Part shown: piece by piece, positions 1 to 64,000 of the stretch
Numbering within the stretch: position 1 is the stretch's first letter
Layout: the number at the start of each line of letters is the position of its first letter
NCBI RefSeq assembly: GCF_032401055.1
Contig: NZ_CP135529.1
Span: forward strand, 2,418,001 to 2,482,000
DNA length: 64,000 nt
Source of the DNA: Tardiphaga sp. 709
GTDB taxonomy: Bacteria > Pseudomonadota > Alphaproteobacteria > Rhizobiales > Xanthobacteraceae
Direction: 5' to 3'
Notes under the pieces: model-generated
Told to the model about the DNA's origin: nothing
Databases searched by the model: none
What the model saw: the letters and a program-made list of their open reading frames with translations, nothing else
Translations under genes and position numbers: made by a program

Positions 1-318
1 CAGAGCTTCGGCGACCGCGAGCATGCTGGAACTGCTGCCGCCGCCGGCCATCACCTGAACGTTCATCTTGGCGCTGCGGAGCATGCCGAGCTCCTCGCAG
101 AGCCGCGAGAACACGAGGTCGACGTTGAAATGCCGGGACGCCAGAGCACCCGTCGGCATCACCACGTCGATATCGCGCGGCGACAGGCCGGCATCGAGAA
201 TGGCTTCGCGCGCCGCAATGACTGCCGCTTCGATTTCACTCCGATCGGAAAAACGCCCGGATGGCACTTCGCCAATGCCGACGACCGCGGCCGACGCAGA
301 TCTCCTGTGAGTGCTCAA
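1..318 (-). CDS. thiolase-family protein, N-terminal part (cut by window edge)
   Basis: Reading the minus strand from a TTG codon at 318 gives an open frame to the window edge with no stop. It encodes a VVGIGEVPSGRFSD segment, then a helix ending LDAGLSPRDIDVV, then an alanine/serine-rich stretch with VMAGGGSSSSMLAVAEAL. The opening GIGE pattern, the AGLSP helix and the serine-rich end resemble the N-terminus of SCP-x/lipid-transfer type thiolases, which condense or cleave acyl-CoAs. The catalytic region lies outside the window, so the reaction cannot be checked. A GGGGAA sequence just upstream is a possible ribosome site for the TTG start; there is no ATG early in the frame. It is divergent from the PucR-type regulator at 502, which may control it. 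Family assignment is moderate; the exact function is unknown. Confidence 0.6.
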   Translation of the reverse strand, partial: MSTHRRSASAAVVGIGEVPSGRFSDRSEIEAAVIAAREAILDAGLSPRDIDVVMPTGALASRHFNVDLVFSRLCEELGMLRSAKMNVQVMAGGGSSSSMLAVAEAL

Positions 319-501
319 TCCTGTTTCCCCCCGGCATTGTCGGTTTGTCGTCGACGATCAATCGCCAACAGGTTGGTGCAAGCCGTAGATGGCCGGCCGG
401 CCTCCCTCAACGTTCAAAAGTCCATTGATTGAGACTTTTTATGTTGGTATCGACATAGATGACGGCCAAGTTGCACGCCGCAAACACCCGAGAGACCGGC
501 A

Positions 502-2401
502 TTGGCGCGAAAACGGAAAAGCGAGAGTCTCTCAGCCACAACGGCACGTGCGTCGCCGTCTGCGCGGCAGGTATCCCGCAAACGAAACGGGCCTCCCTCT
601 TCGGCGGATGCCGCCGAGCCACAAGCGTCAACCGACCTCACGCCCTCAGACTATTATCGCCGGCGCGAGAAGGAGCTGCTCGCACTTCAGGAGACGACTC
701 TCGACCTGAACCGGCTGCGCAATACAAGCGAGGTCCTTGGCGCCATCGTCCGCCGCGCCCGCAGCCTCGTGGGCAGCGCAATCTGCTATCTGTCGGCATA
801 TGATCCCGAGCGGCGGGACTTCTTCGTTCGCGCCATCGAGGGCGCGGTATCGAGACGCTTCGCCGACATCAGGGTTCCTCGCGACCTTGGTAGCTGCCAT
901 CCGATCATCGAAAGCAAGCGTCCCTTCGTCACAGCAAACTATCGGGACGACCCTCGCTTTATTCACGCCACAACGGTGGATACGGCCCTTGAAGGAGAGG
1001 GAATCGTATCGATGGCTGCCGTTCCCCTGCTGCTGGACGGACAAGTGCTCGGCATTCTCTATATCGCCGACCGCCACGCACGCGCCTTCGCGCCCGAGGA
1101 GGTCGCACTGCTCGTGTCGCTGGGGACACACGCTGCGCTGGCTCTGGAGAATGCCCGGCTGTTTGAGGAGACCCGCACCGCTCTCGAAGCACTGGAAATC
1201 AAGACCGCGGAAACTCAAGAAGCGATTGCTGTCCACGAACAACTCATCGCGCTCGTTGCAAGGGGCGGCGGCCTGGACGACGTGGCGCAAATGCTTGCAG
1301 CGATCCTTCACGCGGGCGTAGTTGTCCTGGACCACCAATACGAGACGGCATGTCTGGCCGTCGATCCTGCCGGCAATAACGTTGGCGCCAAGCTGGGCCA
1401 GGCCCGTAATCGAAGCCAACTGCTTCGCGCTCTGGGTGAGAGCCAGTCGATCGGCCGGTCGGTGTCCGTCACCTTCCAAGGCATTCCACCGAGCATCGCG
1501 ATGACAATCATCAGCGCAACCCAAATCCTTGGTGCGTTGGTCGTCTGGCGCCAGGCTCCGCTCAGCGATCATGAGATCTCGCACTCTTGAGAGAGGGGCG
1601 ATCGTTTGCGGCATCGTCCTGTTGTCGCTGGATCGCGCCGCCAAGAGACTCGAGCAAGACGCCGCTGAACTCTTCATCGGATTGCGCAACCGCAACCCGG
1701 AAGCGTCTGTCGCCTTGACCCGCCAAATGGAACAGTGGGGCATGGATCCCCGCCAACCTGTAATCATGCTGCTTGTCGATATCGCTGACAGGATGGCGAG
1801 CCACGTCCTGCGGGTTATTAAGGGAGCATGTCCAACCCGCAGATTCATTGGCGGCGAATTGGAAGGGCGACTTTTGCTGCTTTGCCCGCCTGCAGATGCA
1901 CCGCTCGTGGCAACGGCGGCTCAGAAGGCCGTTGAACAGCGGACAGGCTCGCGCATCAATATCCTGCAATCGGCTGAGTTCATGCCATCCACGGAGTTCC
2001 GGGATACATTCGCCAAAGCCGGCCGCTGCCTGGACCTGGTGAGAGTCCTCGCACGACAGGGCGCGATATGCACGCAAGACGAATTGACCGTTTATGCCGT
2101 CATGTTTGCCGAGCGATCCCGCGAAGAACTCGATGCGTATATCAGGCACACAATCGGCGCTTTGCTGGAGCAAGACAGGAAGCGAAACACAAATCTGACA
2201 GAGACCATGTCTTGCTACTTAGACAGCGGCTATAATACCGGCATGGCCGCCAGAACACTCGGGATTCACGAGAATACTCTTCGGCAGCGACTTGATAGCG
2301 TCGAGCGACTGCTCGGAAACTGGCGTACAGCCGGCAGATCCTTCGAGGTGCAAACAGCATTAAAGCTGCATATGCTCAGGCTCGGCCTTGCTACCAAATG
2401 A
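502..2401 (+). pseudogene. GAF-domain PucR/CdaR-type transcriptional regulator, split by a frameshift
   Basis: Two overlapping frames make one regulator of about 630 residues. The first (502-1590) has a GAF sensor domain at roughly residues 60-220, then a linker ending LGALVVWRQAPLSDHEI. The second frame continues naturally with RTLERGAIVCGIVLLSLDRA and ends in a PucR-type C-terminal helix-turn-helix (YNTGMAARTLGIHENTLRQRL). The join falls at 1576-1582: one extra base, most simply the T at 1579, sends the first frame to a stop at 1588. Intact relatives are ligand-responsive activators of catabolic genes; here the divergent thiolase-like gene is the obvious candidate target. A sequencing error would restore a normal gene; otherwise the DNA-binding half is lost. 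The start at 502 is the first suitable ATG and is uncertain. Confidence 0.75.
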
Positions 2402-2547
2402 GACCTGAAAACAACCGCGTCAGCACAACAAGATGCCCCCAATGACACGGCGCAAAGACCGCATTGCGCCGATTTTGTTGAAAAACTCCCGCGTTGAAGC
2501 GTGGCGCCATCGCTGATTCAATCTCGGTATCGGCGGAGGCTGAACCG

Positions 2548-2790
2548 ATGATGGGTCCACAGGAGACTGATCAGGCGGCTCTGTTCTACGAGTTCTCGCT
2601 GGAGCGACACGTTCCAGCCTCTCATCTGCTGAGGAACATCGACCGGTTCGTCGAGCTGTCAATCATTCGGAGCGAGCTGGCACCATTCTACAGTTCGACC
2701 GGACGGCCATCGATTGATCCCGAGCTGCTCGTCCGGATGCTGCTGGTCGGCTACTGCTACGGCATCCGGTCGGAGCGCCGGCTACGCGCG
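2548..2790 (+). pseudogene. IS1182/IS5-type transposase, N-terminal fragment
   Basis: The frame starting at the double ATG (2548/2551) encodes about 80 residues typical of the DUF772 N-terminus of IS1182-like transposases: FYEFSLERHVPASHLLRNID, then GRPSIDPELLVRMLLVGYCY and GIRSERRL. After ERRL (about 2784) the sequence stops resembling a transposase, so the catalytic DDE part is missing. Upstream, 2475-2495 carries a GATTTTGTTGAAAAACTC stretch like the terminal region of such elements, so the left end may be present. The right break lies just before the copy of an imperfect repeat at 2838, which suggests a deletion between the insertion sequence and the conjugative-element remnant. Confidence 0.75.
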
Positions 2791-2837
2791 CGTCTGCACG
2801 CGCCTCGCATTCATGTCGTCATGAAAATGCAGCGACG

Positions 2838-2917
2838 GCGCGGAAGACCGGGGAAACCGCTCCGGCCGGCACCGAACGGTGCTTCACCCTTGCGCGCGCG
2901 AGGGCGGAGCCCTTAGC
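2838..2917. repeat. imperfect direct repeat, copy A (partner at 6326-6413)
   Basis: About 80 bp starting GCGCGGAAGACCGGGGAAAC and ending CGCGCGAGGGCGGAGCCCTT match 6326-6413 with a few substitutions and a short indel. The two copies lie outside the DUF736 gene and the parB-like gene respectively. They look like a repeated intergenic module of a conjugative element. Confidence 0.7.
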
Positions 2918-2982
2918 GATCATCCAACAACAACAAGACCGAAGGTCTCCCCCTTCCTTCTGCGCGACGGTGGCCTAAGCGC

Positions 2983-3013
2983 AAAAAAAGCCCCGCCTCC
3001 GAAGAGGCGGGGC
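2983..3013 (-). terminator. rho-independent terminator of the DUF736 gene
   Basis: On the minus strand a perfect 10-bp GC-rich stem (3004-3013 pairing with 2990-2999, loop 3000-3003) is followed by seven T residues (2989-2983). It lies 18 bp past the DUF736 stop codon. Confidence 0.85.
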
Positions 3014-3030
3014 GCGTCGATCCGGTTGGA

Positions 3031-3342
3031 TCAGTCGCCGTTACGGCGGGACCAGATCAGCGTGAAGCTGTCGTCGCCCTCGCCTTTCACCAGCGAGGCG
3101 TAGATCGGTGCCGGGAAGCTCGGATCGTCGAGCTTGACTGAGAGATATTCGCGATCAGTCTCCCGTGCGGTCTTCTTCCAGGCAGCGCCGAACTCGGTGG
3201 CGCCTGTCACGATGCGATAGTCGGGCGCCTTGTCGTTCTCCTTCTCGGTCGCGACGAATGTCGCCTTGACGTTGAGCGTCAGTGTCTTGACCGAGCCGAT
3301 GAAGCCGTTGTTCGACGCAGTGAAGGTTCCGATGGTAGCCAT
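3031..3342 (-). CDS. DUF736 family protein
   Basis: This 103-residue protein begins [20 protein letters not shown] and contains the DUF736 pattern of a short beta-rich protein ([42 protein letters not shown]) ending in FTLIWSRR. The length is normal for the family. The biochemical role is unknown; the family is common in integrative and conjugative elements and plasmids of Rhizobiales, often near parB-like and conjugation genes, which fits the 678-aa ParB-type protein close by. The ATG at 3342 is preceded by a good CGGAG ribosome site. A strong terminator follows, so it is transcribed as its own unit. No relaxase or secretion genes are seen here, so it is probably a remnant module. Confidence 0.9.
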
Positions 3343-4126
3343 GGTGGTCTCCGTTCTGTTGTCGGGCCGCGACCATCGCAGCCTCGATGGCGGTCCTTGG
3401 CCCGGGGAGCGATCGGCCCGCAGCCGTCAGGCCCGCAGCGCAGCGGAGGACGGCGGCAGACGGCTTTTTTGCCTCGCGAGGAATGCCGCCACTTCGCGGC
3501 AGGGGAAAAAAGCCGACGTAGCCGTTGCGGGAAGGCGATCGAGGCGCAGCCGCCCCTCGGGCCCGATCCGTCCATTCGAGGTTGCGTGGGACGCGCCCAT
3601 AAACGGACTGACGGAGACAACCATGAGCGCTGCCATCGCTGCCGCACAAGGACAGGGCCTCACCGGTCGCACAAGGACCTGCGCCCGCGCGTCAACGAAG
3701 GTGAAGGCGTGCCCCGACGAACGATAGCGCATGATTTCGCAGTGCTGTGCGCCAGTTGGCGTGCTCTCAGCCCGAGACCCGTGGGGGCCGGCTCGCGATC
3801 GCGATGTCAGGAACAATCGATACGACCATCACGATCTAATTTCGCTGACAAGGGTAAGATCGTCGAACAGTCAGAACCGACATCGCAATCGCGCCAAGGC
3901 ATGATCCGCGGTGACGTGTCGTCCTTCGGGCGGGTTCACTGGCGCCGACCATAACGCGCCCTTCCCCGCTGGCTTCAGCTTGAAAAGTGTTTCGCTTTCT
4001 AGAATGCGCCCGGTCGAGGGCGTGAGTGTCGTGAGATTGGCCGCGCGCCCGACGGCGCACGGCCAAAAAATTTCGCCAGTGGCACGATGACATACCGGGA
4101 CCGCGTGAGCGCTCCCGGCATGCCGT
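3343..4126. other. gene-free stretch between DUF736 and parB-like genes
   Basis: I see no complete gene. On the plus strand a well-placed ribosome site (ACGGAGACAACC) precedes an ATG at 3623 that starts MSAAIAAAQGQGLT, but this frame stops at 3727 after 34 codons. It may be the 5' end of a conjugative-element gene whose body was deleted. Position 4091-4122 is an imperfect inverted repeat (14-bp arms, two mismatches) just downstream of the parB-like stop codon, possibly its transcription end. The remainder is high-GC sequence without convincing codon structure. Confidence 0.5.
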
Positions 4127-6163
4127 TTACTCGGCGGCGACGGAATAGGCGTGAGAGTTCGTCTCCGTGACTGCATCCGGCTGTGGGTGCTCGGCAGGCT
4201 TTTGCGCGGCTCCCTGCGCTCGCATCAGCGCAGGCAGCCACCCGGCGCCGATCAATAACTGCTCGGCAGCTTCCGCCATGTCCTGCTTCTTCATATCCCC
4301 GATCCGGTCAGCGGCCTCGACACTGACGGCTTCGCGCACGGCGGCAAGAATATGCGCCTTGGTGACGCGACCGAGATAGGTCTGCACGGTCGGTGCCCAA
4401 TGCGCGGCCATGTCGAGTGACACGGCCTCCGCCAGCCTGTTCGCCGTTGCCACCGCACGGGGCCTGCGCTCCGACGGTAGTCTCAGCGCGTTAGCCGTGA
4501 GCGCGACGCAATGCGCAAACAACGCCATGCGGCTATCGTGGTCAAGCTCGACGACGAACGTCCACAGGTCGGATACGTCGCGCGGCATCTGCGCCGCCCA
4601 ACGAGCATGCTGATCTGCCCATGCCTTCCCCGCTTGTGTATCCTCGATACCATCAGCATGTGAGGCTAGTACCGTGCTGACCGGACGGATATCGAGAACG
4701 TGGGCGTCCGCCCCGCGATAGAAGATTTGCGCAGTGAGCGCATGGGTCACCGCTACGATGGCGACCGCTGGCTGTTCGCTCAGAGCGAGGCGAAGCCCGA
4801 GGGTCCGATGCGCAGTGAGATCGCGGATCAGGATGTCCGACAACGGTGTGTGATCGTCGGCATCCTCATCCTCCGCGCACAAACTGTCACCCTCGGCTTC
4901 ACCATTCGAGCCGGTTCCGCCGTCATAGACTGCGTCACCGCCCTCTCCTTCGCCGCTTAGGTCCTGCGTTTCCGGCTCCGCTCTCTCGTCTTCGGCCCGC
5001 ATGAAACCGCGCTCGATGCGTACGGTCCCATCATGATTGAGAATGACAAAAGCTCCGCAACGCGCGATGTCGTCGGGGTCGTAAGCCCGGCGCTTCGCCT
5101 CAAGCCGCTCGATTTCAGCTTCAAGCTCGCCAAAACGCGCATCGGCCTCATCAGGCAATTCCTCAACGCTCTCATATTGCTCCTTCAGGCTTTCGAACTC
5201 GGCCTGAGCGGCATCCAAGGCGCCCTGATCTTCCGCCGACAGGTCCACCGGTTGCGGATAAGTCCGACGTAGGCCGTGACTGTGGGGATAGTCGAGGTGA
5301 ACTTGCGTCCATTTCCAGCCCTCCGCTTCCTGCAGAGTGGTCGCTTCGCGTCCGAGCTTCGCCATCACAAGCAGGTCCAGAAGCGCCACGTCCTCGAAAT
5401 ACCCGCCACGGTCCTCGGTGAAGAGATCGCGCAGGATCGTGCCGCCCACCTCGGTATAGGCCTCCGCGCCGACAAAGATCGCGCGGCGATCCGTGGCGGC
5501 GACATGGGGTTCGGTGAGCAGGCGACGGATCGTGCTGGCGTCCCGGTTAAAGGACAGTCGCTCATAGGCTGCTTCCTGCCGGGCATGGTCCTCGGTGATT
5601 GCAAAGGCCATCAACTGGTCGAGTACCAGATCACCGTCGTGATAGATTTGCATCAGCTTGGGCGACACCGCACCCAAGCGAAGGCGTTGCCGCACCACAT
5701 GGGGCGTCACGCCAAACCGGGCGGCGATTTCTTCCGCGCCGAACCCGCGTTCTTCCGCCAGCTTCTTGAAGGCCTCGAACTGATCGGCGGGATGCATATT
5801 CTCGCGCGTGACGTTTTCATCGAGGCTGATTTCGAAAGCGTCGTTCGCGGTGTCGATGACGCAGCGGATCGGCTCCGTCTTCTTGATCTCCTTGCGTTTG
5901 ACGCGCAGCAGCTGGGCCAGCCTGCGGCCTTCGCCGATGGTGACGAAATAGAACCCGGTTGCCGCACCTTCTGCGTCCAGCTCCGGTTCGACGACAAGGT
6001 TTTGCAGGATGCCTTTCGCGGCGATGCTAGCCGCATAAGCCTCAATCGACGCCTCGCTGTGCGGCGTCTTGCGGGCGTTGTTCGCGGACTTCTTGAGCTT
6101 GTTGAGCGGAATGAAAATCTCCGTCCCGCTCTGCGTGACGATTTCAACATTCTTGGCAGACAT
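4127..6163 (-). CDS. ParB/Spo0J-family DNA-binding protein of an integrative element
   Basis: At 678 residues this is much longer than chromosomal ParB (about 300). The N-terminus (about residues 15-130) is a ParB/Srx-like nuclease fold: IPLNKLKKSANNARKTP, then SIAAKGILQNLVVEPE, and ENVTRENMHPADQFEAF. A helix-turn-helix follows at about 140-165 (GAEEIAARFGVTPHVVRQRL). A charged, acidic middle part (about 300-430) may be coiled-coil, and a long C-terminal extension is alanine-rich. Such long ParB-like proteins typically occur in conjugative elements and plasmids of Rhizobiales and probably act in element maintenance or regulation rather than chromosome segregation, since no parA is adjacent. 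A GGGAG ribosome site lies upstream of the ATG at 6163. Its neighbour DUF736 supports an element origin. Confidence 0.88.
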   Translation of the reverse strand: MSAKNVEIVTQSGTEIFIPLNKLKKSANNARKTPHSEASIEAYAASIAAKGILQNLVVEPELDAEGAATGFYFVTIGEGRRLAQLLRVKRKEIKKTEPIRCVIDTANDAFEISLDENVTRENMHPADQFEAFKKLAEERGFGAEEIAARFGVTPHVVRQRLRLGAVSPKLMQIYHDGDLVLDQLMAFAITEDHARQEAAYERLSFNRDASTIRRLLTEPHVAATDRRAIFVGAEAYTEVGGTILRDLFTEDRGGYFEDVALLDLLVMAKLGREATTLQEAEGWKWTQVHLDYPHSHGLRRTYPQPVDLSAEDQGALDAAQAEFESLKEQYESVEELPDEADARFGELEAEIERLEAKRRAYDPDDIARCGAFVILNHDGTVRIERGFMRAEDERAEPETQDLSGEGEGGDAVYDGGTGSNGEAEGDSLCAEDEDADDHTPLSDILIRDLTAHRTLGLRLALSEQPAVAIVAVTHALTAQIFYRGADAHVLDIRPVSTVLASHADGIEDTQAGKAWADQHARWAAQMPRDVSDLWTFVVELDHDSRMALFAHCVALTANALRLPSERRPRAVATANRLAEAVSLDMAAHWAPTVQTYLGRVTKAHILAAVREAVSVEAADRIGDMKKQDMAEAAEQLLIGAGWLPALMRAQGAAQKPAEHPQPDAVTETNSHAYSVAAE

Positions 6164-6964
6164 AGTCGTTCTCCCTTCGGGGGTTGGGGTGCAAGCGCAG
6201 CGCTGCGCTGCACCCCTGCCCGTCGGCGAGACCGGGGTAGCAAGGGCAAGGGCGGCCGGGGCGGAGGGGGATCACCCGGCCTGCACAAGCGGATTCCGAG
6301 ATGGCAACTGTCCCGTCTTGACGACCGCGCGGAAGGTCGGGGAGACCGCCCCGGCCGGTCCCGGATCTTCCGGGACTTCACCCTTGCCCGCGCGAGGGCG
6401 GAGCCCTTAGAGATCCCAAACGGAAAAAGGGCGTCTGTGCCGCAGCGAAGCGAAGGCCAGTCGGCAGTCGCGAGACCGGTTAAAAAGGCACCCGCAGGAG
6501 GGTCAGCATAGCGCCGCCTTTTGGCGGGACCCGGGATCGAGTGCCTCCGGCGAGCGACACGTTATCGCGCGAGGGATCGAAGCCGAAGGCCGAGACGCAG
6601 CTTTGCGGCCCGGTTCACGAGAGCCCGGAGCGGCGACTGCCGCGCGCGCCCAGAACCCTGAGCTCCCGTCGTTGCGAATTGCAGCCTTGTGTTCAGCTGG
6701 GACGAACGACGGGATATAAGCAGCCGTCGTATCAGGGAGCTATTTTTGAATGAAGAGCGTGGCCGGCACAGCCTGACGCGCCTGATCAGAGTACTTAAAG
6801 CTGGATTCTATTGCTGGTGGCGAACACATAGTTTCGCCGAGAATAGCGGTGGTTAATAGCGAGAGGTCCGGCTAAACGTTTGCGCCGTATAAGATGAGCT
6901 TCGAATTTGCAATGGCTGAATGACTGACGATCTTTCTAAAGACTACCACGTAGCGGTGCTGCCG
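6164..6964. other. 800-bp gene-poor stretch with repeat copy B and a possible transposase scrap
   Basis: No complete gene is seen. The region carries the parB-like upstream sequence, repeat copy B (6326-6413) and high-GC sequence to about 6720. From about 6745 composition becomes more AT-rich; a short plus-strand frame reads NEERGRHSLTRLIRVLKAGF and stops soon after, vaguely like an IS3-type OrfB scrap but too short to assign. The composition change suggests a junction between the element remnant and the abiE locus. Confidence 0.4.
6326..6413. repeat. imperfect direct repeat, copy B (partner at 2838-2917)
   Basis: It matches copy A in the same orientation: GCGCGGAAGGTCGGGGAGAC at the start and CGCGCGAGGGCGGAGCCCTT at the end, with a roughly 10-bp length difference in the middle. 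Together the copies bracket the DUF736/parB-like module. Confidence 0.7.
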
Positions 6965-7882
6965 CTATCCACGTTTTGACAGCACCTCTTCAAGCCGAGC
7001 GACAAGGATGGCGCGCTTGTTCGGCGACAGCTTGTCGAGATTCTGCTGGCGCCAGCGGACGGCGGGAAGCTCGGCCGCATTTGGTAGTCCCAACAGGCCC
7101 CAGTCGGGCTCGCCCCGTTCGAACGAAACGAGAAATTTGCGATGTGCGGCAGGCATATCGCCGACGATAGACTTTATCAGGGCGGCTCTTGCGGAGAGTA
7201 GATCGGCAAGCTCCACGGGGTCTCGCGTCATTCCTGAGAAGCCATGCTTAAACGCAGCTTCGATGTTTTTGAGGGTTGGTGCTAGCACCTCGGACATGGG
7301 TCGGTCATGGCTTAGCAGGTAAACGATAAAGGCCTGACGTAACGCGTCGCTGATGCCTTCATTCGCCATCAAGTCACGTACGTCGAAAAGATCGCGGGGA
7401 TGCTGACGGTCCAACGCGGCGACGATCTTCCCGGCGTAGAGGTCTTCAAACGATACGGTACGCGCCTCCGCAAATCCAAATTCCTCTTCGACGGCTGGCT
7501 TTACCGCAGCTAATGCGGGTTCGAAGACGCAGCCGCGCAAGACCGGCGTCACTTCAATTTTGATCTGAACGCCCTGGGAACGAACGATCAATTTGACGAC
7601 GGTATTTTCAGTCTTGGACTCGGTGATTTGCGCATCAGGAACAGCGGCTTTGATCTTGCCGGCAATGCGTTTCATGGCGGCGTCGATGTCGGCAAGGGAT
7701 TCCGGGCGCGGCGCGACCGGCAAGTAGGTCAGATCAATATCCACCGAGAGGCGCGGAAGGTCGCGAACAAACAGGTTGATCGCCGTCCCACCTTTCAGAG
7801 CAAAGCATGCTTCTTCCGTAACGAGGGGAAGAACGCGGATCAGCAAGGCGACTTGCCGTTTGTAGACGTCAGCGAACGCCAT
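6965..7882 (-). CDS. abiEii: AbiEii-type nucleotidyltransferase toxin
   Basis: This 305-residue protein has the AbiEii/AbiGii toxin pattern: the nucleotidyltransferase GG-x-D-x-D signature, with KGGTAINLF then LSVDIDLTYL at about residues 28-52, a later EDLYAGKIVAALDRQHPRDLFDV block and a DDxxD-like helical C-terminus. Family members are type IV toxins thought to block growth by nucleotidyl transfer, and abort phage infection in known cases. The start (7882) overlaps the end of the upstream antitoxin gene by 14 bp, the usual coupled arrangement with the antitoxin first. The DUF1814-like core is complete, so the toxin looks intact. The locus has lower G+C than its neighbours and no relation to the flanking remnants, consistent with defence or maintenance cargo of a mobile region. 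Confidence 0.9.
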   Translation of the reverse strand: MAFADVYKRQVALLIRVLPLVTEEACFALKGGTAINLFVRDLPRLSVDIDLTYLPVAPRPESLADIDAAMKRIAGKIKAAVPDAQITESKTENTVVKLIVRSQGVQIKIEVTPVLRGCVFEPALAAVKPAVEEEFGFAEARTVSFEDLYAGKIVAALDRQHPRDLFDVRDLMANEGISDALRQAFIVYLLSHDRPMSEVLAPTLKNIEAAFKHGFSGMTRDPVELADLLSARAALIKSIVGDMPAAHRKFLVSFERGEPDWGLLGLPNAAELPAVRWRQQNLDKLSPNKRAILVARLEEVLSKRG

Positions 7883-8723
7883 TCAGATCCCCAGGAACGG
7901 TTATGTGGTAGGTCGGGTCAAGCACCCCGCCTTTAACAAGCATACGCTTGCCGCTGCCGAGATCGATATCTTCTTTCTTCAGGCGCTTGAGCCACGCGTG
8001 CTTGTGACGATCGGAAAAATAGAAGAAGAGGCGCTTGACCTTAACGCTAGCGCAATCCTTCAATAATTTTTGCAAACGATCGGGGCGCAGATTGGCGAGT
8101 CCACCGAACAGGGCATCGACCTGTTCAAAGGTCTCGCGGTTGGGTAACTCGTCGAGCAGTTCGAATATCGCGCGCTCCGGCGTGGACAGCGTCAAGGGCC
8201 AGTCCCACTGGCCCCAGGTCAATTCGGTTATGTCGCCGCCACGGAAGCTCGTCACATCGAGAGCCTCACCTTTGTCGATATTCCATTTGACGCTGTTGAC
8301 GCCCTTGGTAACCGGTTCGTTTTTGAAGAGCCGTCGGTCATTGTGATAAACAAATTTGACTTGGAGCGGCAGTTTCTGAACCCATCCCGGCGGTGGTTTC
8401 GGACCGTAAAGATGTACGACGGTGGTCGATTGCGAAAGGTAGTGGGCGTAGCCCTGTAATTCGAGGGCGGTACGTCCGCCAACTATGAGCGGCGAATAAT
8501 TGAGGATGGTCTGAAGCGATATGACGACCTGCTGCCAGCTCAAGACGCCGCGGGGCCGGCGAAACACACTGCGTGTGGGTTGTTCAAGCCAGCCCGATTT
8601 CACATACTGATGTTGGAGTTGAGTTGAATAGCCTTGGGCATTTAGCCAAGCGGCATCTACCAGCATTCCCTCGGGAAGTTTGCTAGCAAGCTGGTTTATA
8701 AGTCCTCTTTTTTCTCTGCTCAT
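7869..8723 (-). CDS. abiEi: AbiEi family antitoxin / autoregulator
   Basis: This 284-residue protein begins with a winged-helix-like segment (MSREKRGLINQLASKLPEG through LNAQGYSTQLQHQYVKSGW), which matches the N-terminal DNA-binding domain of AbiEi antitoxins. The SPLIVGGRTALELQGYAHYL motif that joins it to the C-terminal antitoxin domain follows. AbiEi proteins neutralise AbiEii without stable complex formation and repress their own promoter. The gene precedes and overlaps abiEii, forming a two-gene operon. About 160 AT-rich bases upstream (8724-8889) hold the likely promoter and operator. The pair is complete and probably functional. Confidence 0.88.
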   Translation of the reverse strand: MSREKRGLINQLASKLPEGMLVDAAWLNAQGYSTQLQHQYVKSGWLEQPTRSVFRRPRGVLSWQQVVISLQTILNYSPLIVGGRTALELQGYAHYLSQSTTVVHLYGPKPPPGWVQKLPLQVKFVYHNDRRLFKNEPVTKGVNSVKWNIDKGEALDVTSFRGGDITELTWGQWDWPLTLSTPERAIFELLDELPNRETFEQVDALFGGLANLRPDRLQKLLKDCASVKVKRLFFYFSDRHKHAWLKRLKKEDIDLGSGKRMLVKGGVLDPTYHITVPGDLNGVR

Positions 8724-8928
8724 AATTTATAATATGGCACATTCCCAAACCGAACGCCAGTTTGAAAATATCCGTTCAAATCAATTAGATATAGAGTAAT
8801 TCATTAAAATCCAAACTCCTTCAGGCGGGGTGATATCCCGCGCCGTTAGGGGTTCGCTGAGGTTCGGCGCTTCATATCGGACAAATAAAGAACGCAATAA
8901 ACCCTGTCCCAACCCGCCCGCAGCTACG

Positions 8929-10138
8929 GGTAACGGCGGAATTCCAGCCGATCCTGGAGATCGTCGAGATAGGGAAGACCTCGCCGGAAGGGCTCGTCGA
9001 AGCTGATCCCAGGCGGATCGGAACCACGATGTACGTCGGCGGGAATACGCTGCAGAAGAACGGCGTGAGCACGCCAACCGATGGCGACTGGTATCTGCCT
9101 CCAGTCTGATCAATCCTCCGCCGGCTGCTCCTGCTGGTCCTCTCTATCAGCCGGGCGTTCCGCTGTATGAGAATTATGCACAGGTGCTGCTCGGCATGAA
9201 CGAGCTGCCGACCGTGCAGCAGCGCGTCGGCAATCGCTATTGGGGCGGCAGCGATGCCATGGCGCGCGCGGGCGTCGCCGCGGCGCCAGGCGAGGCGTCG
9301 CCGACGCCCACGGCGTTCTGGGGCCGCATCGAAGGCGGCCAATCCGATTTGCAGCCCTCCACCACGACAGGCTCCACCTACAAGGCCGACCAGTTGAAAG
9401 TGCAGGCAGGCCTCGACGGTCTCCTGATGGAGAACGAGCGCGGCCGGCTGATCGTCGGTCTCACCGGGCAATTATGGCCTGACAACCGCCAATGTCGCGT
9501 CGTTCTTCGGCAACGGCCGGATCCGCGTCGAAGGTTCGGGTGTCGGCGGCACGCTGACCTGGTTCGGCGACAACGGCTTCTATGTCGACGGCCAGGCGCA
9601 GTCGATGTTCTACCGCAGCGATCTGTCTTCCGTGCTGGCCGGCAGCCTGACCCACGGCAATGAAGGGGTGGGCTATGCCTTCAGCGTTGAAACCGGCAAG
9701 CGGTTCTTTGTCGGCAACGGCTGGTCACTGACGCCGCAGGCGCAATTGTCCTATTCGAAGGCCGAGTTCGATGGCTTCACCGATCGGTTCGGCGCCTCGG
9801 TGCCGCTGCGCGATGGCGACAGCCTGCTCGGCCGCGCCGGACTTGCCCTCAACCACCAGAAGACCTGGAACGACGGCGCAGGCATCGTGCGCTCTGATAT
9901 CTATGGCATCGGCAATCTGCGCTACGAGTTCCTCAATGGCACCAATGTCGACGTCGCCGGCACCGGCTTCGCCAGCGCGCAAGACCGGCTGTGGGGCAGC
10001 ATCGGCGGCGGCGGCACCTATAGCTGGGCCAACGGCCGCTACGCTGTCTTCGGCGAGGTCTCCTATAGCGCGAGCCTTGAGGACGCCGCGGCGAACCGCA
10101 GCTACAAGGGCACTGGCGGCTTCCGCGCCACTTGGTGA
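8929..10138 (+). pseudogene. autotransporter outer-membrane beta-barrel protein, degraded C-terminal part
   Basis: Recognisable autotransporter fragments lie in different frames: GNGGIPADPGD (from 8929), then IVEIGKTSPEGLV and KNGVSTPTDGDWYL (frame shifted near 8960), then LINPPPAAPAGPLYQPGVPL (shifted between 9094 and 9106), the barrel start with NELPTVQQRVGNRYW, and after another shift at 9472-9473 (one extra T) the rest of the beta-barrel from YGLTTANVASFFGNG to the terminal FRATW. The last residue is aromatic, as expected for an outer-membrane barrel. The passenger domain upstream is missing and part of the conserved segment before NGVSTP is replaced. At least three frameshifts and a truncated 5' part make this a dead gene rather than a sequencing artefact. 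Confidence 0.85.
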
Positions 10139-10362
10139 ACGGGCGCGCCGTCCACGTAACTTATGCCTGGACACTAGCTTTCTCTCGGATCGTTGGATCC
10201 AGCTCGCAGGGTCGCCTTGAACCGGAATGCTTTTGCGAAAATCGCTTTCAATTCATGAGCATCGTCCTGGGGACTGGAGTTCCTGTGTTCGTCGTCAGCA
10301 ACCCGTGAAGGCGATGCCGCACCGTCAACGACCGGGGGGTCGGCACCGGATCCAGGCGACCT

Positions 10363-11244
10363 TCAGATAAGGCGATCGCCAACCCGGAACGCATTTGCCT
10401 TGCGGACCTTCTCACTTATCCTCGCCACGTCCCGCACATAGATCGTATTGAACTTATCCATGCCCGTTGTCGGTGCGAGTACGCGCGTAAATCCATCGTA
10501 TTTCGCTGTGACAAAACCGTTGCTGAGAATCGTGTTGTGCATTGCGCGATCGTCGAGGCCGTAGTCGGAGGCGAGGCCCAGCGTTTCAGCAATGATGATT
10601 TCAAGCTTGGGATCAGCGAGAAGCCGTTTGGCTCCTGCGATGACTGCAGGCTCAAATCCCTCCACATCGATAACCAGCATGTTCGGAGTCGCCGGAAACA
10701 CCTCATCAAGAGCCCGGACGGGAATCGACAAGCCTGAGCCATCCAGGACGATCCGGTCGTTTCCCCCGCGATCTGTGGAGAAATTCAGATCGGAAGCTTC
10801 CTTCCCCGCCCCCATGTTGAGCGTGGTCACCAGGCTCGACACCTCATTGATCGCTACATTGTCGCGCAGAGCTTTGAATGTTGAGGGCACCGGTTCCATG
10901 GCGATCACGCGTGCTTTTACTACGCTGCTTGCCGCAATAGAAAGTGCGCCGATGTTGGCGCCGACGTCCCCTAACAGATCGCCTTCCCTGAGGAAGTGAA
11001 GCGCGAGCGAGACCTCTTCGACCTCGGGTAAACCGAAGTAATAGTTCACCGCAGCGCCCGGCATCTGTTTGGATATAATAAGCCGGGAATCTCCGACGAA
11101 GGGTAAAACGATGGGATGTTGAATGGCGCGGCTGGCAAGCTGCCACCGCATGAACCTTATGAACGTTCGGCGTTTATTCTGCCGCGCGAGCGGATGACGG
11201 TTTGCGAAGCGCGACAGATGGTAAAGATCGGCTAAATTTCCCAT
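10363..11244 (-). CDS. FkbM family methyltransferase
   Basis: This 293-residue protein has a SAM-binding motif I (LLGDVGANIGALSIAA, about residues 105-120), motif II around ARVIAMEPVP, and a motif typical of FkbM enzymes near MLVIDVEGFEPAVIAGA. The family O-methylates sugars or polyketides; in surface-polysaccharide loci it often caps or decorates glycans. I place the start at ATG 11244 (MGNLADLYHL), which has an AAAGG-like site upstream; an in-frame ATG at 11340 would add 32 poorly structured residues. It is on the same strand as the acyltransferase at 11588, with a 343-bp gap, so it probably has its own promoter. The substrate is unknown. Confidence 0.85.
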   Translation of the reverse strand: MGNLADLYHLSRFANRHPLARQNKRRTFIRFMRWQLASRAIQHPIVLPFVGDSRLIISKQMPGAAVNYYFGLPEVEEVSLALHFLREGDLLGDVGANIGALSIAASSVVKARVIAMEPVPSTFKALRDNVAINEVSSLVTTLNMGAGKEASDLNFSTDRGGNDRIVLDGSGLSIPVRALDEVFPATPNMLVIDVEGFEPAVIAGAKRLLADPKLEIIIAETLGLASDYGLDDRAMHNTILSNGFVTAKYDGFTRVLAPTTGMDKFNTIYVRDVARISEKVRKANAFRVGDRLI

Positions 11245-11587
11245 AGCAGCATGCCTTTTTAGGTCGCCCGACGCCGAACATGGAGAGCAGGCCATTGACG
11301 GAGCAATGGCGGCGACGGCCAACCGCTCGGAAGCCACCAAACCGGAAACATTTGCAAATTTAACCTAATGGTTCGCAGCACTGCTCAGCCGCCACGATGG
11401 ACCGAACAGCTATTATCGGTACTTGTCTACAGCAATCGCGGCGAGTTCAGATTAACGTAAATGCCTACTGGGAATGGCGGTTAATAGCGACACCGGGCCG
11501 CTTTGAGCGAGCGTCACGATAGTGCGCGATCATTTCGGGAAATTGCCGTGAGCGGGCTTCAGTTCGCCGGCGCCCTGTGGTCAGGGC
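11245..11587. other. intergenic region upstream of the FkbM gene
   Basis: This holds the likely promoter of the methyltransferase gene and the 3' flank of the acyltransferase gene. I see no gene, clear hairpin or repeat apart from a short GGCGGTTAATAGCGA-like stretch resembling one near 6855. Confidence 0.4.
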
Positions 11588-12739
11588 TCAGCGACCGGAA
11601 CTCTCCGCAGGCTGTCCCGGCGATCCGCCAAAGTGTTCCTTGAAGGCCGAGAGCGGGCGCTCAATAGCAAAATACGAGAGAATAGAAAGTGCAAGAGTGA
11701 TGGCGAAGGCTAGCACCACCTGCATCAGCGACGCTCTACTGCCACTTAGTGCACCGTCGTTAAGACCCAAATAGAACAGCACGGGAAGATGGACAACGTA
11801 CATTGCGTAGGAGATATAGCCGAAGCCACGCAAGACCGGTGTCGACAGGACCGCGGTAAGCTTACGCTTCATAATACCATCATCAAAAATCATCGTACTG
11901 ACAAAGGATACACTGATCATCGCGTAGGCCGCCAGGGCCACGGTCCAATACGCCGCCTGGGACGTGATGATGCCAGTGTCCCGGCCTATTCGATTGACGA
12001 TCAGCAGCAAGATCGCGACAGCCAGCAACAGCACGCAATGCAGTCCATGCAGCGAGCGTTTTTCAAACTCGCGAACCGCCAACCAACCGCCAAGCGATAG
12101 TGACAGCATGCGCGTAAAGATCGACATATAAACGAGATCACCGGACAAAACATTATCCCGGCTGCCATAAATTGCAGCGATCACGAGGCCGCTGACGATT
12201 GCAAGAGCCGGAATCACACGCCCCGTAACAACGCTCAACAGGCGCTGCGGCACCAACAGGACCAACAGCGGCCAGAAGAAATAAAACTGCTCCTCGACGG
12301 AGAGCGACCAGGTTTGCTCGAGCGGATGCGGCGCAGGATGAAACGGGTGGTAGAAATTGAACGTGTAGGTCAGCAGACTGAGCGTATCCCACGCCCCAAA
12401 ATGAAAAACGAAGTAGCAAGAGACCACGGCAATATAATAGACCGGGAAGATTCGCAGTGCGCGGCGAGCATAAAAATTAGAGAACGAAATGCGGCCGGTC
12501 TTGGCGCGTTCCCGCAGCAACAGCCGGGTAATGAAGAAGCCGCTGATGGCGAAGAAAATGTCCAGCGCGACATAACCCGTCCGCGGCGCCTGATTGATCT
12601 TCCAGGCGATGTTATATAGCTCACTGTCAACCACTTGCGGCAAGTGGCTGAAGACGACAACTAGCACGGCGACGCCACGAAAGCCGTCAAACGCCGGAAA
12701 TTTTGCCAGCCGTTGAGAGCTGACCTCTGGGTCAGACAT
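11588..12739 (-). CDS. acyltransferase-3 family membrane protein
   Basis: This 383-residue integral membrane protein has about ten hydrophobic helices. It begins with the family signature FPAFDGFRGVAVLVVVFSHL at about residues 15-35 and continues with FFAISGFFITRLLLRER and QTWSLSVEEQFYFFWPLLVL, which contain the conserved Arg/His and S-x-x-x-E-x-x-F-Y-x-x-P-like elements. The family transfers acyl groups (usually acetyl) to extracytoplasmic sugars of exopolysaccharide, LPS or nodulation factors. The start at ATG 12739 has an excellent AGGAGGG site 6 bp upstream, which I prefer to the longer in-frame start at 12757. It follows the tandem hydrolase gene on the same strand after a 123-bp gap and may be co-transcribed with it. 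Confidence 0.9.
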   Translation of the reverse strand: MSDPEVSSQRLAKFPAFDGFRGVAVLVVVFSHLPQVVDSELYNIAWKINQAPRTGYVALDIFFAISGFFITRLLLRERAKTGRISFSNFYARRALRIFPVYYIAVVSCYFVFHFGAWDTLSLLTYTFNFYHPFHPAPHPLEQTWSLSVEEQFYFFWPLLVLLVPQRLLSVVTGRVIPALAIVSGLVIAAIYGSRDNVLSGDLVYMSIFTRMLSLSLGGWLAVREFEKRSLHGLHCVLLLAVAILLLIVNRIGRDTGIITSQAAYWTVALAAYAMISVSFVSTMIFDDGIMKRKLTAVLSTPVLRGFGYISYAMYVVHLPVLFYLGLNDGALSGSRASLMQVVLAFAITLALSILSYFAIERPLSAFKEHFGGSPGQPAESSGR

Positions 12740-12862
12740 AATGGCCCTCCTCCACAAGATCGATAGGGTTAAGCTTCATCCGATCGCACGTAGATAAACG
12801 AAATGAACACGTTTCCATGAGGCTCCTCGAGTCCGAGGACACTGCAAAGCAGTCGAGAAACG

Positions 12863-14668
12863 TTAGCGGCGCAAGAGAGATCTCAAGGGAAACTTGGAAG
12901 CCTGACGGTGCTGTTCGCGGGATGGCGGTGACGAAGGCGCCGCGAGCACGTCGCACAGGGCGCTCGTTAGTCGCGCGCGCGCCGCCGAGTGGGTGAAATC
13001 GTGGTCGGCATCAGGGATTATCGAAACCGAAGCCTTCGGATAGCGGCGTAGCCGCGCGCCTCTTCTTCCCATATACGTGCGGAATTCGCCCAGCGAGTGA
13101 TCTCCTTCCGAAAATAACATCGCTAGACGAACGCCGCGACTTTCGAGAATTTGGAAACGGCGATGACCCTCGCTGTAGAGCTTCTGGCCGGTCCGGCCCG
13201 GGATGTGGCTGGCTATCAATGAGACAGTTCGAACAAGGCGTTTTGAGAAAAAGATAACCGGAGCTTTGATGCGCAAATTGCCTGACAGCAGTCGTCTCAA
13301 GCTTCGCTTGCTAAACAACATCGCAACGGACCCGCCAATGGTTCGATGGGCCGATAACAAGGCTTCAGCGACGGTTTCCCGTGGGTCCCAGACAAAACGC
13401 ATGATATTGATGGCGACGACATTGCGAACGCGCACATCTTGCACCGCTGCCTGGAATGCGGCGTAAGCACCACTGCAGCGTCCTACCAAGGCGATCGGGC
13501 CGGCATCGAGCTTCTCTACATAGTCGATCGCGTGACGCAGGTCAGCAGTTTGCTCTTCCGAATAAAGTACTTCGGCCGGCGCGCCTGCCGACGCCGCACT
13601 GTCGCCTATACCGCCGGCGTCGATTCTCAACGAAGCGATCCCGTGCTCCGCGAGGGCGCGAGCCTGTTCTACTGCCGCGCGACCCCAGCCGATGTGATAG
13701 TCGCGCCCCGAATTGGCGAGCACTGCGATAGCTGAAGGCCTTCGACCGAGCGGCCGACACAGGACTCCGAAGAGCCGCTCGTCTGGCCCAAACCGAACCG
13801 GTAACTCCTCATAGTGAGGTCCGACGATTGGCCGCGCGGGCCCTGTCACTTTGGCGGAACAGTTGGCGCCCGCGATTGGAAAATGCCCGAGATCGTCGAT
13901 CCATGACACGATTCGTGTCAGCGTGCCGAGCTGTGGACCAGCCAAACTTGGATTTTGCAGGATATTTTCATACCCCTCGTAGTCGATGGACGAAACTTCG
14001 GCTCCGAGCGTCTTCAGGTGGTTGCCGATTGAGCTGTCACGGGACATCGGACTGCGCTCAACCAAAAGAACCCGTGCGGCGGGAGGCTCAGTTGTCCGAG
14101 TAAGATCGATAGTTTTGATGGCTGCGGCGCGGCTGCTTGCCAGTGCAATACCAGCGACGCTGTAGCCGTTGTCGGATGGGTCGGGCCCGATACCCATCCG
14201 GTCGGTCAGCATGCGCGACCAGGCCTGAAGTTCACGAAGATAGGCGCGCCCTTTGACGACCGGCGCCATCAGGACCGTCGCTGCGACGTCGGGTAATTCG
14301 GTTCCGAGTTGGGCGGCCAGACTGGCGCCAAGGCCTTGTCCGACCAGAACGAGTTCGATGCCGGGATTGTATTCCCGCAAGAATGCAACGCACTGACGGG
14401 CAGCAACAAACCAGTCAGAGATGCCTTCGGGGTCGGCAGCGAGATCGATTGCATCTGCCGTGCCGGGATAATCGAATCTGAGGCATGCATGACCTGCCGC
14501 GGCAATGTACTCGGCCAAAGCACTCCATGTGGCTCGGGTACACAATTCCTCATATCCGATCGGTGCGAGCAACAGCACCGCCTTGCGTCCGCATCGGTCA
14601 ATGCAGCCCGCGTGATAAAAGCCGCCGAAAGTATCAAACGTTACAGGTGCGCCATATCGGAATGTCAT
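12863..14668 (-). CDS. tandem alpha/beta-hydrolase protein with one degenerate and one Cys-type active site
   Basis: This 601-residue protein contains two alpha/beta-hydrolase folds in a row. Domain 1 (about residues 1-260) has the LLAPIGYEELCTRATW oxyanion region and a nucleophile elbow GQGLG at 110-114, where Gly112 replaces the serine. Domain 2 (about 285-580) has the RIDAGGIGDS loop, an elbow GRCSG at 396-400 with Cys398 in the nucleophile position, the LFSEGDHSLGEF acid loop and a DADHDFTHSAAR histidine. Domain 2 could therefore hold a Cys-Asp-His triad while domain 1 looks inactive. Related two-domain hydrolases occur in exopolysaccharide and exosortase-type loci; the substrate is not known. 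The gene is divergent from the carrier-protein operon (493 bp apart), which suggests acyl or aminoacyl thioester handling by inference only. Confidence 0.8.
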   Translation of the reverse strand: MTFRYGAPVTFDTFGGFYHAGCIDRCGRKAVLLLAPIGYEELCTRATWSALAEYIAAAGHACLRFDYPGTADAIDLAADPEGISDWFVAARQCVAFLREYNPGIELVLVGQGLGASLAAQLGTELPDVAATVLMAPVVKGRAYLRELQAWSRMLTDRMGIGPDPSDNGYSVAGIALASSRAAAIKTIDLTRTTEPPAARVLLVERSPMSRDSSIGNHLKTLGAEVSSIDYEGYENILQNPSLAGPQLGTLTRIVSWIDDLGHFPIAGANCSAKVTGPARPIVGPHYEELPVRFGPDERLFGVLCRPLGRRPSAIAVLANSGRDYHIGWGRAAVEQARALAEHGIASLRIDAGGIGDSAASAGAPAEVLYSEEQTADLRHAIDYVEKLDAGPIALVGRCSGAYAAFQAAVQDVRVRNVVAINIMRFVWDPRETVAEALLSAHRTIGGSVAMLFSKRSLRRLLSGNLRIKAPVIFFSKRLVRTVSLIASHIPGRTGQKLYSEGHRRFQILESRGVRLAMLFSEGDHSLGEFRTYMGRRGARLRRYPKASVSIIPDADHDFTHSAARARLTSALCDVLAAPSSPPSREQHRQASKFPLRSLLRR

Positions 14669-15161
14669 GATCTTGAAACTATTACAGTTTTCTGTTCGTT
14701 AGCCGAATGGCGCCAGCAAATGGATATTTTCGCTGCTAAGCAGTCGCCCTTGCCGGATGCCAATTTCTTAACTCAGGGGCGACGAAGGTGTCATTCGATA
14801 TCGCGTTCCATCATTAACGTGTACTCGGCGCGGTACGTTGCCGCCGATAGTTAGCTATTTGCTAATCATGGTTCGTTATCTCGCGCGATCGACTTGAACC
14901 CGCTGATCCTGATATCGACGCCGTTGCTCGAAAGCACCCGACTAATAGTTGCGACCGCAGCAACCGGCGCCAGGATTAACGAAAGCGTCCATTTTGCGTG
15001 ATTATATCTTCATTCCGTTAAGCTTGACGCCGGAACGGTCTTTTGCATTTGAGGCTTATTACGATCCTCTCCACCTTTGATTGATATCTTGTCCATATCA
15101 CTGTGAGCCGCTCGCATCCCCTGGCGAAGCGATGGACTTTTTGTAGCGTTGGAGAAACTTC
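14669..15161. other. divergent promoter region between tandem hydrolase and carrier-protein operon
   Basis: This is 493 bp without a gene, more AT-rich than its flanks (for example 14840-14880 and 15000-15080). It must hold two outward promoters. The plus-strand side ends with a good ribosome site (TTGGAGAAACTTC) before the carrier-protein ATG at 15162. I found no clear palindrome. Confidence 0.5.
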
Positions 15162-15407
15162 ATGCGTGACCGTGTCCGCACCATTGTCGGATCGCTGAAC
15201 CTACTTCCCGTTCCAGTCGATGGCTTATCCGACCAGGACAATCTGTTCGATGCGGGCATGACATCGTTCGGTTCAGTTCAGCTGATGATGGCCATCGAGG
15301 AAGAATTCGATATCGAATTTCCAAACAGTCTGCTGACTCGCAAAACATTTGCGACGCTTGGTGGGTTGATTGCTGCTGTCGAACAGCTCGTCTCTGAGAA
15401 AGTCTAG
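15162..15407 (+). CDS. acyl/aminoacyl carrier protein
   Basis: This 81-residue protein has the four-helix carrier fold pattern. DNLFDAGMTSFGSVQL carries the phosphopantetheine attachment serine at Ser35 in an aGMTS-type motif instead of the fatty-acid ACP DSL, and it is followed by MMAIEEEFDIEFP. The length matches discrete carrier proteins. The DAGMTS motif and the downstream amino acid:[carrier protein] ligase indicate that it carries an aminoacyl group rather than a fatty acyl chain, which is established for the carrier proteins served by such ligases. It is the first gene of a tight operon: its stop at 15405-15407 is only 4 bp before the next ATG. A phosphopantetheinyl transferase is not encoded in the window. 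Confidence 0.92.
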   Translation: MRDRVRTIVGSLNLLPVPVDGLSDQDNLFDAGMTSFGSVQLMMAIEEEFDIEFPNSLLTRKTFATLGGLIAAVEQLVSEKV

Positions 15408-15411
15408 GGTC

Positions 15412-16620
15412 ATGATCCCGAACGCGGTGAAGCAAGGCATTGACGTGCCCGAAGCCGTGTCCTGGCGTGACGCGATGCGGCGGGTTGCCATCGAGGTTGC
15501 TTCGCCAAATGCCGCTCTTGCGGACCTAACCGCGACGTTTCCAGCGCAGACATTCGAAGCTCTTCGTCGTAACGAGATGCTCGGCTTGATGGTACCTAGA
15601 AGCCTTGGTGGCCAGGAATTGGAATTGCGCAAGATTGCCAATCTTTGCGCGATTCTCGCGGGCGCGTGCGGCGCCAGCGGCATGATTTACGCCATGCATC
15701 AGATCAAGCTATCGAGCCTGGTCGCCCATGGGATGCAAACCGAATATCATCGCGCGCTCATGCGCGATGTAGCTGTCAAGCAGCTACTGATCGCGTCGTC
15801 GACCACGGAGGCTGGCATCGGCGGCGATCTGCGGATATCGAATTGCGCGATCGAGACGACGGGTGATCGGGTTTCGCTGACAAAGCAGGCAAGTGTCCTG
15901 TCTTATGCCGCGGAAGCCGATATCATCCTGGCGACCGCGCGGCGCGGTCCGGCGTCGATCGGGTCCGATCAGGTCCTGATCGCGCTGCGGCGTGGCGACT
16001 ATCAACTTCAGCGCACCGCTGAGTGGAATACGCTCGGCATGCGCGCCACCTGCTCCGAGGGTTTCCTGCTGACGGCAACGGCCGGAGCCGATCAGATCTT
16101 TCCGAAGCCGTTCCACGAGATCGCAGTGCAGTCCATGCTGGCCACCGCACATGTGCTGTGGGCGAGCGTCTGGTTCGGGATCGCGACCGATGCTTTGTCG
16201 CGTGCGCGCGCCTCGGTTCGAGCAACGGCGCGGCGCGTGCCGTCCGATTTCGCGGGGCCGCTCCCAGGCGCGGCTCGACTGGCCGAGGCCACCGCCAAAT
16301 TGCAGACGTTCAAGTCCACGCTCGTCGCCCATATTGAGCGGTTCGAGACTGCGAAGCGCAACGAAGACGATCTCAGCTCGATCAATTTCGCGATCGAAAT
16401 GAACAATCTCAAGGTCATGGCTTCGACCATGGCCGTCGACATCGTACGTGAAGCGCTGATGGTGACGGGCATCGCCGGCTATCGCAACGACGGTCCATTC
16501 TCGGTCGGCCGCCATCTCAGGGATGTGCTGTCGGCGCCGCTGATGGTGGCTAACGATCGCATCCTCGCCAACACCGCTGGCCTCGTGGTCGCGAGCCGAT
16601 TTGACTCAGATCTGGAGTGA
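15412..16620 (+). CDS. acyl-CoA dehydrogenase-like flavoprotein acting in the carrier-protein operon
   Basis: This 402-residue protein follows the acyl-CoA dehydrogenase layout: an N-terminal helical part (LRRNEMLGLMVPRSLGGQEL), a middle beta domain with LLIASSTTEAGIGGDLR (FAD/substrate contact), and a C-terminal helical bundle ending GIAGYRNDGPFSVGRHLRDV then SAPLMVANDRI. In classical enzymes the catalytic glutamate sits in a YEGT-like segment at that last position; here the aligned residues are LMVAN and I see no equivalent Glu, so the chemistry may differ. Carrier-protein-linked homologues such as prolyl-S-PCP oxidases are known precedents. The ATG at 15412 follows the carrier-protein gene by 4 bp. 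It is probably an oxidase or dehydrogenase of an aminoacyl-S-carrier intermediate (inference). Confidence 0.82.
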   Translation: MIPNAVKQGIDVPEAVSWRDAMRRVAIEVASPNAALADLTATFPAQTFEALRRNEMLGLMVPRSLGGQELELRKIANLCAILAGACGASGMIYAMHQIKLSSLVAHGMQTEYHRALMRDVAVKQLLIASSTTEAGIGGDLRISNCAIETTGDRVSLTKQASVLSYAAEADIILATARRGPASIGSDQVLIALRRGDYQLQRTAEWNTLGMRATCSEGFLLTATAGADQIFPKPFHEIAVQSMLATAHVLWASVWFGIATDALSRARASVRATARRVPSDFAGPLPGAARLAEATAKLQTFKSTLVAHIERFETAKRNEDDLSSINFAIEMNNLKVMASTMAVDIVREALMVTGIAGYRNDGPFSVGRHLRDVLSAPLMVANDRILANTAGLVVASRFDSDLE

Positions 16621-16625
16621 TAGCG

Positions 16626-17555
16626 ATGAACGCGCCTGTTAAAGCCGTGCAAAGTCCGGAAGCATTTCTCGACGCCCTGTTCGACGAGTCGATCCTGATC
16701 AGGACCGGCGTCGACGGGCTCTATGGCCGCGCCGGTGTGTTCGAAGAGGTCATCGACGGGTTCGAAGCCGCGGTGACGAAAATAGCCGTCGGCGATCAGG
16801 CGACGCGGATTCATTTTCCGCCAGGCATGCCGCGCAAGAATCTTGTGAAAGCCGGTTACCTGAAGAGCTTTCCGCAATTGGCCGGCTGCGTCCACTCTTT
16901 CATGGGCGATAACGCCGACCATGCCAAGCTCGTCGGCATGATCGAGCGGGGCGAAGACTGGACCGAGATGCAGGATGCGACGGAAGTCGCGCTGACGCCG
17001 GCTGCCTGCTACCCGCTTTATCCTACTGTCGCGGCGGAAGGTCCGGTGCCGGAGGGCGGTCGGCTGTTCGATCTCAAGTCATACTGCTTCCGCCATGAGC
17101 CCTCGAAGGATCCGGCGCGGATGCAGCTGTTCCGGATGCGCGAATTCGTCCGCATCGGCACGGCCGACGAAGTGACATCTTTCCGGGCCACTTGGCTCGA
17201 GCGCGGCGAAAAGCTTATCGCTTCGTTGGGCCTGCCTTGCGTTATCGATGTGGCCAACGATCCGTTCTTCGGGCGCACTGGCCGCGTCATGGCGTCGAGT
17301 CAGCGCGACCAAGGTCTGAAATTTGAGTTGCTAATCCCAGTCGCGAGCGATGAAGATCCGACGGCGTGTCTGTCGTTCAACTATCACCAGAACCATTTCG
17401 GCAGCCTGTGGGGCATGCACTTCGCGGACGGCGAGGTCGCGCACTCCGCCTGTGTCGGCTTCGGCCTGGAGCGGACGGCGCTGGCGCTGTTCCGTCACCA
17501 CGGCACCAAGGTCGACGCGTGGCCCGCGGATGTCCGCCGCGTGCTGTGGGGCTAG
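16626..17555 (+). CDS. amino acid:[carrier protein] ligase (class II synthetase-like)
   Basis: This 309-residue protein is related to the catalytic core of atypical seryl-tRNA synthetases and lacks the tRNA-binding arm. Motif 2 is CFRHEPSKDPARMQLFRMRE and motif 3 is GFGLERTALALF. Probable zinc ligands are Cys128, Glu173 and Cys276, each offset by three from Cys131/Glu176/Cys279 as I recall them for the Bradyrhizobium enzyme. Such ligases activate a small amino acid (Gly or Ala in characterised members) with ATP and load it onto the phosphopantetheine of a partner carrier protein; they do not charge tRNA. The partner is presumably the gene product at 15162. I choose ATG 16626, which has GGAG 8 bp upstream, over the GTG at 16617. 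The physiological role is unknown even in studied relatives. Confidence 0.93.
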   Translation: MNAPVKAVQSPEAFLDALFDESILIRTGVDGLYGRAGVFEEVIDGFEAAVTKIAVGDQATRIHFPPGMPRKNLVKAGYLKSFPQLAGCVHSFMGDNADHAKLVGMIERGEDWTEMQDATEVALTPAACYPLYPTVAAEGPVPEGGRLFDLKSYCFRHEPSKDPARMQLFRMREFVRIGTADEVTSFRATWLERGEKLIASLGLPCVIDVANDPFFGRTGRVMASSQRDQGLKFELLIPVASDEDPTACLSFNYHQNHFGSLWGMHFADGEVAHSACVGFGLERTALALFRHHGTKVDAWPADVRRVLWG

Positions 17556-17558
17556 GCC

Positions 17559-18551
17559 TTGCAAACCGCCTGCGCCATCGATGGACTGGATCCCGCAACC
17601 TATGTTCGTCACGGGCTGCATGATCCCGCGCGCAACTGGCCTGAGACGAACTGCTACGTCGATCTGCTGATCGAAGTACTGGCCCGACGCGGGCATGATC
17701 CCCGGGCGGCGCTGGCTTTCACGGTCGCGCAGGATTACGAGGGCGACCAGTTCACGTTTTTCAAGATTCCGGCCGCCGATCTCGCGCTGCTGTACGGCGT
17801 CGAGATTCTGGAGCTCGCGATCTTCGATCAGCTGGAAGATCACGCGCGCGTGCAGTTGACGCGGGGCCGTCTGCCGCTGATCGAGGTCGATTCTTACTAC
17901 CTGCCGGATACCCGCGGCATCACCTATCGTCACAGTCACAGCAAAACGACCATCGGCGTCAACGTCCTGGATTCGGTCGACCGCCGGCTCGATTACTTTC
18001 ACAATGGCGGATACTTCCGTCTCGAAGGCGAAGACTTCGAGGCGCTGTTGCGGCCTGTGCGTGACAACGGCCTGCCGCTTTTCCCTTACGTCGAATTCAT
18101 CAAGTTCGGTCCGGCGTCTTCTGCCCATAAGCAGATCGAGATGTCTCGCACGTTGCTGGCGCAACACCTGCGTCGCCGTCCGGCGCGGAATCCATTTACC
18201 GCATGGGGCGACGTGATCGGTGCCGACATCGGCCGGCTGATTGGACGGCCTCCCGAGTGGTTTCACACCTACGCCTTCAGTACATTACGTCAGGCCGGTG
18301 CGAATTTCGAACTGCTCGCGACCTATCTGGCGTGGTTACAGGAGCACGGTGACCCGGCGCTGGAGCGCGCCAGGCTGGCCGCGGAGGCGATCGCCGGCGG
18401 CACCAAGATCTTGCAGTTTCAATTCGCCCGCGCCTCGGCCCGCGGCAAGGTTCCGGATGTGGCGGATGCCGTCCGCCAGCTCGCAAGTAATTACGATATC
18501 GCCCTCGACAGCCTCATGAACGGTTTCGTCGCTCGCGGTGCCGCGGCATGA
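17559..18551 (+). CDS. DUF1839 family protein
   Basis: This 330-residue protein starts at a TTG 3 bp after the ligase stop codon and is clearly translationally coupled. Recognisable blocks are WPETNCYVDLLIEVLARRG, AALAFTVAQDYEGDQFTFFK, IEVDSYYLPDTRGITYRHSH and LDYFHNGGYFRLEGEDFEAL. Conserved Cys, Asp-Tyr and His-Ser-His residues (NCYVD, DSYYLPDT, YRHSHSKT) suggest a catalytic site. No function is established for the family; I recall it accompanying amino acid:[carrier protein] ligases, so a role as an aminoacyl or peptidyl transferase, or in release from the carrier, is a reasonable guess but only that. The length is as expected and the frame is intact. Confidence 0.85.
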   Translation: MQTACAIDGLDPATYVRHGLHDPARNWPETNCYVDLLIEVLARRGHDPRAALAFTVAQDYEGDQFTFFKIPAADLALLYGVEILELAIFDQLEDHARVQLTRGRLPLIEVDSYYLPDTRGITYRHSHSKTTIGVNVLDSVDRRLDYFHNGGYFRLEGEDFEALLRPVRDNGLPLFPYVEFIKFGPASSAHKQIEMSRTLLAQHLRRRPARNPFTAWGDVIGADIGRLIGRPPEWFHTYAFSTLRQAGANFELLATYLAWLQEHGDPALERARLAAEAIAGGTKILQFQFARASARGKVPDVADAVRQLASNYDIALDSLMNGFVARGAAA

Positions 18552-18584
18552 TCTCCCTGTGACTTGATCGGCCTATTGATTGCC

Positions 18585-21065
18585 ATGACCGACATCCGCG
18601 CCATGACGGGACGCAAGGTGCAGCCGCTCGACAGCGGCTGGGAATTGGCGCTGTCGCCGCCTCAAGCATGGCAAGAGCCCGGCGGGTTGGGTGAAGCCAT
18701 CTGGTTGCCCGCGATCATCCCTGGCACGGCCGCCGGCGCGCTGCGGACCCTCGGGCAATGGAGTTTCGATGACCCTCAGCCGCTGCACAACAAGGACGTC
18801 TGGTACCGGGTCCAAATCAGTGGACGCGGCAAGCGCAAGCTGCGGTTCGAGGGGCTCGCGACATTCGCCGAGGTTTTCCTCGATGGCAGGCTCATCCTGA
18901 CCGGGAGCTCGATGTTCGAGCCGTATGAGGCCGAGATTGTGCTCGGCGGCGAGCATTGGATGCATATCGCCTTCAGGAGCCTCCGCGGCGTGCTGGCAGG
19001 AACGAAAGGCCCTCGGCCACGCTGGAAGACGATGATGATCGAGGAGCCACGGCTGCGGTTCCTGCGCACCACGCTGATCGGGCACATGCCCGGATGGTGC
19101 CCGCCCGTCGATGTGGCCGGCCCATACCGGTCTGTGCTGCTGATCGAAGAGGGAATTGTTCGCGCCGACAATGTCGATCTGCGCAGCCGGCTCGACGACA
19201 CCGAAGGCGTTCTGACGCTCGCGCTCGATCTGTCGGGAGTGCCGGAAGGCGTGACGCCGGTCCTGCACTGCGCTGGGGCGGAGGTGCAGCTGAGACCGCT
19301 CGACATCGAAGCGCCGCCCGCCGGTGCGGCGCGCTGGCAGGGCACACTGCGGATCCCCGATGTGGAGCTGTGGTGGCCTCACACCCATGGTAGCCCGACG
19401 CTCCATGCGGTGACCATCGACATCGGTACCGTCCGGATCGATTTGGGAGAGGTTGGATTTCGCCGGATCGCGGTCGACCGCGGGCCGGACGGAAACGGCT
19501 TCGCCCTGCATGTCAACGGCGTCCGCATTTTCTGCCGCGGCGCATGTTGGACGCCGATCGACGTGGTGAGCCTGCAGGCATCTGACGCCGATTACGCGCG
19601 GGACCTTGGCCTGGTGCAAAGTGCTGGCCTCAACATGGTCCGTCTCAGCGGGACCATGGTCTATGAGACCCCAAGTTTCCACCGCCTCTGCGACAGGCTC
19701 GGCATCATGGTCTGGCAGGACGTCATGATGGCCAATTTTGATTACCCGTCGGATGTGGCCTTTGCTGAAGTCATCCGCAGCGAAATCACGACGGTCGCTC
19801 GCCGGTTGAGCGCGTCGCCGTCACTGGTCGTGATGTGCGGTGGCAGTGAGGTTGGTCAGCAGGCTGCGATGATGGGCCTGCCGCGCCAGATGCGCGACGT
19901 ACCGCTGGCGGAAACCGTCATTCCCGAAGTTTTGGCGGGCTGGTGTGACGTCGCCTATGTGCCGGGTTCGCCGTCCGGCGGCGTGCTGCCCTTCGTGGCT
20001 GAAGCGGGCCCGTCGCATTATTACGGCGTTGGCGCATATTTGCGGCCCCTCGACGATGCGCGCCGCGCCAATGTCCGCTTCGCCTCCGAGTGTCTCGCTT
20101 TCGCCAACCTGCCGGACGATCGTCACTTCGCTGACCATCGGCTCGATCCTGCCAGCAATCCGGAACGCTGGCTCGCCGGCGTCCCGCGAGATGGCGGTGC
20201 ATCTTGGGATTTCGACGATGTGCGCGAGCATTATCTTCAGGCGCTGTGGAACGAAGACGGCCGCAGCCTGCGCCCCAGCGAACCCGGGCGCTGGCGCCAG
20301 CTATCGCGCGCGATCACAGCCGAGGTCATCGAACGGACGATCGACGAATGGCGCCGCCCGGCCTCCACCACCGCTGGCGCGCTGATATGGCTGTGGCGCG
20401 ACCTGCAGCCCGGCGCAGGCTGGGGCCTGCTGGATTGCTACGGCCGTCCGAAATCGGCCTTCTACGCACTGCGCCGCGCCGCGCTGCCGCTTCGCTTGTC
20501 GATCACTGACGAAGGCACCAACGGGCTCTACCTGCATCTCGTTAACGACACGCCGCGGGCCGCCGCAGGCAAACTGACCTTGCGTTGCCTGAGAGACGGC
20601 AAGACGCCGGTGATCGAAGCGGTGCGCAATGTGACCATCGCACCGCATGCCGGGCTTTCAATTGGAGCGTTCGAGATGCTCGACCGGTTCTTCGACGCCG
20701 GTCACTGCTATCGCTTTGGGCCAGCGGCGCATGACACTGTACATGCGACGTTCGCAGCCGAGGACTCCGATCAACCTCAAGAAGCCTTTCATTTTCTTTG
20801 CCCCCCGACGTCGGCGGTTGACCAGACGATTGGCGCGGTGCTTGGTGAAGACGACGCCGGTTTCTTTCTCGACCTGCAAGCCGTCACGGCGACGCGTTTT
20901 GTTGAAATCGCGGACAACAAATTCCTTCCCGACGACAATTATTTTCACATAGCATTTGGGCACCGCAAGATCGTGCGTCTGGCACCGCCCCGACATTCGT
21001 CCGATAATTTGCGCCCATTGGGACGAATCTCTGCGCTCACTCTGAGTGGCGACGTCAAATACTGA
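18585..21065 (+). CDS. glycoside hydrolase family 2 protein (beta-mannosidase-like)
   Basis: This protein of about 826 residues has the GH2 order: an N-terminal jelly-roll (LDSGWELALSPP, KDVWYRVQISG), an Ig-like beta domain (RADNVDLRSRLDD, DVELWWPHTHGSPTLH) and a TIM barrel (VNGVRIFCRGACWTPID, MVRLSGTMVYE, GIMVWQDVMMANFDYPSD). The probable acid/base is Glu422 in CGGSE, and the probable nucleophile is Glu502 in FASEC followed by LAFANLP, both in beta-mannosidase-like contexts. There is no signal peptide, so it probably acts in the cytoplasm. It is the last gene of the carrier-protein operon, 33 bp after DUF1839 when started at ATG 18585 (a TTG at 18564 is also possible). Its presence suggests that the pathway product or precursor is glycosylated. 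Confidence 0.85.
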   Translation: MTDIRAMTGRKVQPLDSGWELALSPPQAWQEPGGLGEAIWLPAIIPGTAAGALRTLGQWSFDDPQPLHNKDVWYRVQISGRGKRKLRFEGLATFAEVFLDGRLILTGSSMFEPYEAEIVLGGEHWMHIAFRSLRGVLAGTKGPRPRWKTMMIEEPRLRFLRTTLIGHMPGWCPPVDVAGPYRSVLLIEEGIVRADNVDLRSRLDDTEGVLTLALDLSGVPEGVTPVLHCAGAEVQLRPLDIEAPPAGAARWQGTLRIPDVELWWPHTHGSPTLHAVTIDIGTVRIDLGEVGFRRIAVDRGPDGNGFALHVNGVRIFCRGACWTPIDVVSLQASDADYARDLGLVQSAGLNMVRLSGTMVYETPSFHRLCDRLGIMVWQDVMMANFDYPSDVAFAEVIRSEITTVARRLSASPSLVVMCGGSEVGQQAAMMGLPRQMRDVPLAETVIPEVLAGWCDVAYVPGSPSGGVLPFVAEAGPSHYYGVGAYLRPLDDARRANVRFASECLAFANLPDDRHFADHRLDPASNPERWLAGVPRDGGASWDFDDVREHYLQALWNEDGRSLRPSEPGRWRQLSRAITAEVIERTIDEWRRPASTTAGALIWLWRDLQPGAGWGLLDCYGRPKSAFYALRRAALPLRLSITDEGTNGLYLHLVNDTPRAAAGKLTLRCLRDGKTPVIEAVRNVTIAPHAGLSIGAFEMLDRFFDAGHCYRFGPAAHDTVHATFAAEDSDQPQEAFHFLCPPTSAVDQTIGAVLGEDDAGFFLDLQAVTATRFVEIADNKFLPDDNYFHIAFGHRKIVRLAPPRHSSDNLRPLGRISALTLSGDVKY

Positions 21066-21366
21066 CGCGAGGCAGCCCTAACGTCAAAGCGTTCACGACA
21101 GTCCTGGGTGAGGTAGTTCAGTCGCCGACGCCGTGTGACGCTTTGATCGTGGAGTAGGTTGAGCTTCTCGAAGCTCGCGCCGCTTACCTGCTTCAGGTCT
21201 TCGACCAAATCGCGCACGAAACGCCAAAATAGCTCGTCAATCACCGTTCTCACTCAGCATGAGGTCTGGCGAACAGTATAGGTATTCAGGATTGCCGCGC
21301 GATAGCCGAAAGGCGGCGGCGACCGATTAAAGCGGCGTTGTCTAGCTAGTACGGTAGGCTCGACGG
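21066..21366. other. intergenic stretch with a possible gene remnant on the minus strand
   Basis: A minus-strand frame from ATG 21253 reads MRTVIDELFWRFVRDLVEDL, then SFEKLNLLHDQSVTRRRRLN and runs into the GH2 gene end. The first 60 residues look protein-like and amphipathic, but the rest is antisense to GH2. I treat it as a truncated remnant of an unidentified gene rather than a real CDS. No terminator is visible after the GH2 gene. Confidence 0.35.
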
Positions 21367-22626
21367 CTAGGATGCTGACGACGATCGGGATCGTCGGACC
21401 TTCGCGGTCGACAGAGCGGTTCCGGGCCTGCGGAGGTCATCCAGGTAATCCGCGTACCACTGCATCATCGGGACGCGTTCTTCCCAATATTCGGCACCAT
21501 TATAGGCACCCCGAACCTCGTCTTCCTCTTGGTGCGCTAGCTGACGTTCGATAGCATCGCTATCCCAACGGCGCCTGCCATCCGAGCGGCGGCTTTCGTT
21601 CAGCAGTGTCGACGCCGTCGACCGGAAGCCATGCGCGGTCACTTGCGCTTTCGTGTACCCAAGCCGGCGAAGCGCAGCGTTTAGCGTCCCATCGGAAATC
21701 GGACGATGCCACGAGCGGATCTGCGGAAACAAATAGGGCGACGTGCCTGTGACTTCGCGAAGGTCATTGATGATCGCAATCGCCTGTCGAGACAGCGGCA
21801 CTTTGTGCGGCCGCGGCATCTTCATCTTTTCCTTCGGGATGTTCCAGACGGCGTCCCGCAGATCGAATTCCTTCCATTCCGCGTGCCGCAGTTCGCCCGG
21901 CCGAACGAAAGTAAGGGCGATCAACTGCAACGCTGCGCGTGTTGTGATCTGACCGTCCATGTCGTCGATCGCGCGGAGAAGCGCGCCGACGGCCTTCGGC
22001 TCGGTGACGGCGGCCCGGTGACTGACCTTTGGCGCTATGAGGGCGCCCGTTAGGTCAGCCGATGGGTCGCGCTCGGCGCGAGAGGTGCTGATCGCATATT
22101 TGAAGACGCGACCGCTAATGCTGCGGGCGCGTCGGGCTGTATCATATCGCCCTCGCCTCTCGATCTTTCGAAGCACATCAAGCAATTCCGACGCCTTGAT
22201 CTCGGCGATCGGTCGATCGCCCAAATCGGCGTTGATGAAGCCGAGAAGCCATTTTTTCTTTTCTATTGTCTTTGGGTCGTCGCCCTCGGCTTCGAACTTC
22301 GCGATGAGTTCGTCCGCGACGATCCGGAAGGTATTGCTGCGCGCAATGCGCGCCGCGCTGCGATCCAACTTGCGCTGCGCGGACGGATCGATGCCCTTGG
22401 CCAGAAGCGCCTTGTTCGCGTCCCGGCCGGCGCGGGCGTCGGCGAGACCGACCGCCGGATAGGCGCCCAGCGCGATCAGCTTCTGCTTTCCGTCGAACCG
22501 ATACGCCTGTCGCCAAAGCCGCGACCCGTTCTTTTCAACAAGCAAATGCAGCCCGCCTCCATCGCTGATTTTGTAGGGCTTCGTGGCGGATTTGGCGGCA
22601 CGGCAGGCGGCATCCGAAAGCGGCAT
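21367..22626 (-). CDS. P4-type tyrosine site-specific integrase
   Basis: This 419-residue protein has an N-terminal arm-binding DUF4102 domain (KPYKISDGGGLHLLVEKNGS, ALGAYPAVGLADAR), a SAM-like core-binding domain (about 100-190) and a C-terminal catalytic domain. The catalytic residues are Arg242 (FVRPGELRHAEW), His332 and Arg335 (AHGFRSTAST), His365 (RQLAHQEEDEV) and Tyr375 (GAYNGAEYWEERV). The length is normal for P4-like integrases. The gene ends far from, and starts 177 bp from, the 3' end of tRNA-Phe at 22804, the standard arrangement for an island inserted in that tRNA. The integrated element must extend to the left, taking in the accessory genes seen there. It appears intact. Confidence 0.95.
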   Translation of the reverse strand: MPLSDAACRAAKSATKPYKISDGGGLHLLVEKNGSRLWRQAYRFDGKQKLIALGAYPAVGLADARAGRDANKALLAKGIDPSAQRKLDRSAARIARSNTFRIVADELIAKFEAEGDDPKTIEKKKWLLGFINADLGDRPIAEIKASELLDVLRKIERRGRYDTARRARSISGRVFKYAISTSRAERDPSADLTGALIAPKVSHRAAVTEPKAVGALLRAIDDMDGQITTRAALQLIALTFVRPGELRHAEWKEFDLRDAVWNIPKEKMKMPRPHKVPLSRQAIAIINDLREVTGTSPYLFPQIRSWHRPISDGTLNAALRRLGYTKAQVTAHGFRSTASTLLNESRRSDGRRRWDSDAIERQLAHQEEDEVRGAYNGAEYWEERVPMMQWYADYLDDLRRPGTALSTAKVRRSRSSSAS

Positions 22627-22803
22627 CGATTAGATCCCCGCGGTCAATCTACCAACACACGATCGACGGGATACCAACAGCGATACCAACAAAAACAACG
22701 GCTGCCGGCGGACGGTCGCGAATGTCAGCGAACGAGAAAGCGCTCTAATTCAAGCACTTATAGCACATCAGCGGACAGAGGAGGAAGCTGGGGGACATAC
22801 AAA

Positions 22804-22879
22804 TGGTGCCCAGGGGCGGGATCGAACCACCGACACTGCGATTTTCAGTCGCATGCTCTACCAACTGAGCTACCTGGGC
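22804..22879 (-). tRNA. tRNA-Phe (GAA)
   Basis: The minus strand folds as a full cloverleaf: acceptor GCCCAGG pairing with CCTGGGC, D-arm AGCTCAGTTGGTAGAGC, anticodon loop CTGAAAA with GAA, T-arm GGTTCGATC and an encoded CCA end at 22804-22806. It is the probable attachment site for the adjacent integrase; the crossover would use its 3' half. Confidence 0.97.
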
Positions 22880-23037
22880 GCCGCCCCGGATCAGGTCCAG
22901 GGAGCGCCGGTTTATAGTCAGGCAAATCGGCCCTGTCCACCCGCCCGATGGCATTTCTGTGAACGAAGATTTTCCCGTCAAAACAATGGGAAATGACCGC
23001 TTCGGACCAGCTTGGACAGCGCGAATGCCCGTCGAGC

Positions 23038-23214
23038 CTATTCGGCGTCCTCGTCATCCGTCGGTTTGCCGGGAATCGCATAGGAGCCCGACAGCCAGCG
23101 ATTGAGATCGACGTCGCGGCAACGCTCGGAGCAGAACGGCTTGGATGCCTCGACAACGGGCTTGCCGCAGATCGGGCACGGCTTTTCGCCGGATTTGGAC
23201 ACCTTAGCTTGCAT
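23038..23214 (-). CDS. yacG: DNA gyrase inhibitor / zinc-binding protein YacG
   Basis: This short 58-residue protein has the YacG zinc site: CPICGKPV then [15 protein letters not shown], giving a C-x2-C...C-x3-C pattern, followed by [14 protein letters not shown]. YacG binds GyrB and inhibits gyrase in E. coli. Its ATG (23214) overlaps the end of maf by 11 bp in another frame, showing coupled translation. It is the last protein gene before tRNA-Phe in the core block. The length is typical. Confidence 0.93.
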
Positions 23215-23827
23215 TCAACCATCCGAAACGGATCGGGAAGCCCTCGCCGCCCAGCAGGGAGACGGTCTCGTAGAGCGGCAGGCCGACGATATTGGTGTAG
23301 GAGCCGACCATCTTGACCACGAAGGAACCGGCAATGCCCTGCACAGCGTAGCCACCAGCTTTGCCGCGCCATTCGCCGGAGCCGATATAGGTCGAGATGT
23401 CATCTTCGTTAAGGCGTTTGAAGCGCACCTTGGTCTCGATCAGCCGCTGCCGGAAGCTTTCCTTGGGGGTGACGATGCAGATCGCCGTATAGACGCGGTG
23501 GTTGCGGCCCGACAGCAGCCGCAGGCACTGCGAGGCCTCATCAACCAGTTCCGCCTTGGGCAGAATGCGGCGGCCGACGGCCACCACGGTATCTGCCGCG
23601 AGAATGAACGAGCCGCGGAGTTCGTCGTCGAGCTGGACCGACTTCAGCGCCGCTTCCGCCTTGGCGCGCGCCAGCCGATTGGCACAGGCGCGCGGCAGTT
23701 CGCCCCGCTTCGGGGTCTCGTCGACATCGGCGGGACGCAGCGCATCGGGCTCGATCCCGGCCTGGTTGAGCAGGCTGAGGCGGCGGGGCGAACCGGAGGC
23801 GAGAACGAATTTGGGGCGGCCGAGCAT
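23204..23827 (-). CDS. maf: Maf-family nucleoside triphosphate pyrophosphatase
   Basis: This 207-residue protein begins [20 protein letters not shown], the Maf N-terminal signature with the phosphate-binding S-x-S-P-R-R. It continues with [11 protein letters not shown], the catalytic [17 protein letters not shown] and the YTAICIV and [13 protein letters not shown] segments. Maf proteins hydrolyse modified or canonical NTPs to NMPs (housecleaning). I start at ATG 23827, which gives the family N-terminus; 22 upstream in-frame residues look untypical. It overlaps yacG by 11 bp. It lies 75 bp after the phosphatase gene on the same strand. Confidence 0.93.
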
Positions 23828-23902
23828 GCGGGGTCTGCGATCCTGGAAATGCGCGCGGAACCTATCGGAAGCCCCCTGCTTCGACAACCGCACACGCTGT
23901 AT

Positions 23903-24370
23903 TTAGCCGCTGGCAGCACTGCCTTTGGCGAAACGTTTGCGGATCCGCAGCAAAAGCCCATCGCAGACCTCGCGATAGGCAGCCAGTTTCTGGTCGCGGT
24001 TACCTTCGGTTCCCGTAGGATCCACCGTCGGCCAGTATTCGACCTCGGCGGCATCGGTGCGTGTCAGATCCAGCGCCTTGTGATGCGCCTCGGGCGACAG
24101 CGTGATGATGAGGTCAAAATTGAGCCCTTCCCAGTCTTCGAGTTCCTCGAAGGTCATGGGCTTGTGTCTGGAGATGTCCTGGCCGAGTTCGGCCATCACG
24201 GCCACCGCGAAGGGATCGAGCTCGCCCTTCTTCACCCCGGCAGATTTCACATACAGCGCCTGCGGAAACATCTGCTGCAACAGGCTGGCGGCCATCGGCG
24301 AGCGCACGCTGTTCTGGCCACAGGCAAACAACACCGCCTGCGGCGTACGCGCGCGTGGCGGCGCGGCCAT
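23903..24370 (-). CDS. low-molecular-weight phosphatase / ArsC-like protein
   Basis: This 155-residue protein has the LMW tyrosine-phosphatase P-loop as CGQNSVRSPMA (C-x5-R) at about residues 17-27 and the general acid loop WPTVDPTGTEG near residue 115. The fold is shared by arsenate reductases and protein tyrosine phosphatases; without the extra redox cysteines in a clear arrangement, phosphatase is the safer call. It is in the conserved minus-strand block, with ATG 24370 only 6 bp after the UPF0262 stop codon, so the two are co-translated. The substrate is unknown. Confidence 0.88.
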   Translation of the reverse strand: MAAPPRARTPQAVLFACGQNSVRSPMAASLLQQMFPQALYVKSAGVKKGELDPFAVAVMAELGQDISRHKPMTFEELEDWEGLNFDLIITLSPEAHHKALDLTRTDAAEVEYWPTVDPTGTEGNRDQKLAAYREVCDGLLLRIRKRFAKGSAASG

Positions 24371-24376
24371 CAGCGA

Positions 24377-24874
24377 CTAGCCTTTCCAGTGAAGGACGGA
24401 GATCAACGTAAACAGCCGCCGCGACGTTTCGAAATCGACGCGCACCTTGCCGGCCAATCGTTCCTGCAGCGTCCGCGAGCCTTCGTCGTGGATGCCGCGG
24501 CGGCCCATGTCGATCGCCTCGATCTTGTCGGGCGTAGCGGTACGGATCGCCTGATAGTAGCTGTCGCAGATCATGAAGTAGTCCTTCACAATGCGGCGGA
24601 ACGGCCCGAGCGACAGAAGGTGCGCGACGACAGGCGTGCCGTCCTCGCGGCGGATGTCGAACATCAGCCTGCTGCCGGTGATGCCGATATGCAGCGTAAA
24701 CGGACCGACATGCGCGCCTTCCGGCGCGAACAGATTCTGCTCGATCAGGTCGTAGATCGCGATCGCGCGCTCATGCTCGATATCCGGCCCGGAACGGCCG
24801 ATCGATTCCTCATCGAGCGTCACCGCGACGATGCGGTTGTTGCTGTCATCCTCTGGTGGAGGGGCATTACTCAT
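24377..24874 (-). CDS. UPF0262 family protein
   Basis: This 165-residue protein has the UPF0262 blocks [51 protein letters not shown] and [17 protein letters not shown], ending [10 protein letters not shown]. No biochemical role is known. The family is restricted largely to alphaproteobacteria and sits beside hisD. Its ATG overlaps the hisD stop in an ATGA (24871-24874), so translation is coupled. I chose this start because it gives the family N-terminus and the overlap. Confidence 0.92.
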
Positions 24875-26166
24875 CGCAAATTGAGGCGCAATCCGACCGA
24901 ACGTGCGTGGGCATCGAGGCCTTCGGCCTTGCCCAGCGTCATCGCAGCCGGTCCCAGCGCCCGCAGCTGATCCGGCCCGCACTTCAGGATCGATGTTCGC
25001 TTCATGAAGTCAAGCACGCCGAGGCCCGACGAGAACCGCGCCGAACGCGCCGTCGGCAGCACGTGGTTGGAGCCGCCGACATAATCGCCAATCGCTTCCG
25101 GCGTATGGCCGCCGAGGAAGATGGCGCCGGCATTGCGTATCTTGAGCGAGAACGCTTCAGGATCGGCCGTCATGATTTCGAGATGCTCCGCGGCAATGGC
25201 GTTGGCGAGCGGCACGGCGTCATCGAGCGCCTGCACCAGAATGATCGCGCCATATTCGTCCCACGACGCGCGCGCGATGTCCGCGCGCGGCAGCGTGGTG
25301 AGCTGCGCTTCGACTGCACGCGCGACATTGTCGGCCAGTGCCTTGCTGTCGGTGATCAGAATCGACTGCGCATTGACGTCGTGCTCAGCCTGCGCGAGGA
25401 GATCCGCCGCAATCCAGTCGGCATTGGCGGTGTCATCGGCGATGACCAGGACTTCCGACGGACCGGCGATCATGTCGATGCCGACCTTGCCGAACACTTG
25501 GCGCTTGGCAGCGGCCACATAGGCATTGCCGGGACCGACGATCTTGGCCACCGGCGCGACGGTCGCGGTGCCATAGGCCAAAGCGGCCACGGCCTGCGCG
25601 CCACCGACGCGATAGATCTCGGACACGCCGCCGAGCTTCGCCGCGGCCAGCACTAGCGGGTTGAGCTTGCCGTCCGGCGACGGCACCACCATCACCACGC
25701 GCTCGACGCCGGCGACCCTGGCCGGCACGGCATTCATCAGCACCGACGATGGATAGGCGGCGGTGCCGCCGGGCACATACAGACCAACGGCCTCGATGGC
25801 GCTCCAGCGCCAGCCAAGCTCGACCCCGAGCGCATCGGTGAAGCGGTCGTCCTTGGGCAGCTGGCGCTTGTGGAACAGCTCGATGCGATCGCGGGCGAAT
25901 GTCAGGGCCTCGACGGTCTCTGCGTCGCAGGCGGCGACGGCGGCATCGACCTCGGCCGGGCTCACGCGCAGTCCGGAGGCCTTGAGGTCCAGCCGGTCGA
26001 ACTTACGGGTGGCCTCCAGCAGCGCATCGTCGCCGCGAGCGGCGACGTCGTCGACAATGGCGCGCGTGGCAGCCTCGATATCGGCCGCGACTTCACGCTT
26101 CATGGTCAGGAAAGCATTGAAGCGCTGGGTGAAATCGGCGCTGGCGGTATCGATACGAATTGGCAT
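24871..26166 (-). CDS. hisD: histidinol dehydrogenase
   Basis: This 431-residue enzyme catalyses the last two oxidations of histidine biosynthesis, L-histidinol to L-histidine with NAD+. It shows [20 protein letters not shown], the [20 protein letters not shown] segment, [20 protein letters not shown] and [13 protein letters not shown] with the catalytic Glu-His, and [20 protein letters not shown] with zinc-binding His. The start at ATG 26166 ([12 protein letters not shown]) matches family proteins; 15 upstream in-frame residues do not. The gene is followed by UPF0262 with a 4-bp overlap. It is a housekeeping gene and marks the core chromosome. Confidence 0.97.
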
Positions 26167-26269
26167 TCTGGTGTTCCGGCGGGGCCTTGCCGGCCAAGGC
26201 CCCCTGCTCAATGGCGCGGCGGCAAAGGGCCGTCAACCCTGTGCTGCCATGGAAAGGATGAATAGCGGA

Positions 26270-26716
26270 TCAGGCGTCCAGACCGGAGGCCTCGGTGCCG
26301 GCATCGCTGGTCAGATCGTCCGGGCCGAGATCCGCCAGTTCGACCTCAAGACACTCGACATCCAGCCGGAGTGCGCCCCCACCGGCGAAGATCAGGACGA
26401 CGCTACCGCCAGGAGGCTCGGCGGCATGGAATTCGATGCCGAACAGTTCCAGCGCGATGTCGGGCGTTTCGAGATCGATATCGCGGGACTTGCAGGCCAG
26501 CACGCGGTCGAAGCGCAGCGCCGAGACCAGCCGGCGCGGCGTGACTTCCCCTGAAATCGTCTGATCCCAGTCGAGCCGGCTCATGCCGACCACGAGCCGC
26601 TTCTCGCCCTGCCGCCAGATAATGTCGCCGACATTGACGGCGGCATCCTGAACATGCGCGGAAATCACCGCGAGGTCGTCAGCATCCAGTGCAATCAGCT
26701 TGCGTTGACCCGTCAC
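26270..26716 (-). CDS. DUF2948 family protein
   Basis: This 148-residue protein shows LIALDADDLAVISAHVQDA, FDRVLACKSRDID and ALRLDVECLEVELADLG, the DUF2948 pattern found between murA and hisD in Rhizobiales. The function is not known. It lies 21 bp after murA and 103 bp before hisD on the same strand, so it is probably in one operon with both. The ATG at 26716 is accepted because the conserved GQRKLIALDADDL opening follows directly. Confidence 0.9.
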   Translation of the reverse strand: MTGQRKLIALDADDLAVISAHVQDAAVNVGDIIWRQGEKRLVVGMSRLDWDQTISGEVTPRRLVSALRFDRVLACKSRDIDLETPDIALELFGIEFHAAEPPGGSVVLIFAGGGALRLDVECLEVELADLGPDDLTSDAGTEASGLDA

Positions 26717-26737
26717 GGCGACCCCTTTGAGAGAATC

Positions 26738-28027
26738 CTATCCGCTGATGCGCTCGATGGTGGCGCCGCAGGCAGACAGCTTTTCCTCGAGCCGCTCGAA
26801 GCCGCGATCGAGATGATAGATGCGGTTGACCATGGTCTCGCCTTCCGCGACGAGGCCGGCGATCACCAGAGAGACCGAGGCGCGCAGATCGGTCGCCATC
26901 ACGGGCGCGCCGCGCAGCTTGGCCGTACCGTCGATGGTCGCGGTTTCACCGTCGAGGTGAATTCGCGCACCGAAGCGTGCCAGCTCCTGCACATGCATGA
27001 AGCGGTTCTCGAAAATTGTCTCGGTAATATGCGAGGAGCCCGTGGCTGTCGTCATCAGCGCCATGAGTTGCGCCTGCAGATCGGTCGGAAAGCCCGGGAA
27101 TGGCGCCGTCGACACGTTCACCGGCTTGATGCCCGCGCCGTTGCGCGAGATGCGGATGCCATCGTTGTTCGGCGTCACCGTCGCGCCCGCCTCGACCAGT
27201 ACGTCGAGCGCCGACTGTAGCAATTCAGGCCGTGCGCCTGAGAGCTGCACGTCGCCCCCGGTCATGGCCACGGCCATGGCATAGGTGCCAGTCTCGATAC
27301 GATCCGGCAGCACGGTGTGGCGCGTGCCATTCAGCTTGGCCACGCCCTCGATCGTGATCGTCGGGGTGCCGGCGCCAGAAATGCGCGCGCCCATCTTGTT
27401 CAGGCAGTCGGCGACGTCGACGATTTCCGGCTCGCACGCCGCATTGTTGATAATGGTCGTACCCTTGGCCAGCGTGGCGGCCATCAGCGCCACATGAGTG
27501 CCGGAGACGGTGACCTTGGCGAAATCGATCTCCGCGCCTTTGAGGCCGCCGGGGGCCTTGGCGATGACATAACCGCCGTCGATGGTGAGTTCGGCGCCGA
27601 GCTTCTCCAGCGCCATGATCAACAGATCCACCGGGCGGGTGCCGATGGCGCAGCCGCCGGGTAGCGACACCTTGGCTTCGTGCATGCGCGCCAACAGCGG
27701 TGCGATCACCCAGAAGGACGCGCGCATCTTCGACACCAGCTCGTAGGGCGCTGTCGTATCGATGATGTTGGCGGCGGAGATATGCAGGGTCTGGCCCTGA
27801 TATTCATGGTCGCCCGGGCGCTTGCCGGCCGACATGATGTCCACGCCGTGATTGCCGAGAATGCGCTGCAACTGCGCGACGTCGGCCAGACGCGGCACGT
27901 TGTCGAGAATCAGCGTCTCGTCGGTCAACAGACCGGCGATCATCAATGGCAGCGCCGCGTTCTTGGCGCCCGAAATCGGGATCGTGCCATTGAGTTTGCT
28001 GCCGCCGACGATGCGAATGCGATCCAT
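26738..28027 (-). CDS. murA: UDP-N-acetylglucosamine 1-carboxyvinyltransferase
   Basis: This 429-residue enzyme transfers enolpyruvate from PEP to UDP-GlcNAc in the first committed step of peptidoglycan synthesis. Signatures are [20 protein letters not shown] at the N-terminus, the catalytic-cysteine loop [12 protein letters not shown] (fosfomycin target), and [20 protein letters not shown] with the later [16 protein letters not shown]. The length is normal. The start at ATG 28027 gives the standard MDRIRIVGG; 33 residues of in-frame upstream sequence are discarded. It probably leads the operon murA-DUF2948-hisD-UPF0262-phosphatase-maf-yacG. Confidence 0.97.
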
Positions 28028-28131
28028 ACCGATTCCCGCTGATTGCTGTGCCCCGACTATAGGGCGGATGGCCTCTTTAAAGCAAAAGCGTCGAAATTTG
28101 CGGTTTTTCGATGAGGCCGGCAGCAAATCTG

Positions 28132-28151
28132 AAAAAGGGCCGAATCGGCCC
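28132..28151 (-). terminator. rho-independent terminator after the NAD(P)-binding protein gene
   Basis: On the minus strand a GGGCCG/CGGCCC stem (28146-28151 with 28137-28142, loop of three) is followed by five T residues (28136-28132). It is 3 bp past the stop codon of the gene ending at 28154 and separates it from murA. Confidence 0.8.
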
Positions 28152-28153
28152 GT

Positions 28154-28819
28154 TTACGCTCCGACCAGGTTGATATCAGGCGTCTCAAGAATGGGCTTGG
28201 AATAGCCGTTGCGAACCACCCGGATCATGGCGCGGCCGACTTTCTCCGTCGTGGTGACGTATTTCGGCGCGATCCGGACCAGCAGCCCCCAAAGCGGCGC
28301 GGTCGCGGTGTAGATCGCCTGAACCCACGCCGTCTTCGAACGAACACCATGCAGCGGCTGGATGCCACCGGGGCGAAACATATAGGCCGCCTGGAACGGC
28401 AGCTTGAGCAAGTCGTTCTCGGTTTTACCCTTGACCCGCGCCCACATCACGCTGCTCTGCTCGGTGCTGTCGGTGCTCTGGCCGGTCACGTAGACGAAGG
28501 TCATGCCAGGATTGAGCCGGACCAGCGTGTTCGCGACCGCGAGGGTGATGTCATAGGTGACCCGGCGATAATCCGACTCGCTCATGCCCAGTGAAGAGAT
28601 GCCGAGGCAGAACAGGCAGGCGTCATAGCCCGTCAAGTCAGGTGCGATGGCCGACAGATCGAAAAAATCCGTATGCGTGATCTCACGCAGTTTGGCATCG
28701 CGTTGCCCGGTAGGACTGCGGCCGACCACGAGCACGGCTTCGACATCGGGATCGAGCAGGCATTCGCGCAGCGCGCCTTGGCCGACCATGCCGGTCGCAC
28801 CGAACAGAATGACTTTCAT
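28154..28819 (-). CDS. NAD(P)-binding Rossmann-fold protein (NmrA/epimerase-like)
   Basis: This 221-residue protein opens with a Rossmann nucleotide-binding loop, MKVILFGATGMVGQGALREC, followed by the acidic-to-basic VVGRSPTGQR strand end that suggests NADP(H). Later it has CLFCLGISSLGMSESDYRRV and FVYVTGQSTDSTEQSS, typical of short atypical SDR proteins (YwnB/HTATIP2-like). The active-site Tyr-x-x-x-Lys is not obvious, so catalysis is uncertain. It is on the same strand as and 42 bp after the SDR gene at 28862, so it is probably co-expressed under the divergent TetR regulator. The substrate is unknown. Confidence 0.83.
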   Translation of the reverse strand: MKVILFGATGMVGQGALRECLLDPDVEAVLVVGRSPTGQRDAKLREITHTDFFDLSAIAPDLTGYDACLFCLGISSLGMSESDYRRVTYDITLAVANTLVRLNPGMTFVYVTGQSTDSTEQSSVMWARVKGKTENDLLKLPFQAAYMFRPGGIQPLHGVRSKTAWVQAIYTATAPLWGLLVRIAPKYVTTTEKVGRAMIRVVRNGYSKPILETPDINLVGA

Positions 28820-28861
28820 GAGACTTCCTTTGGATCACTGACAGTCGATCGCGCGACGCAA

Positions 28862-29797
28862 TCAGGCGGCAATTGCGACCTGATCGAACGACATGCCGGT
28901 GAGCGCAGCTGAGACCTCCCACAACCGCGCAGCGACGGCGGCGTCCTGCGCTCGCGGCATGATCTTCGCGGGAGCCGGCGGCCCCTTCATTTCGTAGACG
29001 CCGTTCGGGCCGTAATAGCCAGCTGGCTTCGCATCGGGTGAGGTAGCCGCAAACAGCGTGGGCAAGGCACCGGCGGCGGCTGAATGGCTCAGCGGACGCA
29101 GCAACCGGCTTCCGAGCCCCATCAAGCCACCACTGCCGGGACCGTTCGGAATGAGATCGGTGAGCGCGAAACCGGGATGCGCGGCATTGCTCATTAGACC
29201 CCAGCCCGCGGCATCGCTGCGCCGCTGCAGTTCGATCGCGAAGATCAGCATCGCGAGCTTCGACTGCTGATAGGCTTTCCACGGCTTGTAGAATGTCGCG
29301 CCCTGAAGATCGTCGAAGTCGATGAGGCCCGAACGATGCGCAAGACTGCTGAGATTGACCACACGCGGCGCCTTGTTGCGGCGAAGCACCGGGAGCAGAC
29401 GCGCCGTGAGCGCATAGTGACCGAGATAATTGGTACCGAGCTGCATCTCGAAGCCGTCGGCGGTGGTCTGGCGCGTCGGCAGCGCCATCACGCCGGCATT
29501 ATTAATCAGCAGATCAAGCGACGCGTACATCGCATCGAAACGGCGTGCGAAAGTAGCGACGGAGTCCAGGCTGGCGAGATCGAGGTGCTCATAGCTGATA
29601 ATCGCGTCGGGATGTCGCTCGCAGATGCGCTCGATCGCGGCACTCCCCTTGGCGTCGCTACGGCCGGTCAGCACCACTTCGGCGCCGGCTCCCGCAAGCG
29701 CCATTGCCGTCTCGAAGCCGAGGCCGCCTGTCGCCCCGGTCACCACGGCCAGTTTGCCGGTCATGGGCGGAATATGGTCGATGCTCCAGTCCGTCAT
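28862..29797 (-). CDS. SDR-family oxidoreductase (retinol dehydrogenase-like)
   Basis: This 311-residue classical SDR has the nucleotide motif VTGATGGLGFETA (TGxxxGxG) at about residues 20-32, the NNAGVM motif near 92, the catalytic Ser in NLSSLAHRSG and Tyr-x-x-x-Lys in AYQQSKLAM. The layout resembles WWOX or retinol dehydrogenase-type SDRs that reduce aldehydes or ketones. The gene is divergent from the TetR-type regulator at 29899, whose intergenic palindrome (29855-29867) is a likely operator. It heads a two-gene unit with the Rossmann protein downstream. Confidence 0.88.
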   Translation of the reverse strand: MTDWSIDHIPPMTGKLAVVTGATGGLGFETAMALAGAGAEVVLTGRSDAKGSAAIERICERHPDAIISYEHLDLASLDSVATFARRFDAMYASLDLLINNAGVMALPTRQTTADGFEMQLGTNYLGHYALTARLLPVLRRNKAPRVVNLSSLAHRSGLIDFDDLQGATFYKPWKAYQQSKLAMLIFAIELQRRSDAAGWGLMSNAAHPGFALTDLIPNGPGSGGLMGLGSRLLRPLSHSAAAGALPTLFAATSPDAKPAGYYGPNGVYEMKGPPAPAKIMPRAQDAAVAARLWEVSAALTGMSFDQVAIAA

Positions 29798-29854
29798 GCT
29801 TATATCTCCCCAGGATCGAGAATCGTTGCGCGGCGCGGCCGCCGGACATAAATG

Positions 29855-29867
29855 TGCACTCAGTGCA
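29855..29867. promoter_or_regulatory. putative TetR operator in a divergent promoter
   Basis: TGCACTCAGTGCA is a perfect inverted repeat (5-bp arms, 3-bp centre) in the 101-bp gap between the SDR gene and the TetR gene. Its position suits repression of both genes. This is inferred from symmetry and position only. Confidence 0.5.
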
Positions 29868-29898
29868 AACTTGCAATAGGTGCAGATCGAGGATTGTT

Positions 29899-30570
29899 GT
29901 GACCGCCAGGACGCCGGCTAAGCCGAAGAAAACAGACACGGAATCGGTTGCGGCACCTGTTGTGCCGCCGACCGGCCTGCGCGAACGGAAGCGCCAGCAG
30001 ACCCGAGAGCGGCTGACCAAGGTCGCGATGGAACTGTTTCTCAGGCGCGGTTTCGAAGAAACGACGCTGGACGACATCGCCGCTGCCGCAGAGATCTCGC
30101 GCCGCAGTTTCTTCCATTACTTCGCGTCGAAGGAAGACCTGGTGCTGGCGTGGCAGGATGCCAGCACGGATTTCCTTGTGGCCGCGATCGCCGCAAGGCC
30201 CGCGGACGAGCCGATGCTGCTGGCCGCGGAAAATGCTTTGCTCTCGATGGCGCAGCAGCTCGAGAGCTCCGAGGCGATCGCCATTGCGCGATTGAAGCAC
30301 GGTAATCCCGCGCTGCGCGCGCGCGACCACGTGAAATACGAGAAGATGGAGCGCGCCATCGCTGCCGCGCTCGGCAACCGCGCCAAAGACAAATCCGGCC
30401 AATTACAGGCGCGGCTGGTCGCCATGATCACGACGGGCGCGATGCGGATCGGCGGCGAGATCTGGCTAGCGCAGGGCGCGGGCGAAAGACCCGAGGCGCT
30501 GGTGAAGCGCACCTTCGGCGAGATACGGGCGATCCTCCGGGAATCGCCCGCCCGAAAAGGCAAAGCCTAG
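29899..30570 (+). CDS. TetR-family transcriptional regulator
   Basis: This protein of about 223 residues has a TetR N-terminal helix-turn-helix: KRQQTRERLTKVAMELFLRR, then TTLDDIAAAAEISRRSFFHY and FASKEDLVLAW. The C-terminal ligand domain is helical and includes QGAGERPEALVKRTFGEIRA. I start at GTG 29899, which has GAGG about 6 bp upstream and gives a sensible length; the longer frame from 29704 would run into the divergent SDR gene. It probably represses itself and the SDR/Rossmann pair through the palindrome at 29855. The inducer is unknown. Confidence 0.88.
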   Translation: MTARTPAKPKKTDTESVAAPVVPPTGLRERKRQQTRERLTKVAMELFLRRGFEETTLDDIAAAAEISRRSFFHYFASKEDLVLAWQDASTDFLVAAIAARPADEPMLLAAENALLSMAQQLESSEAIAIARLKHGNPALRARDHVKYEKMERAIAAALGNRAKDKSGQLQARLVAMITTGAMRIGGEIWLAQGAGERPEALVKRTFGEIRAILRESPARKGKA

Positions 30571-30601
30571 CGGCTATCGGCGGGAGATCGTCGCGCTGCG
30601 A

Positions 30602-31108
30602 TCAGGCGAAGCCGCCGGGCATCGGGCGAAACTTCCTGATCGCAAGGAAGGTCGTGACGACGAAGAACACCAGCACGATGCCCTGAACGATCGCAAAAGG
30701 CGGCTCACTCGGCGGCACGCTCGGTGCCAGCGCATGAAGCGGCGGGACCTTCAGGAAGCTCTGGATCACCAGCACGAACACATTGAGATAAAGCGAGATC
30801 ATCGCAGTCAGCACGTAAATCCAGCGCCATGACCCCGCCAGCTTCTGGCCGTACAGCGCCAAACAGGCGACCGCCAGCAGCACCAGCGAAATGATGCCGA
30901 TGACATGCGACGGCAGCAGTTTTTCGACCGGGAAGAAAAAGCCGGTCACGCTGGTCAGGATCGTCGTCAGCAAAAACAGACCGGTCCAGCCGGGCATCGG
31001 CTTTGACTTCAACAACCCGACCATTGCGACAAGGCCCGCGACGATGCCGATCAGGCTGACCACCACATGAAGCAACGTGAACGTTGCCAAGCTCATTCCT
31101 AGGACCAT
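30602..31108 (-). CDS. hypothetical four-helix integral membrane protein
   Basis: This 168-residue protein has four or five hydrophobic segments: about 5-30 (FTLLHVVVSLIGIVAGLVAM), 40-58, 66-85 (IIGISLVL-like), 92-115 and 138-158 (IVQGIVLVFFVVTTFLAIRK). It has short loops and a basic C-terminus. No family could be named with confidence; similar small inner-membrane proteins are common in Bradyrhizobium. It is convergent with the TetR gene and 148 bp beyond the following hydrolase gene. An inverted repeat (TGCACCC at 31111-31117 with GGGTGCA at 31143-31149) lies just upstream of its start and may be an operator. Confidence 0.75.
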   Translation of the reverse strand: MVLGMSLATFTLLHVVVSLIGIVAGLVAMVGLLKSKPMPGWTGLFLLTTILTSVTGFFFPVEKLLPSHVIGIISLVLLAVACLALYGQKLAGSWRWIYVLTAMISLYLNVFVLVIQSFLKVPPLHALAPSVPPSEPPFAIVQGIVLVFFVVTTFLAIRKFRPMPGGFA

Positions 31109-31256
31109 GATGCACCCCTGCTTTAGAACTTTTCAAATCTTAGGGTGCAGCGCGGGAACTTGCCAATAGTTTTTGGCTGATAGTCATCATATAGATTTGC
31201 GCGCAGGGCGCCGTTTTGTTCAAGACATTCGCGTTCGATCAATAGAGCCGCGCAAT

Positions 31257-32180
31257 CTACTTGTTGAGAAACTCAACCAGTTTCGGGATCACCTGATCGG
31301 GAGCTTCTTCCATCAGCCAATGGCCTGAGCCTTTGACGATAACGCCGTCCACATTGCTGGCGACGAGGCGCCCTTGCTCGATCAGAAAAGACCCACCGGC
31401 CTTCTCACCGGAGAGAACCAGCATCGGCATTGGCAGTTTGGTCTTGGCAAGTTCGGCAAACTCGGCGGCATCTTTCTCAAAAGCGCGGAAGACCTCGAAT
31501 CCGGCTGCCATGTGGCCGGGCTTCGCATAGGCCTTGGCGTAAAACACGCGGTCCTTTTCCGGCACCGACTTCTTCGGGTCCGCCGCGAAATCATTCCAGA
31601 AGTGCTCGAGGTAAATGCGCTCGCGGCCCGCTACCAGCGCCAGCGGCGTCTTGCCGTAGAAATGAAAATGCCAAAGATCGCGCAGCAGCCAGACATGGGT
31701 CCAGTCGCCGACGCCGGGCAGGAACGCATCCATCAACGCGATACGATCGACCTCGGCCGGATATTGCGCAGCATAGGCATAGGCGACCATCAGACCGATG
31801 TCATGCCCGACAATTTTCACCTTGGGATATTTCAGGCCGACCACCAGCGCATGGATATCGCGCGCCATCGCCGCCTTGGTGTAGCCATCAGCCGGCGCGT
31901 CGGAATCGCCGAAGCCACGCAGATCTGGCGCGATCACCGTATGACTGGCCGCAAGTTTCGCGATCAGCGGGCGCCACATATGGCTGGTCTCGGCATAGCC
32001 ATGCAGCAGCACGATCGGATCGCCCTTGCCCGCAATGAGATAATGCAGCTTGACGCCGTTGATGGTGGCGAAGCGGCTTTGCGGAGCTTGCGCTGAAGCG
32101 GATACGGGGAGAAACGGCGCTGCCAGGACGGCCAGCAGCACACCCAACAAAGCCCGGCGTCCGATCGTAAAAATGTGCAT
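31257..32180 (-). CDS. exported alpha/beta hydrolase (epoxide hydrolase/haloalkane dehalogenase-like)
   Basis: This 307-residue protein has a cleavable signal peptide (basic IGRRALLGVLLAVLAAPFLP core, likely cleavage after SASAQA), then an alpha/beta-hydrolase domain. The oxyanion HGY appears in LLHGYAETSHMW, the DLRGFGDSDAP loop follows, and the nucleophile elbow VGHDIG carries Asp rather than Ser, the mark of the epoxide hydrolase/dehalogenase branch. The SGEKAGGSF acid region and the GSGHWLMEEAPD histidine are present. It is therefore a periplasmic enzyme hydrolysing an epoxide, haloalkane or similar, substrate unknown. It is a single gene between the membrane protein and UBP genes. Confidence 0.87.
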   Translation of the reverse strand: MHIFTIGRRALLGVLLAVLAAPFLPVSASAQAPQSRFATINGVKLHYLIAGKGDPIVLLHGYAETSHMWRPLIAKLAASHTVIAPDLRGFGDSDAPADGYTKAAMARDIHALVVGLKYPKVKIVGHDIGLMVAYAYAAQYPAEVDRIALMDAFLPGVGDWTHVWLLRDLWHFHFYGKTPLALVAGRERIYLEHFWNDFAADPKKSVPEKDRVFYAKAYAKPGHMAAGFEVFRAFEKDAAEFAELAKTKLPMPMLVLSGEKAGGSFLIEQGRLVASNVDGVIVKGSGHWLMEEAPDQVIPKLVEFLNK

Positions 32181-32221
32181 GAAGTCCCCACTGAAACGTC
32201 GCCCGCGTCGGGACGATTGTC

Positions 32222-32530
32222 TCAGTAGTAGCGCGGAATCGGCCCGTTGTGCGGAGTCTTTCGATCCGACAAATCGAACATGACTTCATCGACATAGCAC
32301 CAGCCCCAGCCTTCGGGCGGATCGTAGCCTTCGATAATCGGATGCTTCGTGGCGTGGAAATGCTTGGTCGCGTGCTTGTTCGGGGAGTCGTCGCAGCAGC
32401 CGACGTGACCGCAGGTCCGGCAGATCCGCAAGTGCACCCACATACTGCCCGTTTTCAGGCATTCCTCGCAACCGAGTGCGCTGGGTGTCACATCGCGAAT
32501 GCCGGAAATATGCGTGCAGCCTTTCGGCAT
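32222..32530 (-). CDS. UBP-type zinc-finger protein
   Basis: This 102-residue protein consists almost entirely of a UBP-type zinc finger. Cysteines and histidines fall in CTH near the start, then CEEC, CRTCGHVGCCDDSP and HATKHFHATKH. In eukaryotes this domain binds the free C-terminus of ubiquitin; its role in bacteria without ubiquitin is unknown. A strong GGGAG ribosome site precedes ATG 32530. It lies 20 bp after the stop codon of the FAD oxidoreductase gene on the same strand, which suggests a functional pair, perhaps in redox signalling. Confidence 0.9.
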   Translation of the reverse strand: MPKGCTHISGIRDVTPSALGCEECLKTGSMWVHLRICRTCGHVGCCDDSPNKHATKHFHATKHPIIEGYDPPEGWGWCYVDEVMFDLSDRKTPHNGPIPRYY

Positions 32531-32550
32531 GATGATCTCCCGTTATGAGC

Positions 32551-34260
32551 TCAAAGGGTTGGCGTGGCCGTATCGCCGAGAAAACCATGCAGCGCCGCCA
32601 CCACCTGGGCGCCCTCGCCGATCGCGCCGCCGACACGCTTCACCGAACCCGAGCGCACATCACCGACCGCAAAGACACCGGACACCGACGTCTCCAGCGC
32701 CTGCACGCTGCGGCCATTGGCGGGAATGCCGGTGATGATGAAGCCATGACGATCGAGCGTGACGCCGCAGTCCGCCAGCCACTCGGTGGCGGGATCGGCG
32801 CCGACGAACAGGAACAGATTGCGGATGTCAGCGCAGGACTCCTCGCCGGACAGCCGACTACGGGTGCAGATCCGTTCGAGCCCCGCCTCCTGCGTCCCCT
32901 CCAGCGCCACGACTTCGGTGTTGAAGACCAGCTCGATATTCGGTGTCGCCTCGATGCGCTCGATCAGATAGCGCGACATGCTGGCGCCGAGGCCGCCGCC
33001 GCGGATCACCATATGCACCTTGTTGGCCTGGCTCGCGAGAAACACCGCCGCCTGACCTGCCGAATTGCCACCCCCGACCAGGTAGATTTCCTGCTCCCTG
33101 CAGAGCCGGGCCTCGATCGGAGATGCCCAGTACCAGACGCCGCGACCTTCGAAATCGGCGAGCCGCTCGATATCCGGCCGGCGATAGCGTGCGCCCGATG
33201 CCACCACGATGGCCTTGGCACGCATGACATCGCCGTCGTCAAGTTCAAGAGCGAACAGTCCGTCCTTGCGTGAACAGTCCAGCGACTTCACGGCCGCCGG
33301 GATCATGATATCGGCGCCGAACTTCTGCGCCTGGTTGAAGGCACGCGCCGTAAGCGCCATGCCGGAGATGCCGGTGGGGAAACCCAGATAGTTCTCGATC
33401 CGCGCGCTGGCACCCGCCTGCCCGCCGAATGATTTGGCATCGCACACCGCAATCGACAGGCCTTCCGACGCGCCATACACCGCGGTGGACAAGCCCGCGG
33501 GTCCGCTGCCGACGATGGCGACGTCATAGGTCTTGCCCTTGGCGATATGGCTGATCATGCCCATCGCGCGGGCGAGTTCGGAGAATGACGGATTGCGCAG
33601 CACCGTGCCGTCGGCCACCACCACCAGCGGCAGATCCTCCGGCGACGGCGTATAGCGCGCGATCAGATCGGCGGCGTCCTTGTCCGTTGCGGGGTCGAGC
33701 AGATGATGCGGATAACCGTTGCGGCTGAGAAAACCCTGCAGGCGGATGACATCGCTGGAATTGGCTGCGCCGATGAAAGCCGGACCGCCAGCGCTGCCCT
33801 GCAAAAGGTTCACCCGACGCAGGATCAGCGCACGCATGATGCGCTCGCCCAGATCCGCTTCCGCGATCAGCAGTGCGCGCAGCCGTTCCGGCGGAATCAG
33901 CAGCGTCTCGACATCGCCTTCAGCATGACCGTCAACCAGCGCGACGCGGCCCGACAGTTGCGCGATCTCGGCGACGAACTGTCCGGTGCACTGATCGGCC
34001 ACCGGCGTGATACGGCCGAAACCGTCGCGCTGGGTGATCGTCACATGTCCGGACAACACCACGAACATGCCGGGACCGGGCTTGCCGGTCTCGAACAGGC
34101 AATCGCCATCCTTGTAATGCCGGATCTCACCGAAGCGGCGCATCCGCTCGATCTCCGCCGCCGTCAGCACGGGAAAAGTCTGATCGTGCCGCGGCAGCGC
34201 CGCCCGCGGCGCGTAGGCCGGCAGCTCGGCGCTGGATGATGCTTGGGATTCTGATGACAT
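32551..34260 (-). CDS. cyclic-nucleotide-domain/thioredoxin-reductase-like FAD oxidoreductase
   Basis: This 569-residue fusion has a CNMP-binding domain at about residues 35-150 (GEIRHYKDGDCLFETGKPGP, GQFVAEIAQLSGRVALVDGH). A short thioredoxin-fold-like linker follows (about 165-225). The last part is a thioredoxin reductase-like module with FAD site VAIVGSGPAGLSTAVYGASE, FGGQAGASARIENYLGFPTG, NADPH site YLVGGGNSAGQAAVFLA and the FAVGDVRSGSVKRVGGAIGE end. The usual reductase C-x-x-C is replaced by SPIEARLC with a single Cys, so it is unlikely to reduce thioredoxin in the standard way. The ligand sensor suggests activity controlled by a cyclic nucleotide or a related signal. It is paired with the UBP zinc-finger gene downstream. 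Confidence 0.9.
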   Translation of the reverse strand: MSSESQASSSAELPAYAPRAALPRHDQTFPVLTAAEIERMRRFGEIRHYKDGDCLFETGKPGPGMFVVLSGHVTITQRDGFGRITPVADQCTGQFVAEIAQLSGRVALVDGHAEGDVETLLIPPERLRALLIAEADLGERIMRALILRRVNLLQGSAGGPAFIGAANSSDVIRLQGFLSRNGYPHHLLDPATDKDAADLIARYTPSPEDLPLVVVADGTVLRNPSFSELARAMGMISHIAKGKTYDVAIVGSGPAGLSTAVYGASEGLSIAVCDAKSFGGQAGASARIENYLGFPTGISGMALTARAFNQAQKFGADIMIPAAVKSLDCSRKDGLFALELDDGDVMRAKAIVVASGARYRRPDIERLADFEGRGVWYWASPIEARLCREQEIYLVGGGNSAGQAAVFLASQANKVHMVIRGGGLGASMSRYLIERIEATPNIELVFNTEVVALEGTQEAGLERICTRSRLSGEESCADIRNLFLFVGADPATEWLADCGVTLDRHGFIITGIPANGRSVQALETSVSGVFAVGDVRSGSVKRVGGAIGEGAQVVAALHGFLGDTATPTL

Positions 34261-34295
34261 TTAAACTCGCATGCTCACGCGGCGGACAGGTGCCA

Positions 34296-34508
34296 TCAAT
34301 CCCGATCGGGATCGACGGGTCTTGAACAGAAGTCCTGTATCTTATCGGCATCCGGTGACGCCTCGACTGCGACGGTATCGCCGGCCTGACTGGCGCGCCC
34401 GCGCATTTGCACCTTCCGGCGCTTGAGATTTTCACGCAGCGCCTGACGCAGCCTGTCGTGACGGGCAGTTGCACTTTCCTTGGCGGGTTTGCTCGGCGTA
34501 TCGGTCAT
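34296..34508 (-). CDS. small conserved basic protein of unknown function
   Basis: This 70-residue protein is strongly basic in the middle (ARHDRLRQALRENLKRRKVQ, then MRGRA) with an acidic C-terminal tail. The R-x-x-ALRENLKRRK pattern is one I associate with short conserved proteins of Bradyrhizobium and relatives, but I cannot name a family. Codon use is normal for the genome and no better frame overlaps it. The ribosome site is weak. It is 35 bp upstream of the FAD oxidoreductase gene and may be co-transcribed. Confidence 0.6.
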   Translation of the reverse strand: MTDTPSKPAKESATARHDRLRQALRENLKRRKVQMRGRASQAGDTVAVEASPDADKIQDFCSRPVDPDRD

Positions 34509-34840
34509 GGCTGTTATGGTCGATCGAATGGTGTGCAGAGATGCGCCAGATTGGATCCTGAGACCCCATACATAACCGCCTTCAACGTGTCAGGCGAGAT
34601 GATCGGCTTCGAGGTGATGATCCGGCCAATGAAGGCTCTGCCGGCGGTTGTCGAAGCCATGGGAACCGGATCGACTCGCCAATGGCGAAGCGCAAGGCGG
34701 CTGCAACCGCAACAGGCCGACCACACCCCTGTTATAATGATGCATTCTAAGTGCCACCCGCGCTTGCGCCGCCCGTGACCTTGTGGCAAGGATCGCCCCG
34801 CTTGGTAGGCGCCCTCGAGGCTGATTCCTGCACCCAGCAT
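34509..34840. other. intergenic region upstream of tRNA-Thr
   Basis: I see no gene. A TATAAT-type -10 hexamer lies at about 34732, roughly 110 bp before the tRNA, and could belong to its promoter. No hairpins of note were seen. Confidence 0.4.
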
Positions 34841-34915
34841 GCTGCCGTAGCTCAGTGGTAGAGCACTCCATTGGTAATGGAGAGGTCGACAGTTCAATCC
34901 TGTCTGGCAGCACCA
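34841..34915 (+). tRNA. tRNA-Thr (GGT)
   Basis: The cloverleaf is clear: acceptor GCTGCCG pairing with TGGCAGC (the first arm has a G-T-type pair), D-arm AGCTCAGTGGTAGAGC, anticodon loop TTGGTAA with GGT, T-arm GTTCAATCC and an encoded CCA (34913-34915) followed by a T run, which probably ends the transcript. Confidence 0.95.
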
Positions 34916-35344
34916 TTTTTCCCTGTTAAATCAATAAGTTCTCCGGACCGAGGCACCTGACAATCAGGCGTCTCGCGGCAGACAGAACGCGAAATCGCGG
35001 TTCAATACGAAAATATCCGGGGCTCTGTTCCCTGCCCGTTCCAATCGCCCGGCATAAGCAGCCATATCACCGGACTCAAACGAACTTGAAACAGCCCCCT
35101 TTGCGGGGGCGGTACGCTTGTGGCTTTGAATGATGGACCAAAATCGAGATGACCGCTGGATCCCGCCCTAACCGGCGGTTTTTTCGTTTGGCGCATATAA
35201 TGCCTCTGCTGACCCCCGTCGAACCGTAGAAGACACAGGTGCGATCGGCCGGCACGTACCGCTCTAGCCGGAAATCGTGGAACGGTGCTGCCCGCAGCAC
35301 ACGAACGATTACACTCCATGCGGCAGCTTCGGAGCCGCGGCATC
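34916..35344. other. intergenic stretch that may encode a small RNA
   Basis: No protein gene is convincing. Two hairpins lie in a row on the plus strand: GCCCCC at 35094-35099 with GGGGGC at 35105-35110, and the terminator-like stem at 35152-35184. A transcript ending there would not derive from any annotated gene other than read-through of tRNA-Thr, so an sRNA of 100-250 nt is possible. Confidence 0.4.
35152..35184 (+). terminator. rho-independent terminator without an obvious gene
   Basis: ACCGCTGG (35152-35159) pairs with CCGGCGGT (35172-35179) with one wobble pair and is followed by six T residues to 35184. The nearest upstream plus-strand gene is tRNA-Thr, 240 bp away. Confidence 0.65.
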
Positions 35345-35860
35345 TCAATGTGACAGGGAATGCGCAGCCGAAGATATATCGCCCCGCCCCTGTTTCACCA
35401 AAGCATTCATGAGCGGCAATTCGGTCGTCGACTTGATCTGCTCCATCGTGAACATCGACGACACATCATGCAGATCAATCTTGGCGATCAGCCGCTGATA
35501 AAGATCGTCGTAGGCCCGGATATCCGAGACCACAGCCCGGATCAGATAGTCCACATCACCGCTCAGGCGATAGAAATCGACCACCTCGGGGAAGCTGACG
35601 ACGATCTTCCGGAAACGCTGAACCCACTCCGCGTTATGCTGGTTCGTTCGCACCGCGATGAAAACGCTGACACCCAAATTCAGCTTGTCTGCATCGAGAA
35701 GTGCAACGCGTCGCTTGATATAGCCAGAGCTTTCGAGCTTCTGGATGCGACGCCAACACGGCGTGGAACTCAGACCTACGCGATCGGCGAGGTCCTGCAT
35801 TGAAAGGCTGCTGTCTACCTGGAGTGCCGCGAGAATTTTGCGGTCGAGCTCGTCGAGCAT
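35345..35860 (-). CDS. Lrp/AsnC-family transcriptional regulator
   Basis: This 171-residue protein has an N-terminal AsnC helix-turn-helix (LDRKILAALQVDSSLSMQDL through ADRVGLSSTPCWRRIQKLE) and a RAM/ligand-binding C-terminal domain (FPEVVDFYRLSGDVDYLIRA). The length and order are typical. Such regulators respond to amino acids and often control adjacent amino acid or peptide genes. It is on the same strand as the Dpp-type catabolic run ending at 36085, from which it is separated by 224 bp with its own promoter region, so it may regulate that run (inference). Confidence 0.93.
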   Translation of the reverse strand: MLDELDRKILAALQVDSSLSMQDLADRVGLSSTPCWRRIQKLESSGYIKRRVALLDADKLNLGVSVFIAVRTNQHNAEWVQRFRKIVVSFPEVVDFYRLSGDVDYLIRAVVSDIRAYDDLYQRLIAKIDLHDVSSMFTMEQIKSTTELPLMNALVKQGRGDISSAAHSLSH

Positions 35861-36084
35861 AGTTGCCTCCGATGAAAGGTGTACGCAGAATATTTCTGCC
35901 GTTCATTGCCATCGTGACGCAATGCTATTGCGAGATTTGAAAGTTCGCGAGCATAAACAATTATCATCGCTGCGCATTCGAGCAGCAGGCTGGCGTCAAA
36001 AGCGACGCCTTCGCTAACGCAGCGCTAAGATGAATGCGCCACCGCGTATCGTGATATCGGCGCGTTGATTGAATGCGTGGCCTC

Positions 36085-36846
36085 TTACAGCCGCTGGCCG
36101 CCACTCGCATCGATCTGCTGGCCAGTGACCCAGCCCGCCTCGTCCGACGCGAGAAAGGCGACGACCCTGGCGATATCGTCGGGTTGCCCGACCCGGCCGA
36201 GCGCGATTGTCTCAGCCACTGCGCGGCTGGCCACCGGATCGCGCGCGACGATGTTCATGTCCGTCGCCGTCGCGCCGGGCATCACGGAATTCACCGTGAT
36301 CTGTCGACCCCCGAGATGAACGGCCAGCAAGCGGCTCAGCGCTTCCAGACCCGCTTTGGCCGGCGCGTAGGCGGCCATGGTCGGATAGGCCGAACGCGTC
36401 CCCATCGACGAGATATTGATGATACGGCCGCCATTGCGAAGATGTGGCATCAGTGCCTTGATCAGAAAGAACGGCGATTTCAGATTGGTCTGCAGCAGAA
36501 GATCGAAGTCGTCCTCGGAAATATCCTCAATGACCGCGCGTTTTCCCACGCCGGCGTTGTTGACGAGAATATCGAATGCAGCGCTGCCATGGCGTTCGGT
36601 CAGTTCGGCGCCAAAATCCGCGGCCAAGGCGGCTGCGCCACCGCGTTCCGAGAGATCAGCCTTGATCGGAAAGGCGTCGCCGCCAGCGGCGGTGATGGCC
36701 GCCACAGTCGCATTCGCGGCATCGACCGAGGCGTTGTAATGGATCGCGACGGTTGCGCCGTCCTTCGCCAAGCGACGTGCGATAGCCTGACCGATCCCCC
36801 GACTGGCGCCAGTAACCAGCGCAATTTTCCCCGCCAGCCCGCTCAT
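36085..36846 (-). CDS. SDR-family oxidoreductase (3-oxoacyl-ACP reductase-like)
   Basis: This 253-residue classical SDR has VTGASRGIGQAIA (TGxxxGIG), NNAGVGK, the catalytic Ser in NISSMGTRSAYPTM and Tyr/Lys in AAYAPAKAGLEAL, and the C-terminal GQPDDIARVVAFLASDEAGW and GQQIDASGG. It most resembles FabG-like reductases that interconvert hydroxy- and oxoacyl groups. Its ATG (36846) overlaps the stop of the acyl-CoA ligase gene by 4 bp, so they are coupled; this is the last gene of the Dpp-type run. It may oxidise a hydroxyacyl-CoA intermediate. Confidence 0.9.
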   Translation of the reverse strand: MSGLAGKIALVTGASRGIGQAIARRLAKDGATVAIHYNASVDAANATVAAITAAGGDAFPIKADLSERGGAAALAADFGAELTERHGSAAFDILVNNAGVGKRAVIEDISEDDFDLLLQTNLKSPFFLIKALMPHLRNGGRIINISSMGTRSAYPTMAAYAPAKAGLEALSRLLAVHLGGRQITVNSVMPGATATDMNIVARDPVASRAVAETIALGRVGQPDDIARVVAFLASDEAGWVTGQQIDASGGQRL

Positions 36847-38351
36847 GCGGACCAGCCGTGACTGGCTTCCAGGCTGCGCGCCCGATCGATCAGCGCCTTG
36901 CGGTCGATCTTGTTGGTGCCCGCCCAAGGCAGTTCGTGGACGAACTCAACCCGCCGCGGGTGCTGATATGCCGGACCATTGGCGATCGCGAACTGACGGA
37001 TATCGTCGAAGCTCGGCGTGGGCTGCTCGCGGGTGACGATAAAGGCGACCGGCACCTGGCTCCGTTCTTCGTCGGGCAACGGCACCACTGCCGCCTGCTG
37101 GACCTGCGGGTGACGTTCCAACAGCTTCTCGACTTCGCCCGGATAGATGTTCTCGCCGGAGCAGACAAACATGTCGTCGGCACGGCCTACGAAGAAATAG
37201 AAGCCGTTGGCATCGCGGCGCATCACATCGCCACTGTAATACCAACCATCGGTCAACACCTTGGCGGTCTGCTGCGGCAGATTGTGATAGTGATCCAGCA
37301 CCGCCGGATTGCGCATCAACAACACGCCTTCGTTCTCGGTGCCGTTGACGAGCCGGACATCCTCCACGTGGATTGGATAGCCCAACCCTAACGGCGGCGT
37401 CGGGATCTTGTCGGGATGCGGGCCGAACACAGCCGGCCCTGCTTCCGTAGTACCATAGCCCATCGTCATCACGACGTTGGGCAGCGCCTGCTTGATCCTG
37501 TCCCATAGACCCATGGTCATCGGCGCCGATCCAAGCATCAGGCGACGAACCGAGGTGATATCATTCTTCGCCAGCAGTTCCGTTTCCTTGACGACACGGG
37601 CCCACATGGTGGGAACGGCCGTGGCGGCGGTCACCTTGTACTTGGCGATGGCCTCAATATAACTGCGGGTCTCGAACGACGGCAGCACCACTACAGACGC
37701 ATTCTGAGCGAAGATCGTCTTGATGGCAAACAGGCCATTCATGTGAAACAGCGGCTGCGCGATGATGTAGCGATCATCCTGATTGAGCGCACCGCTGGTC
37801 CGTGTCGAGATCGCCCAGAGTTGTCCGTAGTGCGATAGCGGTACGCCTTTGGGCCGGCCGGTGGAGCCGGAGGTGTAGAGCATTTGCCCGACCTCTTCCC
37901 GCGTCGTCTCGACGGCGCTGAACGCTGCGGGCTTGATGGTCGCAGTAAAGCCGCTTGGGCCGCTATCGTCGAAATTGATGATGGGAATGCCGTCGCGCAC
38001 CATCGGCCGGTTGGCATTGTCCACGAAGGCCAGCGCGATCTTCGCGTCATCCATCACAAAATCGACGGTGTCGCGCGCAGCCTTGATATTGACCGGAACA
38101 GCGATGCATCCGGCGCGCATGATGCCGAAATAGCACATGATGTATTCGGCGCGGTTAAACGACAGAATCGCGACATGCGTGCCACGCTTGTAACCGCTAT
38201 CGACAAGATACTGGGCGACCCCGTTTGCCATCTCATCGATCTGACGGTGGGTGTAGCGCCTGGGATGCGCGGGATCGATCAGATCGATGACCGCCTCCCG
38301 ATCAAGGTCACCGCTGCGATCGATCAGGTCACCGAGATTATTCCACCGCAT
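36843..38351 (-). CDS. acyl-CoA synthetase (class I adenylate-forming)
   Basis: This 502-residue enzyme has A3 motif YTSGSTGRPKGVPLSHYG, A5-like MGYGTTEAG, A7 YYSGDVMRRDANGFYFFVGR and A8 GRADDMFVCSGENIYPGEVE, with the C-terminal lysine region GTNKIDRKALI. These define an ATP-dependent acid:CoA ligase, which activates an organic acid as acyl-CoA. The length is slightly shorter than long-chain fatty acid ligases and the substrate cannot be told from sequence. I choose ATG 38351 with GGAG 8 bp upstream; a TTG two codons earlier is less likely. It is coupled to the SDR by an ATGA overlap and follows the transporter genes. Confidence 0.92.
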   Translation of the reverse strand: MRWNNLGDLIDRSGDLDREAVIDLIDPAHPRRYTHRQIDEMANGVAQYLVDSGYKRGTHVAILSFNRAEYIMCYFGIMRAGCIAVPVNIKAARDTVDFVMDDAKIALAFVDNANRPMVRDGIPIINFDDSGPSGFTATIKPAAFSAVETTREEVGQMLYTSGSTGRPKGVPLSHYGQLWAISTRTSGALNQDDRYIIAQPLFHMNGLFAIKTIFAQNASVVVLPSFETRSYIEAIAKYKVTAATAVPTMWARVVKETELLAKNDITSVRRLMLGSAPMTMGLWDRIKQALPNVVMTMGYGTTEAGPAVFGPHPDKIPTPPLGLGYPIHVEDVRLVNGTENEGVLLMRNPAVLDHYHNLPQQTAKVLTDGWYYSGDVMRRDANGFYFFVGRADDMFVCSGENIYPGEVEKLLERHPQVQQAAVVPLPDEERSQVPVAFIVTREQPTPSFDDIRQFAIANGPAYQHPRRVEFVHELPWAGTNKIDRKALIDRARSLEASHGWSA

Positions 38352-38375
38352 TGGCAATGCTCCACTTCTGAGAAC

Positions 38376-39365
38376 TCAATTAGCCACTCGCGCGACACGC
38401 GGCAGCGCCGCGGGTTGTTCAAGTAGATCGTAGTGACAGGCCACCTTGCGGCCATCGGAGACATCGCGCAGCATCGGTCGCTCCTCGCGGCAAAGCGCCT
38501 GAGCGTAGGGGCAGCGCGTGCTGAAGCTGCAGCCTGGCGGCGGATTGAGCGGGCTTGGCAGTTCGCCCTGCAGCACACTGCGAGCGTGGCTCCGTGCAAT
38601 GCGCGGATCGGCGATCGGCGCGGCGGCGAGCAAGGCCTCCGTATAAGGATGCGCCGGTCTATCCCAGACATCCTCGCTGCGGCCTGTTTCGACGATCCGA
38701 CCGAGATACATCACGATCAGCCGGTCCGAAATATGCTCGACGACCGAAAGATCGTGCGAGATGAACAGATACGACACGCCCGTCGCCTGCTGCAGGTCCT
38801 CAAGCAGATTGATGACCTGCGCGCGCACCGAAACGTCCAGCGCAGATACCGGCTCGTCGCAGATGATTACCTTGGGCTTGAGCGCAAGTGCACGCGCAAT
38901 GCCGAGACGCTGGCGCTGGCCGCCAGAGAACTCATGCGGATAGCGCCGCATCGCATCGGCCGGCAGGCCCACCTGTCCCAACAATTCGATGACACGATCC
39001 TTGATATCACGGCGCGACCAGCCGGCGACGCTGAGCGGTTGCCCGACGATGGTGCCGACGTCGTGGCGTGGATTGAGCGATCCATAAGGATCCTGAAAGA
39101 TCATCTGCATCGACTTCCGCGAGGCCTTCAACGCGCCTGCCTGCATCCGCGTGACGTCGTCACCATCGAGGAAGACGCGTCCGTCGGACGTCGGCACCAG
39201 ACGCATGATCGCCTTGCCGAGCGTGGACTTGCCGCAGCCGGATTCCCCGACCAGCCCCACAGTCTCTCCGGGTTCGAGGTCGAAGCTCACATCGTCGACC
39301 GCCCGCAGGACACCCTGTGCGCTCAGGTATTGGACACAGAGACTAAGCACCGATAGCAGCGGCAT
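38376..39365 (-). CDS. peptide-type ABC transporter ATP-binding protein (DppF/OppF-like)
   Basis: This 329-residue protein has Walker [15 protein letters not shown], the ABC signature LSGG-type (HEFSGGQRQRLGIARALALK), Walker B VIICDEPVSALDVSVRAQ and the switch His in FISHDL. A C-terminal oligopeptide-transporter extension carries the cysteines CSFSTRCPYAQALCREERP that bind an iron-sulphur centre in DppF-type proteins. It energises uptake with its partner ATPase at 39343. The start ATG 39365 overlaps the partner's end by 23 bp. It is part of the five-gene transporter; the substrate may be a peptide, opine or other amide rather than a simple peptide, given the catabolic neighbours. Confidence 0.93.
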   Translation of the reverse strand: MPLLSVLSLCVQYLSAQGVLRAVDDVSFDLEPGETVGLVGESGCGKSTLGKAIMRLVPTSDGRVFLDGDDVTRMQAGALKASRKSMQMIFQDPYGSLNPRHDVGTIVGQPLSVAGWSRRDIKDRVIELLGQVGLPADAMRRYPHEFSGGQRQRLGIARALALKPKVIICDEPVSALDVSVRAQVINLLEDLQQATGVSYLFISHDLSVVEHISDRLIVMYLGRIVETGRSEDVWDRPAHPYTEALLAAAPIADPRIARSHARSVLQGELPSPLNPPPGCSFSTRCPYAQALCREERPMLRDVSDGRKVACHYDLLEQPAALPRVARVAN

Positions 39366-40371
39366 CGCGCGATAACTCCTTCTCGGCAGCAAAACAGGCG
39401 GCGGAACGGTGCGGCAGCAACGGCGCCAGCTGTGGTCGCTCGGCACGGCAGCGATCGAATACATCGGGACAACGGTTCTGGAAGGCACAGCCCTGCGGCA
39501 AATCGGACAGCGCCGGCACGTTGCCCGTAATTTCGACTAAGCGGCTGCCCCGGCGGCGCTGCGCCGATGGCGTCGCGCCCAGTAGCCCGCGCGTGTAGCG
39601 ATGCAGCGGCCGCTCGAACAATGCCTCCACCGGCGCTTCCTCGACCTTGCGGCCGGCATACATCACGGCCACCCGGTCTGCGACCTCCGCAACGACACCG
39701 AGATCATGGGTGATGATGATGAGACCCATGTCGGAGCTGGACTGCAGCTCCTTCATCAGTTCGATGATCTGCGCCTGAATGGTGACGTCGAGCGCCGTGG
39801 TCGGTTCGTCGGCGATCAGGAGCTTTGGCCCGCAGGCGATCGCCATGGCGATCATCACGCGCTGGCTCATGCCGCCGGACATCTGGTGCGGATAATCGGC
39901 GAGGCGGCGCTCCGCATCCGGGATGCGCACCCGACGCAGCAACTCAACCGCGCGGTCTCTCGCCTCGTGACGCGACACGTCATTGTGGCGCCTGATTGCC
40001 TCGATCAGCTGATCCCCGACCGCGACCACAGGGTTCAGCGATGTCATCGGATCCTGGAAGATCATCGAGATGTCTTTGCCGCGAACCCGTTGCATCTCGC
40101 GCTCGGACAGAGCAGCGAGATCACGCCCCATGAAGCGGACGGCACCCCCGCCGATCTTTGCGGGCGGGTTCGGCAACAACCGCATGATCGCCAGCGCCGT
40201 CAGCGACTTGCCACAGCCGGATTCACCGACGATGGCCAGCGTCTCGCCGGCCGAGACCGTCAGCGACAGGCCATCGACCGCAGGCAAAATGCCACGGCGC
40301 GTGAACAACGACACCTGCAGGTTCTCAATGGCGAGGATTGGCGTTGGACCGGCTTTGCTGCCCATGATCAT
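39343..40371 (-). CDS. peptide-type ABC transporter ATP-binding protein (DppD/OppD-like)
   Basis: This protein of about 342 residues has Walker [16 protein letters not shown]-loop [11 protein letters not shown], signature [17 protein letters not shown], Walker [19 protein letters not shown] and the switch His in [11 protein letters not shown]. The oligopeptide C-terminal extension has the [16 protein letters not shown] cysteines. It forms the ATPase heterodimer with the product of the next gene. The start is at ATG 40371 or 40365 (both in ATGATCATG); the first follows GGGA by about 8 bp. It overlaps the permease stop codon at 40373 almost exactly, so translation is coupled. Confidence 0.93.
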
Positions 40372-40372
40372 C

Positions 40373-41218
40373 TCAGCGGTCCCGCAGCTTGGGGTTAAGC
40401 GCATCGTTGAGGCCATCGCCCACAAGGTTGAGCGCCAGCACAGTGAGCATGATCGCAAGACCCGGCACTGCGCAGATGTACCAGGACGAGCGAATGAGCG
40501 TCCGGCCGTCCCCGATCAGCTGTCCCCAACTGGTGACATTAGGATCGCCGAGCCCGAGAAATGCCACAGCGGACTCGAACAGAACGGCTCCGGCAACGAC
40601 CAGTGATGACAGCACGATCACCGGCGGCAATGCATTCGGCAGTATCTCGCCGAACATGATCCGCAGGCTGCCCATCCCCATGGCGCGGCAGGCCTGCACG
40701 AATTCGCGATCGCGCAGCGACATGAACTCGGCACGCGTCAGCCGCGCGATCGGCGTCCAGGTCACGACGCCCACTGCGATGGTGACATATTCGATCTTCT
40801 GCCCGAGGATCGAAACGATGGTCAGCACGAAGATCAGGTTCGGGATGGTCTGGAACAATTCTGTCAGACGCATCAACAGCTCGTCGACCCAGCCGCCGAC
40901 ATAGGCCGCAGTGGCGCCAACAGTGATGCCGATGATGGTGGCGGTCAGGCTGGCGCAGAGGCCGATCAGAAGCGTGGTGCGGGCGCCGTGGGCAATCATC
41001 GCTGCAATGTCACGACCCAGAGAATCCGTGCCGAGCGGATAACGCGACGACATGAAGGGCCAGATCTCCGGCCGCCCGACAATACGAAGCGGGTTGCGCG
41101 GGAACCACCATGGCGCGGCAATAGCAACACCGACGACGACCAGGACGAGAAACAGACCAACCAGCGCCGCGCGGTTGCGGGCGAAGCGCCGGGCGAAGTC
41201 GACGAACAATGTCAGCAT
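40373..41218 (-). CDS. peptide-type ABC transporter permease (DppC-like)
   Basis: This 281-residue inner-membrane protein has an N-terminal OppC_N helix ([20 protein letters not shown]), the [20 protein letters not shown] loop, five further transmembrane helices and the EAA-type cytoplasmic loop, here near [20 protein letters not shown]. It is 3 bp from the other permease gene (41222), suggesting co-translation. It pairs with DppB to form the channel. Confidence 0.93.
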
Positions 41219-41221
41219 GAT

Positions 41222-42190
41222 CTACCTCGCCTTGATCCGGGGATCGAGCCGCAGATACAGCAGATCGACAGTCGCGTTGCAGACAGCGACCAGCAGCGAA
41301 CCGAGGACGAGCACGCCAAGTACCATGGGGAAATTGCGGCTCATTACACTGTCGAACAGCAGGCTGCCGATGCCGGGCCAGCTAAAGACCGCTTCGATAA
41401 CGACGCTGCCGCCAAGCATGGTGCCAAGCTGCAATCCGAGCAGCGTGACGATCGGCAACATCGCGTTGCGCATCACATGTGCCAGAACCACGCGACCGCC
41501 CGACAGGCCTTTGGCACGCGCCGTTCGTACGAAATCCAACCGGGCCACCTCCAACATTGAGGCCCGCATCACGCGCGCGAAGGTCGCTGCGTAGAAAAGC
41601 CCTAGTGCCGTTGCGGGAAGGACGAGATGATGCATGACGTCCAGCACAGCGCCGATGGCGCTCTCATCCACACCAATGGTGCGCATGCCACCGACCGGAA
41701 ACCAGCCGAGCTTCACCGCGAACATCACCGTCATCATGATGCCGAGCCAGAAGCTCGGCGCGGCGAAGAAGAATACCGCACCGAGCGAGATCAGATTATC
41801 CCAGATCGTGTTGACCTTGATCGATGCCAGCACGCCGGCCGTGACGCCAACGAGCAGCGCGATCCCGATCGCCGCCAGCATCAGGATCAACGTCGCCGGC
41901 AGCTGCTGCATGATCACATCAAACACCGGGGCGTTCTGCCGGTACGAATAGCCGAGATCGAGCCGCATCACCGACCAGATATATTTGGCAAGCTGCACCG
42001 ACACCGGCTGATCGACGCCGTAGGTGTGACGCAGCTGATCCAGCATCTTCGGATCGGTGATCTGCTGTTCGGACGTCATGACGTCGAACAGACTCCCCGG
42101 CGCCAGATGGATCAGAACAAAATTCATCACAATGACCGCGAAGATCAGCGGAATGATTTGCACGAGCCTGCGGATGATGATGCGACGCAT
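41222..42190 (-). CDS. peptide-type ABC transporter permease (DppB-like)
   Basis: This 322-residue protein has six hydrophobic helices, beginning IIIRRLVQIIPLIFAVIVMN. It has the conserved RHTYGVDQPVSVQLAKYIWS periplasmic region, LASIKVNTIWDNLISLG, the EAA loop DFVRTARAKGLSGGRVVLAH and a last helix GVLVLGSLLVAVCNATVDLL followed by YLRLDPRIK. This is the normal DppB layout. It lies 14 bp after the binding-protein gene, all in one transcript. Confidence 0.93.
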   Translation of the reverse strand: MRRIIIRRLVQIIPLIFAVIVMNFVLIHLAPGSLFDVMTSEQQITDPKMLDQLRHTYGVDQPVSVQLAKYIWSVMRLDLGYSYRQNAPVFDVIMQQLPATLILMLAAIGIALLVGVTAGVLASIKVNTIWDNLISLGAVFFFAAPSFWLGIMMTVMFAVKLGWFPVGGMRTIGVDESAIGAVLDVMHHLVLPATALGLFYAATFARVMRASMLEVARLDFVRTARAKGLSGGRVVLAHVMRNAMLPIVTLLGLQLGTMLGGSVVIEAVFSWPGIGSLLFDSVMSRNFPMVLGVLVLGSLLVAVCNATVDLLYLRLDPRIKAR

Positions 42191-42204
42191 GTTCGCCTCC
42201 GCTC

Positions 42205-43809
42205 TCAGCGGTCCAGCCAGACCTCGGCCCAGCTTTCGCCCATGAAGTCTGCGGTTAGCGAATGATCGCGAACGTCAGAACGAGCGATCGTCACGGGTTC
42301 AAGGTCGACCATTGGAAGGACCGGCGCGTCGCTCGCTGCGAGCTTGTCGAACTCGTGCACCAAGGATACGCGCTTCTTCTCATCGGTCTCGATCGCCATC
42401 TTGCTGACGGTCTCGTCCATCTTCGGATTGGAATAGCCGGTGGCGTTGCGGAAAGCTGCCCCCTTAACGATACCATCGGTGGTGTAGTATTGCGTTGTCT
42501 GCGGGATAGGCTCGATGCTGGCTGAATTGTTCGACACAGCGACGTCGTAGTCATAGTCGGTGTAGATGCGTTTCAGCGAGGTCGCGCGATCGGGGATAGC
42601 CAGATCGACGGTGATGTCGACATCCTCGAAGGCCTGTTTCAGGTACTGACCGATCTTGACGTTTTCCTCGAACCACCCGGCTGACACCAGGCTCATCTTG
42701 AAGCGCGAGCCGGATTTCACGGGATAGCCGGCAGCATCGAGCAGCGCGGCAGCCTTCTTGACGTCGAACGGATAATCCTGGACGTCCTTGGTGAAGAAGA
42801 TCGAATTCGAGAAGTGGAGAGCGCCAAGCGAGGGACGCGCGCGACCGAAGAAAACCGTATCGGCGATGAAGCCGCGGTCGATCGCATGAAGCAGGGCCTG
42901 ACGCACCTCGCGCTTCTTGAAGATCTCGCGACGCTGATTGAACTCGACGCTCGTGATCCAGGCAGAGTTCGAATAACCCTTGGTCTCGGCAACGAACTTC
43001 TTGGTTGCGGTCAGGCGCGCGATGTCCGGTGCAGGGATCGGATTGAATGTGCCTATGTCAAGCTGACCAGCCTCGAACGCGGCCGACCGCGACGCCGGAT
43101 CTCGCCACCAGCGGATCACCAGCTTGTCGAGATAAGGCTTGCCAGCATTCCAATAGTTGTCATTGCGGGCATATTCGACATGACTGCCGCGCACCCACTC
43201 CTTGACCTTGAAAGGACCGGTGCCGATCGGCGTGTTGTTGATCGGGTTGGTGATGATGTTCGACCCGTCATAGATATGCTTGGGAATGACGAGACCGGCC
43301 TTGCCGGCCAGTACGGACTTGAGAAAGAACTCTGGCACCGGCACCTTGAATTTCAGCACCACCGTCAGCGGATCCACGGCCTCTGCGGTCTGCAGCGCAT
43401 CCAGTGTCACGCCGGCGGAGATCGGCTTCCAGTATTGGATCGCATTGAAGACCAGATCGTCCGAGGTCAGCGGCTTACCGTCATGCCAGGTGACGTTCGG
43501 ACGCAGCTTGATCGTGTAGCTCCGGAAATCCTCTGCCGGCTCGATCCCGAGAGCCAGCACCGGTTCGAATTTGAGATCGGCGGTCAGGCGGATCAGCCGC
43601 TCGAACACCTTGGTCGACGTGAAATACGGACTGGAGCCGCCACCCGCTGGAACGAACAGCGATTGCGGTTCAAATCCGCCCCATGTGCCGACCAGCGTGC
43701 CGCCGCGCTTCGGCGCCCCGGTTGCCGCCTTGGAAGAACCGGCAAAGCCGGAGGCCAAAGCAGCACCGGCTGTCGTCATCAAAAAATCACGTCTGCTAAA
43801 ACCGCTCAT
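42205..43809 (-). CDS. peptide-type ABC transporter periplasmic substrate-binding protein
   Basis: This 534-residue protein has a Tat signal with SRRDFLMTTAGAALASGF followed by the SBP_bac_5 fold: FEPVLALGIEPAEDFRSYTI, KLRPNVTWHDGKPLTSDDLV, YDGSNIITNPINNTPIGTGP, and VRQALLHAIDRGFIADTVFF. This is the periplasmic receptor of the transporter and decides its specificity. Tat export implies folding in the cytoplasm, seen in part of this family. It is first of the five transporter genes and follows the thioesterase gene by 60 bp. Confidence 0.93.
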   Translation of the reverse strand: MSGFSRRDFLMTTAGAALASGFAGSSKAATGAPKRGGTLVGTWGGFEPQSLFVPAGGGSSPYFTSTKVFERLIRLTADLKFEPVLALGIEPAEDFRSYTIKLRPNVTWHDGKPLTSDDLVFNAIQYWKPISAGVTLDALQTAEAVDPLTVVLKFKVPVPEFFLKSVLAGKAGLVIPKHIYDGSNIITNPINNTPIGTGPFKVKEWVRGSHVEYARNDNYWNAGKPYLDKLVIRWWRDPASRSAAFEAGQLDIGTFNPIPAPDIARLTATKKFVAETKGYSNSAWITSVEFNQRREIFKKREVRQALLHAIDRGFIADTVFFGRARPSLGALHFSNSIFFTKDVQDYPFDVKKAAALLDAAGYPVKSGSRFKMSLVSAGWFEENVKIGQYLKQAFEDVDITVDLAIPDRATSLKRIYTDYDYDVAVSNNSASIEPIPQTTQYYTTDGIVKGAAFRNATGYSNPKMDETVSKMAIETDEKKRVSLVHEFDKLAASDAPVLPMVDLEPVTIARSDVRDHSLTADFMGESWAEVWLDR

Positions 43810-43869
43810 TGTTCTTCCTTTGTTGCAGACAGGAACCGGTCCGCCATCGTGCGCTGCCCGGCCCTGCTA

Positions 43870-44304
43870 TTATTTTGCTTCAAGCGTCGAATAGGTGCCG
43901 CGGCCGATAGCGAGCAGCGCCCCCTTTTCGTCGAACACATCGACGTCAGCGACGCCGACACTCTTTCCGGCACGGCGCACCCGCGACACGGCGACCAAGG
44001 CGGTATCGACAGCCGGCTTCAGGTAATCGACCCGGAAGTTCACGGTCGGAAGGCCGCGCCCGACCATCATGCCGACGGCGAAATCACCGACGGTGTCGAT
44101 GACCGAGGCAATGACGCCGCCATGCCATTGCTTGGAGCCCGGTCGGCGTTCGAATTCCGGCCGCATCGGCGACCGCATCGTCACTTCCTGCGTTTCCGGA
44201 TCGGCCTTGATCACCTCAAGGCCGAGGAACAGGTTGAACGGCGACACGTCCAGCATTTGCTGAATCTCAGGGGCCGTCAGCGTCTTGACGTCGGGCTTGC
44301 TCAC
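43870..44304 (-). CDS. PaaI-type hotdog thioesterase
   Basis: This 144-residue hotdog protein has the PaaI thioesterase pattern: QWHGGVIASVIDTVGDFAVG (catalytic D-x-x-G region), VNFRVDYLKPAVDTALVAVS and VDVFDEKGALLAIGRGTYS. It hydrolyses acyl-CoA, often aromatic or short-chain, to free acids, possibly releasing CoA in the pathway. Its start overlaps the end of the dehydrogenase gene by 4 bp (ATGA at 44301-44304), so the two are coupled. The substrate is not known. Confidence 0.9.
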   Translation of the reverse strand: MSKPDVKTLTAPEIQQMLDVSPFNLFLGLEVIKADPETQEVTMRSPMRPEFERRPGSKQWHGGVIASVIDTVGDFAVGMMVGRGLPTVNFRVDYLKPAVDTALVAVSRVRRAGKSVGVADVDVFDEKGALLAIGRGTYSTLEAK

Positions 44305-45314
44305 GGCGTCACCACGACTTTGCCGAATACCGCACGGTCCTCAATGACGCGCACCGCTTCCTTCGCTTCTTCCAGCGGATAGGTCTTGTCGATCAGTACC
44401 TGCAGCTTCTTGGCTGCGACGAGATCGAACAGTTTTGTGATATCGTCACGTTCCCAGCCGTTGGAACCCTTGATCTCCAGTTCGAAGGTCCAAATGAAGC
44501 GAAGATCTTCAGTAGGCGAGTAGCCGGCAGTCGCACCGCAAGTCAGAATGCGGCCGCCGAGCTTCAGACAGCGCAGCGATTTGACCCAGGTATCGCCGCC
44601 GGTGAAGTTGACGACGACATCGACGCCACCGCCTTCGACGAAGCGCCTGCGATGTGGCTTGCCGTGGCGCTCATAGATCGTCTTCATGAAGTCGGACTGC
44701 GTGTAGAGGATGATCTCGTCCGCGCCGAGCTCCGTGAGCCGCTTGCCCTTCTCCTCGCTGCCGGCACAGGCGATCACGTAGGCGCCGGCCAGCTTGGCGA
44801 GCTGGACACAGCACACGCCGACGCCGCCGCTGGCGCCAAGAATCAGAACCTTCTCGCCGGCCTTGATCTGGCCGATGGTGTTCATCATGCGAATTGCGGT
44901 GCCATAGGCGACCGGCAGCGCGGCCGCCTGCTCAAAGCTGACACCTTCCGGAATCTTGACGAGCTGATGCGCCTTGGCGCGGCAGAATTCGGCGAGACCG
45001 CCATCCTGGGTCTCGCCCATCAGGCCGCCTTCGACGCGGTTGACGGGATCGATCAGCACGCGATCACCGATATTCCAGCCGGTGACGCCCGCGCCAAGCT
45101 CGGTGATCTCACCGACCACGTCGAGGCCAATGATGACAGGCAGCGGCACCTTGATGCCGGGCATACCCCGGCGGGTGAAAACGTCGTGATAGTTGATCGA
45201 CGATGCTCGCACGCGGATGACAGCGTCGCCCTCGCCGGCCTTCGGCGTCGGATAATCCGCCGTGAATTGCAGCTTATCGTTATCGCCGTGTTCGTGAAGG
45301 ACAACTGCTCGCAT
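44301..45314 (-). CDS. medium-chain dehydrogenase/quinone reductase-like protein
   Basis: This 337-residue protein has the MDR fold: MRAVVLHEHGDNDKLQFTAD, a GHE-like region replaced by LPVIIGLDVVGEITELGAGV, the NADPH motif LILGASGGVGVCCVQLAKLA, and GGRILTCGATAGY. The usual catalytic zinc Cys near residue 38 is absent (SSINYHDVFTRRG) and no structural zinc cysteine cluster is seen, so it is closer to quinone oxidoreductases or enoyl reductases than to zinc alcohol dehydrogenases. It is co-translated with the thioesterase gene by a 4-bp overlap. Confidence 0.9.
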   Translation of the reverse strand: MRAVVLHEHGDNDKLQFTADYPTPKAGEGDAVIRVRASSINYHDVFTRRGMPGIKVPLPVIIGLDVVGEITELGAGVTGWNIGDRVLIDPVNRVEGGLMGETQDGGLAEFCRAKAHQLVKIPEGVSFEQAAALPVAYGTAIRMMNTIGQIKAGEKVLILGASGGVGVCCVQLAKLAGAYVIACAGSEEKGKRLTELGADEIILYTQSDFMKTIYERHGKPHRRRFVEGGGVDVVVNFTGGDTWVKSLRCLKLGGRILTCGATAGYSPTEDLRFIWTFELEIKGSNGWERDDITKLFDLVAAKKLQVLIDKTYPLEEAKEAVRVIEDRAVFGKVVVTP

Positions 45315-45335
45315 GATCTATCTCGCTCCGTTGGT

Positions 45336-46457
45336 TCAGGCTGCGGCGGAGAGGGACCAGCTTGCCAGCCCCTCCACCGCCTGTTGAGTGATGGAAATGG
45401 CTTGTTCGGTGGTCTCTTCACGCCAGTGCGACGACACGGGCACGAAGCAATCGTGCAGGTCTGCGCGCAGCATGCGAACGCGCTCGCTGTCTTTCTCGGC
45501 CTTGAACTTCAGCCAGAGATCGAGCTGCAAGGCGCGGCGAACCTTGGTGCCACGCGTACCGAATTCGATCACTGCGCCGACCATCGATCGCGCGCCGAGG
45601 AATCTGGTCATGCCGTGAAACACGAGCCCCTGATAATTGGGCCGCGCAAAATTGTTCGGCTTCTGGCCGACGATCCGTTCACGCCCCCACCAGCGCACGG
45701 CTTCCGCATGAAGCGCACTACCTTCAGGGTTGAAGCACAGAAAGAAGGACTCGCCGAAATCGCCGATGCCAGTATGCCAATCGATGAAGCCGACGTGCTC
45801 GGCCGCACCGAGATGATCGGCAACCACGGTCTCCAGAGTCAGATTGGACCACTCGCGCCCGGAGCCACCATAATTGGAGCCATCCGGGAAGTCGTACTGC
45901 CCCCGCGCCAGCGTGTCGAACAGACCGTCATCCCCATGCGCGTCCTTGAAGGCTTCCACGGCGTCGGCGTAGATCTGCAGAGCTGCCGGCGTCCAGTCGT
46001 CCGGAAGGAGATGCGGATATAGCTTCGCATAGCCCGGATTGGCCGGGCGGGGAGCGGCGAAATCGATGAAGTTGCGATTGAGATCGACATTGTTTTCAGT
46101 GGTCCGCGTACCCCAGGCAAAGCCGTAGGGATTGATCGCGTGGACGAAGAGAACCGACACGCCGCGCGGAAGGGCGCGTGCAAAATTGCTCTGCATCCAA
46201 CCGATCTGCGCCGCCGAACCGCTGAGGCCTTCGAGGCCGTGCGTACCGCTGAGGATCACCAGTTGCGAAGCTGCGCGCGGATCGCCGAGCCGCGCCACAT
46301 CGATGCACAGATCCTGGCCATTCGGGCCCTTCAGCGCCGGATGGGTGTAGGTGGTCAACGCAGCATCGACGTCATTCGCAGCGTTGCGAAATTTTACGCG
46401 CGCGCCGTCATAGTCAAGCGCAAAACTCCGGGTGAAATCATTGGGGAGCGCTACCAT
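45336..46457 (-). CDS. DUF2817 domain protein (M14-like putative hydrolase)
   Basis: This 373-residue protein is a DUF2817 family member, related to M14 metallocarboxypeptidases. SGTHGLEGLSGSAAQ carries a likely zinc-binding H-x-x-E pair (His-Gly-Leu-Glu), and VHAINPYGFAWGTRTTENNV and DLNRNFIDF follow, with GFIDWHTGIGDFG supplying the second histidine. These fit an M14-like zinc site (HxxE ... H). The role is unknown; an amide- or peptide-hydrolysing activity would match the adjacent peptide-type transporter (inference). ATG 46457 overlaps the stop of the VOC gene in TGATG; GTG 46460 is the alternative start. Confidence 0.85.
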   Translation of the reverse strand: MVALPNDFTRSFALDYDGARVKFRNAANDVDAALTTYTHPALKGPNGQDLCIDVARLGDPRAASQLVILSGTHGLEGLSGSAAQIGWMQSNFARALPRGVSVLFVHAINPYGFAWGTRTTENNVDLNRNFIDFAAPRPANPGYAKLYPHLLPDDWTPAALQIYADAVEAFKDAHGDDGLFDTLARGQYDFPDGSNYGGSGREWSNLTLETVVADHLGAAEHVGFIDWHTGIGDFGESFFLCFNPEGSALHAEAVRWWGRERIVGQKPNNFARPNYQGLVFHGMTRFLGARSMVGAVIEFGTRGTKVRRALQLDLWLKFKAEKDSERVRMLRADLHDCFVPVSSHWREETTEQAISITQQAVEGLASWSLSAAA

Positions 46458-47317
46458 CACGCCGTGAACCCCAGAGCGACACTGGCTGCGTCGGCATGCG
46501 ACACGATGATCCCGTCAGCATAGCGCTTGAAGGAAACGCCGGCCGCATCGAATACGGCGCGCGGCGTGTCGAGCGACGCGACCTTGAACACCAGCGCGAC
46601 CATGCGGTCAGTGCCATCCGGGCTGACCAGCGCAGCCCCGACGTAGCGATCCGCGACGGCTGCAGGATCGAGTACGAAGATCGTCGCGGCACCGGCGCTG
46701 AACGAAAAGCCGCCATCCGTCGGCGTCAGGAGCGGTGCGCCGAACATGCGTTCATAGAGCGCCGCAGTTCGCGCCGGCTGCTGCGAGGCGATGACAAATT
46801 CGACGATTTCAGTGGCGCCATTGGCATGCGTCTGCCATTCGGGGCGCCACACCAGTTCCGGCGTATCGTGATGGCAGAAGAAAGTGCGCCCATTCTGCAC
46901 CTCCTCGCCCGCCACGCGGATGACCTTGAAACGAGCGTCTTGAGCGCCGCCCGGCAATTCGACCGGCCGCGCAAAGCTCATTGGCTCCATGACGGGAACG
47001 GCATTGTCCTTCAACGTCGCATAGACCAGATCGGCATCGACCGACTTGAAAACCAGACCGCTCAATCCCGGCGGATGCGTCCAGAGATCTGCACGCATCG
47101 TTTCACGCCCTGGCAGATAGCCGAGCAATTCGAGATAGTTCGTGCCGAAGATCGCAAGGTTGTTGCTGGAGCCGAGCGTATGGTGACCGCGCTCCGTCAA
47201 CTGGAAGCCGAGGCGAACATATTGTGCAGCAGCCTCATCAAGCTGGCCCATCACGTTAATGACGACGTGATCGAGGACAGGCGAGATCTTACGTTGCGCA
47301 GTACGCATATCACTCAT
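46457..47317 (-). CDS. VOC-family protein (glyoxalase-like)
   Basis: This 286-residue protein has two glyoxalase/dioxygenase repeats: VLDHVVINVMGQLDEAAAQY, GFQLTERGHHTLGSSNNLAI, and TEIVEFVIASQQPARTAALY. Metal-binding candidates are His in DHVVIN and Glu in NYLELLGYLP. Members include dioxygenases, isomerases and binding proteins; the reaction here cannot be deduced. ATG 47317 has GAGG 7 bp upstream. It is the first of the run that continues through the transporter genes, or the second after the racemase. Confidence 0.85.
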   Translation of the reverse strand: MSDMRTAQRKISPVLDHVVINVMGQLDEAAAQYVRLGFQLTERGHHTLGSSNNLAIFGTNYLELLGYLPGRETMRADLWTHPPGLSGLVFKSVDADLVYATLKDNAVPVMEPMSFARPVELPGGAQDARFKVIRVAGEEVQNGRTFFCHHDTPELVWRPEWQTHANGATEIVEFVIASQQPARTAALYERMFGAPLLTPTDGGFSFSAGAATIFVLDPAAVADRYVGAALVSPDGTDRMVALVFKVASLDTPRAVFDAAGVSFKRYADGIIVSHADAASVALGFTA

Positions 47318-47392
47318 ACGAAAACCTCGTCGCCTTCCAAGTTGGTGAGCCCAGCAAGATTGGTGCCAGCCCGAACATTAATCACGATGGTG

Positions 47393-48112
47393 TCATGCAG
47401 CACGTGGTCGCGGCTCTTCTTTCGACATTGAAAAAGCCAGCGCCGCATCTGCATGCAGCATCGTTGAATCGAAGACTGGAAGATCGATGTGCTCGGGGCC
47501 GACCAGGAGACAGATCTCGGTACAACCAAGAATTACGCCGTCAGCGCCACGCTCTTTTCCTCGTGCAATCGCATCGAGATAGAGACGGCGTGAATCCTCG
47601 CGAACAACGCCTTGGCATAGTTCATCGAAGATGATGTCGTGAATGAACACACGATCGGCCTCAGCGGGAATAACGGGATCTAGCCCGAACCCCTCGCGCA
47701 ATCGCGTCACATAGAAGTCCTGTTCCATCGTGTAGCGCGTTGCCAGAAGTAGCGGCCGCTGCAGCCCTGCAGCCTTCACGGCAGCGCCGGTAACGTCGGC
47801 AATGTGAAGAAGCGGGATCGACACTGCTTGCTGCACTTCGTCGGCAAGCTTGTGCATTGTATTCGTGCAGATCAGAATGCAACCAGCACCGCCTCCTTCC
47901 AGATCGCGTGCGATGTCAGCGAGAACCTGACAGGCCTCGTCCCAACGCCCTTGTTTCTGCAAGCTGACAATCGCGTCGAAGTTGATCGAACGCATCAGAA
48001 TATCCGCGGAGTGGAGCCCACCGAGCTCGGCGCGGACTTGCTCATTCAGCCGGCGATAGTAAACAGCAGTACTTTCCCAGCTCATTCCACCAATCAAACC
48101 AATCGTCCGCAT
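47393..48112 (-). CDS. aspartate/glutamate racemase-family protein
   Basis: This 239-residue protein has the Asp/Glu racemase fold: MRTIGLIGGMSWESTAVYYR at the N-terminus, the first catalytic Cys in ILICTNTMHKLAD (about residue 83) and the second in GVILGCTEICLLV (about 195), with VFDSTMLHADAAL at the C-terminus. This is a pyridoxal-independent two-cysteine racemase acting on an amino acid or similar acid. I use ATG 48112; the longer frame upstream has non-conserved residues. It is 75 bp upstream of the VOC gene, so it probably belongs to the same operon, supporting an amino acid or peptide-like substrate. Confidence 0.92.
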   Translation of the reverse strand: MRTIGLIGGMSWESTAVYYRRLNEQVRAELGGLHSADILMRSINFDAIVSLQKQGRWDEACQVLADIARDLEGGGAGCILICTNTMHKLADEVQQAVSIPLLHIADVTGAAVKAAGLQRPLLLATRYTMEQDFYVTRLREGFGLDPVIPAEADRVFIHDIIFDELCQGVVREDSRRLYLDAIARGKERGADGVILGCTEICLLVGPEHIDLPVFDSTMLHADAALAFSMSKEEPRPRAA

Positions 48113-48732
48113 TACTATTGCTCGCTCTGTCCAGTCGATGTGCTTGACGGAACGATAGCATCGGCACCGCGCAATCCGATTGCGGATCGCGGTCATCATA
48201 CTCAGTTTGCCTGAGAAGAAACTTCATAGTTCGAGCGATCGGCGGAATAGGATTTCAAATTTTTCCGATCCGTCGCATCAACGGTTCTTCGCTCGGCCCT
48301 GACAGACCAGAATGATGCAACGACGTGCAGCGCCGGGATTTGCCGTGTGTGTCGCGTGAAATCTCACTGTGTGAGAAGAATGCCGGAGTTCGGTCCGCAC
48401 CGGGAGCAGAACTCAGTGCCACTTAACACGCATGCGGATCAGATACGTTCCGCGAACACTCGGCATGAGCCGTTCATCGAAAACAAACGAGGTCGCCTCC
48501 TGGAGGGAAAGGCGACCTCGTGGAGCGCGCGAATGCCCTCGCGCCGGTCCATGTGCTCTGGGGAAGAGCGCCATATTTGACCACGGCGGCCGCGCTGGTG
48601 TGTGACGACGACATGACACGGCATGTGACAGTTGATCGCATCAGCAGAGTCTTGCGTGTGGTCGCTCGACCTGATGCCTTCCATCAACGCGATATTTTTT
48701 AATCCCGAAGCATCATTCGGATTCTGAACGTC
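48113..48732. other. intergenic region between racemase and feruloyl-CoA synthase genes
   Basis: It is 620 bp with no convincing gene. The left part holds the racemase promoter. A strong inverted repeat lies at 48487-48521 (separate entry). The rest has no repeats or motifs that I can support. Confidence 0.5.
48487..48521 (-). terminator. rho-independent terminator for the feruloyl-CoA synthase/box transcript
   Basis: A 12-bp perfect inverted repeat, ACGAGGTCGCCT with AGGCGACCTCGT (48487-48498 and 48510-48521, 11-bp loop), is followed on the minus strand by TTTGTTTT. It lies about 210 bp past the stop codon of the gene at 48733. Confidence 0.65.
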
Positions 48733-50622
48733 CTAGGCATGACGGGCATATTGCTCGACACTCGCGCAGATTATCAGGCGACCTGAGACCCCTCTGTTCA
48801 GATCTTCGGCGTCGGCTGCACGGCGCGCCAGAACGGCACGCTGGTTGACGTAGCCCTTGTCAGTAATTTCTCCGCCATCGACAGATAGCGGCTCTGCCAG
48901 CAACAGCGCGCAAGTTGCATAGGTGGAAGACCCTCCACCTGCCGCCTTCAGTCTTGCGAGCCCTTCCGCAATGGACGAACGCACATTTTCGCAGCCAAGC
49001 ACGGCATCAATGCTTGCTGACTCCGGCAGGCCGGACACCGCGCGGCAGGCAGCCAGATTGGGAACAAGAAGGAAACGCACATCCTCACCGCCATGGCCGG
49101 CCACGACAATGTCCTGAACCAGCGGCGCCAATGCGGAGATTCCTGCCACGCGCAGCGTTCCGACGTTGACCCATGTGCCTGATGTCAGCTTGAAATCCTC
49201 GGCGATGCGCCCGTCGAACAGCAGGCCCTGCTCGGGATGAGCCGGATCTGCAAATGCAACGGCATCGCCGATCAGATAGAAGCCGTCCGCATCAAAAGCT
49301 TTCGCGGTGAGGTCCGGCGCCTTCCAGTAGCCCGGGGTCACATTGGGCCCACGCACCCGCACCTCGAACTTGCCGTCCGATGGCACGAGCTTCAGCTCCG
49401 TACCGGGAATCGGCACGCCGATATTGCCTGATCGCGGCGCCTGAAAATGACAATCGGTCGCGAGTGGCGATGTTTCCGTCGATCCCCAGGCGGAAACCAT
49501 CGGCAACGGATGCCCGATTGTCTCGATGGAAAGTGTCTCCAGCGCGGACCATGTGCTCTGCGGCAGAGCCGCACCGGCATAGAAGACGAACTTCACCTCG
49601 CTGAAGAAACGCTGTCGCAACCCATCGTCCTTCCGCAGGGCTGCAATAAGCATGTCGAAGCCACGCGGCACGTTGAAATAGATCGTCGGCATGATGCTGC
49701 GCAGATTGGCGATCGACGTCGCGAACAATCCCGGTGCAGGCTTGCCGCTGTCAATGTACAGCGTTCCGCCGTTGCGCAGCACCATATTGAAATTGTGATT
49801 TCCGCCGAAGGTATGGCTCCAGGGCAGCCAGTCGAGAAGGACGAGTTCGCTCTGCTGAGTTTCGAGAAACGGCCAGGTCTGTGCCTTGGCCTGCTGGCTC
49901 GAGGTCAGCATGCGCTGGGTATTGATGACCGCCTTCGGCGCGCCGGTCGATCCCGACGTGAACAGGAATTTCGCGATCGTATCGGCATCGACCGCTGCAA
50001 AGGCATGATAGATGGCTGCGCTTACCGGCGTCGTGACCACATCAGCATATGACCACGCCTCTCCGGCGGTCGCGCCACCGCCGATGATGGCAGCAGTGTG
50101 AAACGGGGCGATCGCAGCGAGGGCCGGACCGAACTGTTGCGAGTCCGAGACGTAGATGGCACCGGGATCTAGAAGTTGAATCGCGCCACGCAGCTTTTCG
50201 AAATCCTTCGACATCAGCGAATAGGCCCGGGAAATCGCAGCGACCGGCACACCGACATGCATCGCTGCCAGGGCCAGAACCGCATGCTCGATGCCGTTGT
50301 CCGATAGCACTGCGAGGGGCCGCTGCGCACTCATCTCCTGTGCAAGAATCCAGCTAGCCGCGCCACGCACACGCCGAAGCGTCTCGGCATAACTCAGCGT
50401 CACCCAAGGCACATCCGGACTGGACCGCTCCGCCAGAAAGATCCGCTCCGGCGCCTGTTGTGCCCAATGTTCGAGCCAGTCCCCGACACAACGCGCATAG
50501 GGGCGCAGTGCTGTATCGGATCGAAGAAGGATCGTACCGTCGGATCGCTGTTCTGCGTCAACCGACGGCGTCAGAAAAAATGGACTGCCTGAGCTAGCCG
50601 CATTGTCGCGGTCCAGAACCAT
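48733..50622 (-). CDS. fcs: feruloyl-CoA synthase
   Basis: This 629-residue class I adenylate-forming enzyme has A3 motif KFLFTSGSTGAPKAVINTQR, LPWSHTFGGNHNFNMVLRNG, A5 VSAWGSTETSPLATD, A7 DGFYLIGDAVAF and a C-terminal GEITDKGYVNQRAVLARRA. The TFGGNHN and NVPRGFDMLI elements are characteristic of feruloyl/hydroxycinnamoyl-CoA synthetases. It would activate ferulic or related acids for side-chain shortening. An excellent GGGGGAG site lies 7 bp before ATG 50622; upstream in-frame sequence is discarded. It follows boxA by 92 bp and is probably in the box transcript, though no hydratase/lyase (ech) gene is present here. Confidence 0.9.
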   Translation of the reverse strand: MVLDRDNAASSGSPFFLTPSVDAEQRSDGTILLRSDTALRPYARCVGDWLEHWAQQAPERIFLAERSSPDVPWVTLSYAETLRRVRGAASWILAQEMSAQRPLAVLSDNGIEHAVLALAAMHVGVPVAAISRAYSLMSKDFEKLRGAIQLLDPGAIYVSDSQQFGPALAAIAPFHTAAIIGGGATAGEAWSYADVVTTPVSAAIYHAFAAVDADTIAKFLFTSGSTGAPKAVINTQRMLTSSQQAKAQTWPFLETQQSELVLLDWLPWSHTFGGNHNFNMVLRNGGTLYIDSGKPAPGLFATSIANLRSIMPTIYFNVPRGFDMLIAALRKDDGLRQRFFSEVKFVFYAGAALPQSTWSALETLSIETIGHPLPMVSAWGSTETSPLATDCHFQAPRSGNIGVPIPGTELKLVPSDGKFEVRVRGPNVTPGYWKAPDLTAKAFDADGFYLIGDAVAFADPAHPEQGLLFDGRIAEDFKLTSGTWVNVGTLRVAGISALAPLVQDIVVAGHGGEDVRFLLVPNLAACRAVSGLPESASIDAVLGCENVRSSIAEGLARLKAAGGGSSTYATCALLLAEPLSVDGGEITDKGYVNQRAVLARRAADAEDLNRGVSGRLIICASVEQYARHA

Positions 50623-50714
50623 CGCTTTTCTCCCCCATAGCGTACCCGTCTTTGTTCTTATTCGGGCTGTCCAATCGAACCGGTCGTTGCCGGCTCGGAT
50701 CGATGCAACATCGA

Positions 50715-51908
50715 TCAGTAAGTCTCGACGTGATATCTTCCACCGCCGCGCATCGCCGCTTTCAGATCCGACCAATCCATCGACGCGGCGCGGCAAATAT
50801 CGGCGAAGGCCTCTTCAACGCCGCTTTCCATGCCTTTCAACCCGCAGATATAGACGTGGGTCTGCGCGTCGCGCAGCAGCGACGTGATCGCAGCAGCTTC
50901 GCTGCGGATACGATCCTGCACATAGATCCGTGGCTCGCCTGGCACGCGCGAATAGCAGAAGTGCTTGCCCAGCAACTCCTCCGGGACCTTTTGCAACGGA
51001 CCGAAATAGGGCAGTTCCTCGGGGCGGCGCGCACCGAAGAACAGGAGCAGCCGCCCGGGCGCGCCAGGCATCGCGCGCCGGCGGCGCTCCGTGAAGCCGC
51101 GGAATGGCGCAGAGCCCGTGCCAGTGCAGACCATGAGAACATTCGCCGAAGGATCGTTCGGCAGCAGGAAGGTGGCGCCGAACGGCCCGGTAACTTCGAC
51201 CTTTGCGCCACGCGGCAGATCGCACAGGTAATTCGAACACAGCCCGCCGGACTCACGTTTCACGGTCAGCGCGAGATTGTTGGTGTTCGGCTTCTCGCCA
51301 TCGCGCGAACTCGCGATCGAATAGAGCCGCACCTGATGCGGCTTGCCGTCCGCGCCCAGGCCCGGCACGACAATGCCGATGCTCTGGCCTTCGAGGATGG
51401 GAAACGGCTGCTCGCCGAAATCCAGGATGATATGGCGCACGTCGGAGTCGGCCGTCGCGTGGGTTAGCCGGAAATTGCCGGTCACCGTGGCCAGCGCAGG
51501 CTTGCCGCGGTTATAAAGATTGACCGATGCCTTGCTCGATGACAGCGGCGCGACGGGCTTTCCGCCCAGCCCCTTGCGTGCTTCTTCGAGCAACGCGCCG
51601 ATCTCATCCTCGAGTGCCTCGATGGCGCCCGCACCGGCGCTATTGTCCGCGATCTCCTCCTGCGCCGGCAGGTCACTCCAGGAGAACTGCTCGTCGAGCG
51701 AATACGGCGCCGCCACGACGCGCCAGTTGTCGATCGCGCCGGTCGGACACGGCAAGATGCAATCCATGCAGTAATTGCAGATCTCTGCGTTGACGACGTA
51801 GTTGTTGTCATCATGCGTTACCGCATCGACCGGGCAGCTCTCCTCGCAGGTGTTACACCTGATGCAGATTTCCGGATCAATCAGGTGCTGTTTGAAAGGG
51901 GCGTTCAT
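50715..51908 (-). CDS. boxA: benzoyl-CoA 2,3-epoxidase reductase subunit BoxA
   Basis: This 397-residue iron-sulphur flavoprotein donates electrons from NADPH to BoxB. The N-terminus has two [4Fe-4S] motifs, CIRCNTCEESCPVDA and CNYCMDCILPCPTGAI (about residues 15-70). An FNR-type module follows: FAD contacts RLYSIASSRDG, the SNYLCDL loop and GPFGATFLLP, and the NADPH site VLMVCTGTGSAPFRGFTERR, ending VYICGLKGME. It works with BoxB in the aerobic benzoyl-CoA pathway. ATG 51908 was chosen to match BoxA N-termini. It follows boxB by 77 bp. Confidence 0.95.
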   Translation of the reverse strand: MNAPFKQHLIDPEICIRCNTCEESCPVDAVTHDDNNYVVNAEICNYCMDCILPCPTGAIDNWRVVAAPYSLDEQFSWSDLPAQEEIADNSAGAGAIEALEDEIGALLEEARKGLGGKPVAPLSSSKASVNLYNRGKPALATVTGNFRLTHATADSDVRHIILDFGEQPFPILEGQSIGIVVPGLGADGKPHQVRLYSIASSRDGEKPNTNNLALTVKRESGGLCSNYLCDLPRGAKVEVTGPFGATFLLPNDPSANVLMVCTGTGSAPFRGFTERRRRAMPGAPGRLLLFFGARRPEELPYFGPLQKVPEELLGKHFCYSRVPGEPRIYVQDRIRSEAAAITSLLRDAQTHVYICGLKGMESGVEEAFADICRAASMDWSDLKAAMRGGGRYHVETY

Positions 51909-51985
51909 GGCAAATCCCGCGCGTGCCATCGAGGACTGACAGCGGCGGAAGGAAGCTGGAAATCCTTCCGCCGCGTGTACTCCTT

Positions 51986-53431
51986 TTAGGCCGCAATCTT
52001 CACGTATTCGAAATCGCCCGGCTTGTTGTCGATGCCGACCTTCGGCGCCGATATCCAGCTGGCGAACTTGCCGGGCTCACTGACCGGCGTCATCAACGAC
52101 GCGATGAAATCACCGTCGTCAACGGACGGCAGATAGTCGTTCCTGGCTTTCGCCCAGGCGGCATCGCTCATGATGATGCCCTTCGGCGAAGCGTTCACAT
52201 CGCGGAATTCACCGATCTGGCGATGGAATGCGGTGTGCGGCAAATCGAAACGGAAATTGACGCCGGCCTTCTCGATGATCTTGTTCCAGCGCTCAACTCC
52301 CTTGGCGCAGTCCGCGGTGTAATCGTCCCGCAGGCGCATATTGAGCGCGGTCAGCGCCGGTTCATCGACCAGCTTGATTTCGCCATCGACGAATTTCAGG
52401 ACCTGATAGATGTCGTTGGTGAGTTGGTGATCGTCCTCGATCCTGGTCTCCTGGAAGCGCCCCTTCAGTCCGGAATTGTAGAAATTCGCGGCATTTGTGG
52501 ATACTTCGGAGCCGAACAGATCGAGCGACAGCGAATAATGCAGGTTGATCTTCTTCTGCATGGTCGGCAGATCGATGACGCCGAGCGCACGAATTTTTTC
52601 GATGGCATTGGGATCCTCGATCCCCGCCGCCTTCATCGCTTCGCAGGTTCGCTGCAGCACACGGCCGACGCCCGTCTCGCCGACGAACATATGATGCGCT
52701 TCCTCCGTCAGCATGAAGCGGCAGGTGCGCGACAGCGGGTCGAAGCCGGATTGGGCGAGACTTTCCAACTGCATCTTGCCGTCGCGGTCGGTGAAGAAGG
52801 TGAACATGAAGAAGGACAACCAGTCCGGCGTGGCCTCGTTGAAAGCACCGAGCATGCGCGGCGCATCGGCATCGCCCGAGCGGCGGCGGAGAAGATCGTC
52901 GGCCTCTTCGCGGCCGTCGCGGCCGAAATATTTCTGCAGCAAATAGACCATCGCCCAGAGATGGCGCCCCTCCTCCACATTGACCTGAAATAGGTTGCGC
53001 AAATCATAGAGCGACGGCGCGGTCTGACCTAGATGGCGCTGCTGTTCGACCGACGCTGGCTCCGTGTCACCCTGAATGACGACGAGACGGCGCAGCATCG
53101 CGCGGTATTCGCCGGGGACTTCCTGCCAGGCGGGTTCACCCATATGTCGTCCGAAGTTCACCTTGCGCTCGGTGTCCTGCGGCGCCAGCAACACGCCCCA
53201 GCGATATTCAGGCATCTTCACATAGTCGAACTTGGCCCAGCCTTTGGGATCGACTGATATCGCGGTGCGCAAATAGACGAGGGATTCCTGAAAACCTTCA
53301 GGCCCCATGTCGTTCCACCAATCGAGATAGCCGGGATGCCATCCCTCCAGCGCCTTGAGCACCTGGCGATCCTCGGCCAGATTCACGTTGTTCGGAATCT
53401 TGGTGCTGTAGTCGACATTCATGATGTTCAT
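51986..53431 (-). CDS. boxB: benzoyl-CoA 2,3-epoxidase oxygenase subunit BoxB
   Basis: This 481-residue di-iron oxygenase epoxidises benzoyl-CoA to 2,3-epoxybenzoyl-CoA with O2 and electrons from BoxA. Metal ligands by position are Glu124, Glu154, His157 (in NVEEGRHLWAMVYLL), Asp215, Glu244 and His247 (FMLTEEAHHMFVGETG); all six are offset by +4 from the residues I recall for the Azoarcus evansii enzyme. The length matches the family. It is in the order boxC-boxB-boxA with 106 and 77 bp gaps, all on the minus strand. The function is secure. Confidence 0.97.
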   Translation of the reverse strand: MNIMNVDYSTKIPNNVNLAEDRQVLKALEGWHPGYLDWWNDMGPEGFQESLVYLRTAISVDPKGWAKFDYVKMPEYRWGVLLAPQDTERKVNFGRHMGEPAWQEVPGEYRAMLRRLVVIQGDTEPASVEQQRHLGQTAPSLYDLRNLFQVNVEEGRHLWAMVYLLQKYFGRDGREEADDLLRRRSGDADAPRMLGAFNEATPDWLSFFMFTFFTDRDGKMQLESLAQSGFDPLSRTCRFMLTEEAHHMFVGETGVGRVLQRTCEAMKAAGIEDPNAIEKIRALGVIDLPTMQKKINLHYSLSLDLFGSEVSTNAANFYNSGLKGRFQETRIEDDHQLTNDIYQVLKFVDGEIKLVDEPALTALNMRLRDDYTADCAKGVERWNKIIEKAGVNFRFDLPHTAFHRQIGEFRDVNASPKGIIMSDAAWAKARNDYLPSVDDGDFIASLMTPVSEPGKFASWISAPKVGIDNKPGDFEYVKIAA

Positions 53432-53536
53432 GACTGGGATCTCCCGCTGTATTTCTGATCGTTCGAATTGGGCAAGCTACCGACTTGCATTTATCCAAAG
53501 AGTGACACATGGCCGCGCTGTTCCAGTTGCGGAGGC

Positions 53537-55225
53537 TTACACGCGCGTCATGTCGAACTGCGCCTTCTGGCCGGTGCCGTAACGTCCAAGCGCGCCGTTC
53601 TCGCCGACCGCATTGGGCCGCTGGAAGATCCAGTTCTGCCAGACGGTCAGCCGCGAGAAGATTTTCGATTCCATCGTCTCCGGTCCGACAAAGCGCAGAT
53701 TGGCTTCCATGCCCGTGAGGCTGTCGGGTGAGAAGCTGCAGCGTTCCTCGAAGAACACACGCACCTCGTCATCCCAGTCGATGTCATCGAGCGCGAAGGT
53801 GACGAGCCCGAGCTGCTCGGCGGCTTCCGCATCGAGCGGCTCGCCGATCCGCGCTTTCGCGCGGGTTACATCCTCCGGATCGGCCTGGAAGCGCGACTGT
53901 AGCCGCGTCAGCCCGTGGCTCATCGGGTAAGGCCCGAAATTCATCGCGCTCAATACGATCGCTGGCGGTGCGCGGTTGTCACCCTGCTTCTGGCCGACGA
54001 GCATGTAGGAGCGGTCCGCAGCGAAGACGAGCTCGGCCAGGGTGCCGACAAAGCACGAGCCCGGCTCGACCAGCGTCACCAGCGTGCGCGACGTCACGTC
54101 GATACGCTTCAGCACTCGCTTCCAGTATTGCCGGATCTCGTTGACCAGCCAATGCACCTTATGTGTTTCGAGGAAGACATCATGGGTCAGCACATTGGCG
54201 CCGTCGCCATGCGACTTGAACACCAGCATGGCGGTCTCAAGTTCATTGATCCGCAGATGCAGGATGGCGTCGTCTAGCTCGCGCGCCACCTGCAGCGGCC
54301 AGAAGGCAGCACCCTGCGCCATCATCCCGTCGATATCCGACGGCGCCGCGGCGTCAGGCGCCTTGATCGAGATAGTAGCAATACGCTCTGCGCGATTGAT
54401 ATCGACATTGACCAGACCGTAACGAATACCGCTGTCATCGAAGCTGCGGTTCAGCGGCGGCAGCTTGAGGCCCTCGCCCGTGCCATTGCGCTTTGACGTC
54501 GCCAGAAACTCCTTGGCCCGCTCGGCGACTTTCGCTTCCAGCTTGCTGTTGGCAACGATGTCATCGATCAGCCGCCACGCCACTGCGCGCTTGCCTTTGA
54601 TGCCTTCCTCAATGGTGCAGAAATAGTCGGCGTGATCGCGGCGCACCTTGCGCTTGTCGACCACGCGCGTCAGACCGCCAGTGCCCGGCAGCACCGCCAG
54701 CAACGGCACTTCCGGCAGCGCGACCGCCGCCGAACCATCGTCCGCCATGATGATGTGATCGGTTGCCAGCGCCAGTTCATAGCCACCACCCGCAGCAGTA
54801 CCATTGATCACCGAAATGAAGCGCTGGCCGGAATTTTCGCTCGAGTCTTCAAAGCCGTTGCGAGTCTCGTTGGTGAATTTGCAAAAGTTGACCTTGTGAG
54901 CATGGGTAGCGCCGGCCAGCATGCGGATATTGGCGCCAGCGCAGAACACGCGGTTCTTGCCGGAGCGCAGCAGCACGACTTTGACCTCGGGATATTCGAA
55001 GCGAAGCCGCTGCACGGCATCCGCCAGTTCGATATCGACGCCAAGATCGTAGGAATTCAGTTTGAGCTGATAGCCCTCGAACAGACCGCCATTCTCATCG
55101 ACATCCATGGTGAGCGTTGCCACGTCGTTATCGACACTGAGCTTCCAGTGGCGGTAGCGCGACGGATCGGTTTGGAAGTCGATAAATTTGGCGCCGTTCG
55201 AGAGAACGCGTTGCTCTGCGGCCAT
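53537..55225 (-). CDS. boxC: 2,3-epoxybenzoyl-CoA dihydrolase BoxC
   Basis: This 562-residue crotonase-superfamily enzyme opens the ring of 2,3-epoxybenzoyl-CoA with two waters, giving 3,4-dehydroadipyl-CoA semialdehyde and formate. It has KVVLLRSGKNRVFCAGANIR, the oxyanion-hole segment NGTAAGGGYELALATDHIIM and the double crotonase layout of BoxC. The length is typical. The gene leads the boxC-boxB-boxA-fcs run; its upstream region 55226-55336 carries inverted AT-rich sequences that may bind BoxR. The semialdehyde dehydrogenase (boxD) is not found in the window. Confidence 0.96.
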   Translation of the reverse strand: MAAEQRVLSNGAKFIDFQTDPSRYRHWKLSVDNDVATLTMDVDENGGLFEGYQLKLNSYDLGVDIELADAVQRLRFEYPEVKVVLLRSGKNRVFCAGANIRMLAGATHAHKVNFCKFTNETRNGFEDSSENSGQRFISVINGTAAGGGYELALATDHIIMADDGSAAVALPEVPLLAVLPGTGGLTRVVDKRKVRRDHADYFCTIEEGIKGKRAVAWRLIDDIVANSKLEAKVAERAKEFLATSKRNGTGEGLKLPPLNRSFDDSGIRYGLVNVDINRAERIATISIKAPDAAAPSDIDGMMAQGAAFWPLQVARELDDAILHLRINELETAMLVFKSHGDGANVLTHDVFLETHKVHWLVNEIRQYWKRVLKRIDVTSRTLVTLVEPGSCFVGTLAELVFAADRSYMLVGQKQGDNRAPPAIVLSAMNFGPYPMSHGLTRLQSRFQADPEDVTRAKARIGEPLDAEAAEQLGLVTFALDDIDWDDEVRVFFEERCSFSPDSLTGMEANLRFVGPETMESKIFSRLTVWQNWIFQRPNAVGENGALGRYGTGQKAQFDMTRV

Positions 55226-55273
55226 GCTCCACCCTTTGACAGTCTTGATTTATGCGTCGTGCGCCTTAGTTAT

Positions 55274-55330
55274 ATGCATAATAATTCATGATATTGAGGG
55301 CGTCTAGGGAAATCCGATAGAATTATGCAT
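55274..55330. promoter_or_regulatory. putative BoxR-operator region upstream of boxC
   Basis: ATGCATAAT (55274-55282) and ATTATGCAT (55322-55330) form an inverted repeat with 9-bp arms, and ATAATTCAT is embedded at 55281-55289. The same ATAATTCA core occurs in the palindrome at 58299-58312 between bclA and boxR. Their placement before both operons suggests a shared regulator binding site. Confidence 0.5.
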
Positions 55331-55336
55331 TTTCTT

Positions 55337-55837
55337 TCATGTTCCGGTGATCTGGACCGGACCCCGCTCGGCCTCGTCGATCGCCAGTTGATGCGCGAGC
55401 GCAGACGCCAGCATCGCGACCGGAAAGTGCTCGGAAAAGCTTCCCGCAATACCCGCCGGCGGGCGCATGGCGAGTTCATCGAGTTCGGACAGTGCGTCCT
55501 GCAGCAATCGATGTGCCGCGCGCGGCCGCTGCAGACTGAGTTTCAGATTGGCATTGGCAACCTGAATACAGGCGCGAAGCAGAATCCGATCACGCCCTCT
55601 TTGCGGCGCGACCTTCCAGACAGCCTCGAGAATTTCGTGAGCCTCCCAGAAGAAGCCGGCGTCGTTGAGCGCGAGCCCATAGCGCAACGCCGGATCACTG
55701 GCCGGGACGAAGCCTGCATAGCGCATCGGGACCAGTGCCTTGGCCTGCGCCAGCGTGTCGTGATCAGCCTTCGTCTGCTTGCCGAGCCGATAGGGCCAGC
55801 GCGGCATCGCGAGAGAAGGAGTGACAGTCACGACCAT
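55337..55837 (-). CDS. DUF309 family protein
   Basis: This 166-residue protein has the DUF309 signature FFWEAHEILEAVWKVAPQRG, with conserved His-Glu and a helical bundle. Its function is unknown; it is a small soluble protein. It sits between the alpha/beta-hydrolase and boxC promoter, 6 bp from the hydrolase gene (55844), and is co-transcribed with the hydrolase and benzoate-CoA ligase. Similar proteins accompany box clusters in other bacteria from what I recall. Confidence 0.85.
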   Translation of the reverse strand: MVVTVTPSLAMPRWPYRLGKQTKADHDTLAQAKALVPMRYAGFVPASDPALRYGLALNDAGFFWEAHEILEAVWKVAPQRGRDRILLRACIQVANANLKLSLQRPRAAHRLLQDALSELDELAMRPPAGIAGSFSEHFPVAMLASALAHQLAIDEAERGPVQITGT

Positions 55838-55843
55838 CCCCGC

Positions 55844-56674
55844 TTACGCAGCGCGTAATTCGCCCTCGCCGTGAAAATGCAGCAAGCGATCGGCGAAATC
55901 CGCCACGGCCCGCAAGGTTGTCTCGGGGGCTTCGCGATGGGGCGAATGCGCAGCGCCTGGAATGATCTCGACATCCACCGGGCAATAGCATTCGACCTCG
56001 GCGATCTCGATCTGCTTCATGGTGCCGTACTGATCGTCGGCTCCCTGCAAAATCTGCACGGGCACGCGCACATAAGCGAGATAGTCGGAAATATCCCAGT
56101 CGCGGAACTGCGGGTCGAGCCATGCGCCGTTCCAGCCATAAAACGCGTTGTCGACGTCATCATGCCAGCGCGCGAGCTTGGCTTTCAGGTCGTCCTGTTC
56201 GTACGCCCTCTTGATGTCGGCGATGGACGCTACAGAAATATCCTCGACGACGAAATGCGGCGCGATCATCGAGACGCCGCGGATACGGTGATCCTGGATG
56301 CCGCCGGCATAGATCGTCGCGATGGATCCACCATCGGAATGACCGACCAGCAAGCCGCGGCGAAAGCCGATGGCATCGAGCAACTGCGGGAGCACCTCAA
56401 GTGCTTCGACATGCATGTAGTCCAGCGGCCGCGGCAGCGCGACCGGGGTCGACGCGCCATAGCTGGCGCGCGAATAGACGAAGACGCCGGCCCCGGTCGC
56501 TGCCTGAAGCTTGTCCGGGAAGTCGCCCCACAGCGCGACCGAGCCCAGCCCTTCATGCAGCAGCACGATGGTCGGCGCCACATCCGGTTGCGGACCGATC
56601 ATGCGGTATTCGAGTTCGGACGCACCGATGGTCAGCCGTCCCGCGGATTGCAATGCGCTCATCTTGTCATCCAT
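55844..56674 (-). CDS. alpha/beta hydrolase of the box cluster
   Basis: This 276-residue alpha/beta-hydrolase has LLHEGLGSVALWGDFPDKLQ near the oxyanion hole, the nucleophile elbow LVGHSDGGSIATIYAG (G-H-S-D-G), ILQGADDQYGTMKQIE with the acid region and PGAAHSPHREAPE with histidines. A thioesterase or lactonase activity on a benzoyl-CoA-pathway intermediate is plausible. It sits between benzoate-CoA ligase and DUF309 with gaps of 9 and 6 bp, so it is in one operon with both. Confidence 0.87.
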   Translation of the reverse strand: MDDKMSALQSAGRLTIGASELEYRMIGPQPDVAPTIVLLHEGLGSVALWGDFPDKLQAATGAGVFVYSRASYGASTPVALPRPLDYMHVEALEVLPQLLDAIGFRRGLLVGHSDGGSIATIYAGGIQDHRIRGVSMIAPHFVVEDISVASIADIKRAYEQDDLKAKLARWHDDVDNAFYGWNGAWLDPQFRDWDISDYLAYVRVPVQILQGADDQYGTMKQIEIAEVECYCPVDVEIIPGAAHSPHREAPETTLRAVADFADRLLHFHGEGELRAA

Positions 56675-56683
56675 CTCTCGGTT

Positions 56684-58234
56684 TCAGACCGCCGCTCCAT
56701 CGCGCAATTTGTAGCGCTGGATTTTTCCGGTGGCTGTTTTGGGAAGGGAATCGACAACCTCGATCCAGCGTGGATATTTCCACGGACCGATCCGTCGCTT
56801 GACGTGATCCTTCAAGGATTCGCGCAGGCCCTCAAGCACGGCATTCGGTTTCAGCACCACGAAGGCCTTCGGCTTCAACAGCCCCTCGGCGTCGGCCTCC
56901 GGCACGACCGCGGCTTCGGATACGGCGGGATGCGCGATCAGCGCGCTCTCCACCTCGAACGGGGAGACCCAGATGCCGGACACCTTGAACATGTCATCGG
57001 CGCGTCCGCAGAACGTATAGCGCCCGTCGGCATCGCGGACATATTTGTCGCCGGTGCGCGTCCAATGACCTTCGAAGGTGCGACGACTCTTGCTGCGTTG
57101 ATTCCAGTATCCCTCACCGGCGGACGGCGCATCGACGAGTAACTCGCCGATTTCTCCATCGGCAATATCGAGGCCCGCGTCATCGACGAGCCGCACACGA
57201 TAGCCTGGCACCGGCCTTCCGGACGTGCCGTATTTGATATCGCCGGGAGCATTCGACAGAAAGATATGCAGCAGTTCGGTTGAGCCGACGCCATCGAGAA
57301 TATCTACGCCGAAGCGGCTCTTCCAGCCGTTGCCCACCGGCTCCGGAAGCGCTTCGCCGGCCGAGGTGCAAATGCGCAGGCGCGGGAGGCGAGCTTCCGT
57401 TTTGAACCCCTCATCGTTCAGCATCGCCGCGAACAATGTTGGCACCCCGAAAAAGATGCTCGGCTGATATCGGCGCATCAGGCCGAATATGGTGGCCGGC
57501 GTCGGGCGCTCCGAATTGAGCACCGTCGTGGCGCCGACCGACATGGGAAATGTCATGGCGTTGCCGAGGCCGTAAGCGAAGTACAGTTTGGCCGCAGACA
57601 GTCCGACATCATCCTCGCGGATGCCGAGAACCTGCTTGCCATAGGTCGTCGCCGTTGCTTCCAGACTGGCGTGCAGATGGCGAACGCCTTTCGGCATGCC
57701 GGTGGACCCGGATGAATACAACCAGAAGGCCGGCTCGTCCGCATGGGTCGCGACCGTCGTGAAGCTTGTGCTCTCGTCCCTGATTTCGTCGGCCAGACTC
57801 TTGCGGCCATTGGCAACGCCGCCGACCACAATCACATGCTCAAGATCCGGTAATCGACCAAGCATGTCGTCGACCACAGGCAACAGCGCCGCGGAAATGA
57901 ACAGCACGCGCGCCCGGCAATCGGCCAGCACATAGGCGTATTGCTCCGAGGTCAGCAGAGTGTTGAGCGGCACCGGGACGATGCCGGCACGGATCGCGCC
58001 GAGGAACACCACCGGAAAGTCGACAGTGTCGAGCATGATCATCGCGACACGTTCTTCGCGCCGGACGCCGAGCCGCTTCAGCAAATTGGCCAGTTGGCAG
58101 CTTTTTGCCTGCAAGTCACCGTAGGTTAGTTCGGATACCGTGTCGGTAAAGGCAAGCTTGCTACCGCGGCCCTCATCGATGTTGCGGTCGAGAAGCCAGG
58201 TCACCGCATTGTAAGAACTGGACGACCCACTCAT
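56684..58234 (-). CDS. bclA: benzoate-CoA ligase
   Basis: This 516-residue class I adenylate-forming ligase carries the BCL-type features: A3 YSSGSTGMPKGVRHLHASLE, LYFAYGLGNAMTFPMSVGAT, LDGVGSTELLHIFLSNAPGD, DADGRYTFCGRADDMFKVSG and the C-terminal KTATGKIQRYKLRDG. The VGSTELLHIF and SNAPGDIKYG motifs are typical of benzoate-CoA ligases. It makes benzoyl-CoA from benzoate, CoA and ATP, the entry step for BoxAB. I use ATG 58234 (MSGSSSSYN). It is transcribed from the divergent promoter shared with boxR. Confidence 0.93.
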   Translation of the reverse strand: MSGSSSSYNAVTWLLDRNIDEGRGSKLAFTDTVSELTYGDLQAKSCQLANLLKRLGVRREERVAMIMLDTVDFPVVFLGAIRAGIVPVPLNTLLTSEQYAYVLADCRARVLFISAALLPVVDDMLGRLPDLEHVIVVGGVANGRKSLADEIRDESTSFTTVATHADEPAFWLYSSGSTGMPKGVRHLHASLEATATTYGKQVLGIREDDVGLSAAKLYFAYGLGNAMTFPMSVGATTVLNSERPTPATIFGLMRRYQPSIFFGVPTLFAAMLNDEGFKTEARLPRLRICTSAGEALPEPVGNGWKSRFGVDILDGVGSTELLHIFLSNAPGDIKYGTSGRPVPGYRVRLVDDAGLDIADGEIGELLVDAPSAGEGYWNQRSKSRRTFEGHWTRTGDKYVRDADGRYTFCGRADDMFKVSGIWVSPFEVESALIAHPAVSEAAVVPEADAEGLLKPKAFVVLKPNAVLEGLRESLKDHVKRRIGPWKYPRWIEVVDSLPKTATGKIQRYKLRDGAAV

Positions 58235-58298
58235 GATGCGTTTGCACCTTGGGCGATTCCACAACCGTTGCTCACGGTGCTCTCCCTATCGTCTTTTT

Positions 58299-58312
58299 TG
58301 AATTATAATTCA
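58299..58312. promoter_or_regulatory. palindrome in the bclA-boxR divergent promoter, putative BoxR operator
   Basis: TGAATTATAATTCA is a perfect 14-bp palindrome, placed between the divergent genes and followed by CATATAAAG. BoxR-family repressors act on this kind of region. It shares the ATAATTCA core with the boxC upstream region at 55281-55289. Confidence 0.55.
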
Positions 58313-58392
58313 TATAAAGTCACCAACTCCGGTTGCTGTCAATCGCATCCGGAATTATCTTTCCTGAAATCCTCTGCGAGCACGCACGCCAC

Positions 58393-59304
58393 ATGACCGA
58401 CCAGGCCGATCCCGAAACCGCCTTTCTTGAACAGCTCGGTCAGCGTGTCCGCACCATGCGCGGCCTGCGCGGCATGTCGCGAAAGGTACTGGCGAAAGTG
58501 TCGGGGATTTCGGAGCGCTACATCGCGCAACTGGAAAGCGGCAAGGGCAACGTGTCTATCGTGCTGCTGCGCCGGGTATCCGGCGCCATGGGCGCCCATC
58601 TCGAAGATCTGATTCCGGCGGACGAACCGACAACGGAGTGGCCGGTCATTCGCGACCTCGTTCGCAACGCGACACCGAACCAGATCGCCCAGGCCAAGGA
58701 CGTTCTCGCCGGACGCGGGAACGGTCAGTTCCAGAATTATATGTCATTCAGCGGCATCGCCCTGATCGGGCTGCGCGGCGCCGGAAAATCGACGCTTGGG
58801 AAATTGCTGGCGGACAAGATCGGCTGGAGCTTCGTCGAGCTCAATAAGGAGATCGAGCAGCACAACGGACTATCGGTCGCCGAGATCATCGCGCTCTATG
58901 GACAGGAGGGCTTTCGTCGCATGGAACAGGCCGCGCTGAACGGCCTGCTGGGACGCAAGGAGCCCATCGTCCTTGCGACCGGCGGCGGCATCGTCTCGGA
59001 ACCTGTGACCTTCGATCGCGTATTGTCGTCGTTCTACACAATCTGGCTCAAGGCCAAGCCCGAAGAACATATGGCGCGCGTCCGCCGCCAGGGTGACTTG
59101 CGCCCGATGGCCGACGACCGCTCCGCTATGCAGGAATTGCGCACAATCCTGCTGAGCCGCGAACCGCTTTATTCCCGCGCATCCGCCATTGTCGATACGG
59201 CCGGCCTCAGCAAGGACAAGGCTGCAGCGCAGCTGGTCGGCGCGGTGTCGCGTGTGTTGAACACCAATGCCCAGGCTTTCGGGCTGAGAAGCGCTGCGTC
59301 GTGA
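58393..59304 (+). CDS. boxR: benzoyl-CoA-responsive regulator BoxR (HTH plus shikimate-kinase-like domain)
   Basis: This 303-residue protein has an N-terminal XRE-type helix-turn-helix (about residues 13-70: LGQRVRTMRGLRGMSRKVLA through SGISERYIAQLESGKGNVSI), then a shikimate kinase-like domain from about 120 with the P-loop GLRGAGKST at 126-134. This HTH plus kinase fold is the known layout of BoxR, which represses box genes and is released by benzoyl-CoA. I start at ATG 58393, discarding upstream in-frame sequence. It is divergent from bclA and overlaps the next gene by 4 bp (GTGA). Confidence 0.94.
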   Translation: MTDQADPETAFLEQLGQRVRTMRGLRGMSRKVLAKVSGISERYIAQLESGKGNVSIVLLRRVSGAMGAHLEDLIPADEPTTEWPVIRDLVRNATPNQIAQAKDVLAGRGNGQFQNYMSFSGIALIGLRGAGKSTLGKLLADKIGWSFVELNKEIEQHNGLSVAEIIALYGQEGFRRMEQAALNGLLGRKEPIVLATGGGIVSEPVTFDRVLSSFYTIWLKAKPEEHMARVRRQGDLRPMADDRSAMQELRTILLSREPLYSRASAIVDTAGLSKDKAAAQLVGAVSRVLNTNAQAFGLRSAAS

Positions 59305-59774
59305 CATTGGGCGAGCTTCTGCAAGCACGCGGCTTCGATCCCGTCGGTGTCATGGCGATCCGCAATACCCTGCATTCCGAAGACGTCTCAAACGATTTCC
59401 GCGATCTCGCCGATGTCATCAGCGCCAATGCGCTGCCGATGTATGACCGGATGCAGGACGGCCCACGCATTGCGCATCAGGCAGCCGTGCTCTCCTTTGC
59501 CGCAACAGACGGCGGGCAGGCACGCCTGACAAGCCTGCGAACCTTCCTGCTGCGCAGACCGGGAAGCGTTCCCGGCGACATCGTCTATGACTACGACGCC
59601 GCGCACCTGCTGCACAGCTTCATCGCGCGCGCCACGACGCCCTGTTTTTACGACGCCATTGAACGGGAAGAACTCAACGATCTGTTCGGCCGCCTCGTGG
59701 TGCAATGGCCGGAGCCGCTTTCTGACAATATTCTTGCGGCCAACGACGATGCGTTGACCGTCGTCGTGGCCTGA
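59301..59774 (+). CDS. hypothetical protein coupled to boxR
   Basis: This 157-residue protein starts at GTG 59301, overlapping the boxR stop in GTGA. It begins with MTLGELLQARGFDPVGVMAI and includes VIYDYDAAH-like VYDYDAAHLLHSFIARATTP and DAIEREELNDLFGRLVVQW. I do not recognise a family; the N-terminus resembles the small helical segment that precedes GIY-YIG domains in some proteins, but no GIY-YIG core is present. Codon use is like its neighbours and the overlap with boxR supports a real, co-translated gene. It is soluble, with no membrane segment. Confidence 0.7.
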   Translation: MTLGELLQARGFDPVGVMAIRNTLHSEDVSNDFRDLADVISANALPMYDRMQDGPRIAHQAAVLSFAATDGGQARLTSLRTFLLRRPGSVPGDIVYDYDAAHLLHSFIARATTPCFYDAIEREELNDLFGRLVVQWPEPLSDNILAANDDALTVVVA

Positions 59775-59778
59775 TCGC

Positions 59779-60489
59779 TCAAACGCCGAGATGACGCTCC
59801 AGCACGTCCGGCTGCGCAGCCAGTGCAGCCGGCGTTCCGTCGAACACCACGCAGCCCTTTGACAGGATCACCATTCGGTCGGCGACTTTCGCGAGACTCC
59901 GAAAATCCTTGTCAACGACGATGGTCGCGATGCCCTCGCCCCGGACGATCGCCAGCGTTTGCCAGATCGACTGCGCCACCAGCGGCGCCAAGCCTTCCGT
60001 GGCCTCATCGATCATGATCATATCGGGATTGGTCATCAGCGCGCGACCGATGGTCAGCATCTGCTGCTCACCTCCCGACAACTGATGCCCTCCATTATTG
60101 CGGCGTTCATGCAGACGCGGAAACAGCTCGAAGATTTTCGGCAGGGTCCAGGATTGACGCCCGTGATTTCCTGGTCGCGCAGCCATCACCAGATTTTCGG
60201 TGACCGACAGCGAACCGAAAATGCCCCGCCCCTCCGGCACCAGCGCCATGCCGCATCGCGCGATCGTCTCGGGCGCTGCATTGCGGATATCATGGCCGTG
60301 GAAGCGCAAACTGCCGCGACAAAGCGGCATCAATCCCATCAGCGAACGCAGCAGCGTGGTCTTGCCCATGCCATTGCGACCGATCAACGCCACCTGCTCG
60401 CCCGGCGCGAAGGTCAGATCGATGCCGTGCAGAATCTGGCTAGCGCCATAAAACGCATCGAGCTTTTCCACCTCCAGCAAGGTCATCAT
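59779..60489 (-). CDS. branched-chain-amino-acid-type ABC transporter ATP-binding protein (LivF-like)
   Basis: This 236-residue ATPase has Walker A IGRNGMGKTTLLRSLMG, signature QLSGGEQQMLTIGRAL, Walker B MIMIDEATEGLAPLVAQSIW and a final VFDGTPAALAAQPDVLERHL typical of LivF. Its start overlaps the LivG stop in ATGATG (60486-60489). It belongs to a complete five-component HAAT-type system whose position beside the benzoate cluster makes an aromatic acid such as benzoate the best substrate guess. It is convergent with the gene at 59301, 4 bp away. Confidence 0.94.
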   Translation of the reverse strand: MMTLLEVEKLDAFYGASQILHGIDLTFAPGEQVALIGRNGMGKTTLLRSLMGLMPLCRGSLRFHGHDIRNAAPETIARCGMALVPEGRGIFGSLSVTENLVMAARPGNHGRQSWTLPKIFELFPRLHERRNNGGHQLSGGEQQMLTIGRALMTNPDMIMIDEATEGLAPLVAQSIWQTLAIVRGEGIATIVVDKDFRSLAKVADRMVILSKGCVVFDGTPAALAAQPDVLERHLGV

Positions 60490-61244
60490 GCGATGCTTCT
60501 ATCAGCACCGAGATAGGCGGCACGCACGCCGGGATCCACGCGCACGTCCTGCGGCAAACCTGTGGCGATGACACGGCCGTCCTGCATCACCGTCAACCGG
60601 TCCGCGAGTTCGAACACCGCATCCATGTCGTGCTCCACCACCAGCAGCGCACGGTCAGCCTTCAGCGACGCAATCAATCCGATGATGCCCCGCGCCTCCG
60701 ATGGTCCCATGCCGGCCAGCGGCTCGTCGAGCAGAATGACCTGCGGATTGGTCGCCAGCACCATCGCGATTTCGAGCTGGCGCTGTTCGCCGTGACTCAG
60801 TTTATCGGCAACGATCTGCGAGCGTGCGGATAACCCGACCCGGTCGATCGCATCGGTGACCAACTGGAGATATGGCCGGTCGGACCGCGTGCCGCCAAAC
60901 ATCCGGAGCGGCGCGGTTGAACGAGCCTGCGCCGCAAGACGCACATTCTCATGAACGCTGAATTGCGCAAACAACGTCGTCTTCTGATAGGCGCGGCCGA
61001 GGCCAGCGCGCGCGCGGTGATCCGGCGACAAGGAGGTGATATCCACGCCATTCAACAAGACCTCACCCGAGGTTGGCAGAAGTTCGCCGGCCAGCAGATT
61101 GATCAGCGTGGATTTCCCGGCACCGTTCGGGCCGATCACCGCGTGGATCTCGCCGGCGCGAATATCGATCGACACATCGGAGACGGCCAGCAAGCCTCCG
61201 AAACGCTTCTGCAATCCAGCGGCACGCAGCGCAACGTCATGCAT
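60486..61244 (-). CDS. branched-chain-amino-acid-type ABC transporter ATP-binding protein (LivG-like)
   Basis: This 252-residue ATPase has Walker A IGPNGAGKSTLINLLAGELL, GRAYQKTTLFAQFSVHENVR (the LivG-type Q-loop region), signature KLSHGEQRQLEIAMVLATNP, Walker B VILLDEPLAGMGPSEARGII and the switch His in VVEHDMDAVFELADRLTV. It pairs with the LivF-like ATPase. ATG 61244 overlaps the permease stop codon by 8 bp, so translation is coupled. Confidence 0.94.
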   Translation of the reverse strand: MHDVALRAAGLQKRFGGLLAVSDVSIDIRAGEIHAVIGPNGAGKSTLINLLAGELLPTSGEVLLNGVDITSLSPDHRARAGLGRAYQKTTLFAQFSVHENVRLAAQARSTAPLRMFGGTRSDRPYLQLVTDAIDRVGLSARSQIVADKLSHGEQRQLEIAMVLATNPQVILLDEPLAGMGPSEARGIIGLIASLKADRALLVVEHDMDAVFELADRLTVMQDGRVIATGLPQDVRVDPGVRAAYLGADRSIA

Positions 61245-62241
61245 GACGAGCCTCCGCGGCTGCAGACTTCATCTCGGCCGCGCGTTGCGGCGACGCCCCG
61301 AACACCATCGACCAGATCTGCCGGACACCATTGGGCAGCAGGATTACGATGCCGATGATGATCAAACCTTCGACAAGCTTCCAGTTGTCGAGATGCGCCT
61401 TCAGCACTTCTTCCATGCCGATCAGAACCAGCGCACCGACCAGCGGCCCGGTGACCGAGCGCAGGCCGCCGATCAGCACCATGACCAGGATTGTCGCCGA
61501 CTGGTGCCATCCCAGCATCTGCGGCGCGACGAAGCCGAACTGGGCCGCGGCCAGATAGCCGGCAACGCCCGCCAGCGCGCCAGACAGGGTGAACGCCGTC
61601 AGGCGGAGGCGAAAGATCGGAAAGCCGAGCGACCGCGCCCGGCGCTCATTGTCCCGGGATGCCGCCAGCGCCCGCCCGAAAGATGAGCGGAGCACCATTG
61701 TGAGCAGTGAAATCACACCCACCAGGAAACCCAGCACGACAAAGTAGAAAGTCATGGGCTTGTCGAGATCGAGCAATTGGCGGCCGGCAATGGCGATCTC
61801 GGGCCGGATGTTGATGGAGATGCCGTCCGACCCACCCGCGAATTTGGTATCGTGGAAGAAGAAGAACAGCATCTCGCCAAAGGCGAGCGTCACCATGATG
61901 AAATAGACGCCGCGGGTGCGCAGTACCAGTGCGCCTATCAGCAGGGCCGCAGTGCCGGAGCACAGGATCGCAATCGGAAGCGTCGTTAACAGCGACGCCG
62001 CATCATAACGAGGCGACAACAGCGCAAGTACATATCCGGCGAGGCCGAAAAAGGCGGCATGGCACAGGCTCACCAGACCGCCATGGCCGACCACGAGATT
62101 CAGTGACATGGCCAGCATGCCCATGATGAGCGCCTTGGCAAAGAATTGCGTGTAATAGGTCGATACGCAGAATGGCAGCGCAATCGCCATAGCCATACAG
62201 GCGATGCCGAACAATCGGACCCGCAGATTGGGCATGCTCAT
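61237..62241 (-). CDS. branched-chain-amino-acid-type ABC transporter permease (LivM-like)
   Basis: This protein of about 334 residues has nine or so hydrophobic helices, starting LFGIACMAMAIALPFCVSTY, and the LivM pattern AMSLNLVVGHGGLVSLCHAA, FFGLAGYVLALL, and FRLRLTAFTLSGALAGVAGY. LGWHQSATILVMVLIGGLRS is the conserved GG-x-R-T/S-x-x-GP segment (here GGLRSVTGPLVGA). I place the start at ATG 62241 with AGGA about 8 bp upstream and just past the LivH stop codon; ATG 62250 is the alternative. Confidence 0.92.
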   Translation of the reverse strand: MSMPNLRVRLFGIACMAMAIALPFCVSTYYTQFFAKALIMGMLAMSLNLVVGHGGLVSLCHAAFFGLAGYVLALLSPRYDAASLLTTLPIAILCSGTAALLIGALVLRTRGVYFIMVTLAFGEMLFFFFHDTKFAGGSDGISINIRPEIAIAGRQLLDLDKPMTFYFVVLGFLVGVISLLTMVLRSSFGRALAASRDNERRARSLGFPIFRLRLTAFTLSGALAGVAGYLAAAQFGFVAPQMLGWHQSATILVMVLIGGLRSVTGPLVGALVLIGMEEVLKAHLDNWKLVEGLIIIGIVILLPNGVRQIWSMVFGASPQRAAEMKSAAAEARHA

Positions 62242-62242
62242 A

Positions 62243-63115
62243 TCAAGCATCCTGGCGTCCGAGAATTCCACTGGGCCGCCACAGCAACACGGCTGCCATC
62301 ACCACATAGATCAGAATGCTGGAGACGCTGGGAAAGAACACCTTTCCGAACGTATCCGTGAGGCCGATCAGCAGTGCTCCGACGGCTGCGCCAGCGACCG
62401 AACCGATGCCGCCGAGCACGACCACGACAAAGGACAGGATCAGCATGCCATCCCCCATGCCGGGAAACACTGTCGAGATCGGCGCGATCAGGATGCCGCC
62501 GAGCGCCGCCAGCGCGATGCCGGCGGCGAAGACGTAGCGATTGACCCGGTCGAACTTGATGCCGAGCACGCGCGCCATCTCGCGATTTTCCGAACCTGCC
62601 CGCACGATCATGCCGATTTTTGTGCGCGCGATCACGAAGAAGATGACGAGTGCCACTATTAGGCAGAACACACAGATCGCCAGCCGGTAAAGCGGATAGG
62701 ACAGGTTGTCAGTCAGCTGGATCGACCCCGACAACCACGCGGGTGGGGCGACCGCGTGCACGTCCTTGCCGAACAGCAACTGCCTGACTTCGTCGATCAC
62801 CAGGATAAGGCCGAAGCTGAGCAGCACCTGTGCCAGATGATCCCGGCCATAGAGAAGACGAACGAAGACGGTCTCAAGCAGAATGCCGACTACAAAGGCA
62901 ACCAGTACGCCGACAAGCAGGGCGACAACAAAACTGCCAGTCATCAACGTGATCCAGTAAGCCAGATAGGCGCCGAGCATATAGAACGCGCCATGGGCGA
63001 GATTGATGACCCCCAGGATGCCGAACACCAGTGTCAGACCGCTCGCGACAAGGAACAGGACCGCGCCGTACTGAACCGCATTCAGCAACTGAACGCCTAG
63101 TGTGATGAGGTCCAT
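62243..63115 (-). CDS. branched-chain-amino-acid-type ABC transporter permease (LivH-like)
   Basis: This protein of about 290 residues begins MDLITLGVQLLNAVQYGAVL and continues FLVASGLTLVFGILGVINLA then HGAFYMLGAYLAYW, the LivH N-terminal signature. Later it has MIVRAGSENREMARVLGIKF, the cytoplasmic loop contacting the ATPases, and SFVVVVLGGIGSVAGAAVGA. It has about eight membrane helices. The ATG 63115 gives the family N-terminus. It lies between the binding-protein gene (156 bp upstream) and livM. Confidence 0.93.
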   Translation of the reverse strand: MDLITLGVQLLNAVQYGAVLFLVASGLTLVFGILGVINLAHGAFYMLGAYLAYWITLMTGSFVVALLVGVLVAFVVGILLETVFVRLLYGRDHLAQVLLSFGLILVIDEVRQLLFGKDVHAVAPPAWLSGSIQLTDNLSYPLYRLAICVFCLIVALVIFFVIARTKIGMIVRAGSENREMARVLGIKFDRVNRYVFAAGIALAALGGILIAPISTVFPGMGDGMLILSFVVVVLGGIGSVAGAAVGALLIGLTDTFGKVFFPSVSSILIYVVMAAVLLWRPSGILGRQDA

Positions 63116-63270
63116 CAGATCAATCCAACCACGGCGGGCCACCTTCAGTCGCCGGCGCAATCAAGCATGAGGGCGTACCTTCCTGCGCAGTAACACCTCC
63201 GTCACGGACGGCCTTGCGCGCAACAGGCTTCGACGATTCGATCTTCATCGACAGACCGCGCAACGATGCT

Positions 63271-64000
63271 TCAGGTCATCTTACAGCCCCGCGCGGGATC
63301 GTCGACATCGGCCTGGGCGATCGAGATCATCTCGTTACGCCCGTTGCGGACCTCGCGCAGATAGATGTTCTGGATCGGGTTATGCGCCTTGTTGAAGGAC
63401 AGCGACCCGCGCGGGCTGTCGATCTTCGCAGCTCCCATTGCCGCGATCATCTTGTCGCGCGCATTGAAGTCGCCGCCGACAGCCGTCAGCCCGATATCCA
63501 GCAGCGCCGCGCCATCGTAGCCCTGTACGGCGTAGATATCGCCGTCCTTGCCTGTCTTGGCCTTGAAGGCTTTGAGGAAGGCGAGATTGGCGGGATTATC
63601 GAGATTGTCCGCGTAATGCAGCGTCGTCCTGATACCCTTGGCGGCTTCACCCTGCGCTTCGATGGTGCCGTCGGTCAGAAAGCCTGCGCCATAAAGCGGG
63701 ATGGTCTTGTTCAGGCCCGCCGCCGCATAATCCTTGACGAACTTCACCGCGCCACCGCCTGCAAAGAAGCTGAACACGGCATCGGGCTTCAACTGCGCGA
63801 TCTGCGTGATCAGTGCCTGAAATTCCACCTCTGGAAATGGCACCGTCAGGTCCGCGACGATCTTGCCGCCGTTCTTGGTGAAGTTTTCAGCGAAGGCGCC
63901 GATCATCTCGGCACCGGCCGTGTAACGCCATGTGATCGTGACCACGTTTTTGATGCCGGCATCGGCCATCACCTTGCCCATCGGGTAGGTGCTCTGCCAG
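63271..64000 (-). CDS. ABC transporter periplasmic substrate-binding protein (LivK-like), 3' part
   Basis: The frame runs off the window at 64000 with WQSTYPMGKVMADAGIKNVV, so only the C-terminal 240 or so residues are seen. They show the peripla_BP_6 pattern: ITWRYTAGAEMIGAFAENFT, FPEVEFQALITQIAQLKPDA, VFSFFAGGGAVKFVKDYAAA, AVQGYDGAALLDIGLTAVGG and FNKAHNPIQNIYLREV. This is the receptor of the adjacent Liv-type transporter and probably binds an aromatic acid, which the order next to the box cluster suggests. Confidence 0.92.
   Translation of the reverse strand, partial: WQSTYPMGKVMADAGIKNVVTITWRYTAGAEMIGAFAENFTKNGGKIVADLTVPFPEVEFQALITQIAQLKPDAVFSFFAGGGAVKFVKDYAAAGLNKTIPLYGAGFLTDGTIEAQGEAAKGIRTTLHYADNLDNPANLAFLKAFKAKTGKDGDIYAVQGYDGAALLDIGLTAVGGDFNARDKMIAAMGAAKIDSPRGSLSFNKAHNPIQNIYLREVRNGRNEMISIAQADVDDPARGCKMT

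Follow-up and report, generated by a model that had tools for sequence, protein, structure and literature searches.

Five consecutive genes of Tardiphaga sp. 709, encoding a discrete carrier protein (CP), an ACAD-fold flavoprotein, a class II synthetase-like amino acid:[carrier protein] ligase, a DUF1839 protein and a GH2 protein, form a fixed unit, which we refer to as the cassette. We consider the chances about even that this cassette, with a divergent sixth gene for a tandem alpha/beta-hydrolase, is a compact NRPS-free thiotemplated pathway that proceeds by the steps proposed below. To our knowledge, no biological role has been assigned to the synthetase-like carrier ligases since they were first described. 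Prior work on systems of the Bll0957/Atu2571 type concerns the ligase and the carrier; here we add the larger unit of six genes and the way in which its parts may act together.

The five tightly packed plus-strand open reading frames (15162-21065) lie in a stretch of 64,000 nucleotides that was analysed as a whole (the window), with gaps of 4, 5, 3 and 33 bp (Table 1), as reported in a preliminary description of this DNA. The family calls made there were borne out by Pfam for the CP, the ACAD (Acyl-CoA_dh_N, 4.9e-9), DUF1839 and GH2 (Glyco_hydro_2_N2, 2.3e-8), and for the ligase by the curated family NF005479 (E value 3.7e-145; 482.8 bits vs a cut-off of 357), the ligase having no match in the Pfam scan of the cassette proteins. 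The hydrolase gene on the minus strand was absent from the earlier gene list. Relatives of this hydrolase are found in 82 of 104 cassette loci, and part of the 22 loci without it lack it because the contig ends. The intergenic region between the two transcription units is, judging from its position, likely a candidate regulatory region.

Table 1. Features of the cassette and its surroundings, with positions counted from the first letter of the window
Feature	Position	Strand	Basis
Discrete aminoacyl carrier protein (CP), 81 aa	15162..15407	+	PP-binding 3.5e-11; phosphopantetheine Ser35
ACAD-fold flavoprotein, 402 aa	15412..16620	+	Pfam ACAD domains, own-genome ACAD alignment, PDB profile search
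Class II synthetase-like amino acid:[carrier protein] ligase, 309 aa	16626..17555	+	NF005479, Bll0957 structures
DUF1839 protein, 330 aa, TTG start	17559..18551	+	PF08893; predicted papain-like, CcbD/CtaG-type
GH2 protein, exo-beta-mannosidase architecture, 826 aa	18585..21065	+	Profile matches 5n6u, 2vjx
Tandem alpha/beta-hydrolase, 601 aa, divergent sixth gene	12863..14668	-	Relatives at cassette loci, residue conservation
Divergent intergenic region between both transcription units	14669..15161	.	Position
Phage-type integrase, context only	21367..22626	-	Pfam Phage_integrase, Phage_int_M, Arm-DNA-bind_3
tRNA-Phe, context only	22804..22879	-	ARAGORN
Acyl_transf_3 protein, window neighbour	11588-12757		

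In a sample of 398 genomes drawn evenly from the phylum, DUF1839 is found in 16 genomes, and all 16 hold the ACAD, ligase, DUF1839 and GH2 genes together; therefore, we conclude that the linkage goes beyond chance. A larger set of 104 loci, which is redundant and was chosen by DUF1839, has all five genes in order at 99 loci, the exceptions being three loci truncated where the contig stops (L069, L076 and L098), a cassette without a ligase (L108) and a solitary DUF1839 where a contig begins (L019). Linkage of the ACAD, ligase, DUF1839 and GH2 genes across genomes, which the preliminary description had set as its own test, thus holds in both samples. Among 18 genomes of the genus, DUF1839, GH2 and the tandem hydrolase share one and the same set of 8, and on one conjugative plasmid the five cassette genes are flanked by transposases. 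The cassette was found in many soil and plant-associated bacteria.

It was also suggested that the genes reside on a tRNA-linked island. The integrase does adjoin the tRNA-Phe gene, but an island boundary was not found: the 3' end of the tRNA has no repeat in the window, and its 25-base end occurs just once in the genome when up to 2 mismatches are allowed, leaving no duplicated copy at a far boundary. Of 9 cassette loci from this genus or family (two of them, L045 and L051, being the same contig), none has a tRNA nearby.

Members of the ligase family use ATP to activate a small amino acid, which they load onto the phosphopantetheine arm of a carrier, with glycyl as the group loaded by relatives. 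The cassette ligase, which was aligned with Bll0957, matches the Bll0957 structures with 315-321 bits, and the residues named earlier, Cys128, Glu173 and Cys276, which are its Zn ligands, are conserved in 98 of 98 ligases (102 were found, of which 98 were long enough for alignment). Ser35 of the CP, in the motif DAGMTS, was likewise confirmed, and each of the 100 aligned carriers has Ser there. These residues and the family score over its cut-off are what the cassette shares with the Bll0957/Atu2571 systems. The carrier gene stays near the ligase gene, their order being kept in 99 of 104 loci, and the best PDB matches of the carrier are Atu2571 and the 4h2w carrier. The carrier-contact loop reads QR followed by D or E in 93 of 98 cassette ligases vs 0 of 9 non-cassette ligases, and the QR loop of the cassette type also occurs in a Bll0957-type chain solved with an Atu2571-like carrier. 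The conserved residues, linkage and matching recognition loop suggest that this carrier may be loaded by this ligase. Judged by eye, the part of Atu2571 that was compared is identical to the carrier in the cassette from A. tumefaciens UMA610 (L103), so that, by sequence, Atu2571, the Agrobacterium carrier of solved structure, is a cassette member. Loci of the Bradyrhizobium type (L163-L165), unlike the cassette, have the ACAD and lack DUF1839, GH2 and the tandem hydrolase.

The DUF1839 protein scores 393.5 bits against its family (gathering cut-off 22.5; E value 9.3e-118), and its predicted model has a pLDDT of 92.5. In a Foldseek comparison of this model with the PDB, all 17 matches with E values ≤0.001 are AziU2-U3, CtaG or CcbD, which align along the full length (TM 0.53-0.62 over 322-359 alignment columns; rmsd 5-9 A; identity 13-18%), and the next matches are proteases with TM ≤0.3. 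The chemistry of AziU2-U3 differs from that of the condensing enzymes proposed here. CcbD transfers CP-bound proline to an amino sugar through a Cys-His-Glu ping-pong mechanism (PMC12945683). Because the predicted fold matches AziU2-U3, CtaG and CcbD, and CcbD joins a CP-bound amino acid to an amino sugar, DUF1839 is most likely a carrier-dependent condensing enzyme; the transfer via DUF1839 suggested in the preliminary description thereby gains the support of a fold prediction. In the sequence alignment, Cys32 is conserved in 103 of the 104 sequences compared, and His127 and His148 in 104 of 104 each; His148 may stand where other condensing enzymes have an acidic residue. The DUF1839 profile showed no sequence similarity to CcbD in a search against PDB sequences, which gave only E values of 0.58 and 3.6, and the viral structure library gave no match for DUF1839 at E ≤0.001. 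A sequence link between DUF1839 and BtrH_N (PF14399) was rejected: hhalign gave a probability of 4% and an E value of 0.01 over 39 columns, with 0.1% for a control profile comparison with the tandem hydrolase (the BtrH_N profile holds 11 of 15 fetched loci, L228, L234, L237 and L238 being left out). All 121 genomes of the order lack BtrH_N, and 14 of 378 of the phylum have it.

The flavoprotein contains ACAD domains as defined by Pfam, and alignment with the ACADs of its own genome places Val379 at the MCAD-type and Ala246 at the IVD-type position of the catalytic Glu. None of 100 aligned relatives has an acidic residue at either position (one has a gap at 379), and His96 and His247 are invariant, the latter (100 of 100) adjoining the IVD-type position. 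At each of 9 loci that lack DUF1839, a member of the same flavoprotein family adjoins the ligase. ChmG, a Glu-less ACAD-fold relative, N-oxygenates an aminoacyl-CP (PMC11177257). Since both tested positions are non-acidic and a Glu-less relative acts as an N-oxygenase, ordinary dehydrogenation is doubtful. Loss of the Glu and linkage to a carrier and a ligase are common to ChmG-like N-oxygenases and the flavoprotein, although a shared absence is no proof of activity. The oxidation of the tethered amino acid proposed earlier may therefore be an oxygenation and not a dehydrogenation.

Over nearly its entire length the GH2 protein matches the profiles of 5n6u (295.7 bits) and 2vjx (276.8 bits), and its catalytic residues Glu422 and Glu502 are conserved in 100 and 99 of 100 sequences, respectively. 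This architecture, with both catalytic Glu, is that of the beta-mannosidase type, which supports the type of sugar-active enzyme named earlier, its activity being predicted. No export signal was evident in a crude test, and the protein is probably cytoplasmic. In the tandem hydrolase, the second domain has a conserved Cys398-Asp523-His556 set, and the first has no nucleophile at the usual place. Its scores against the exosortase A system-associated hydrolases 1 and 2 of NCBIfam are below the cut-offs (hydr1_PEP, 83.1 vs 168.45 bits; hydr2_PEP, 52.1 vs 202.75 bits), and its model (mean pLDDT 85.6) led in Foldseek to general esterases and lipases, with TM ~0.3 of the query and no specific function. 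A cluster of 13 loci, of which one member was scanned, carries the hydrolase as a fusion with a polysaccharide flippase domain.

Our analysis supports the notion of a small carrier-based pathway that does without an NRPS, and we propose the following steps. The ligase would use ATP to activate a small amino acid and would load it onto the phosphopantetheine arm of the 81-aa carrier, where the Glu-less flavoprotein would oxidise it, most likely by flavin-dependent oxygenation and perhaps at the amine, as ChmG does. DUF1839 would accept the aminoacyl group on Cys32 and hand it on to an amine, much as an amino sugar serves CcbD as the acceptor. The probably cytoplasmic GH2 enzyme would cut or transfer a beta-linked sugar of the acceptor or product, and the tandem hydrolase, with its Cys-Asp-His set, would release or edit acyl groups. 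The product is likely a small amino acid-sugar conjugate, the sugar acceptor being argued by analogy from just CcbD and the GH2 protein, and it is possibly tied to a surface glycan in some lineages. We speculate, while regarding it as rather unlikely, that the cassette represents an undescribed and widespread NRPS-free class in soil and plant-associated Pseudomonadota, in which the ligase, an N-oxygenating Glu-less flavoprotein and DUF1839, as a new family of carrier-dependent aminoacyl transferases, yield an N-oxidised aminoacyl amino-sugar conjugate whose sugar is unmasked or trimmed by GH2; in that case the orphan amino acid:[carrier protein] ligases would gain a biological role. A literature search by ligase and locus names, in a collection without most subscription journals, returned no study of the cassette pathway by title, and one paper of that collection mentions DUF1839.

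Parts of this logic are found in known systems. Lincosamide synthetase (LmbC/LmbD/LmbN-CP, CcbD) also combines a stand-alone activation enzyme with a carrier and with a papain-like condensing enzyme whose fold agrees with the one predicted for DUF1839, and there the amino acid is joined to an amino sugar; however, its activation is by an NRPS-type A domain and that of the cassette would be by a synthetase-like ligase. Closthioamide biosynthesis shares the NRPS-independent thiotemplate logic and, in CtaG, a papain-like peptidyl transferase whose fold likewise agrees with the DUF1839 model, whereas its activation is by ATP-grasp and acetyl-CoA-synthetase-type proteins, and a CtaC-type gene is not among the cassette families. 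The N-hydroxypyrrole module of chalkophomycin (ChmIJGHF) has a carrier, a ligase, an ACAD homologue without the catalytic Glu (ChmG, likened by description) and an alpha/beta-hydrolase (PMC11177257); in contrast, the cassette has only one ACAD, another class of ligase and, in addition, DUF1839 and GH2.

The same pathway could instead employ the flavoprotein as a true dehydrogenase or oxidase that forms an imine or dehydroamino acid, with a base such as His247. Its best matches in the PDB profile search are indeed dehydrogenases (94 and 89 bits), and the invariance of His247 beside the IVD-type position fits such a role, but N-oxygenases follow closely (82 bits; a prolyl-ACP dehydrogenase scores 50), both tested Glu positions are non-acidic, and glycyl, should it be the group that the ligase loads, has no beta carbon; we hold this to be unlikely. 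Improbable, in our view, is a DUF1839 hydrolase, through which the cassette would free an oxidised amino acid derivative as an acid or amine (for catabolism, as a signal or as a metallophore building block), GH2 acting separately on a plant glycoside or one of the cell's own. The papain-like fold is mostly hydrolytic (PMC10318531), and in a similar pathway the alpha/beta-hydrolase ChmF frees the carrier-bound product as a free acid (PMC11177257). Against this, the full-length fold matches of DUF1839 are carrier-dependent biosynthetic enzymes and not proteases, the tandem hydrolase is already a candidate for the releasing step, and GH2 is locked into the unit.

The preliminary description also raised a surface modification, and the cassette could decorate a surface glycan by a Dlt-like logic, in which a building block of an exopolysaccharide would receive the amino acid, with GH2 and the hydrolase trimming or editing it. 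Polysaccharide genes lie near 6 of 18 cassettes and near 3 of 36 regions drawn at random from the same genomes (P value = 0.029, Fisher test, one-sided), a test that leans to the cassette side, as the query proteins were taken from the cassette flanks of named genomes and hits of >90% identity were dropped. The loci are non-independent. A polysaccharide-cluster member lies inside the fetched stretch at 42 of 104 loci, a count without a control, and the flippase fusion and the below-cut-off resemblance to exosortase-associated hydrolases point the same way. However, 12 of the 18 cassettes have no such neighbours, the conjugative-plasmid cassette sits among transposases, and GH2 shows no export signal in the crude test; a link to the surface thus keeps weak support from the regional comparison, and we judge this alternative quite unlikely. 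A Dlt-type system was rejected, since no MBOAT protein was found by Pfam among the window neighbours scanned, only an Acyl_transf_3 protein.

Based on our findings, we suggest that the fixed six-gene unit, with its predicted condensing enzyme and Glu-less flavoprotein, turns the open role of the carrier ligases into a short list of reactions. If the proposed pathway is true, DUF1839 would no longer be a family of unknown function, and the cassette would be recognisable in the genomes of rhizobia, Azospirillum and relatives of Burkholderia as a common small-molecule pathway.

The five cassette genes lie exactly where the preliminary description placed them, and Pfam and NCBIfam assign them PP-binding, acyl-CoA dehydrogenase domains, amino acid--[acyl-carrier-protein] ligase, DUF1839 and a GH2 domain. 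DUF1839 is present in 16 of 398 genomes that sample the phylum evenly, and the acyl-CoA-dehydrogenase-like protein (ACAD), ligase, DUF1839 and GH2 occur together in all 16; two of the 18 DUF1839 copies in this sample stand outside the cassette order, each in a genome that also has the cassette. A larger set, picked by DUF1839, comprises 104 loci and is redundant in that several genomes are counted more than once; in 99 of these loci the five genes are all present and identically ordered. The operon proposed earlier is real and well conserved. Within the genus, the same 8 of 18 genomes carry DUF1839, GH2 and a tandem alpha/beta-hydrolase, which we add as a sixth gene, and at the thresholds applied none of the three was detected in the remaining 10. 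On plasmids, DUF1839 was found in 59 of 72,556 records. All six plasmid regions inspected contain the five genes, with an annotated alpha/beta-hydrolase adjoining GH2 in four and none annotated there in the Caballeronia and R. leguminosarum regions, where the gene table is incomplete.

Features of the window around the cassette
Feature	Position	Strand	Remark
678-aa protein with ParB-type HTH domain	4127-6163		
AbiEi/AbiEii type IV toxin-antitoxin pair	6965-8723		
FkbM-type methyltransferase	10363-11340		beside tandem hydrolase
Membrane acyltransferase, Acyl_transf_3 family	11588-12757		beside tandem hydrolase
Tandem alpha/beta-hydrolase	12863-14668	-	sixth gene, added to the five
Five-gene cassette	15162-21065	+	

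Among PDB chains, those of the Bll0957 type match the ligase with scores of 315 to 321 bits; ligases of this type load Gly- or Ala-type amino acids. For the carrier, two PDB proteins score best, at 68.8 bits each: Atu2571 and the 4h2w carrier. Because a 72-residue stretch of Atu2571 shows by eye no difference from the carrier in the A. tumefaciens UMA610 cassette (L103), this solved carrier is a member of the present cassette. One loop separates two Bll0957-type chains, and the chain solved with an Atu2571-like carrier has the cassette-typical form, QR followed by D or E, which occurs in 93/98 cassette ligases versus 0/9 non-cassette ligases; the loop of 4h2w is reportedly engineered. Ligases above the cut-off occur in 21 of 299 sampled genomes, 12 with DUF1839 and 9 without it. 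A Roseibium denhamense cassette (L108:8478-13494) has no ligase between ACAD, whose match stops at 9901, and DUF1839, which begins ~10 kb into the locus, or elsewhere in its 21 kb. Another locus (L240:7215-10550; genome G296, contig C255) is a single independent case of a ligase with a papain-like transferase: a ligase homologue, distant and below cut-off at 101 bits, and a BtrH_N protein, just above cut-off at 30.4 bits, lie within ~1.5 kb of each other in what by eye resembles a natural-product cluster. A further distant homologue (L173:8102-12231 in genome G113, 29% identity) neighbours an MBOAT gene and a weak, below-cut-off DUF1574 match, a Dlt-like arrangement.

The sequence of the flavoprotein argues against an ordinary dehydrogenase. 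When ACADs of the same genome were compared (12 loci fetched, three proteins aligned at E below 1e-3), one protein aligned its MCAD-type Glu with Val379, and the remaining two their IVD-type Glu with Ala246. Neither position is acidic in any of 100 cassette relatives (one has a gap at 379), all of which retain His96 and His247. Against the PDB, the ACAD profile scores best with two dehydrogenases (94 and 89 bits), followed by DnmZ (4zxv) and 3m9v, the sugar N-oxygenase KijD3, at 82 bits each. A nitrososynthase scores 77, and 4irn, the prolyl-ACP dehydrogenase, 50. The ACAD fold is described as common to group D monooxygenases (PMC6165268). ChmG is described as an ACAD homologue lacking the catalytic Glu that N-oxygenates carrier-bound proline, with the alpha/beta-hydrolase ChmF releasing a later product of the pathway (PMC11177257), and AlnG as a second, putative case (PMC7347517). 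Going by the published description, the cassette ACAD is like ChmG in missing a catalytic Glu. In all nine ligase genomes without DUF1839, the same ACAD family adjoins the ligase, with His96, His247 and Ile379, and DUF1839, GH2 and the tandem hydrolase are absent within the stretch fetched. The ACAD's presence there suggests that it acts on the aminoacyl carrier ahead of the DUF1839 step.

A 2023 classification placed DUF1839 among papain-like proteins that have a C(T/S)H residue set and proposed that it processes glycans at the cell wall (PMC10318531). All 17 PDB matches (E up to 0.001) of our DUF1839 model, built from 42 sequences (pLDDT 92.5, pTM 0.91), are AziU2-U3, CtaG or CcbD (TM 0.53-0.62, rmsd 5-9 A), and the following matches have TM of 0.3 or less. 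For CcbD, coupling of carrier-bound proline with an amino sugar is reported to follow a ping-pong mechanism with Cys, His and Glu, the carrier being bound via arginines 312-324 (PMC12945683); the lincosamide condensation role of LmbD was assigned by deletion (PMC4351081), and a peptidyl transferase function is ascribed to CtaG (PMC6772006). Among 104 DUF1839 proteins, Cys32 is conserved in 103, the two candidate catalytic His residues, His127 and His148, in all, Thr130 in 101 and Thr131 in 99, as are Arg291 (104) and Arg295 (101) of the C-terminal helices. Since AziU2-U3 does other chemistry, the modelled fold argues for action on a carrier-bound substrate, and it is the Cys that argues for acyl transfer. 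Two Burkholderiaceae cassettes (L017 and L018, in genomes G255 and G328) lack Cys32, and both genomes have a second DUF1839 that retains it (L002, L003); such pairs are perhaps an enzyme and a pseudoenzyme. In L020 the second, Cys-bearing DUF1839 lies nearby on the opposite strand, and all four Cupriavidus plasmid records have two DUF1839 places.

The GH2 family profile aligns nearly end to end with beta-mannosidases (5n6u, profile positions 36-800 of 824). Glu422 (100/100 relatives) and Glu502 (99/100) align with the GNNE-like and F-x-S-E motifs of beta-mannosidases, which hold their catalytic Glu residues. The enzyme is likely cytoplasmic, because in a crude hydropathy test (45 residues scanned, 60 for the GH5 control) an N-terminal 12-residue stretch exceeded the threshold in 0/103 GH2 proteins versus 7/10 GH5 neighbours. 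Relatives of the tandem hydrolase occur in 82 of the 104 cassette loci, and in three plasmid records its gene comes straight after GH2 with overlapping ends. Its halves show below-cut-off likeness to exosortase-A-associated hydrolases 2 and 1. Across the 82 aligned relatives, the second half keeps Cys398 and His556 in all and Asp523 in 81, and the usual nucleophile place of the first half is Gly (52) or Arg (30). A 13-locus Rhizobium-type cluster (L110:14753-18079 and 12 similar loci), some genomes counted twice, has the same protein type at ~1100 aa, preceded by a polysaccharide flippase domain (PF13440) in an apparent fusion in the one member scanned. Of 7 further loci, several have a separate flippase gene next to the hydrolase.

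Polysaccharide genes are close to 6/18 cassettes versus 3/36 regions drawn at random; with p = 0.029 from loci that are not independent, the association is suggestive only. Clustering of loci did not recover the FkbM-type methyltransferase or the Acyl_transf_3 protein as recurrent neighbours. The cassette had been assigned to a tRNA-linked island; an integrase and a tRNA-Phe do lie next to it, but the far island end was not found. At L021:3664-6491 and ~30 other Rhizobiaceae-type loci, the cassette lies downstream of efp, epmA and epmB (genes called by eye). Neighbour clusters of these three types cover 27, 30 and 32 loci, and they are probably a chromosomal landmark.

Overall, the operon logic guessed from sequence, in which an amino acid is loaded onto the carrier, oxidised while tethered and transferred or released via DUF1839, with GH2 trimming a sugar, appears largely right. 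The sixth gene, the fold-based role proposed for DUF1839 and the argument against an ordinary dehydrogenase are new, and we read the cassette as NRPS-free thiotemplated biosynthesis in a new form.
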